From assembly GCA_030017955.1 (NCBI GenBank), contig JASEGR010000030.1, positions 1-33,477 of the forward strand: DNA of 33,477 bases, given 5' to 3'. Positions 1 through 33,477 of this stretch are shown here, in pieces. The notes beneath the pieces are model-generated. The model did not search any database. It worked only from the letters and a program-made list of their open reading frames with translations, and was not told where the DNA came from. The DNA comes from Candidatus Eisenbacteria bacterium (GTDB taxonomy: Bacteria > Eisenbacteria > RBG-16-71-46 > JASEGR01). The translations under genes were made by a program, and so were the position numbers. How positions within the stretch are numbered: the stretch's first letter is position 1; the number at the start of each line of letters is the position of its first letter.

Positions 1-48
1 GCACCGTTCAGCGGCAATGTGAATGTCAACTTACTTATGTTACGGTGC
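1..48. repeat. 7-bp inverted repeat downstream of the GyrA-CTD gene
   Basis: GCACCGT at 1-7 and its perfect complement ACGGTGC at 42-48 flank a 34-base loop just after the stop codon (50-52) of the minus-strand GyrA-type gene. There is no clear T-run, so this is at best a weak transcription-termination structure. The right arm with the stop codon also resembles the GGGACGGCACACTA motif found at two other gene ends in this window, so it may instead be a diverged copy of that repeat. Confidence 0.25.
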
Positions 49-49
49 A

Positions 50-982
50 CTAGCCGGTTTTCTCTGCGACCACCACTTTGTCGCCTTCGTCAAGCCTCAT
101 TATTCTTACGCCGGTAGAAGCCCTTCCTGTTTCCCGTATGTCCTGGGCCTTGATCACAATGGCCTTCCCATGGGAGCTTCCGACAAGGAGCTCGTCCTCG
201 CCACCGGCGCCCACCAATGCGACGACGGCTCCTGTCTTTTCGATTGACTTTATGTTTGTTACTCCCTGCCCGCCTCTTCCACTTGACCGGTACTTGGACA
301 TCGGAGTCCTCTTCCCGAATCCGCCCTCAGTCACAGTGACGGCAGAGCTCTGATCGTTGCCGACCAGGAATCCTGCAACTCCATCCCCCTCCTTGAGTCT
401 CATGGCTTTCACTCCCGATGCCCCACGACCCGTGCTTCTAACGAGAGTCTCGTCGAAGCGGATCGCCCTTCCGCTCTTCGTTGCAACCAGAATCGATGAT
501 TTTCCGTCAGAGATTCTGGCTCCGGAAAGCTCGTCACCCTCATGGATTGTCACGGCCTTGATACCACCCGCTCTCGGTCTTGCAAACTTGGAGAGCTCAG
601 TTTTCTTGATCATACCCTGCTTTGTCAGCATGACAACTTCCAGTCCCTCGGGGAAACTCGAGACCGAAACGACTGCCGCAACTCGCTCTTCATTTTCGAG
701 CTCCATGAGCTTGGAAACGAGTATTCCTTTTGCATATCTTCCAAGTTCCGGAATATCGCTCACCTTCAGGATGTGACATTTGCCGAGTGTTGTGAAGCAG
801 AGAAGATGATCGTCTTCTGTTGCAGGGAGGAGATAGGAGACAACATCATCCTCTTCAATCTTAAGTGCTATTACTCCCTTGCCTCCCCTTCTCTGAGCGC
901 CGAATTCCTCCAGGGACATTCTCTTGAGTTTCCCCATCTTAGTCAGAGCAAGAAGAAAGGTTTTGGTTTCTACAGCTTCCAT
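50..982 (-). CDS. Stand-alone DNA gyrase subunit A C-terminal beta-pinwheel protein
   Basis: The 310-residue product consists only of the DNA-wrapping C-terminal domain of GyrA; the breakage-reunion domain and catalytic tyrosine are absent. The canonical GyrA-box QRRGGKG lies at residues 30-36, in the first blade. Five further blade motifs follow (for example GRYAKG, RPRAGG, STGRGASG, SSGRGGQG, ETGRASTG), giving six blades. It is not an obvious truncation of a longer local gene. A consensus Shine-Dalgarno AAAGGAGGT sits about 7 bases before the ATG at 982, and the upstream hydrolase ends 24 bases away, so the two are probably co-transcribed. By family knowledge this domain binds and bends DNA around itself. 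Whether this one assists a gyrase encoded elsewhere or acts as an independent DNA-bending protein is unknown. Confidence 0.9.
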   Translation of the reverse strand: MEAVETKTFLLALTKMGKLKRMSLEEFGAQRRGGKGVIALKIEEDDVVSYLLPATEDDHLLCFTTLGKCHILKVSDIPELGRYAKGILVSKLMELENEERVAAVVSVSSFPEGLEVVMLTKQGMIKKTELSKFARPRAGGIKAVTIHEGDELSGARISDGKSSILVATKSGRAIRFDETLVRSTGRGASGVKAMRLKEGDGVAGFLVGNDQSSAVTVTEGGFGKRTPMSKYRSSGRGGQGVTNIKSIEKTGAVVALVGAGGEDELLVGSSHGKAIVIKAQDIRETGRASTGVRIMRLDEGDKVVVAEKTG

Positions 983-1006
983 CCTGACACCTCCTTTGCT
1001 TGGCTG

Positions 1007-1768
1007 CTATTCCGGCTGCCGTATCTGCTCGAAAATATGCACCGGAACCTGTGTTACGAGGGACCTAAACTTATTTGCATCTTCTCCAGAACCGAGGATG
1101 CTTCCGTAGTGCATGGGTACTGCTATCTGAGGCTTGATCATCTCCGCCGCCCGGGCCGCCTCTTCGGCAGTCATCACATAAGTGCCGGAGACGGGGAGAA
1201 GAGCGATGTCTGCCTTTATGTTCTTCATCTCGGGAATCAAATCCGTATCCCCGGCAAAGTAAACTCTCACGCCCCCCGGAACCGTCACGATAAAGCCGAT
1301 CCATCCCTTACTCTTCGGGTGGAATTCCTTGCCTATGTTATAGGCGGGGACAGCTTCCACCTGCACCGTGCCAAGATTCAGTTTTTCACCCGGCCTCATG
1401 GTTCTCACATTTCCGGAGAACTTCTTGGCGCAATCGGGAGTAGTTACGATGATTGTGTCCTTCTTTTGAATCTTCTTGACGTCCTCCGGCGAGCAGTGGT
1501 CGTGGTGGTCGTGAGAAATCAGAATGATGTCGGCAGGTTCGAGGCCGGCTTTCAACTTGAACGGGTCAAAGTAGATCACCTTGTCAGCGGCCACTTTGAA
1601 AGTATCATGCCCGTACCATGTCATCTTGCGGGCTACATTCATTGCATCCAAGTGCGGCCTCCTTCCTTCTTTCTGCGCTTTCCCAACTTGAGCCAACCCA
1701 GCTGCAGTCGAAACAAGAGCCGTGAAAAGGAACAGAAACATGCACGAAGGAACCCATCTCCTCATCAT
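1007..1768 (-). CDS. Exported metallo-beta-lactamase-fold metal-dependent hydrolase (UPF0173/UlaG-like)
   Basis: 253 residues. The N-terminus has a twin-Arg charged start, a hydrophobic stretch at about 9-23 and a GLA-Q style cleavage site near 26, so secretion by Sec is likely. The metallo-beta-lactamase fold is shown by HDHHDH at residues 86-91 (metal ligands H86, H88, D90, H91), the GDTD motif at 173-176 and MHYG with H220. This pattern fits the UPF0173/UlaG-like group; the substrate is unknown. Two adjacent ATGs (1768 and 1765) are possible starts, and GGAGG about 8 bases upstream of the first supports 1768. It lies 24 bases upstream of the GyrA-CTD gene and 43 bases downstream of a small membrane-protein gene, all on one strand. 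An exported hydrolase and a DNA-wrapping domain have no evident functional link. Confidence 0.85.
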   Translation of the reverse strand: MMRRWVPSCMFLFLFTALVSTAAGLAQVGKAQKEGRRPHLDAMNVARKMTWYGHDTFKVAADKVIYFDPFKLKAGLEPADIILISHDHHDHCSPEDVKKIQKKDTIIVTTPDCAKKFSGNVRTMRPGEKLNLGTVQVEAVPAYNIGKEFHPKSKGWIGFIVTVPGGVRVYFAGDTDLIPEMKNIKADIALLPVSGTYVMTAEEAARAAEMIKPQIAVPMHYGSILGSGEDANKFRSLVTQVPVHIFEQIRQPE

Positions 1769-1800
1769 TCCACGCCTCCAGTCCTAGTAGAGTTATTTCT

Positions 1801-1814
1801 GGGACGGCACACTA
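1801..1814. repeat. GGGACGGCACACTA repeat, copy 1
   Basis: The 14-base string GGGACGGCACACTA spans 1801-1814 and includes the stop codon of the minus-strand membrane-protein gene. The identical string recurs at 8693-8706, again containing the stop codon of a minus-strand reading frame. Related GGGGAC-anchored strings are clustered at 27852-27980. Exact reuse at gene ends suggests a dispersed extragenic repeat that has supplied stop codons. Confidence 0.5.
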
Positions 1815-2279
1815 GAACACTCTTGCTGCCACGAAGCCAAGGACAAAGCCGACCAGAATTGCGGTTGCAATCACTTTTGAGTTTGTGACCTCAGTCTTCA
1901 TGCCTTTCTTGAGAGCCACCATCGTGACGATATAACTCACGGCGTTGATAAGCAAGAAAAAGGGCAAGCTCAATATGGTGGCAAGGAGCGGTCCGATATA
2001 CGGAATAAGCACGATAAGTGCGAGAAAAGCGGAGAAGGCATGAGTGAAAAGCCCTGCGGCAAGGAGAACAGCGGCTGCAAGCTTCTTGTCTATCCCGAAA
2101 TAGAAAACTGAAACGATGAAGACTGCGAAGAGAAGGGCCCAGAGGAGCGTCCGGAACTTCTTGTGGCTCAGGAAGTAGAGCGAGGAGCGTTTCTTCATCT
2201 CATCCGGGAGATGGGTTACCTCCTCTGTGATATGCGCGATTTCCTCTGATACTTTTTCGGGGACGTGAGGGTGAGTCAC
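1812..2279 (-). CDS. Small integral membrane protein of unknown function
   Basis: 155 residues. The first ~42 are hydrophilic and acidic-then-basic (His, Glu and Lys rich). About four hydrophobic membrane segments follow, near residues 45-62, 67-85, 86-122 (probably two) and 136-155, and the chain ends inside the last helix. I recognise no family. The start is GTG at 2279, with GAGGT about 8 bases upstream. The final codons run through the repeated GGGACGGCACACTA sequence, so the C-terminus may have been altered by that repeat. It is the first gene of the short minus-strand group with the exported hydrolase and the GyrA-CTD. Confidence 0.7.
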   Translation of the reverse strand: MTHPHVPEKVSEEIAHITEEVTHLPDEMKKRSSLYFLSHKKFRTLLWALLFAVFIVSVFYFGIDKKLAAAVLLAAGLFTHAFSAFLALIVLIPYIGPLLATILSLPFFLLINAVSYIVTMVALKKGMKTEVTNSKVIATAILVGFVLGFVAARVF

Positions 2280-2371
2280 ACTTTTACCTCAGCGTTTGTC
2301 TGTTTTCCTCACGGAAGCGAAACAAGTCCTTAAGAAGAGAGCAAATCCCGCCTGAGGCGCAATTCTGTTCT

Positions 2372-3709
2372 CTACAACCAACGACGTTCCACGGCGAATT
2401 TCGTCAGCTCCTCGCGGAAATTCGGGTGGGCAATGTCGATTAGCGCCCGAGCCCTCTCGCGGACCGATTTACCGTGAAGATAGGCTGCGCCGAATTCCGT
2501 CACCACATAGTGGACATCCGCCCTTGATGTTACCACCCCTGCGCCTTCTTTCAGGTGCGGGACAATTCTGCTAACGGTATCGTTTCTTGCCGTTGCCGGG
2601 AGCGCAATAATCGGCTTTCCGCCTCTGCTTCGCGCCGCGCCGCGCATGAAGTCAACCTGACCCCCGAACCCGCTGTAGATATTGTAGCCCACTGAGTCTG
2701 CGCAAACCTGGCCCGTGAGGTCGACTTCTATTGCCGAGTTGATTGCGATCATTTTGTCGTTCAGGGCGATAACTGACGGGTCGTTGGTGTACTTGGTCGG
2801 ATGGAACTCGAACATCGGGTTATCGTCGACGAAGTCGTAGAGGAGCTTGGTGCCCAGCACAAAACCCAGGATGGCTTTTCCGGGATGCACGGTCTTTTTC
2901 TCATTGTTGATTATTCCCTTGTCGAACAACTCAACCGATGCGTCGCTTACCATTTCAGAGTGAATGCCAAGGTCCTTCTTGTTCTTCAGGTAGTAAAGAA
3001 CAGCATCCGGGATCTCGCCGATTCCAAGCTGCAATGTCGAACCATCCTCGATAATATCTGCGATGTTCCTGGCTATCCGGTGGGACGTCTCAGAAGGCTT
3101 TCCCATCGGGAGCTCAAGTATTCTGTCGTCAGTCTCAACGATATAGTCAAACTCGCTCATATGGATATAAGTGTAGCCGCGCGTACGCGGCATCCTGGGA
3201 TTCACCTGGGCAATTATGATCCTCGCGTGCTCGCACACGGTCTTCGTTGTATCGACCCCCACCCCGAAAGTGCAATAACCGTGCTTGTTAGGAGGCGAGA
3301 CCTGCACCAGCGCAACATCGATTGGCATGGCGCCGGAGCTGACCAGCTCCTCAATTTCACCGAGGTGGACCGGCACGAAGTCCGCCCTGCCTTCCTTGAC
3401 GGCCTGCCTGACATTGCCGCCAACGAAAAGACCGACGTGACGGAAGCTCTCCTGCAGACCAGGTTTCGCATAATCCGCGCTCCCGGCAGTCATGAGGTGC
3501 ACCACTTTCACATTGCGCAGCTCCGGAGCGCGCTTCGCCATTGCCTTAGTCAATCGTTCAGGATGGGCACAGCCGGAATGCACATACACGGTCTGGTTAC
3601 TTTGAATTACTTCCACTGCCTCTTCTGCGGTGCAGCACTTTTCCCGGTAGCTTTCGAACGCGGATAGTGCCTCCAGCAAGATCTTCTTAGTGACCCTTTT
3701 CTTGGGCAT
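2372..3709 (-). CDS. Acetyl-CoA hydrolase/transferase family CoA-transferase (4-hydroxybutyrate CoA-transferase-like)
   Basis: 445 residues, the normal length for this family. These enzymes move CoA between acyl-CoA and a free carboxylate such as acetate, butyrate, 4-hydroxybutyrate or succinate through a glutamyl-CoA intermediate. The likely catalytic glutamate is E252 in the GIHSEM segment. It is preceded by the conserved GIGEIPDAV loop (229-237) and followed by the Gly-rich GFGGQVDF segment. Substrate preference cannot be read from sequence. The neighbouring isocitrate dehydrogenase, aconitase and citrate synthase genes suggest handling of acetyl-CoA or succinyl-CoA. The ATG at 3709 has only a loose GGGGTGG-type site upstream. 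The 263 bases separating it from isocitrate dehydrogenase hold no gene and no clear promoter, so it may be a separate transcript. Confidence 0.85.
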   Translation of the reverse strand: MPKKRVTKKILLEALSAFESYREKCCTAEEAVEVIQSNQTVYVHSGCAHPERLTKAMAKRAPELRNVKVVHLMTAGSADYAKPGLQESFRHVGLFVGGNVRQAVKEGRADFVPVHLGEIEELVSSGAMPIDVALVQVSPPNKHGYCTFGVGVDTTKTVCEHARIIIAQVNPRMPRTRGYTYIHMSEFDYIVETDDRILELPMGKPSETSHRIARNIADIIEDGSTLQLGIGEIPDAVLYYLKNKKDLGIHSEMVSDASVELFDKGIINNEKKTVHPGKAILGFVLGTKLLYDFVDDNPMFEFHPTKYTNDPSVIALNDKMIAINSAIEVDLTGQVCADSVGYNIYSGFGGQVDFMRGAARSRGGKPIIALPATARNDTVSRIVPHLKEGAGVVTSRADVHYVVTEFGAAYLHGKSVRERARALIDIAHPNFREELTKFAVERRWL

Positions 3710-3972
3710 ATCGCTTTTTCCACCCCTTCCTGAAAAGTCTCAAAGGCCGTGCTCTATGCTCCTGGACGCGCCAACATCCCTCTGACTTCTGCCAGTCATC
3801 TGTTCCATAAGACCTGGCAAACGTGGAAACAGTTGCTGAACTGAGAGCAGGCAGACTAAGAGGGGACTAATTGACCGCGAACAACTCTAGAACAGAGGGC
3901 GGTCTATTTCAAGCGAAAACAGCGCCCCTGATAACGGAGAACCGCCCTGCAAACGAGCGAACGTTCAAGCTC

Positions 3973-5250
3973 TTACATCCGGGCCACTATTTCCCTGGCA
4001 AATTCAGAAGTCTTGATCGGCTCTACGCCGTCCATCTGGCGAGCAAGGTCATAAGTAACCTTCTTGTCCTGCACCGCTCGCTCAAGTCCCTTTTCGCAGA
4101 GCACTGCAGCTTCAGTCCACCCCATATATTCCAGCATCATGGCACCAGACAGGAGGAGCGAACCGGGATTGACCTTGTCCTGGCCGCGATACTTTGGAGC
4201 AGTGCCGTGTGTCGCCTCAAAGAGTGCAACGAAATCACCGATATTCGCACCGGGTGCCATTCCAAGGCCGCCAACCTGCGCAGCAGCTGCATCAGACATA
4301 TAGTCTCCGTTCAAATTCGGCATCGCGAGCACATCATACTCCTCGGGGCGAAGCAGAATCTGCTGAAACATCTGGTCGGCAATCCGGTCCTTAATCACTA
4401 TTCTCTTGCCCGGGTTCCCAGCAGGCAAACCACCCCGAAGGTTGGCGTATGCGCCCTCTTTGTGCGTTGGTGTCACGCCGTCTTTCGCTTTGGCCATGTC
4501 CCAAAGCTCATCCTCAGTTATAGCATTATCCCGAAATTCAGACAAAGCGAGCTCATATCCCCAGTTCTTGAATGCACCCTCGGTGTACTTCATTATGTTG
4601 CCCTTGTGCACCAGCGTGACGCTTTTCCGTTCATTATCAATCGCATGTCTTACTGCTTTTCGGACAAGACGCTTTGACCCGAATTCCGAGATCGGTTTTA
4701 TGCCTATTCCCGAATCCGGGCGGATTTTCTTGCCCAGCTCTTTTCCAATGAAATCGATTATTTTTTTCGCCTCGGGTGAATCCTTTTCCCACTCTATGCC
4801 CGCATAGACGTCCTCAGTATTTTCTCGAAAGATAACTACATTGAGAAGTTCAGGATGTTTCATCGGCGACGCCACACCAGGATACCAGCGCACTGGTCTG
4901 ACGCAGGCATACAGATCGAGTACCTGCCTCAACGTGACATTTAGACTCCTGAAGCCGCCGCCTACCGGTGTCGTGAGAGGCCCTTTGATGGCGACGATGT
5001 ACTCTGCTATTGCATCAACGGTTTCCTTGGGCAGCCATTCGTTCTTGACTTCAAGGGCTTTCTGGCCGGCATAGATCTCCTTCCATTCAATCTTGCGCTT
5101 GCTCTTGTATGCTTTTGCGACGGCTTGGTCCCAAACGAACATCGAAGCGCTCATAATGTCGGGACCTATTCCATCGCCCTCGATGAACGGGATTATCGGA
5201 TCATCCGGCACCGCGAGTTTTTCAGCTTGAACCCTTATTTTCGATCCCAA
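3973..5250 (-). CDS. icd: NADP-dependent isocitrate dehydrogenase (prokaryotic homodimeric type)
   Basis: 425 residues, aligning end to end from memory with the E. coli enzyme, which converts isocitrate + NADP+ to 2-oxoglutarate + CO2. The substrate loop RSLNVTLRQ (101-109) keeps the serine equivalent to E. coli Ser113 (S102). The NADP-specificity residues are all present: K353-Y354 in HGTAPKY, V360, Y400 and R404, matching E. coli K344, Y345, V351, Y391 and R395. The start codon is TTG at 5250. GGGAGG lies 5 bases upstream and the first internal Met is already inside the conserved core, so the TTG start is well supported. It lies 62 bases downstream of the aconitase small-subunit gene in the same orientation. 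Together with malic enzyme it would be a source of NADPH. Confidence 0.95.
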
Positions 5251-5312
5251 GTTAGCCTCCCTCTGAATTCGAATGCCTTTGCTCTAGCAGTCCAGCGGCC
5301 CGCTGCCGCAGA

Positions 5313-5810
5313 TCATAGGGCAAAGTCTCCGTGCTTCTTGATATGCTCCACGATTCCACCGTCTTCGATTATTTTCAACATGACGGGCGGCATCGGCATC
5401 GCCGCCAGTTTCTTCCCCTTTGTCACATCAGTGATAACACCCTTATTGAGGTCTATCTCCAACTCATCGCCCGCGCTGAATTCGTCAGTGTTCACTTCCA
5501 GGGCAGGCAATCCAACATTTATTGCATTCCGGTAGAAGATCCTCGCAAAAGATTTTGCAAGAACGCAGGACACGCCTGCCAATTTGATAATCCTTGGCGC
5601 GTGTTCACGGGAGGAACCAAGCCCAAAGTTCCTTCCCCCTGCAACGATATCTCCGGGCCGCACCTTCCCCGCAAATTCAGGGTCGGCATCTTCAAGCACA
5701 TGTTTCGCAAGTTCGGGGAGATTTGTACGAAGATGGAACAACCGGCCCGGCGCAATGTGGTCAGTCGATATGTTGTCTCCGAACTTATGCACCTTTCCCT
5801 TGAGTACCAT
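5313..5810 (-). CDS. Aconitase/homoaconitase-type hydro-lyase, small (swivel) subunit
   Basis: 165 residues, the stand-alone swivelling domain of the LeuD/HacB group that pairs with the large subunit encoded directly upstream. The start is set at ATG 5810 because GGGAGG lies 7 bases before it. The ATG at 5825 would overlap that ribosome site. Conserved features are DNISTDHIAPGR (12-23) and GRNFGLGSSREHAP. The substrate-specificity loop reads HLRT (26-29). As I recall the archaeal work, homoaconitase has YLRT here with the Arg contacting the extra substrate carboxylate, whereas isopropylmalate isomerases carry non-Arg residues. R28 therefore argues for a tricarboxylate substrate (citrate/isocitrate or homocitrate) over isopropylmalate. 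With citrate synthase and isocitrate dehydrogenase on either side, aconitase is the likely job. Confidence 0.85.
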   Translation of the reverse strand: MVLKGKVHKFGDNISTDHIAPGRLFHLRTNLPELAKHVLEDADPEFAGKVRPGDIVAGGRNFGLGSSREHAPRIIKLAGVSCVLAKSFARIFYRNAINVGLPALEVNTDEFSAGDELEIDLNKGVITDVTKGKKLAAMPMPPVMLKIIEDGGIVEHIKKHGDFAL

Positions 5811-5865
5811 GGAAGAACCTCCCATCTAACTGCCTGATGCGCAAATCACTCGTGCGGCGTTCCTT

Positions 5866-7125
5866 CTACATGTATTTTCTGGGGTCAACAATTTTCCCAG
5901 CTATTGCGCTTGCAGCGGCAGTAGCGGGTGAGCTCAGAAAAATAAATCCTTCAGGATTGCCCATCCTGCCCTGAAAGTTACGGTTCTGTGTGGACAAAGC
6001 CTTCTCGCCGTCACCCAAGATCCCCTGGTGAACACCCACACAGGGGCCGCATCCCGGCGCCAGGATTGAGGCACCGGACTCAACGAAGATCTTCAAGAGT
6101 CCTTCTTTCATTGCATCAAGGTAGATTTCGCGCGACGCCGGAATCACTATCAGTCTGACGTCGGGATGGACCTTCTGTGATTTCAGTATCTTTGCCGCCG
6201 TACGCAAGTCGGACATCCTCCCGTTTGTGCATGTCCCGATGACGACTTGGTCAAGCCCGATACCTTCCGCCTCCGCCTCGCGCGCGGTCTTGATGTTGTC
6301 AACCGTGTGAGGGAAGGACACCGTTGGTTCAATCGACCTGAGGTCGAATTCAAGCGTCGTCTCAAAGTGCGCATCCGCGTCGGACTCGATTTTCCTGAAC
6401 TCTTTTCCCCGGCCCCGGGACTTGAGATACCTTTCGGTTTCTCCGTCTGTGGCAAAAAGGCCGGTCTTTCCGCCGGCTTCTATTGCCATATTGGCAATTG
6501 TGAACCGGGATTCGATGTCGAGCGCTTCTGCACCGTCTCCGGTGAATTCCATTGCCTTGTAGGATGCACCCTCTGCGCTGATTTTTCCGATGACATGCAG
6601 GATCACGTCTTTTGCCGACGAGCCTTCCGGAAGTCTGCCTTTCAAGACAAATCTCATGGTCTGCGGCGTTCGAAACCAGGTTTTCCCGAGAGCGAAAGCC
6701 AGAGCCACATCTGTTGAGCCCATCCCCGTCGCGAAGGCACCGAGTGCTCCGCCGGTGCAGGTATGAGAATCGGCCCCCACGACGATCTGACCGGGGTTCA
6801 CGAAATCTTCAACAAGCCTCTGATGGCACACACCGTCGCCGGATTCGGACAGCACCACTCCGGTCTTCTTGGCAAATTTCCGCAGCATGATGTGCGCGTT
6901 TGAAAGCTCTTTCCGCGGGCTCGGCGAAGCATGGTCGATGAAGAGAATTCTTGTCTTCGGGTTGACGACCCGGGAGATATTCATTTTCTCGAGTTCCTGG
7001 ACCGTCAGAGGACCTGTCCCGTCCTGGACCATTGCCACATCAACCGGCAGGACCACAAGCTCACCGGCAGCAACATTTCTCCCCAAATGCTCAGAAAAGA
7101 TCTTCTCGGTTATGGTTCTCCCCAT
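5866..7125 (-). CDS. Aconitase/homoaconitase-type hydro-lyase, large [4Fe-4S] subunit
   Basis: 419 residues, the length of LeuC/HacA-type large subunits; monomeric aconitases are about 750-900 residues. The three cluster ligands are C299 (GTCTNG), C359 and C362 (APGCGPCVG). The catalytic-domain signature GADSHTCTGGALGAFATGMGS begins at 117 and NRNFQGRMG is at 381-389. Residues ADSHT and SSPATAA are also typical of the family. AGGAGA lies 7 bases before the ATG at 7125. The gene sits 50 bases downstream of citrate synthase and 55 bases upstream of the small subunit, followed by isocitrate dehydrogenase. The order follows the reaction sequence acetyl-CoA to citrate to isocitrate to 2-oxoglutarate. 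No leucine or lysine biosynthesis gene is nearby. The aconitase role is inferred from context and the small-subunit loop. Confidence 0.88.
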   Translation of the reverse strand: MGRTITEKIFSEHLGRNVAAGELVVLPVDVAMVQDGTGPLTVQELEKMNISRVVNPKTRILFIDHASPSPRKELSNAHIMLRKFAKKTGVVLSESGDGVCHQRLVEDFVNPGQIVVGADSHTCTGGALGAFATGMGSTDVALAFALGKTWFRTPQTMRFVLKGRLPEGSSAKDVILHVIGKISAEGASYKAMEFTGDGAEALDIESRFTIANMAIEAGGKTGLFATDGETERYLKSRGRGKEFRKIESDADAHFETTLEFDLRSIEPTVSFPHTVDNIKTAREAEAEGIGLDQVVIGTCTNGRMSDLRTAAKILKSQKVHPDVRLIVIPASREIYLDAMKEGLLKIFVESGASILAPGCGPCVGVHQGILGDGEKALSTQNRNFQGRMGNPEGFIFLSSPATAAASAIAGKIVDPRKYM

Positions 7126-7175
7126 AAGTATTCTCCTGAATCAACAGCGGACAGACATCTGACGCCCCTGGGCGT

Positions 7176-8477
7176 CTATATCCCGGCCATCTTTTCGAGC
7201 ATGGATGTAGTCACTGACTTAGGTCTTTCGATAGGATAGGCAAGTGCCCTATCCCACACAATGTTCGCCATGACGCCGATGGCTCTTCCAACTCCGAATA
7301 GCACGGTATAAAAGTCATACTCCTTTACGCCGTAGTGCCACTGCGGGACACCGGATTGCGCATCCACATTCGGCCACGGGTCTTTGGCCTTGCCGTGTTC
7401 GACGAGTACTTTGGGAACTACCTCGTAGAGAAGACTCGTCATCTTGAAGATGTCGTCATCCGGCAGATGCTTAAGACAGAAATCCCGCAATGCCACGTAT
7501 CTTGGGTCTGTCTTCCGCAGCACGGCATGCCCGTAACCCGGTACTACCTGTCCTGAATTCAACGTGTCCCACACGTGCTTCGTCAGCCGCTCCTTGTCCG
7601 GGACTTTTCCGCCAAGATGAGAGATGAGATCCTGCACCCATCTTAGCACTTCCTGGCTGGCAAGCCCGTGGAGGGGACCAGCCAAACCGTTGAGTCCTGC
7701 CGACAGGGAGTAGTAGCCATCCGAGAGTGCCGAAGCGACTAGGTGTGTTGTGTGAGCGCTTACATTACCGCTCTCGTGATCCGAATGCAGGATGAAATAG
7801 AGTTTCGAAAGATCGTCGTACGGTGAGGATATTCCCATCATGTGGGCGAAATTATCTCCCAGGTCGAGCTGAGGATTGGCTTCAATCTGCTTATTGCCCT
7901 TGTACTTTAATCTGTAGATGTATGCAGCGATGACCGGTACCCGGGCAATAATATCCATTGCGTCCTCATACGTCGGATCCCACATATCGTTCTTATGGAT
8001 ACCTTTGTTGTATTCGCGAACGAAATGGGACTCTTGCTGCATCGAAAGAATTGCGTTTGAGAACATTGTCATCGGATGGGCATCTTTGGACATAGCCTGA
8101 AGAACATCCCAAACATACTTGGGGACCTTTCTGCGTTCTTTGAATTCCTCCACCAGTTCCTTTGCTTCCGCGTCCGTCGGGAAGTCACCCGTCAATAGAA
8201 GATATACGTGACCCTCAACATATGGTGATTCCCTGCCCGGAGGTTTAGGCAGGTTCTTAAGCGTATCCGGAATGTCATGCCCGCGGAACCGTATTCCCTC
8301 TTCCGGGTCCACGAAAGAGATATCCGTGGTCAGGCATTTTATTCCTCTCATCCCGCCGATCACCTGCGAAATCGTCACCTGGTCAATGACTTTCTCACCG
8401 TATTCTTTCAGGAGCCTGGTCGTTCTCGGGCGATACTCGTCAATCTTATTTTTCAACTTCTTTTTCAAAGCTGACAT
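7176..8477 (-). CDS. gltA: Citrate synthase, mitochondrial-like type I
   Basis: 433 residues. The enzyme condenses acetyl-CoA with oxaloacetate to citrate. Catalytic residues are H270 (GPLHGLA), H317 (PGYGHAV) and D372 (NVDAQSG), equivalent to pig H274, H320 and D375. Long identical stretches to the animal mitochondrial enzyme are evident, such as SDHESGNVSAHTTHLV, LNGLAGPLHGLA and VVPGYGHAVLRKTDPRY. By contrast, typical bacterial citrate synthases are only weakly similar there. Eukaryote-like citrate synthases are known in a few bacteria, including Geobacter, so this is unusual but not unprecedented. GGAGGG lies 4 bases before the ATG at 8477. It is the first gene of the TCA group. A candidate promoter lies 75-103 bases upstream. 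Confidence 0.95.
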   Translation of the reverse strand: MSALKKKLKNKIDEYRPRTTRLLKEYGEKVIDQVTISQVIGGMRGIKCLTTDISFVDPEEGIRFRGHDIPDTLKNLPKPPGRESPYVEGHVYLLLTGDFPTDAEAKELVEEFKERRKVPKYVWDVLQAMSKDAHPMTMFSNAILSMQQESHFVREYNKGIHKNDMWDPTYEDAMDIIARVPVIAAYIYRLKYKGNKQIEANPQLDLGDNFAHMMGISSPYDDLSKLYFILHSDHESGNVSAHTTHLVASALSDGYYSLSAGLNGLAGPLHGLASQEVLRWVQDLISHLGGKVPDKERLTKHVWDTLNSGQVVPGYGHAVLRKTDPRYVALRDFCLKHLPDDDIFKMTSLLYEVVPKVLVEHGKAKDPWPNVDAQSGVPQWHYGVKEYDFYTVLFGVGRAIGVMANIVWDRALAYPIERPKSVTTSMLEKMAGI

Positions 8478-8551
8478 AAGACCCTCCTTGTTTTGTGTTG
8501 ACTGAACGTGGAAGTGCAGACGCTGCAGAATGACGGCAAACCCGCACCCGA

Positions 8552-8580
8552 ATCTTGTTCCTCAGTACAATGTCTGTCAA
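8552..8580 (-). promoter_or_regulatory. Candidate sigma70 promoter for citrate synthase
   Basis: On the minus strand a perfect TTGACA (8580-8575) is followed after 17 bases by CAAGAT (8557-8552), which matches TATAAT at only three positions. It lies in the 226-base gap between the lipoate-ligase remnant and citrate synthase, 75 bases upstream of the start codon, where a promoter for the citrate synthase-aconitase-isocitrate dehydrogenase group would be expected. The weak -10 makes this tentative. Confidence 0.35.
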
Positions 8581-8692
8581 CGACAAATTCCGCACCTTGT
8601 TTCCGTCTCCCGGGTGCTGGCGCTTCAAAATGGCGGGGCGGCCGGAGGCGGAGAAACCCCATCCTTGGCAGGTGGAGAGACGGACCGCTTCG

Positions 8693-8706
8693 GGGACGGC
8701 ACACTA
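8693..8706. repeat. GGGACGGCACACTA repeat, copy 2
   Basis: Identical to the string at 1801-1814, here preceded by one more G (8692). It supplies the stop codon (complement of CTA at 8704-8706) of the lipoate-ligase remnant frame. It belongs with the GGGGAC-anchored strings near 27852-27980 as part of a dispersed repeat family. Confidence 0.5.
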
Positions 8707-9131
8707 AGGGGTTTTGAGGCCGAGAGCGGCGACATAGTCGTCCGTCGCGACCCCGGGTGTTTCCAACCCCGTTCTATGATAGTAGTCGCTGATGACCTGT
8801 TTCACCGGGTCCGGAACGTAGGGCGCGCCGACTATGGTGCGTTCCAGCTCCTCCAATCCGTTCCCGGGTATCATAGTGAAATCGCCCGTGATAGAAACGT
8901 CGCCGATGGCATCCTCCACGACTTGGGCGTAGCAGCTCAGAAGGCCTCCGGGCGCCTTGTGGACACCATCGACAAAACGGACACCCTGTTCGTATCCTGG
9001 AAATAACCGACACAGGCGATGGTAGAAGCAGGAGAGACAAGGATCAACCCTTCGCGGCCCAGGTGCGCGAGCGCGTGGAAGGGAAGCATAGAATCCAGCC
9101 CGGGCTGGAGGCCCAGGTCATAGACCTTCAT
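8704..9131 (-). pseudogene. lplA: Lipoate-protein ligase remnant with internal deletion and frameshift
   Basis: Two parts of a lipoate-protein ligase lie in different frames. The N-terminal part starts at ATG 9131, where GGAGG lies 5 bases upstream. It reads MKVYDLGLQPGLDS through TIACVGYFQD, matching the start of LplA-type ligases, then runs into a stop at 8937-8939. The C-terminal part, in the frame ending at 8704, reads VHKAPGG, then VSITGDFTMIP and ELERTIVGAPY, which resembles the LplA accessory C-terminal domain (KxPGG, ITGDFF.P, LE..L.G). The roughly 150-200 residue catalytic middle, with the RRxxGGG lipoyl-AMP site, is missing. Upstream lie the genes for the lipoyl carrier, LarA and the oxidase. 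A functional ligase formerly ended this operon, or the deletion is an assembly error. Confidence 0.7.
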
Positions 9132-9247
9132 GGGCACCTCCATTCGTTCTGCCTATACTACCTTCTGAACCGCCAGTTGCTTTCTGAACTGCTTGAGCAT
9201 CTTCTGACCTACCTGATTACCTTCTAAATTACCTCGCTGCGCCCGGA

Positions 9248-11899
9248 TTACTTGATGGCCTTCCAAACCAAATCCAGGAGGTTCTCCACTTTCAGGCCGT
9301 TTCCGTTCCCGATGCGCTTCGCCCCCTCGCGAAGCGTGAGCTCGCATGTCGCGCAGGCAGTGACTACGGTATCTGCACCGGTAGCCGCAGCCTGTTCGGC
9401 ACGCGAGACCGCCAGCCGGCTGGAAAGCTCGGGTGCAGAGGTAATGATACCTCCTCCGCCTCCGCAGCATCGCGACAGGTCTTTGGAAAGCGGCATCTCC
9501 ACAAGCTCCACACCTATCGTTTTCATTATATCGCGCGGCTCCTTGACTACCTTGGCGCCCCGTGAGAGATGGCACGGGTCGTGGTAGGTGGCTCTGAGCC
9601 CGAGTTTGTTCACAGGCCTGTCGGCAAGCCTTTCGGCGATTGCCTGGAGCACATGCTTGACGGGCCGCTTGTATTCCTCTCTGAGAAACATTGTGCACGT
9701 CGGGCAGAACGTCACCAGCTCGGTGCCGGGAACCATCGCATTGAACTTCTTCTTCTGTTCTTCAAACTCATCCCAGTAGCCGAGAATCTTGAGGGGGTTA
9801 CCGCAGCAGGTTTCCTCAATTATCCTGGTTTTGACGTCCAACCTGTCCAGTATACGGGTAAACATCTTGACCATATTCAAGCGCTGGCCGTATTGACAGC
9901 CGAGGTAGAGGAGTACATTTCCATCCTGCGGCTTGACGGCGGCCTCTTTCTCGCCAAAGATGTTGCCTGTTTCCTGGACTTTCTTAACCAGGTCCACGTG
10001 GACCGGCATCTTGTACCCGGCCTTCACGAGCGCAGCACGTCCCGCTTCAACAATCTGCGCAACTTCGATTTTTGTCTCGCAGCGCCGCGTGCAATCCAAG
10101 CACATCGTGCAAGAGAAAAGGCGATCCACGAGCTTGTCGTCCGGCTTGAGGTCTCCATGGAGCATCGCATAGGAGGACATGAGATACCCCTTCGTGCCTG
10201 CGCCGTCCCATCCAATGTCAGCCAGCGTCGGACACACCGACTTGCAGTAGCCGCACTGGGTGCAGGCGTTGAGTTCCATCTCCCAACGCGCCAGTGTTTC
10301 CATGCCCTTTGCGTATTTCCGCGGGCCGACTTTGTAGCGCAAGAAGTGACCGACCGTGGGCCGGTCCCAATCGAACATCTTGCCTGGATTGAGGATATTG
10401 TTTGGGTCCAGGGTGCGCTTTATCCTGCGCATTACGTCCAACGAATCCGCACGCTCTTTCTTGAAGTACGGCGCCTTGGTAATGGCGATGCCATGCTCGC
10501 CGGAGACCGTGCCGCCCAGCGCCAGGACTGCGTCAAACACTTCTTTGTTTGCCTTCTCCGCATTCTTCCACATCTGGGGGTCGGTCGGGTCCATAATGAA
10601 CTTCGTATGGAGATTGCCGTCGCCGGCATGGCCATAGGTCGGGATGTAGATGCCAAGGTATCTCGACATTATTTCGTGGAATGCCTTTACTGCCTTCGGG
10701 ACTTTGGATGGCGGGACAGCCATGTCGTCCGCAAACATGACAGTTACTTTGTCCGCCTCAAACCGCGACAGCGACGGTATCATCGCCTTACGGCCTTTCT
10801 CAATGTCGCCTATCCGCTGAGGATCGTCTGTGTAGTCCAGGCTGATGGCACCCGCGCTCTTGCAGACCTCGGCGACCTGCTCGATCTCATCCTTGACTGC
10901 GGCCGGGTGGCCGTCCACTGCAATCAGGAGAATGGCCTCGACCTCGGGCAAGCCCAGTTTCGTTGCTTTGTTGACGGCCTTGATACAGATATCGTCCATC
11001 AACTCCAGAGACGCGGGGATAATCGGCTTCGCTATGATGTTCGCCACGCACTGCCCGGCTTTCTCCAGGTCATCAAATACCGCCATGGCCAATGCGCGCT
11101 TCTTCGGCACAGGAACGACGCGGAGATTGATCTCGGTGACAATGCCCAGTGTCCCTTCAGAGGCGGCCATCAGGCGGTCGAGCTGATATCCTGATGAAGC
11201 CTTGAGGGTCCTGGTGCCGGCGTGGATGATCTCACCCGTCGGAAGGACGATCTCGCAGCCGAGGACATAGTCACGCGTTGCGCCGTACTTGGTGGCATTC
11301 ACGCCGGAGGCGTTGTTGATTAGCATCCCGCCGATAGTTGCGACATCGCCTGACCCCGGCGCCGGCGGGAAGAAAAACTTGTATTTTTTCAGGAAGTCGT
11401 TCAGCTTCGCATAGATCACGCCCGGCTCCACCACGACGTAAAAATCCTCCACGTGAACTTCTTTTATCTTATTCATCGCCTGCATATCCAGGAGGATGCC
11501 GCCGAAAATCGGGACGGGCTGGCCGCAAACCGAAGTCCCTGCGGCGCGCGGCGTCACAGGGATTCTGTGCTGGTTTGCGACTTTGAGAATTTTGGAGATT
11601 TGTTCTGCCGTCACTGGCCTGACCACGATTGACGGCTCGACGAGGTGCATACTGGCATCTGCAGCGTATGCACGCAGCTCGACAGCTGCGGTGGTGTAGC
11701 CAAGTTTGCCGACAATGGCTTCTATCTTCCGTATGATTTCAGGCGTTATCTTGTTGTACTGCATCTTCCCGCCAGAGGGTTTTCCGGATGGTGCTGCCTT
11801 GCCCCGCCCGGCGCTTTTCACTCGCGTCTTTCTTGCTGTCGCCCCGGATGCTTTCTTTTTCGCGGTTTTTCTGCTAGTGCTCACTTTTTTCTTCGGCAT
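9248..11899 (-). CDS. FAD-linked 2-hydroxyacid dehydrogenase fused to an HdrD/GlcF-type iron-sulfur domain, with a Lys-rich tail
   Basis: 883 residues in four parts. Residues 1-45 are a basic tail with 12 Lys, 4 Arg and no acidic residue. A PCMH-type FAD-binding domain follows (about 70-270, with the Gly/Asn-rich PGSGDVATIGG segment near 181), then the FAD-oxidase C domain to about 490 (GHAGDGNLH, GEHGI). Two [4Fe-4S] motifs lie at C546/549/552/556 and C597/600/603/607. Last come two CCG domains, with CC at 698-699 and 811-812. This is a GlcD-GlcF type fusion that oxidises D-lactate, glycolate or a similar 2-hydroxyacid; the exact substrate is not readable. The downstream Met46 would remove the tail, but GGAGG lies 6 bases before the ATG at 11899 and no comparable site precedes Met46. 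The gene follows larA by 40 bases. Confidence 0.88.
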   Translation of the reverse strand: MPKKKVSTSRKTAKKKASGATARKTRVKSAGRGKAAPSGKPSGGKMQYNKITPEIIRKIEAIVGKLGYTTAAVELRAYAADASMHLVEPSIVVRPVTAEQISKILKVANQHRIPVTPRAAGTSVCGQPVPIFGGILLDMQAMNKIKEVHVEDFYVVVEPGVIYAKLNDFLKKYKFFFPPAPGSGDVATIGGMLINNASGVNATKYGATRDYVLGCEIVLPTGEIIHAGTRTLKASSGYQLDRLMAASEGTLGIVTEINLRVVPVPKKRALAMAVFDDLEKAGQCVANIIAKPIIPASLELMDDICIKAVNKATKLGLPEVEAILLIAVDGHPAAVKDEIEQVAEVCKSAGAISLDYTDDPQRIGDIEKGRKAMIPSLSRFEADKVTVMFADDMAVPPSKVPKAVKAFHEIMSRYLGIYIPTYGHAGDGNLHTKFIMDPTDPQMWKNAEKANKEVFDAVLALGGTVSGEHGIAITKAPYFKKERADSLDVMRRIKRTLDPNNILNPGKMFDWDRPTVGHFLRYKVGPRKYAKGMETLARWEMELNACTQCGYCKSVCPTLADIGWDGAGTKGYLMSSYAMLHGDLKPDDKLVDRLFSCTMCLDCTRRCETKIEVAQIVEAGRAALVKAGYKMPVHVDLVKKVQETGNIFGEKEAAVKPQDGNVLLYLGCQYGQRLNMVKMFTRILDRLDVKTRIIEETCCGNPLKILGYWDEFEEQKKKFNAMVPGTELVTFCPTCTMFLREEYKRPVKHVLQAIAERLADRPVNKLGLRATYHDPCHLSRGAKVVKEPRDIMKTIGVELVEMPLSKDLSRCCGGGGGIITSAPELSSRLAVSRAEQAAATGADTVVTACATCELTLREGAKRIGNGNGLKVENLLDLVWKAIK

Positions 11900-11939
11900 A
11901 TCATACCTCCGGACTCTGCCTGCACGACGCCCTCTCCGT

Positions 11940-13181
11940 TTACGATCTGATCATCGGAATGGACATTGAGCCATTCATCAGTACCAGCAGACGTGCCCCG
12001 GCGCCCTTTTTTGCAAGCGCGTCGTCTATCGCCTGCTGGAGACTCTTGTATGGTTTGATGAATGCCTTCTCAAGTGTCTTGTCATCCAAGTCTGTGACAC
12101 CCCACATCTCTCCCTTGATTGCGATTTCTGCCATCTTACCGGCCTTGTGCCAACCCAATTTATATCCGGAAGCCAGCTTCTCCAGCGTGTCCTGAGGCGT
12201 TGCGCAGCTCCCCAGCAGCTCCAGGAATGCATCGTCCCCAACGCCCATCCGGCACTTTGACACCAGGATGAGGATCGCGCCGTCGGCCATGGCGAGTTTG
12301 CCGTTGTCCAATGCCTTCTGTGATTGGTAGAGGTCTATGTCCATGGGATAGGGTGCAACACTGACAACGACCTCCGCCAGTCCTTTCACCGGCACACAGA
12401 ATACTTCGTTCGCCGCCGCGATCGCAGCGTAGAACGAATCGTGAATATGCCCCGCCGTTGTCGCATAGATGCGGTGCTCGCCATCCAGGACGGTCATAAT
12501 CGAGAATATTTCCTTATCCGCGATTATCTTTAAGGCATCAATCATATCCTCGTGAACCGGATTGCCATCGAGTTTGAGGGCCTGCGCTTCCGGACGAAGA
12601 GCGTATTTGTGGTTCTGCTCAATGGTCCTTCGGGAAGCGATGCCCGGGAGGAAGGCCTTCCGGCCGCCGGTGTAACCGGCGAAATAGTGAGGTTCCACCG
12701 AGCCGATGATGACAATCTTGTGCGCCTCCACGCCGGCCCGGTTAACGTACATTTCGGTCCCGTTAGCAGAGGTGCCGATATTGACCATGTCTTCATCGCG
12801 CGCGGCATCGTGCATAATGATCTTGTCTTTGACTTTGGTGTATAAGCTCCCGAAGATCTCGCGGAGCTCATTTTCGGTGCAGGCACGGTGCACGCCCGTA
12901 GCGATGATGTATTTTGCATTGATGCCTTCGAGGTCTTTCCTGATTATGTCAAGAACTCGCGCCGTGGGTGTAGGGCGGGTTGCGTCATTGATGATGATGA
13001 GGACATCCCGCGCGTCCGCTAAGAAGTCGCGGAACGACTTGGAATTGATGGGAGCCGCAAGCGCCGATGCGAGGACCTGGCTCTCGTCTCTGATTTTCAC
13101 TTCATTCGGATACGCCACCTCGGCGCTGTCCGGGATGCTTACAGTCACCGTCTCCTTGCCGTAAGGCACCTCTAGTTTCAT
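11940..13181 (-). CDS. larA: LarA-type nickel-pincer 2-hydroxyacid (lactate) racemase family protein
   Basis: 413 residues from ATG 13181, which has GGGAGGT about 6 bases upstream; a TTG at 13196 overlaps that site and is rejected. LarA racemises D/L-lactate, and relatives racemise other 2-hydroxyacids, with a nickel-pincer nucleotide attached to a lysine. Conserved elements are NDATRPTP (65-72, D66 and R69), TGVHR with H98, and PHYFAGYTGGRK with H165 and the cofactor-linking lysine K175. H191 in the NH motif completes the set. These match L. plantarum LarA H108, H174, K184 and H200. The cofactor genes larB, larC and larE are not in the window. Position between the lipoyl carrier and a 2-hydroxyacid dehydrogenase suggests it supplies that dehydrogenase with the correct stereoisomer. 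The actual substrate is an inference. Confidence 0.88.
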   Translation of the reverse strand: MKLEVPYGKETVTVSIPDSAEVAYPNEVKIRDESQVLASALAAPINSKSFRDFLADARDVLIIINDATRPTPTARVLDIIRKDLEGINAKYIIATGVHRACTENELREIFGSLYTKVKDKIIMHDAARDEDMVNIGTSANGTEMYVNRAGVEAHKIVIIGSVEPHYFAGYTGGRKAFLPGIASRRTIEQNHKYALRPEAQALKLDGNPVHEDMIDALKIIADKEIFSIMTVLDGEHRIYATTAGHIHDSFYAAIAAANEVFCVPVKGLAEVVVSVAPYPMDIDLYQSQKALDNGKLAMADGAILILVSKCRMGVGDDAFLELLGSCATPQDTLEKLASGYKLGWHKAGKMAEIAIKGEMWGVTDLDDKTLEKAFIKPYKSLQQAIDDALAKKGAGARLLVLMNGSMSIPMIRS

Positions 13182-13211
13182 CGCGCCACCTCCCAAAGGA
13201 CCCGGCCGCCG

Positions 13212-13649
13212 CTATTTCTTGCCGCCGCTCTCGGCCTTCTTCATCTCGCCTTCCATCCACTTCGCAACCGGTCCGGCTCCGCAGATCAGGTTCGCCTTCT
13301 CACCGTTCCAGGCCGACGGTTGAACAAGCATTATCCACCCGGTGCCGTAAGGATCTTTGTTAATCAAACCGCTCTGGTCCTCCAGATTGCTATTGACCTC
13401 AACGATTTTCCCCGAGACCGGGGACACCAGCTTTCCGACCCACTTGGAAGACTGCACCTTGCCGCACGTTTCGCCCTGGCTCACTTCGTCGTCTTCGAAA
13501 GGCAAATCAACGTACACAATTCCACCCGCGGCTTTCTGGAAGAAATCGTTCATCCCCACTCGAACCCTGCCGTCCTTCTCCAGCCGCGCCCAGGCGTGCT
13601 CACCGTGATAGTACAAGTCGTCCGGCAATTCGTAATCTTTGATTTTCAT
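13212..13649 (-). CDS. GcvH-like lipoyl carrier protein linked to the Hdr-Flx operon
   Basis: 145 residues with the glycine-cleavage H-protein fold, in which a lipoyl group is carried on a lysine. The modification site reads QSSKWVGK with K69, followed by the normal SPVSGKIVEVN turn. Classical GcvH has ESVKA at this place. Extra features are C62, seven residues before K69, a C-terminal CGAGP with C123 and a Lys-rich end. No gcvT or gcvP gene is nearby. The neighbours are HdrABC-FlxABCD on one side and a broken lipoate ligase on the other. In sulfur-oxidising sHdr systems a GcvH-like protein (LbpA) works with Hdr-like proteins, so a role as dithiol/disulfide partner is plausible here but unproven. 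AAGGAGA precedes the ATG at 13649. Confidence 0.85.
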   Translation of the reverse strand: MKIKDYELPDDLYYHGEHAWARLEKDGRVRVGMNDFFQKAAGGIVYVDLPFEDDEVSQGETCGKVQSSKWVGKLVSPVSGKIVEVNSNLEDQSGLINKDPYGTGWIMLVQPSAWNGEKANLICGAGPVAKWMEGEMKKAESGGKK

Positions 13650-13730
13650 ATTGTTCTCCTTACCAGTTGACCCTGTGCCGCTCCCGCATTCCGTGGTGAC
13701 TCGAAACTCGCGAAGCTAGGTCAGGTTCTT

Positions 13731-13873
13731 GATGGTGATGAGCCGTGCGCTGGCTTCCGCGGGAGGGATGGGGAACCCGTCTTGGCGAGCAAGGTGGGGA
13801 TAGCCACCCCTTCAGAGGGTGGGAGGGGCAAGGATTCCCCGCCTGGCGAGCCTGTAGATGGCTCATCACCACA
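13731..13873. repeat. ~145-bp element with terminal inverted repeats between flxA and the lipoyl carrier gene
   Basis: GGTGATGAGCC at 13734-13744 is repeated in perfect inverted form (GGCTCATCACC) at 13860-13870, and similarity extends a few bases outward. Inside is a direct repeat of about 32 bases. Its copies begin GGGAGGGATGGGGAACCCG at 13761 and GGGAGGGGCAAGGATTCCC at 13821, and both end in TTGGCGAGC or CTGGCGAGC. A small hairpin CCACCC/GGGTGG lies at 13804-13822. No credible protein is encoded. It could be a miniature inverted-repeat element or an attenuator-like RNA structure inside the operon. Confidence 0.55.
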
Positions 13874-13899
13874 ATATGTCAGTCAACATACTACCCGAG

Positions 13900-14757
13900 T
13901 TAGTATTCCTGTGGCAACTTGGAAAGTTCGGCGAATGAGAAGACCGGCCCGTCCACGCAGACGTACTTGGGGCCGATGTTGCAGCGGCCGCACATCCCAA
14001 CGCCGCACTTCATTCGCATTTCCAAAGACGTGTAGATCTGATCCGGCTGCCATCCCAGTTTGTCCATCACCGGCAGCGTGAATTTTATCATGATTGGCGG
14101 TCCGCATATGACCGCAATTGCGTTTTCACGCGAAGGTTTCACCTGCTCAACTATTGTCGGCACAAATCCTTCCACGCCGGACCACCCTTCATCACCTCTA
14201 TCCACGGTGAGGTGGAGCGTAAGTTCGGGCGACTTTCCCCATTCCGCAAGCTCCGGTTTGTACAGCAGCGCCCCCGGCGAACGTGCACCATAGACGACGG
14301 TAAGATTTCCGAAGTCTTCGCGATTCGCCAGGACATATTTGACGAGGGAACGCTGCGTTGTGAAGGCAAAGCCGCCGCCTATGACGACCACGTTCTTGCC
14401 GCGCATCTCATCCAGCGGCCAGGAGTTGCCGAGGGGGCCGCGGAGACCGACCGGAGCGCCAGGGCCGAGCCGATGAAGCGCCCGCGTCACCCTGCCGCCC
14501 GTGTTGAAGACGGTGAACAGGAGTTCTTCGCCTTCGCTGGGGGAGGAGGCGATGCCGATGGGACATTCTCCATAGCCATAGAGCGAGAGCTCCGCAAACT
14601 GGCCGGGAAGGTAGTCCCACGATGAGCCGCGTCTGAGCTTTAGATAGAAACTTTTTATGTCAGCCGCACCCGTCTCGACCACGACGCGTTCCAGCGTTGC
14701 TGGCACAGGCACCATGGGTGTCTTGGCCAGGGATTTGTTCATAGTGTATTGAGCCAT
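13900..14757 (-). CDS. flxA: FlxA-like FAD/NAD(P)-binding oxidoreductase subunit with [2Fe-2S] cluster
   Basis: 285 residues from ATG 14757, one base after the flxB stop; an earlier in-frame start at 14826 lies deep inside flxB and is rejected. The family is the ferredoxin-NADP reductase-like group containing PyrK, AsrB and sulfhydrogenase gamma. The FAD site is LPGQFAELS (50-58) and ECPIGIASSP (64-73). The NAD(P) site begins IGGGFAF (126-132). A C-terminal cysteine set C251, C256, C259 and C267 (KCGVGMCGRC...C) fits a dihydroorotate-dehydrogenase-B type [2Fe-2S] cluster. In the FlxABCD-HdrABC complex of Desulfovibrio this subunit handles NAD(H). Here it is the last of the tightly packed complex genes before the 145-bp repeat element. 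Confidence 0.88.
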   Translation of the reverse strand: MAQYTMNKSLAKTPMVPVPATLERVVVETGAADIKSFYLKLRRGSSWDYLPGQFAELSLYGYGECPIGIASSPSEGEELLFTVFNTGGRVTRALHRLGPGAPVGLRGPLGNSWPLDEMRGKNVVVIGGGFAFTTQRSLVKYVLANREDFGNLTVVYGARSPGALLYKPELAEWGKSPELTLHLTVDRGDEGWSGVEGFVPTIVEQVKPSRENAIAVICGPPIMIKFTLPVMDKLGWQPDQIYTSLEMRMKCGVGMCGRCNIGPKYVCVDGPVFSFAELSKLPQEY

Positions 14758-14758
14758 G

Positions 14759-15775
14759 TTATTTCGCCGCCGCGGCGCGCGCCACTGCTTCCCGGATATC
14801 AACGTTGACCGGGCAGGCGACGACACACCGGCCGCATCCTACGCACAGGTTCTCGCCCCAATTCTCATGAAAGTAGCAGAATTTGTGAAGAACGCGCTGG
14901 CGGTAACGCTGACCTTTGCGATCGCGAGGGTTATGGCCCGATGCATGCAAAGTGAAGAGAGGGACAGTGCATGCGTCCCAGAAACGGCACCGTGTCCCTC
15001 TGCCTTGCTTGCCTTCGTCCATGACATCAAAGCAGTGACACGACGGACAAACAAACGTGCAGGCCATGCAGCTTATGCAGCCGGCTGCGACTTCGTCCCA
15101 TACACTCGCACCGAAGTTCTCGTAGAGTGTTGCACGAACTTTATTCAAGTCCCAGGGCGGCTTCATCGACGCTGCGACCTTTCCGTGGGCGGTTTTCGCT
15201 GCCGAGACTTCGTCAGCGGATCCTGCGTTGACTTTGAGTTCTGTCAGAAATGCCTTGCCGCGCGGCGATACTGCTTCGTACACTGTCCGTCCGCCCGAGT
15301 GGAAAAGCATTATGTCTGCCCCGGTCGGGTCAGCCGGCCCACCGCCGACAGCGCCGCAGAAACAAGTAGGAGCGAGGTTCTCACAGGCGCTCACCACTAG
15401 AATTGTATTTTTCCGCCGGGCCTCATAGCCGGTGTCGTGAAAACCGCGTCCTCCCGCGTAGATCTTGTCGATCAGCGTAATCGCGCGGGCATCACAAGGC
15501 CGGACCGAGAAGAGAGCGCGCTTGACGGCAGGCGGGACCACCGCCCCGCCTTCGCCTGCATTGTAATCAAGCAGCTTTTCAAGTTGAGGTAAGACGAACG
15601 CCTTGGCGCTCAGCGCGGTCAGCAAGCAGCCGCTGACATCCGCTGCCCCGCCCTCCCAGTAGCCAAAGGTCCAACCTCCAGCCGAACGCACCGGGACGAA
15701 GACCTCGTAGCCGGCGGTTTTCGCCTGCGCCATGAGCGCTGCAACATCAGTGTGGTGTTCTCCGCCTTTGGCCAT
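14759..15775 (-). CDS. flxB: FlxB-like iron-sulfur subunit (AsrA/sulfhydrogenase beta family)
   Basis: 338 residues. Two [4Fe-4S] motifs are visible: C233/236/239/243 in CISCMACTFVCP, followed by extra cysteines in SCHCFD, and C311/314/317/321 in CVGCGRCVVACP. The N-terminal two thirds contain RPCDARAI and a Cys-rich CFCGAVGGGP segment typical of AsrA/HydB-type subunits that pass electrons from the flavin subunit. The ATG at 15775 follows the flxC stop with no intervening base, and flxA starts one base after its own stop, so the subunits are probably translationally coupled. Assignment as FlxB is based on adjacency to FlxA and family resemblance; B and C are similar in cluster layout. Confidence 0.82.
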   Translation of the reverse strand: MAKGGEHHTDVAALMAQAKTAGYEVFVPVRSAGGWTFGYWEGGAADVSGCLLTALSAKAFVLPQLEKLLDYNAGEGGAVVPPAVKRALFSVRPCDARAITLIDKIYAGGRGFHDTGYEARRKNTILVVSACENLAPTCFCGAVGGGPADPTGADIMLFHSGGRTVYEAVSPRGKAFLTELKVNAGSADEVSAAKTAHGKVAASMKPPWDLNKVRATLYENFGASVWDEVAAGCISCMACTFVCPSCHCFDVMDEGKQGRGTRCRFWDACTVPLFTLHASGHNPRDRKGQRYRQRVLHKFCYFHENWGENLCVGCGRCVVACPVNVDIREAVARAAAAK

Positions 15776-16771
15776 CTACATGAACCCCTCGTTTGGGTCG
15801 TCAGGTTTGTATGTTGACAAGGGCGGCTTGGCGTCAAGTGCCGCATCCACTTCGTAGTCGAACTTCTCTACGACTTCCTTCACCAGCTTGTCGGATAGAA
15901 CGCGGACATGAATGTCCATAGGACAGGCGCGCTCGCACGCGCCGCATTCCACGCAGCGTCCGGCAGTGTGGAAACAGCGGACGATGTGGAACGCCAGGAT
16001 ATCTTCCTCGGCCGTGGCCGGCCCGATCCACGATGGATTTCGCTGGTCTGCGAAGCACTCTTCGCAGTAGCAGACAGGGCAGGCCTGACGACAGGCATAA
16101 CAGCGGATACAGCGGGAAAATTCCTCTCTGAGCCAATTCCAGCGCTCATCCGGTGCACGGCTTTCTTGTTCCCGGACGCGGCCAAAGCGATCGGACGCTT
16201 TGCCAGGTATCGCAGCCGTCCCCAACGTCGCGTCGGCTGAGATGATTGAGCGCCGGGTGCATACGGCGCAGATGTTTTCAACGAAGTCGGCGGCGGGAAG
16301 CTGAACTTCACTACCCGCGGTCGTCAGGACGATCACCTTATCGCCATCTATCCGTGCGTTCCGGACAGAGTAAACTCCAACCTTGTCCAGGACCTTCTTC
16401 CGGTCTATTAGAGGAACCGCACAGTTGACACCAATGACGTAGATGTCGGCGCGGGTAAACTGGTTCTCTTTCATGTAGGCGACAAGGGCACGCTCATCGC
16501 AGGGTGAGACAACGACCGCGACCTTCTTGGTCTTGGCCACGTCATAATCGCGCCGGTTGCGGCGGTCACGGATGTACTCCTGGACATATCGGGCCAATGC
16601 TGGAGTGCACAGCCGGTTCCAGGTGAGGCGGCTCGTGTCCGCCGGATCTCTAATGAACGCCGGCCGAACGGTCAGGGGCATTGTTCCGGCTGCGAAACCG
16701 ACCACGACTTCAGCTTCTCCCGACTCCAACAGCTCACGAGCTTTGGCACAGATCTGTTCTTCAAGCGTCAT
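15776..16771 (-). CDS. flxC: FlxC-like 4Fe-4S dicluster subunit (coenzyme F420 hydrogenase beta-like)
   Basis: 331 residues. It carries SPCDERALVAYM (89-100), a segment shared with FrhB/HydB-like electron-transfer subunits. Two ferredoxin-type motifs follow: C221/224/227/231 in CIRCYACRQACP, then VCYCEEC, and C273/276/279/283 in CVECGACERACP. It lies between the MvhD-like flxD and flxB, the position of FlxC in FlxABCD-HdrABC clusters, and would relay electrons between the NAD(H) module and HdrA. Its ATG overlaps the stop of a 29-codon frame as ATGA. GGAGG about 11 bases upstream lies inside that small frame. Confidence 0.82.
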   Translation of the reverse strand: MTLEEQICAKARELLESGEAEVVVGFAAGTMPLTVRPAFIRDPADTSRLTWNRLCTPALARYVQEYIRDRRNRRDYDVAKTKKVAVVVSPCDERALVAYMKENQFTRADIYVIGVNCAVPLIDRKKVLDKVGVYSVRNARIDGDKVIVLTTAGSEVQLPAADFVENICAVCTRRSIISADATLGTAAIPGKASDRFGRVREQESRAPDERWNWLREEFSRCIRCYACRQACPVCYCEECFADQRNPSWIGPATAEEDILAFHIVRCFHTAGRCVECGACERACPMDIHVRVLSDKLVKEVVEKFDYEVDAALDAKPPLSTYKPDDPNEGFM

Positions 16772-16857
16772 TGCGCGTGAAACCTCCGCCTGACCTCATC
16801 AAGTCTCGCCCGGACGCCGGTGATGTAGCAATCAACTGCTGATTTTGGATCTCTCAT
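16768..16857 (-). CDS. 29-residue ORF tightly packed between flxD and flxC
   Basis: A minus-strand frame begins with ATG one base after the flxD stop and ends with TGA overlapping the flxC ATG (ATGA). The peptide begins MRDPKSAVDC and ends RRRFHAQ; it is basic, with a likely amphipathic helix in its second half (ARLDEVRRR). I recognise no family. The exact packing on both sides matches how real genes are arranged in this operon and argues for translation, if only for coupling flxD to flxC. Chance is still possible for an 87-base gap. Confidence 0.45.
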   Translation of the reverse strand: MRDPKSAVDCYITGVRARLDEVRRRFHAQ

Positions 16858-16858
16858 G

Positions 16859-17314
16859 TCAGAACTCTTTCTCCCCCGCATATTCCTTTACGAGACGCAG
16901 GGTTGGTCCCAGTGTTCGCACTCGCTCTACCACTGTCTTCACGACCTCGGCGAACCTGGCTCCCTCGCTGGCAGATACCCAGGAAAAGTTGACTCTGCCC
17001 GGCTCGATGCCGCAGTACTCCAGATAATCTCCCAACAGTGTGAACCGGCGCCTCGCCGCATAGTTACCGGCGATGTAATGACAATCGCCGGGGTGACAGC
17101 CGGAGACCAGGACACCGTCCCATCCTTCCATGAGCGCCCGGATGATATAGAGAGGATTCACTCTGGCTGAGCAGGGGACTTTGATGACACGGATATTGGG
17201 CGGATACTGTATCCGCGAAACGCCTGCCAGGTCTGCTCCGGCATAGCTGCACCATGTGCACAAGACCGCCAGAATTCTGGGCTCAAAGCCGCTATTTTTG
17301 TTTTGCTCTGTCAT
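16859..17314 (-). CDS. flxD: FlxD / MvhD-like [2Fe-2S] hydrogenase iron-sulfur (delta) subunit
   Basis: 151 residues, the usual size. The family hallmarks are all present: C19 and C22 in LCTWCSYAGAD, C48 in VPCSARV, and C73 and C78 in SGCHPGDCHY. MvhD transfers electrons from the electron-donor module (hydrogenase, or FlxABC here) to HdrA. The gene follows hdrA by six bases, as expected for a subunit docking on HdrA. The C-terminus is Glu/Lys rich. No hydrogenase large subunit is encoded nearby, which favours the Flx (NADH-linked) version of the complex over the Mvh version. Confidence 0.92.
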   Translation of the reverse strand: MTEQNKNSGFEPRILAVLCTWCSYAGADLAGVSRIQYPPNIRVIKVPCSARVNPLYIIRALMEGWDGVLVSGCHPGDCHYIAGNYAARRRFTLLGDYLEYCGIEPGRVNFSWVSASEGARFAEVVKTVVERVRTLGPTLRLVKEYAGEKEF

Positions 17315-17320
17315 CTCTGA

Positions 17321-20300
17321 TTACAACGCGCTTATAGCATCAAGGAGCTGCTCATGCGTTACACCGGCGATGTCCACGGCAGCGGACCAGCACGCCGCAG
17401 CGCACGAGCCGCACCCTTTGCACAATCCCGCGTTCACTTCGGCTACCATCTTTATCTTATTGACTTCGATCGCGCCGTAGGGACACACGGACTCGCAGGT
17501 CCCGCAGGCGATGCACCGCTTCTCATTGACTACGGCGACACGGCCTTCTGCTCTTATGGTTGGCTTTGCGAGAATGGTGGATGCTCTTGCCGCCGCTGCC
17601 TGAGCTTGCGCTATTGATTCTTCTATAGTTTTGGGCGCGTGCGCGAGGCCGCAAACAAAGACGCCCTCGGTGGCAAAGTCCACCGGACGAAGCTTCATGT
17701 GCGCCTCAAGGAAGAAGCCATCGGCTGTCAGCGGAACCTTCAGCATTTCCGCAAGCTCCTTGTTCGCCGCGACGTCGGGCCACGTTCCTTCGGCCAGCGC
17801 GACCAGGTCAACCTCCATCTCTACTTCTTCTCCCACGATGATGTCATGCCATTTCACACTGGCCTTGTCGCCCTTGGGCACCACGACGGGTTTGTTGTCC
17901 GGCTCAAAACGCGCGAAGAAGATACCTTTCTCGCGGGCCTCACGATAGTAGTCCTCGGCCAGGCCATAGGTCCTCAAATCACGATAGAACATATAAATGT
18001 TCGCGTCCGGATTGAGCTCTTTAAGCTTGAGTGCGTTCTTCACCGCCTCGCTGCAGCATATGCGGGAGCAGTAGAGGTGGCTTTCGTCCCGGGAGCCAAC
18101 GCACTGGATCATGGCGATGTCCGTACTGCCGAACGGGACTTTTCCTTCGCCCAGGGATTGCTCAAGGTCGCGCTGGGTCATGACGCGGGCCGTCTCGCCA
18201 AGGGCAAACTCTTTGTGGTCGCCCATGTTTGCACCGGTGGCGACGATGACTACGCCGTGCTCGATTCTGTTCTCGGCGCCGGATGCATCAACTATCGTCG
18301 AAACATAACTTCCGACGAAGCCGTTAAGCGTCTTGATGCGTGCACCGGTGAAAACCTTTATCTTGTCGTGGCGGCGGACACGGTCAGCCAGGTCAGCAAG
18401 AAAAGGTGCGATCTCCTGGCCGTCAAGCGTGTAACGGATATGGCGCAAGTTTCCGCCTAGCTCGGCTTCTTTTTCGACAACGTAGGTCTGGAATCCCTGC
18501 TCGGCGAGGCCAATCGCCGCCGTCAAGCCGGCAACGCCTCCTCCAATCACGAGAGCGGTTTGCGTTACGGGAAGCTCAATGTCCGCGAGCGGCGAAAGGT
18601 TGACTGCGCGGGCTACCGCCATCCGCACAAGTTCCTTTGCCTTGGCGGTTGCTTCGGCCGGCTGCCTCATGTGCACCCATGAGCAATGTTCGCGGATATT
18701 CGCCATCTCAAACAGGTACGGGTTGAGGCCGGCTTCCCGCAGCGTCGCCCGGAACAACGGCTCGTGGGTGCGCGGAGTGCAGGAGGCCACGACGACGCGA
18801 TTCAGTCCGTGCTCAGCTATCTTCTCGGCGATCAGCTTCTGCGTATCCGAAGAGCAGGTGAACAGATTCCGCTCGACGTAAGCTACCCATGGGAGCGATG
18901 CTGCATATTCCACAACCCCCGGGACATCTACAACGCCGCCAATATTTATGCCGCAGTGACAAATGAAGGCACCGACGCGCGGGGGTTCCCCGGCGATGTT
19001 CCGTTCGGCGGGGAAGACCGCGGCCGTGGTTTCGGTCCAACGCGCTGGAGCGAGGACCCCTGCGGCCTGTGCCACTGCGGCCGAGGCTTCCATAACCGAT
19101 TCCGGGATATCTTTTGGCCCGGCGGCGGCGCCCGCAGCAAAGACACCGGGCCGGGATGTATGCGTCGGGTTGAAGGCCGGCGCGGCAACAAAGTCATACT
19201 TGTCAACTTCCAGGCCCAGCCTTCCCAGCATTGCCTTGGTGTCCTTGTCCACGGTAAGGCCGACGGACAGGACCACCATGTCAAACTCTTCGCGGCTGAA
19301 GACTCCGCCTTCGTCCTCGTATTTCAAGGCGAGTTTTCCATTCTCGCGTTCTACACTGTCAACACGGCTCCGGATAAACCGGACACCGTATTCCCGTTCG
19401 GCGCGCTCGATGTAACGATCGAACTCCTTGCCGAACGAACGCATATCCATGAAGAAGATCGTGGGCTCGACGCCGGCAGCGTGCTCCCGGGCGATGACAG
19501 CCTGTTTTGTCGCGTACATACAGCAGACCGATGAACAGTAGCCGCGGCCCACGGTGGTATCGCGGGACCCAATACATTGCAGCCAGGCGACCTTCACCGG
19601 GTCCTTTCCGTCGGACAAGCGTTTCAGATGCCCGCCGAAAGGCCCTGATGCCGAGAGCAGTCTTTCAAATTCTATGGAAGTGACCACATCCGGGAGGCGG
19701 CCCCAGCCGTATTCACTCTTGAGGCGCGCATCAAACTCTTCAAAGCCGGGCGCGAGGATAACTGCGCCCACTTTTATTTCATCCAATCTCGCGGTCTGGA
19801 AGTGGCGGATGGCATCCGGGCGGCAGGCCCTGACGCATTCGAGACATTCCGAACATACGCCGCAGGAAAGGCATCGCTTCGCCTCGGCAATTGCCTGCTC
19901 TTTGTCAAGACCGAGCTCCACTTCCTCAAAGCTGTTTCCACGTTCGGTAACCGCAAGCTCTGCCATGTGTGCGCGCGGAGACGGACTTGCCTTGTCTTTA
20001 GGCACGTCCGCGGGCTTGACCACTTCCAATGCGGCAGGCAACGGGACAGGGAAGTCGCTGCAATTCAAGTACGCTGCAATTCCGCGGGCAGCGCGGCGTC
20101 CCTGTGCCATCGCCTCGGTAACCATTCCAGGGCCGGATACCATGTCCCCGCCGGCGAAGACACCCGCCCGGCCCGTCATGCCGGTTTGCTCGTCAACTTC
20201 TACAGTCTTCCACTTGGTGACGCAGATGCCCGCCTGGCCTTCCAGCGGCGTTATCGCCGGGGCCTGGCTTATCGCAGGTATCACCATGTCCACTGCGACG

Positions 20301-21766
20301 TCGAACTTATCGCCGGGAATTGGAACGGGACGGCGCCGGCCGCTTGCATCCGGCTCGCCGAGTTCCATTCGCTGGAGCCGCATCCCGGTCACGCGGTTTT
20401 CCTTGCCCAGGATTTCATCGGGTGCAACCAACAATTCCAATCCGACACCTTCGCGCCGGGCCTCTTCGATTTCTACGTTATCCGCGGGCATCTCGGTACG
20501 GGTGCGCCGGTAGTAGATTGTGACCTCCGCACCCAGGCGGCGTGCCGTGCGGGCAGCGTCAATGGCCGCGTTGCCGCCGCCTATCACGGCGACCTTCCTA
20601 CCGGCCCAGACCTTTCCCGTCAGCGCGAACTCGCGGAGAAATTCAACTGCGCCAACGACACCTTCGAGACCCTCACCGCCGCAGCCGAGGGTTAGACTCT
20701 TGTGGGCGCCGATGCCGAGGAAGATCGCCTTGTAGCCATCCTGGAAAAGGTCATCTATCGCGAAGCTCTTTCCGAGCTCGGCGTTGCAGCGAAAGCGGAC
20801 GCCCAGCTTTTCCAGGAAGCCGGCCTCGCGGTCAATCACCGCTTGCGGCAAGCGATAACGCGGAATGCCGACACGCAACATCCCGCCGGGGAACGGCAAC
20901 GCCTCAAAAACATCAACGTCGTAGCCGGCCAATGCCAGGTCGTGCGCGCAGGTCAATCCCGCAGGCCCTGCGCCGACAACGGCGACAGACGTATTCTTTT
21001 TTTCAATGTTGTAGTCGGTGACAAAAGAGTAATCCGGCTCGTTCGCCGCTTCCCAATCGGCGACGAAACGTTTGAGAGACCGGATGGAGATCGCAGAATC
21101 CACCTCTCCACGAACGCAGGCCTTCTCGCATGGATGGTGGCAGACGCGGCCGCAAATCCCTGGAAGCGGGTTCTGTTTTCGAATGAGCGCCAGCGCCTCC
21201 TTGAACTTGCCTTCGCCGATGAGGGCAATGTAGCCCTGCGCCGCCTGGTCGATCGGACATGCGTCGCGGCATGGTGCTTTTCCGCGCTTGTGGAGGGCAA
21301 AGACATTGGGGATGGCCTGAGCGTAGGGGCGATAGGCTGCCCGCCGCTTGACCAGTCCTACTTCATACTCGTCCGGGAATTGGACCGGGCAGGCCTGCGC
21401 GCAATCTGTGCAGCCGGTGCACATCTCTTCGTCAACATACCGCGGCCTCCGGCGGACATGAGCGGTGAAGTTTCCCGGTTCGCCTTCCAGCTTCTCCAGG
21501 TCGGCGAGCGTGAGGATTTCAATGTTTTCGTGGCGGCCCACTTCAACCAGCTTCGGCGCCAGGATGCACATCGAGCAGTCGTTGGTGGGGAAGGTCTTGT
21601 CAAGTTGAGCCATCGTGCCGCCGATAGCGGCGCCCTTCTCAACAAGGTAAACCTTGAAGCCGGCGTTTGCGAGGTCCAGTGCGGCCTGGGCGCCTGCAAC
21701 ACCGCCACCCACGACCATGGCCGCGCCAATGACGTCATTCTGTTTTTTTGCCTTGACCATTGTCAT
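17321..21766 (-). CDS. hdrA: Giant composite HdrA: HdrA with inserted GltD/NfnB-like NADPH dehydrogenase, followed by a second HdrA
   Basis: 1481 residues from ATG 21766, which overlaps the hdrB stop as TGAGATG; a TTG at 21787 is possible. Ordinary HdrA is about 650 residues. Order: HdrA-type FAD domain (GGGVAG at 20) with C64/C67 and a [4Fe-4S] motif C116/119/122/126. Then comes a GltD-type module, about 158-570, with Cys-rich entry C166/170/205/209/213/217, FAD site GAGPAG (265-270) and NADPH site GGGNAA (396) with YRRTR (419-423). The first HdrA resumes at the Cys cluster 632-648 (six Cys) and the CIGSRD/CSSVCC segment (731-749). A second HdrA copy starts with CHCG (936-939) and continues with GGGVAG (1075), C1222/1233/1237/1238 and two ferredoxin motifs, C1418/1421/1424/1428 and C1449/1452/1455/1459. 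HdrA bifurcates electrons at FAD; this one could also exchange with NADPH. Confidence 0.93.
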   Translation of the reverse strand: MTMVKAKKQNDVIGAAMVVGGGVAGAQAALDLANAGFKVYLVEKGAAIGGTMAQLDKTFPTNDCSMCILAPKLVEVGRHENIEILTLADLEKLEGEPGNFTAHVRRRPRYVDEEMCTGCTDCAQACPVQFPDEYEVGLVKRRAAYRPYAQAIPNVFALHKRGKAPCRDACPIDQAAQGYIALIGEGKFKEALALIRKQNPLPGICGRVCHHPCEKACVRGEVDSAISIRSLKRFVADWEAANEPDYSFVTDYNIEKKNTSVAVVGAGPAGLTCAHDLALAGYDVDVFEALPFPGGMLRVGIPRYRLPQAVIDREAGFLEKLGVRFRCNAELGKSFAIDDLFQDGYKAIFLGIGAHKSLTLGCGGEGLEGVVGAVEFLREFALTGKVWAGRKVAVIGGGNAAIDAARTARRLGAEVTIYYRRTRTEMPADNVEIEEARREGVGLELLVAPDEILGKENRVTGMRLQRMELGEPDASGRRRPVPIPGDKFDVAVDMVIPAISQAPAITPLEGQAGICVTKWKTVEVDEQTGMTGRAGVFAGGDMVSGPGMVTEAMAQGRRAARGIAAYLNCSDFPVPLPAALEVVKPADVPKDKASPSPRAHMAELAVTERGNSFEEVELGLDKEQAIAEAKRCLSCGVCSECLECVRACRPDAIRHFQTARLDEIKVGAVILAPGFEEFDARLKSEYGWGRLPDVVTSIEFERLLSASGPFGGHLKRLSDGKDPVKVAWLQCIGSRDTTVGRGYCSSVCCMYATKQAVIAREHAAGVEPTIFFMDMRSFGKEFDRYIERAEREYGVRFIRSRVDSVERENGKLALKYEDEGGVFSREEFDMVVLSVGLTVDKDTKAMLGRLGLEVDKYDFVAAPAFNPTHTSRPGVFAAGAAAGPKDIPESVMEASAAVAQAAGVLAPARWTETTAAVFPAERNIAGEPPRVGAFICHCGINIGGVVDVPGVVEYAASLPWVAYVERNLFTCSSDTQKLIAEKIAEHGLNRVVVASCTPRTHEPLFRATLREAGLNPYLFEMANIREHCSWVHMRQPAEATAKAKELVRMAVARAVNLSPLADIELPVTQTALVIGGGVAGLTAAIGLAEQGFQTYVVEKEAELGGNLRHIRYTLDGQEIAPFLADLADRVRRHDKIKVFTGARIKTLNGFVGSYVSTIVDASGAENRIEHGVVIVATGANMGDHKEFALGETARVMTQRDLEQSLGEGKVPFGSTDIAMIQCVGSRDESHLYCSRICCSEAVKNALKLKELNPDANIYMFYRDLRTYGLAEDYYREAREKGIFFARFEPDNKPVVVPKGDKASVKWHDIIVGEEVEMEVDLVALAEGTWPDVAANKELAEMLKVPLTADGFFLEAHMKLRPVDFATEGVFVCGLAHAPKTIEESIAQAQAAAARASTILAKPTIRAEGRVAVVNEKRCIACGTCESVCPYGAIEVNKIKMVAEVNAGLCKGCGSCAAACWSAAVDIAGVTHEQLLDAISAL

Positions 21767-21767
21767 C

Positions 21768-22667
21768 TCACACTGGCTGATCTGCAAAGGCAGCGATAAG
21801 CTTCTCGCACCTGTTCTTTGCTAGCTTAAGCTCCATATCTTTTGCCGAGCGGCCCAAAGCCAGCCCCAAAACCTGCGGCAGGAACAAGATTGGGATTCCC
21901 AATTCCTGTGCCATTTGCCCGGCGACCTTGCTCTGGTTGTCGTCGTACATCACGGCGCAGAATGGACAGACAAGGACCACCGCATCGGGTGCCGCTGTCT
22001 TGATGCGTGTCAGTTTCTCGCCGGCAAGTGTGAGGGCAAGCGCCGCGTCTATGCCCAACACGGCCCCGCCGCAGCACTTCTTGTATTCAGAATAGTCTAT
22101 TACTTCGGCGCCCGTCGCTCGCACCAGGTCTCCGAGCGAATGCGGTGCCTCCGGGTCCTCCGGTCCTTCAAATGCCCGTGAGGGCTTGAGGTAATGACAG
22201 CCGTAGTGAACAGCGAAGCGAAAACCCTCAAGCGGCCTGACAACTTTCTCTTTTATCGCCGGAATGCCGATGTCGTCGAAGAGCCACCGGGCGAAATGGC
22301 GGACACGCCGCGGCTCGACTATCTTCCGGCCTATCGCGGCGAGTCTCGCATTGACTTTTTCCCGCAGCGCCTCATCCGTGCGGAGCTCGTGTGAAGTCTC
22401 AGCGAGGACCGACGCACAACTGGAGCAGAGTGCCAGGATGTCCAGTCCTGCTTCTTCGGCAACCGCGAGGTTCCGGGCGGCAAGCAGCAGCGTATGCTCG
22501 CGGCTCTCAGACTTGATAGGGAAACCGCAGCAGGCGAAATCCTGTAAAGGCGTAAGCTCGCAGCCGAAGAGCCGCGCAATTTCCACCGCGGCCTTCTCGT
22601 ACTGCCGCGCGCGCAGCGGAATCGTGCAGCCGAGGAATAGAGCCAGGCTGCGTTCCGTGCCGCTCAT
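21768..22667 (-). CDS. hdrB: Heterodisulfide reductase subunit B (CCG domain protein)
   Basis: 299 residues with two complete CCG (CX31-39CCX35-36CXXC-type) motifs: C14, C46-C47, C81 and C84, then C157, C198-C199, C234 and C237. In methanogens these bind the two noncubane [4Fe-4S] clusters that cleave a disulfide. Retention of both sets indicates an active disulfide-reducing site. The natural substrate in bacteria lacking CoM-S-S-CoB is unsettled (DsrC or other thiols have been proposed). The lipoyl carrier in this operon is another candidate. Its ATG overlaps the hdrC stop (ATGA), and its own stop overlaps the hdrA start. Confidence 0.94.
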   Translation of the reverse strand: MSGTERSLALFLGCTIPLRARQYEKAAVEIARLFGCELTPLQDFACCGFPIKSESREHTLLLAARNLAVAEEAGLDILALCSSCASVLAETSHELRTDEALREKVNARLAAIGRKIVEPRRVRHFARWLFDDIGIPAIKEKVVRPLEGFRFAVHYGCHYLKPSRAFEGPEDPEAPHSLGDLVRATGAEVIDYSEYKKCCGGAVLGIDAALALTLAGEKLTRIKTAAPDAVVLVCPFCAVMYDDNQSKVAGQMAQELGIPILFLPQVLGLALGRSAKDMELKLAKNRCEKLIAAFADQPV

Positions 22668-23128
22668 TTCGTATCTTCCAGCAACCGTGCCACCTCATCG
22701 CAGGTTGTCTTGAGTTCGGCGAGCCCCATCTTGGCGCGCTTCTTGTTGTCAAACTCTTCCAGCTCGTAGAGCCGGCCGAACTTCTTGAGGAGGTCCAATT
22801 GCATCACATACGCCGGATGCAGTTTGCCTTCCCGGGCGGCGATGTTTTTCACGGCAGTTATGATTTCGGCGAAGGACACGCCCTGGGGACACCTTTCCTC
22901 GCAGGAGTAGCACGTGGAACAGAGCCAGATGAAGTCGCTCTGGAGTACACGCTCGCGCATTCCAAGAAGAATCATGCGGATGATTTTGCGCGGGTTGTAG
23001 CGCTCGTCGATTGCGCGGACTGGGCAGGCCGCGGTGCACGTGCCACAGGCGAAGCAAACCTTGACGGCTTCGCCGCCTGGCTCCCGGGCCACCTCGTATT
23101 TGAAGTTACGGTCTAAGGCGGACAACAT
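22664..23128 (-). CDS. hdrC: Heterodisulfide reductase subunit C
   Basis: 154 residues. Two cubane [4Fe-4S] motifs, C25/28/31/35 (CFACGTCTAACP) and C70/73/76/80 (CSTCYSCEERCP), carry electrons from HdrA to HdrB. Size and spacing are normal. It is the first gene of the operon. AGGAAGG lies immediately before the ATG at 23128, rather close. A TTG at the next codon would have better spacing, so the exact start may be shifted by one residue. A candidate promoter with an extended -10 lies 47-76 bases upstream. Confidence 0.93.
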   Translation of the reverse strand: MLSALDRNFKYEVAREPGGEAVKVCFACGTCTAACPVRAIDERYNPRKIIRMILLGMRERVLQSDFIWLCSTCYSCEERCPQGVSFAEIITAVKNIAAREGKLHPAYVMQLDLLKKFGRLYELEEFDNKKRAKMGLAELKTTCDEVARLLEDTK

Positions 23129-23174
23129 CCTTCCTACTGGTTAATGCCACTAAGGAATGCCCCTGAATCTCACC

Positions 23175-23204
23175 ACTCTAGCATGCGGAGGCACTGGCAA
23201 TCAA
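23175..23204 (-). promoter_or_regulatory. Candidate promoter of the hdr-flx operon
   Basis: On the minus strand TTGATT (23204-23199) is followed after 18 bases by TAGAGT (23180-23175), which is preceded by TGC and so reads as an extended -10. It stands 47 bases before the hdrC start in the 206-base divergent gap with malic enzyme, the only place where a promoter of this operon is expected. Each box is imperfect. Confidence 0.35.
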
Positions 23205-23251
23205 GCGCCAAATAGCGGCAAAGCATCACGATCGCCGCCCATCTTTGTCTC

Positions 23252-23280
23252 TTGATGGAGGGGTCCAGAAAGTATATGCT
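23252..23280 (+). promoter_or_regulatory. Candidate sigma70 promoter of malic enzyme
   Basis: TTGATG (23252-23257), a 17-base spacer and TATGCT (23275-23280) match the sigma70 consensus at four of six positions each with ideal spacing. It lies 55 bases before the malic enzyme ATG and back to back with the hdr-flx promoter candidate, so the divergent pair may share control. Confidence 0.45.
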
Positions 23281-23334
23281 ATCCGTCCACGGGTTTGTTT
23301 CGTACTATTGACTCATACGAAGAGGAGGTAGTTT

Positions 23335-24615
23335 ATGATTAGTAAGCAGCAAGCGTTGGATTACCATTCGCAGGGTCGCCCAGGGAAAATTGAGGTCATT
23401 GCGACCAAACCCTGCAAAACGCAGGTTGACCTCTCCCTGGCATACACGCCGGGAGTTGCCGACCCCTGCAAGGAGATTGAGGCCAACGCCGAGGATGCCT
23501 ACAAATATACGGCAAAGGGCAACCTTGTCGCGGTCGTCTCCAACGGTACTGCAGTGCTGGGCCTTGGCGACATCGGGGCGCTGGCGGGGAAACCGGTCAT
23601 GGAAGGGAAGGGAGTGCTCTTCAAAAGGTTTGCTGATATTGACGTCTTCGATATCGAAATCGATTCTCATGATTCTGATGAAATCATCAAGGTTGTCCAG
23701 CTCCTCGAACCGACTTTTGGCGGCATAAATCTTGAAGACATCAAGGCGCCTGAGTGCTTCTACATTGAGGAAACCCTCAAGAAGACCATGAAAATCCCGG
23801 TTTTTCACGATGACCAGCACGGTACCGCCATTATCAGCGGTGCTTCACTCCTGAACGGCTTGGAGCTCACCGGTAAGAAGATCGACAAGGTGAAGGTGGT
23901 CTTCAGCGGCGCCGGCGCTGCCGGAATTGCATGCGCAGAGTTCTATGAGCTGCTTGGCGTGAAGAAGAACAACATGCTTCTCGTAGATACAAAAGGGGTT
24001 GTGTACAAAGGCCGCAAAGACGGAATGAATCCCTACAAGGAACACTTTGCAGCAAATACCGAAGCGCGCACGCTCAAAGATGCCATGAAGGGGGCCGATG
24101 TGTTCTGCGGCGTTTCCATAGCAGGGATTGTTACCAAGGATATGGTGAAATCCATGGCGGATAAGCCGATTGTTTTCGCCATGGCCAATCCGGATCCCGA
24201 GATTACATACGACGACGCCAAAGCAGCACGTGACGATATCATCATGGCAACGGGGCGCTCCGATTATCCGAACCAGGTGAACAATGTTCTGGGCTTCCCA
24301 TTCATTTTCCGCGGCGCACTTGATGTCCGTGCGACTGCAATCAATGACGATATGAAAGTTGCTGCCGCCCATGCATTGGCCGAGCTCACCAAAGAGGATG
24401 TTCCTAATTCAGTCAGAAAGGCGTATGGCGGGAAGAAGTTCGAATTCGGCCCCGACTACATAGTCCCAAAGCCTTTCGATTCCAGAGTGCTGACATGGGA
24501 AGCCACGGCAGTTGCCAAAGCAGCGATGGAATCGGGCGTTGCCCGGAATCCTATCAAGGATCTTGAGGCGTACAAGAAATCGCTGGAGAAGAGGCTCGCC
24601 GGTCAGGCGAACTAA
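23335..24615 (+). CDS. NAD(P)-dependent malic enzyme (decarboxylating), without phosphotransacetylase domain
   Basis: 426 residues. The enzyme interconverts malate and pyruvate + CO2 with reduction of NAD(P)+. Conserved features are the catalytic tyrosine Y37 (SLAYTPG), the lysine K92 (EGKGVLFK), acidic metal ligands in ADIDVFD and [17 protein letters not shown], and the Rossmann glycines [11 protein letters not shown]. It ends at the malic domain, unlike the ~760-residue MaeB with a C-terminal phosphotransacetylase-like region. The ribosome site GAGGAGG lies about 7 bases before the ATG. It is divergent from hdrC and ends at a strong terminator, so it is monocistronic. It could make pyruvate and reducing equivalents for the neighbouring redox complex. 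Cofactor preference is not certain. Confidence 0.92.
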
Positions 24616-24646
24616 CCTCCGGGGGAAGTGTTGACGCTCTTGTAGC

Positions 24647-24680
24647 AGATGCCGGGGGTCTGCCCCCGGCATCTTTCCTT
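24647..24680 (+). terminator. Rho-independent terminator after malic enzyme
   Basis: GATGCCGGGGG (24648-24658) pairs perfectly with CCCCCGGCATC (24663-24673) around a four-base TCTG loop, extended by an A-T pair. TTTCCTT follows. The 11-12 bp GC-rich stem 31 bases after the stop codon is a convincing intrinsic terminator, although the T-run is short. Confidence 0.85.
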
Positions 24681-24689
24681 GGACAACGA

Positions 24690-24821
24690 CGCGAATCTGC
24701 CATACTTCCCGACAAACTTATGAGACCCGAGGAGGTCGCCAGTGCCGCCATCTTCCTTGTCTCAGAGAAGACGAGCTTGCTCACATGGATAATCTTGTTT
24801 GATGCTCTCCTCACAGTTTAG
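24690..24821 (+). pseudogene. C-terminal remnant of a short-chain dehydrogenase/reductase
   Basis: The frame ending at the TAG at 24819-24821 reads LPDKLMRPEEVASAA, then IFLVSEKTSLLT and a hydrophobic WIILFDALLTV. This matches the end of SDR enzymes (PEdVA...FL.SE.aS..TG..i.vDGg.t), with the usual glycines replaced by Trp and Ala. Only about 40 residues remain and no SDR sequence precedes it; the malic enzyme terminator stands there instead. It overlaps the start of the phosphatase gene by 20 bases. It appears to be a decayed gene end left by a rearrangement. Confidence 0.55.
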
Positions 24822-27354
24822 ACAAAGAGTCCTGTTTCCCGCTCTTCTTCCACTCCTGGTTCTTGCGGGGGTGCGGTCATTCTACCTTGGCTCCGGTTTC
24901 AATCTTGTCGCCGGAGCCCTGATCGTAACCTCCGTTGGACTCTACATGAGACAGTTGAATAGCCACTGGGGCAAAGGCAGAGATGTCACCGTCGAGATGC
25001 GCAGATTCAAGTACCTGGTCTGGCTGCTGCTGCCGCTCTTCCTCCTGAGCATTCTCTTCCGCGCCCCGAGCGTCTCCAGCATTCCTCATCTGGCGCTCAT
25101 CTGGATTTCTCTCGCGATGGCGGCTGTCTCCTTGTTCATTCTGTTTGCACTCCTTCTTCAGATGTTGAGGCTCTCCCCGGATTTGGGTTCAAACCGCCTG
25201 AAGTCGGTCGTGGGACTTTTCTTCGTCTTGTTGATGCTCTGGTTCAACTGGCCGGTGGCGCTGGAATTCATTGCTTATTTCCTGCTCGGCGCCTGGATTT
25301 TCACGTTTGAGAAATGCGGCCGGATTTCCACCAGGGAAAAGGTGAAGCTGACTTTCTTGTGCATCCTCGGCATCTTCCTGACTGCGGCAATCAGCTTCGA
25401 AGCACCCGCTGTCTTTGAAGTCGGAGCCCGTGGAAGCGCAGTTGCTGCACGCTCTGCAACCGAGACACTCGAACTCCTCTCCGCGCTTCTACCGCACGTA
25501 TTTCACAGCTCGAGGCTCTTTTTCCTTGCCATGTTCATCCTTCTTCCCGGCAAGGTCGTCACGCGGCCTGCCGCGAACTGGTTCAAGTATTCACTGAGAA
25601 TCCGGACAAAGCTCCTGCTTTCGTACGTTCTCTCCAGCATCATTCCGGGTCTGCTTCTCATTCTTATATTTTCATTTGGGGTTTTGTTTCTGATGGGAGG
25701 GTACTGGCAGAGGTTTGTTTCGCAGCTTATCGCCTCCCGTGCAAGCACAATGCAGATGCTTCTGCCCAAGACTCCTCCTCCCTGGCTGGCGGAAACACAA
25801 GGCCGTTTTCTCTCAGACATAGACGCGGGAAGAATCAGCGCAGTCCTTCTCAACACGTCAGCGGGTCACGGGCCAGGCACTATACAGTTTGCAGGAATGC
25901 ATCTGCCCGGGTCCTTGAAGGCAGACTCAATGCTCGTCCGGTTGGGCGAAGAGAATTTCAAGGGGCTGATCACCGTAAACGACTCGCTTCTTTATCTGAG
26001 CAGTTGGGCGAAGCGGGGCAATTACGTAATCGGCCTTCTTCGCCAGTTCACCTCGTCCGACCTGACTGAGATGAAATCCCAGTGCGGAACGGATGTTTCC
26101 GTAGTCTCCGGGCTGAACGTGGAGATTACCCCTGCCGCCCGGGGCGGTACCACGCTCAATGTACCGACCGGAAAATCCAGGATACAAATGTCAACGCGAG
26201 GGCCGGGGCAGAGACGGACTCTTCTTGATCTACCGATGAGCTTTCCGATCATGAGTGAAGGGATCAATTGGAGCGACGGGCGGAAAGCGGAAAGGACTCA
26301 TTCGGTATTCACTGTTGAAACGACTTTCAGATCTGTTGTAAGGAGTTTCGCTTCAACCGAGCAGATCGTAAATCGGGTTTATCTCATTGCATTCGCAGCT
26401 GTGGCCGGCTTCTTCGGAGTGATTCTGGTTCTGGTGGCTCTCGTCGGTTTCGGACTGGCTGGCGGCATCACAAGGTACGTCAGTGTCCTCCAGCGGGGCA
26501 CTCAACAGCTGCGTGGCGGTGACCTTAGCGTGACGATAGACGTGGAGTCACGTGACGAGCTGGGTGAGCTGGCAGAATCTTTCAATCTGATGGTGGCCGA
26601 CCTGAATCGCATGGTTGTCGAGGTGAAGGAAAAAGAACGGCTCGAGGCAGAGCTTGAGTCGGCCAGGGCAATCCAGATGAGACTCCTGCCCGAGCAAGTA
26701 CCGCAAGTTCCGGGTTTTGAGATAGCTTCTGCGTTCCTGCCTGCAACGCAGGTCGGAGGCGACTATTATGATTTCATTTCGCTTCCCGAGGGACGGTTGG
26801 GCTTGGCTGTGGGCGATGTGTCTGGAAAGGGGATGCCGGCAGCGCTCCTGATGGCAAACTTGCAGGCGTCTCTACACGCCCTTATCGAATCAACTCTCTC
26901 TCCCCGCGAGCTCGTGTCCAGGCTTAACAGAGCCCTTTATTTGAATACGGCCTCTCATATGTTTGCGACGTTCTTCTACGGCATGCTCGATGTTTCTCAA
27001 GGAAAGCTGAGTTATGTCAATGCAGGGCACAATTTCCCCATCCTGTGTGGAAAGGGGAGATTGGGTCATCTCTCTGAGGGCGGTGCGCTTCTGGGTGTTT
27101 TCCCGGATAGCAAATATCATGAGGGGCAGGTTCTGCTTGAGCCCGGCGAGATAGTCACTCTCTACTCGGACGGGGTGACCGAAGCAAGAGACTCTGGTGA
27201 CAAGGAGTTTGGCGAGGAACGCCTAATGCAGCTCATCCGGAGCAATGCCGGGGAGAGGGCCAACGCAATCTTGAAGTTGGTACTGAAAGAAATTGAAGAG
27301 TTCTGCGGCATACCCCAGGACGATGTCACTCTCGTTGTGGTGAAACGGATCTGA
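24802..27354 (+). CDS. Multi-spanning membrane PP2C-type (SpoIIE/RsbU) serine phosphatase with HAMP domain
   Basis: 850 residues from ATG 24802; no strong ribosome site is seen and a TTG precedes it. The N-terminal ~270 residues hold several hydrophobic segments. Another transmembrane helix (about 272-305), an extracytoplasmic region (to about 525), a further helix (about 535-565), a HAMP domain and a short coiled coil (KEKERLEAELESARAIQ) follow. The C-terminal ~200 residues are a RsbU/SpoIIE phosphatase with VGGDYYDF (about 651), GDVSGKGMPAALLMA (about 670), NAGHNFP, YSDGVTEARD and PQDDVTLVVVK, so the Mn/Mg-binding aspartates are intact. Such proteins dephosphorylate anti-sigma-factor antagonists in partner-switching stress pathways in response to an envelope signal. 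No anti-sigma or antagonist gene is adjacent, so the target is unknown. Confidence 0.88.
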   Translation: MLSSQFRQRVLFPALLPLLVLAGVRSFYLGSGFNLVAGALIVTSVGLYMRQLNSHWGKGRDVTVEMRRFKYLVWLLLPLFLLSILFRAPSVSSIPHLALIWISLAMAAVSLFILFALLLQMLRLSPDLGSNRLKSVVGLFFVLLMLWFNWPVALEFIAYFLLGAWIFTFEKCGRISTREKVKLTFLCILGIFLTAAISFEAPAVFEVGARGSAVAARSATETLELLSALLPHVFHSSRLFFLAMFILLPGKVVTRPAANWFKYSLRIRTKLLLSYVLSSIIPGLLLILIFSFGVLFLMGGYWQRFVSQLIASRASTMQMLLPKTPPPWLAETQGRFLSDIDAGRISAVLLNTSAGHGPGTIQFAGMHLPGSLKADSMLVRLGEENFKGLITVNDSLLYLSSWAKRGNYVIGLLRQFTSSDLTEMKSQCGTDVSVVSGLNVEITPAARGGTTLNVPTGKSRIQMSTRGPGQRRTLLDLPMSFPIMSEGINWSDGRKAERTHSVFTVETTFRSVVRSFASTEQIVNRVYLIAFAAVAGFFGVILVLVALVGFGLAGGITRYVSVLQRGTQQLRGGDLSVTIDVESRDELGELAESFNLMVADLNRMVVEVKEKERLEAELESARAIQMRLLPEQVPQVPGFEIASAFLPATQVGGDYYDFISLPEGRLGLAVGDVSGKGMPAALLMANLQASLHALIESTLSPRELVSRLNRALYLNTASHMFATFFYGMLDVSQGKLSYVNAGHNFPILCGKGRLGHLSEGGALLGVFPDSKYHEGQVLLEPGEIVTLYSDGVTEARDSGDKEFGEERLMQLIRSNAGERANAILKLVLKEIEEFCGIPQDDVTLVVVKRI

Positions 27355-27361
27355 TATTTCT

Positions 27362-27599
27362 TTACACCGGGCTGAGCTCCGGGGCACTCAGGACTTCCCC
27401 CAGATTCTTAATGGCATCCTCGTAGTCAGGCGGAGTAGCAATCTCCGGCACGATCTGGATGTATCGTATGATGTCATTCTTGTCCACGATGAGCACCGCT
27501 CTTGGAAGGAGATTCAATTCCTTTATCTGGAGGCCATAGTTCTTGCCGAACGAAGAGAATCTGTAGTCTGAATGAACCAAAATGCTTTTGATAGTGATA
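27362..27599 (-). pseudogene. tpx: C-terminal remnant of thiol peroxidase (Tpx)
   Basis: The frame ending at 27362 encodes about 78 residues matching the last half of Tpx: HSDYRFSSFGKNYGLQIKEL, then LPRAVLIVDKND, IVPEIATPPDYEDAI. Both catalytic cysteines lie upstream in the family and are missing. No ATG or GTG start lies at the fragment's beginning, and the frame differs from the rubredoxin gene that abuts it. It is therefore read as a decayed gene whose front half was replaced by the rubredoxin segment. Confidence 0.75.
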
Positions 27600-27761
27600 T
27601 CATTCCTCCAATTCGAACAAATCCTTGCCAACCCCGCATTCCGGGCATACCCAATCGTCCGGCAACTCCTGAAAGGATGTGCCCGCGGCAATTCCGTTTT
27701 CAGGGTCGCCGAGTTCGGGATCATAGATGTACCCGCATACTGTGCAGCGATACTTCTCCAT
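27600..27761 (-). CDS. Rubredoxin
   Basis: A complete 53-residue rubredoxin. It begins [15 protein letters not shown] and has the second knuckle [14 protein letters not shown]; the iron ligands are C6, C9, C39 and C42. Conserved Y11, Y13, the GD.E.GI.AGT turn and W37 are present. AAGGA lies about 8 bases before the ATG at 27761. Rubredoxins are small one-electron carriers, often donors to peroxide- and superoxide-reducing enzymes in anaerobes. The neighbouring thiol-peroxidase remnant fits an oxygen-defence context. The gene ends exactly where the tpx fragment begins and is transcribed convergently with the phosphatase gene. Confidence 0.95.
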
Positions 27762-28299
27762 GGTTCTGTCCTTTCTTTATTCGCCACGGTACACCAGCGT
27801 CTTCGGTCCGATTGTAAGTTGCCGCAACTCTCATCCGTCAAGAGCGAATTCGGGGACATCACTTAATTCGGGAACCTGGGGACATAACACTTATCTGTTG
27901 GCAGGTCTCCTATTCTGGGGACACAACGCTTATCGGGCCGTATTCCGCACAGATCCGACAGGGCGTCCGGGGACGTTCCCGATTTCTGTCTCCCAGGCAA
28001 CGTGAGCGATCTTTCCAATACAAAGTCGAAATCTCCAGTTTCACTCTAGGAAAGGGCTAAGAATTTTGTTGCATCGCTCGCTGTTCTGTTGTAGTTTTTC
28101 TCATACGAGGGCTAATGCCCGTTCCAGCCGAAATAAGACCTTTGCGCATCCATTAGTCCCAATCTCTAGGTTCGTGCCCCATTAGATCAAGTATTGTGAC
28201 GCGCATGAGTTCGAGAGAAACTAAGAAACATCGCCGTGGTCTGGCGTTCATAATGAATTCTTTTGTCTTGTTGTTATTAGTTCAAGTATGAGGTGATTG
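27762..28299. other. Gene-poor gap between rubredoxin and the cmr operon
   Basis: About 540 bases with no convincing gene. The first ~90 bases are the rubredoxin upstream region. Positions 27852-27980 hold GGGGAC-anchored repeats, listed separately. The remaining ~300 bases are noticeably AT-richer and must contain the promoter of cmr1. I see no clear -35/-10 pair there, only the ribosome site AGGTGA four bases before the cmr1 ATG at 28300. No CRISPR repeats or tRNA were found in it. Confidence 0.6.
27852..27980. repeat. Cluster of GGGGAC-anchored repeats
   Basis: Four related strings occur within 130 bases: GGGGACATCACTTA (27852-27865), GGGGACATAACACTTAT (27878-27894), GGGGACACAACGCTTAT (27917-27933) and GGGGACGTTCCC (27969-27980). 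The middle two differ at only two positions. They share the GGGGAC core with the GGGACGGCACACTA copies at 1801 and 8693. Such tandem short palindrome-related units are typical of repeats mobilised by REP-associated tyrosine (Y1) transposases, but no transposase gene is in the window. Confidence 0.6.
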
Positions 28300-29499
28300 A
28301 TGCACAGCATTGGGTTTGAGTGCGAAGTTGTGACGCCCATGTTCCTCGGCGGAGCAGATCACGAGGCAGAATTGCGCGCGCCTTCCATCAAAGCAGCGAT
28401 GAGATGGTGGTTCCGGGCGATGATGGGGGGAGGCTTGTTCGACAAGCTGGGAAAAGGAAAAAATTCGTTTCTGAGTGGGGTTCGAGAGGCCGAGTCAAAG
28501 ACATTTGGAAGCACTGATGCCGTAAGTCCTTTCCGGCTTTCGATCGTCGATAGTGGGTTATCCAAGGACGATTGCAAGCGATGGTGTTACAGAATCGACG
28601 AACCCGCTGAAAGAGGCTTATGTTACTTAGGATATGGATTGTCCGACCGCAACTTTGTCATTCCTGGGAAGAAGTTTACCCTCGAAGTCACGCTTCGGAC
28701 GACTGACTCACAGAAGGAGAATTGGATTCTCGGGTCATTATGGATGCTTGCGAACTTTGGGACCTTAGGTGCCCGGTCCTCCCGCGGGTTTGGCTGCTTT
28801 CAAATTAGTTGCGCGAACGACGATCTGGGAGAACGATTTCCCAAAGTCACATCAATTGCTGATCTCAAGGAAGGATTCAAGCGAACGAGGAGACTATTCT
28901 CTTTGCCGGAATCGTCTTCAAACGACGATTTGCCGCCGTTTTCAATAGTGCATCCTAGAGCTTGGAGATGCCTCGTTCTAAACGAGCCCAAAGGGAATCC
29001 ACTACCTGCACTCAATAGTGCGGGAATAGCTCTGAGAAAATTCAGAGAGGCCCCCGACCCATCGAATGAGTTCGAGAGGAAAATACCAACAAAATCTGGC
29101 AACATCCGAGTTATCCGAGGGCAGCACTCCCGGGAATATAAGAATGTTGTGAACTTTGGGATCAGTAGAGGACTACTTCTACCAGAAACATCCATCTTTG
29201 GGCTTCCTCATCCATTTCAACTTTCGTCCCCCGGGAAGAAGGTAACGATGAAGAAGGTTACGATAGTGTCGGAAACACGGCAGCGGCGTAAGTCGCCGCT
29301 TTTCATTCACGTTTACAAGTGGAAACAGACATACGTGAGTTACCAAGCTTTCAAGGCAGAGTTCGTGGATGGGAAGATTAAGTTCTATGATCCAAAGGTT
29401 CCAAACCAGGCTGAGACCGTTGGCGGAACATTGCCCTTCAACGAACTGGATTCGTTCATTGGGCAAAACTCGGCTAATGCGGAGCTGCTATGGGAGTAG
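28300..29499 (+). CDS. cmr1: Cmr1 (Cas7-family RAMP) of a type III-B CRISPR system
   Basis: 399 residues from ATG 28300, with AGGTGA four bases upstream; a TTG at 28297 is rejected. The Cmr1 signature at the N-terminus is VTPMFLGGAD, then ELRAPSIKAAMRWWFRA (to about 40). The glycine-rich RAMP loop LGARSSRGFG lies near 156-165. Cmr1 caps the crRNA-bearing Cmr backbone near the target 3' end. The length fits Cmr1, which has two RAMP folds. It is the first gene of the cmr operon and overlaps cas10 by ten bases. Sampled lines in this operon count to about 50% G+C, lower than the Hdr-Flx operon, consistent with horizontal acquisition. Confidence 0.9.
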   Translation: MHSIGFECEVVTPMFLGGADHEAELRAPSIKAAMRWWFRAMMGGGLFDKLGKGKNSFLSGVREAESKTFGSTDAVSPFRLSIVDSGLSKDDCKRWCYRIDEPAERGLCYLGYGLSDRNFVIPGKKFTLEVTLRTTDSQKENWILGSLWMLANFGTLGARSSRGFGCFQISCANDDLGERFPKVTSIADLKEGFKRTRRLFSLPESSSNDDLPPFSIVHPRAWRCLVLNEPKGNPLPALNSAGIALRKFREAPDPSNEFERKIPTKSGNIRVIRGQHSREYKNVVNFGISRGLLLPETSIFGLPHPFQLSSPGKKVTMKKVTIVSETRQRRKSPLFIHVYKWKQTYVSYQAFKAEFVDGKIKFYDPKVPNQAETVGGTLPFNELDSFIGQNSANAELLWE

Positions 29500-31262
29500 A
29501 AAACAAGGGTGCTAGCTGTCTTCTCGTCTGCGAAATCGGTCCGATAGCCGATTTCATTCGCCACAGTCGAAAGACGAAAGACTATTGGTCAGCATCATTT
29601 CTATTTTCCTATCTGATGTCGGAGGTCGCACGGGCAATTCTCAATGAAGGCGGAAAGATATATCGACCGGACGTGAGCAAGAATCCTCTTGTGACTCGAC
29701 GGGCAAAAGCAAAAGCTGGCACCGTACCCGATCAGATTTTTGCGATCGTCAGAAATGAATCAAAAGACAAGGTGAAACAGGCAATCGAGAAAGCAATGCA
29801 CGATGCTCTCGAAGACTTGGCGACGCGCATCGATAGAATCAAGGAGGACAGGAGGAAGTCCAACGGGAACATAGACAGAGAAGAAGTCCGCGACTACATC
29901 AATTTCTCTTATATATTCCACGGGCATGTCGGTGAATTTCCAACGTATGGCCAAAACCAGGAAGCCGAGAAGAAGATCAAAATGCGGTCGTTCATTCGGG
30001 TGTTCGACCAGAGGCCAGGTGGCGAACTGAAGAAGTGGGAAAAATGCAATCTCTGCGGCGACAGGAAAGCTGTCTTCTCAACCCCGGTGAGCAAGGATGG
30101 AGATCTATACGACGATGAGCGCATTTGCAGCGTGTGTCTCTTCAAACGATTCTTGCCTGAGGCTCTCAAAGATTTGGCAGAAACGCCTTCCTTTGATTCA
30201 ACATCTGACATAGCGGCGGTCCCCTTTCACGAGCTCCGCATAAGGCTTAGCAGTTCATTCCTTTCTCTTCCTGAGATAGCGAAGTTGGCATCGGAATATG
30301 ACGCCCTCCAAAGGGCGTGTAAAGAAACGGGAGAGGAATGGGGGGGTGGGCCGGGTGAAATCTGCGGCCGCTGCCTGTTCGATGACGGGCTCGATCAAGT
30401 CAAACCATTTCGTGAGGCCTTCAAGAAACTTGAGGATCGAATGGTCGAGGTCGAAGGGAGCTATTCTCCATTTGTATGGCTTACGCGTCCATTTTACTCC
30501 ATCGTCTACATGGATGGGGACAATCTGCGCAGAATCTTCGAAAACAACTCAGACGAGTTTCCCAAATATGTGCCTGCGGTGTCCGGGATACTATCGCATT
30601 TTGCTTCTTTGGTTCCCGATGTTGTTCACCGACATCATGGGCAGCTCATCTACGTTGGCGGAGACGACGTGAATTTCGTGATTCATCCGGAGTATCTGCT
30701 CGAATGCATCGCTGAATTGACCTCGACGTACAATCGTCTATTTGCCGAGAATGGTTTGACGAAGGGGTACGCCGCCAGTCTCACGCTCTCTGCCGGGGCG
30801 GTGGTGTGTTACCACAAGTATCCGCTTTCAGAGACCATTCGAAGGGCATGCCAAGTGATGACAGACCGGGCGAAGAGTCAAACAAACAAGAACGCCACTG
30901 CGATTCAGCTTATCAAAGGTCATACGGAAACGCTGACATTTACACTCTCTAACCACAAGCTGCCCGATCTACTCGAACTCCTTCAGAAATTCATTGACCG
31001 TCGAATTTCACGTACCACTCCGCATCGCATTGCTGCGGAGAAAGAGCTGCTGGTGGGGCTTATTCGAACAGATGAGGTTGTATTCGAGAGCTACATTGCA
31101 TCTATCCTCAGCGGGACGAGGGATTCTGATCGAAGAAACGGAGACGCGGAAAGGAATGCGAAGTTGATTTCGTCGTTTGCCACGGGTGGGACAGACGAGG
31201 AAAAGGTGGACACAATGATCGACTGTCTTCTTTACGCGCGATTTCTGACAGGAGACCGATAG
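29490..31262 (+). CDS. cas10: Cas10/Cmr2, type III-B large subunit lacking the HD nuclease domain
   Basis: 590 residues, shorter than typical Cmr2 (about 800-900). The protein starts at the first palm region (IGPIADFIRHSRKTKDYW at 13-30). No N-terminal HD domain with its His-Asp pair is present, so single-stranded DNA cleavage is not expected. The cyclase palm is intact: G390-G391-D392-D393 in YVGGDDVNF, and a preceding MDGDNLR segment near 345. A zinc-knuckle-like set C186/C189 and C213/C216 is present, with a further CxxC at 292/295. By family knowledge the GGDD site makes cyclic oligoadenylates on target RNA binding and activates CARF-type effectors. No such effector gene lies in the window. 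GGAG lies 5 bases before its ATG. Confidence 0.92.
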   Translation: MGVENKGASCLLVCEIGPIADFIRHSRKTKDYWSASFLFSYLMSEVARAILNEGGKIYRPDVSKNPLVTRRAKAKAGTVPDQIFAIVRNESKDKVKQAIEKAMHDALEDLATRIDRIKEDRRKSNGNIDREEVRDYINFSYIFHGHVGEFPTYGQNQEAEKKIKMRSFIRVFDQRPGGELKKWEKCNLCGDRKAVFSTPVSKDGDLYDDERICSVCLFKRFLPEALKDLAETPSFDSTSDIAAVPFHELRIRLSSSFLSLPEIAKLASEYDALQRACKETGEEWGGGPGEICGRCLFDDGLDQVKPFREAFKKLEDRMVEVEGSYSPFVWLTRPFYSIVYMDGDNLRRIFENNSDEFPKYVPAVSGILSHFASLVPDVVHRHHGQLIYVGGDDVNFVIHPEYLLECIAELTSTYNRLFAENGLTKGYAASLTLSAGAVVCYHKYPLSETIRRACQVMTDRAKSQTNKNATAIQLIKGHTETLTFTLSNHKLPDLLELLQKFIDRRISRTTPHRIAAEKELLVGLIRTDEVVFESYIASILSGTRDSDRRNGDAERNAKLISSFATGGTDEEKVDTMIDCLLYARFLTGDR

Positions 31263-31263
31263 G

Positions 31264-32508
31264 ATGCCTGAGTACATTGCAGAGCCGTATGATGTGCTCT
31301 ATTTCAGGGGCAACAAATCGTTCCATTTCGGCGCGTGGTATTCAGAAGGAATATTCCCGCCGGTGCCGTCAACCTTCCAAGGGTTTGTGAGATCGAAATT
31401 GCTTCTTGACGCTGGCAAGATTGATGCTTCAGGGCAAGCGACCGCCGATGCCAGCGCGCTCGTTGGAAACGACGGTACGATGGGAATCGATGTTTCAGGC
31501 CCATTTCTTTGTGACACAGAGACCAGAGAACTCTACTTCAAGAGGCCTGCAGATGTGATGAAAGAAAGGAAAGAGGACACGTCATACAGTTCTGTCCTGC
31601 GTGACGCCAAGGATGCCGAGCCAGTTGACAGTGACCTTGACTTCGGCATAGTGACCATTTCAGTCTCGAACGAGAAACTGGAGCCTCCAGAGTTCATAAG
31701 CCTGAGTGAACTGGCTCGGTACAGAACGGAGTTGACAAACCTAAGCTTGGCTGCGAAGGATTTGGTCTTCACGGAAGACCGGGTAGGCATCGGATTGAAA
31801 TGGGCCAAAGACACAGCAAAGAGAAGGTCTGTCGAACCGGGAAGGTTCTATGTAACGCCGTACAAGAGACTCAATGAGAAGATCGCCTTGTGGTTTTGCG
31901 TATCCGGTGAAGGCAAAGCCGTGCCTGAAAACGGAGCGCTTAAGCTGGGGAGCGAATCTCATCTTGTGTTCATTAAGGGGCAAACAGCGAGTGATGAAAG
32001 CTTGATCGAGCAGACTCTTGAGAAGTCACGTGACAACCTGGTGGAAAAGATCCAAGAAACGAAGACGTTCAGGCTGCTTCTTCTGCAGCCTGGTGTGTTT
32101 GAACAGGGGTGGTTCCCTCTCAAGTACACGAGCGAAAACGGACGAATAGTTGCGACTGAGCCTGGGGCGAATGTGAAGCTCCAACTTCTCTCCGCTTGTG
32201 TCGGAGCGCCAATCACAATAAGCGGGTACAGCTATGTGAGCAACAGAGGGACGACCCGTCAAGACAACGTTAAACTCAAGCCCTCTGTCAGGGCGGTCCC
32301 AGCGGGCTCAGTTTATCTATTCAAGATTCTCGAAGATGCAACAAGCGAAACCATTGAAGGACTTGTGAAGGCGCTGGACAACCAGAAGTACCCGCAGAAG
32401 ATCTCGAATGAGCCCTACTCCTACTCAAGGATGGGCTTTAACCACGTAATTTTGGCGTGCGGACCTGCATTGACAAACACCAAGCCGTTATCGCGAAAGG
32501 AGTATTGA
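31264..32508 (+). CDS. cmr3: Cmr3 (Cas5-like RAMP) of type III-B
   Basis: 414 residues. The Cmr3 N-terminal signature reads YDVLYFRGNKSFHFG, then FPPVPSTFQGFVRSKLL (about 9-47), matching the family pattern (D.l.FR....f......fPP.PST..G..Rs). Cmr3 pairs with Cas10 and binds the crRNA 5' tag. A late glycine-rich segment (VGAPITISGYS) may belong to the second RAMP half. It starts one base after the cas10 stop and ends one base before cmr4, so it is part of a tightly coupled operon. Nothing looks truncated. Confidence 0.9.
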   Translation: MPEYIAEPYDVLYFRGNKSFHFGAWYSEGIFPPVPSTFQGFVRSKLLLDAGKIDASGQATADASALVGNDGTMGIDVSGPFLCDTETRELYFKRPADVMKERKEDTSYSSVLRDAKDAEPVDSDLDFGIVTISVSNEKLEPPEFISLSELARYRTELTNLSLAAKDLVFTEDRVGIGLKWAKDTAKRRSVEPGRFYVTPYKRLNEKIALWFCVSGEGKAVPENGALKLGSESHLVFIKGQTASDESLIEQTLEKSRDNLVEKIQETKTFRLLLLQPGVFEQGWFPLKYTSENGRIVATEPGANVKLQLLSACVGAPITISGYSYVSNRGTTRQDNVKLKPSVRAVPAGSVYLFKILEDATSETIEGLVKALDNQKYPQKISNEPYSYSRMGFNHVILACGPALTNTKPLSRKEY

Positions 32509-32509
32509 G

Positions 32510-33403
32510 ATGCCGTCAGGCGGATGCTTGTTTACATTCTACACACTCACGTCGCTTCATGCGGGGGCGGGTGAGTCAACTGCTGCTGTTGACCTTGCGA
32601 TTCAAAGGGAGAAACACACGGAATATCCCGTGGTTTATTCCTCAAGCATGAAAGGGAGCTTGCGGTGGCACTTTCAGTGCAAAGGACACGCGAACATTGA
32701 CCAGATCTTTGGGAGTAAGGATGAAAAAGATGGCTCTGGCCAAGTTGTTTTCACCGATGCCAAGATTCTTTTCTTCCCGGTCAGATCATCTGAGGGCGTA
32801 TTCAAGTGGGTCACATGTCCGTTTGTTCTTAATCGCCTATTTGACAGAGATCTCCTCTTTCTCGGAAATGGCGCTGACCACGTGGAGTTTTCAGGACCTC
32901 CCGATGCCACGGGGATAGGATTTGGAGGCGGTCCGGAGACAACGCTGCTGCTGGAAGATTTCCCAATTAAAGTTGGGAATAACTCAACCAAATATGCCAC
33001 GCTCAAGTCTTATCTGAAGAAGCTTCTCGAAGAATTCGTCGACGAGAATACAATCTGGGAGAGGCTCATTATCGTCTCCAACAATGTATTCAAGACTCTT
33101 GTTACCTCATCAACGCAGGTGATTGCACGTAATGAAATCGACTACGCAACGAAAACCAGCAAGAACCTTTGGTACGAAGAGGTCGTGCCTGCTGATGCCG
33201 TTTTCTACACGATCATGACACCAACGTACAGAGACAACGGTGTGATTGCAGACCTGGCGGAGCACACAAGCACTCAGATCATGCAGATTGGCGGCAATGA
33301 AACCATTGGCTATGGGTTTGTGAGGATGAGCGCGAATCTCGCTGGTCAGATCCTTGGAGCATTGTCAGCGGCAGAAACAATCGCAGAATCTTCGACGCCT
33401 TAG
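32510..33403 (+). CDS. cmr4: Cmr4 (Cas7-type backbone, target RNA nuclease) of type III-B
   Basis: 297 residues. The conserved N-terminus SLHAGAGESTAAVDLAIQRE (15-34) contains D28, equivalent by motif to the catalytic aspartate of P. furiosus Cmr4 that cuts target RNA every six bases. YSSSMKGSLRWHF and the RAMP C-terminal glycine loop IGGNETIGYGFVRM (about 260-273) follow. With D28 present, target RNA cleavage should be active. The stop is at 33401-33403. The next genes expected in the family order are cmr5 and cmr6. Neither begins in the last 74 bases of the window. Confidence 0.92.
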   Translation: MPSGGCLFTFYTLTSLHAGAGESTAAVDLAIQREKHTEYPVVYSSSMKGSLRWHFQCKGHANIDQIFGSKDEKDGSGQVVFTDAKILFFPVRSSEGVFKWVTCPFVLNRLFDRDLLFLGNGADHVEFSGPPDATGIGFGGGPETTLLLEDFPIKVGNNSTKYATLKSYLKKLLEEFVDENTIWERLIIVSNNVFKTLVTSSTQVIARNEIDYATKTSKNLWYEEVVPADAVFYTIMTPTYRDNGVIADLAEHTSTQIMQIGGNETIGYGFVRMSANLAGQILGALSAAETIAESSTP

Positions 33404-33477
33404 GCAAGAAGCCCGAAGGAGGGGTCAAGTCTTTTTTCTCCTGTAAAATTGGTCAGGTATAGCCTCCTCCCGGTGAA
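33404..33477. other. Non-coding end of window after cmr4
   Basis: A GAAGGAGGGG purine run that could serve as a ribosome site is followed by no ATG or GTG at a suitable distance. The stretch GGGGTCAAGTCTTTTTTC (33421-33438) and the nearby GGTCAGGTAT recall the ends of short repeats that accompany Y1-type (RAYT/IS200-like) transposases; this is recollection of a pattern and not an alignment. GGAGG and CCTCC also form a weak inverted pair (33417 and 33465 regions). The cmr operon may be interrupted here. Confidence 0.3.

Follow-up and report, generated by a model that had tools for sequence, protein, structure and literature searches.

A free-standing gene for the gyrase A C-terminal domain, a putative nucleoid-type protein, in Candidatus Eisenbacteria

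We find that a Candidatus Eisenbacteria genome carries an intact gene for the C-terminal domain (CTD) of GyrA alone, at a locus separate from a complete gyrase. The gene belongs to a clade of old origin, present in three families of the class, and its product keeps the gyrase CTD fold and the DNA-contact arginines tested in Salmonella. We regard this orphan as, rather probably, a diverged gyrase-CTD paralogue retained as a DNA-bending, nucleoid-type protein; its expression, DNA bending and nucleoid role are predicted from sequence.

Results and discussion

A gyrase domain with a gene of its own

The window, i.e. the whole stretch of DNA analyzed here (33,477 nucleotides), is the entire contig C30 of the host genome. 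The features of the locus are as follows:

50..982, reverse strand: free-standing GyrA C-terminal domain gene (the orphan), 310 aa, six pinwheel blades (PF03989 x6, E 2e-68)
875..895, reverse strand: GyrA-box QRRGGKG, residues 30-36 of the window protein
983..1000, reverse strand: ribosome-binding site AAAGGAGGTG, a few bases 5' of the orphan's ATG
1007..1768, reverse strand: gene for a metal-dependent hydrolase of metallo-beta-lactamase fold (PF13483, E 2.7e-28)

The reading frame is intact from its ATG, in the start context AAAGGAGGTGTCAGG-ATG, to a TAG stop codon. A first-pass annotation had described a stand-alone gene encoding a full six-blade wheel with an intact GyrA-box, preceded by its own ribosome site and a hydrolase gene, and each of these features is confirmed. 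Specifically, Pfam detects six DNA_gyraseA_C stretches and no other domain, and the six-blade pinwheel with a GyrA-box is a feature of GyrA that the window protein shares. The NCBIfam gyrA models cover it at GyrA positions 493-796 of 798 only, far below their whole-protein cut-off. The breakage-reunion domain (PF00521) with its catalytic tyrosine is found neither in the window protein by Pfam nor in frame upstream. As such, the catalytic gyrase domains, which the annotation had reported as absent, are indeed missing from the window, but the genome encodes them in full elsewhere. The protein ends in VVVAEKTG, without an acidic tail, and has a pI of 9.3.

The hydrolase gene ends 24 bases before the orphan on the same strand, and the two genes are probably co-transcribed. 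No counterpart of the hydrolase was found beside the other four orphans described below when neighborhoods were compared. Just past the orphan stop, at the contig end (window 1-50), lies an imperfect inverted repeat (GCACCGT...ACGGTGC) that may be a terminator or an assembly-breaking repeat.

The rest of the contig encodes unrelated functions. These include a heterodisulfide-reductase-like electron-transfer cluster (13900-23128; FlpD, a 1488-aa pyridine-nucleotide/FAD/4Fe-4S protein, and CCG-domain and ferredoxin subunits), a block of citrate synthase, aconitase and isocitrate dehydrogenase genes, and the first genes of a type III-B (Cmr) CRISPR effector operon (28297-33403; RAMP, Cmr2/Cas10, Cmr3 and RAMP) that reaches the contig end. 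At 27362-27862, an unrelated frame is fused to the C-terminal half of a peroxiredoxin-like protein, which looks like a recombination junction or a decayed gene, and a rubredoxin-like peptide is seemingly encoded in another frame at ~27600-27765.

The host retains a complete gyrase

The host genome (3.1 Mb, 97% complete, 248 contigs) encodes a single GyrA on contig C9 (829 aa, six blades, box QHRGGKG) and a single GyrB on the same contig; no ParC/ParE or second type IIA pair was found in it. The orphan is ~38% identical to the CTD of this GyrA. The suggestion that the orphan complements a tail-less GyrA fails because the host genome has complete GyrA and GyrB, and full-length GyrAs with intact boxes and open frames also accompany the orphans of G001 (835 aa), G005 (841 aa) and G013 (822 aa). 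In G009, an assembly that is 88% complete, neither GyrA nor GyrB was found. The genome also holds two genes for HU-type proteins, and the orphan is not a replacement for a missing HU. An origin as a ParC remnant was likewise rejected: the window protein scores 36.9 bits against the NCBIfam parC Gneg model vs 280-296 against gyrA, its TM-score to Escherichia coli ParC is 0.57, and all five orphans have a gyrase-type box.

Free-standing CTD genes recur in three families

We searched 47 genomes of the class for free-standing CTD genes and found them in 5, i.e. the host (family f1), G001 (f2), and G005, G009 and G013 (f6). Within these three families every genome examined has one (5/5), and none was detected in the other 42 genomes of the class; 33 of these have a GyrA-type match only and 9 have no match at the sensitivity used, which makes absence less certain in the latter. 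The box follows the pattern QxRGGKG in 5/5 orphans, and a purine-rich ribosome site lies directly 5' of the CTD start in all four of the window gene's counterparts. Truncation or misassembly, the outcome that the first-pass annotation had said would undo its proposal, is excluded as a general explanation because G013, a single-contig genome, has both an orphan (at 1.67 Mb) and a separate full gyrA (at 2.32 Mb), 0.65 Mb apart.

In a search of 385 genomes with a profile of the orphans, the five reach 472-538 bits, whereas the full GyrAs that follow among the matches listed reach at most 334, a gap that is partly by construction given that the profile was built from those five sequences. The listing covers ~150 matches, and rarer or more distant stand-alone genes are possible elsewhere. 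Several other stand-alone candidates were dropped, e.g. a shortened gyrA reading frame starting within the breakage domain (G042), gyrA genes cut by contig ends (G139, G216 and G121; the profile listing has three shorter frames of this kind), and a frameshifted gyrA (L098). Viral contigs yielded 62 relatives and no free-standing gene, the short ones being cut by contig ends.

Gene order around the orphan is common within f6, where genes for a deoxyhypusine synthase, an arginase-family enzyme and a methyltransferase lie downstream. No shared neighborhood was found between f1, f2 and f6, and in no case seen does an orphan adjoin gyrA or gyrB. Separately, a contig end of G001 (L136; G001:C26, bases 1-500) holds another GyrA/ParC N-terminal fragment, which differs from the genome's own gyrA and may stem from contamination or from a second topoisomerase.

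The orphans share an old origin

In a tree of 67 CTD rows, the five orphans are monophyletic (bootstrap/SH-aLRT 100/97) and separate from every GyrA CTD, and a tree of 111 CTDs recovers them as one group with an SH-aLRT of 99. The clade survives removal of its longest branch and, without the f6 copies, the window orphan pairs with that of G001 at 100. The host's own GyrA CTD groups with the GyrAs of the class, and a tree with the window orphan as sister to that GyrA is rejected (AU p 0.0012), which excludes recent copying from the host gyrA. By contrast, a single clade of orphans and class GyrAs is not rejected (AU p 0.12), a value that leaves a duplication within the class GyrA and an older origin or transfer both compatible with the data.

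In a tree of GyrA breakage domains, the four orphan hosts with a gyrA group together (82/40), and f1 groups with f6 (97/88). The simplest account of this grouping is a single, old gain in the ancestor of the hosts with vertical descent thereafter, with caution for the long orphan branch, which marks sequences evolving faster than the GyrA CTDs. Among the f6 orphans, dN/dS values of ~0.05-0.18, taken where synonymous sites are near saturation, indicate that these copies are under purifying selection.

DNA-contact residues and predicted structure

The window protein aligns without gaps to the Salmonella GyrA CTD, in which six arginines (R612, R667, R712, R716, R766 and R817) were tested by mutation for DNA binding (PMC7210945). 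All six have an arginine counterpart in the window protein (R82, R137, R182, R186, R236 and R287, respectively), and Salmonella R665 is also conserved, as R135. In the f6 copies, T or K takes the place of the blade-4 arginine R186, and with this replacement DNA contacts may be shifted in some orphans.

The AlphaFold2 model of the window protein is a wheel (mean pLDDT 91.8) that superposes on GyrA CTDs. The best structural match is the E. coli CTD with DNA wrapped around it (9gbv, TM 0.93), followed by the CTD of Borrelia, which is flat (0.89). A control model, for the CTD of a normal GyrA, has the same structural pattern; the model thus confirms the fold only, because the control behaves alike, and a closed wheel was discarded as an orphan-specific trait.

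Possible roles of the orphan

We propose that the orphan is an old paralogue of the GyrA CTD with a gene of its own, whose six-blade wheel would hold duplex DNA along its rim, with one arginine per blade. The bend would be imposed by the GyrA-box in blade 1. It is known that the box sets the DNA bend on the CTD, that a CTD lacking the box fails to bend DNA, and that an acidic tail hinders wrapping by the isolated CTD (PMC3510516). Because the orphan lacks both a cleavage domain and an acidic tail, it may act as a stand-alone architectural, nucleoid-associated protein alongside intact gyrase and HU, one that would bend DNA and probably constrain positive writhe.

Several lines of evidence are consistent with such a role. 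The contact arginines of the window protein, the intact box, the missing acidic tail and the basic pI all point to DNA binding of this kind, and the well-supported clade, the presence of the gene in every genome examined of the three families and the low f6 dN/dS suggest retention for a function. There is also a precedent by analogy in Borrelia Gac, a free CTD that binds DNA and represses ospC. Against this, the two HU genes leave no vacant nucleoid role visible, the orphan branch is long, and the R186 position is substituted in f6. A broader proposition, that in this lineage gyrase wrapping was handed to a nucleoid protein of its own, inherited vertically and constraining positive supercoils, which would make the orphans a new architectural family derived from a topoisomerase domain, is one that we put forward tentatively, and it may well not hold.

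The main rival is regulation of gyrase in trans, where the free wheel would compete with or supplement the CTDs of gyrase, the sole type IIA topoisomerase of the host, and shift the balance of supercoiling vs relaxation/decatenation. Such a switch could be useful in the orphan genomes, where no complete type IIA enzyme other than gyrase was found, and the wheel retains the contacts used within gyrase. Yet class members without an orphan have the same single-gyrase make-up, no orphan neighbors a gyrase gene, and no gyrase-binding feature was identified in it; we consider this reading unlikely and prefer the nucleoid protein.

It is more doubtful still that the orphan is a locus-specific transcription regulator rather than a general architectural protein. 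Gac, which prefers certain DNA and represses a gene, offers a model for this, and the window copy is probably co-transcribed with the hydrolase gene, but the neighbors vary between families and do not point to a fixed target. A decaying leftover from a gyrA duplication would fit a patchy and fast-evolving gene, and is very improbable in view of the intact ORFs and ribosome sites in five genomes and three families, the conserved box and the constraint within f6. Finally, an artefact, i.e. a gyrA cut short by a contig boundary or a contig from a contaminant, is scarcely credible: the stop codon is only 49 bases from the edge of a contig in a 248-contig assembly, but that edge lies beyond the stop of a complete gene, other genes lie on the start side, the G+C content (0.53) is similar to that of neighboring genes, and the same arrangement recurs in relatives, including the one-contig genome.

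Comparison with known systems

If the nucleoid reading is correct, the orphan would clearly exemplify a topoisomerase domain turned independent chromosome protein, possibly one that constrains positive writhe. With its own gene across three families, its function could be tested by simple deletion and expression with gyrase left untouched. We found no report of stand-alone GyrA CTD genes in the open-access literature searched, though one may exist elsewhere.

Relative to the CTD of GyrA, the orphan has the same six blades, GyrA-box, rim arginines and fold, and differs in lacking the breakage-reunion domain, the catalytic tyrosine and the acidic tail, and in having its own gene and clade. The CTD of ParC, in topoisomerase IV, has a related pinwheel fold, but the orphans keep a gyrase-type box.

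The closest known system is Gac of Borrelia burgdorferi, a free GyrA CTD produced from an internal promoter and start within gyrA, which is a DNA-binding repressor of ospC and a suspected nucleoid protein (PMC10127594). According to its authors, separate Gac production may or may not be unique to that species, and the overlap of Gac with the essential gyrA makes simple deletion impossible (PMC10127594). Like Gac, the orphan is a six-blade GyrA CTD on its own in a cell with full GyrA. Unlike Gac, which has the sequence of gyrA and starts inside it, the orphan sits at a separate locus (C30 vs gyrA on C9), does not adjoin gyrA, and has diverged well away from the host CTD. From its conserved contact residues, we predict for the orphan a Gac-type binding and bending of DNA, with a nucleoid or regulatory role; at most it would work like Gac, and it is not Gac, since both origin and locus differ.
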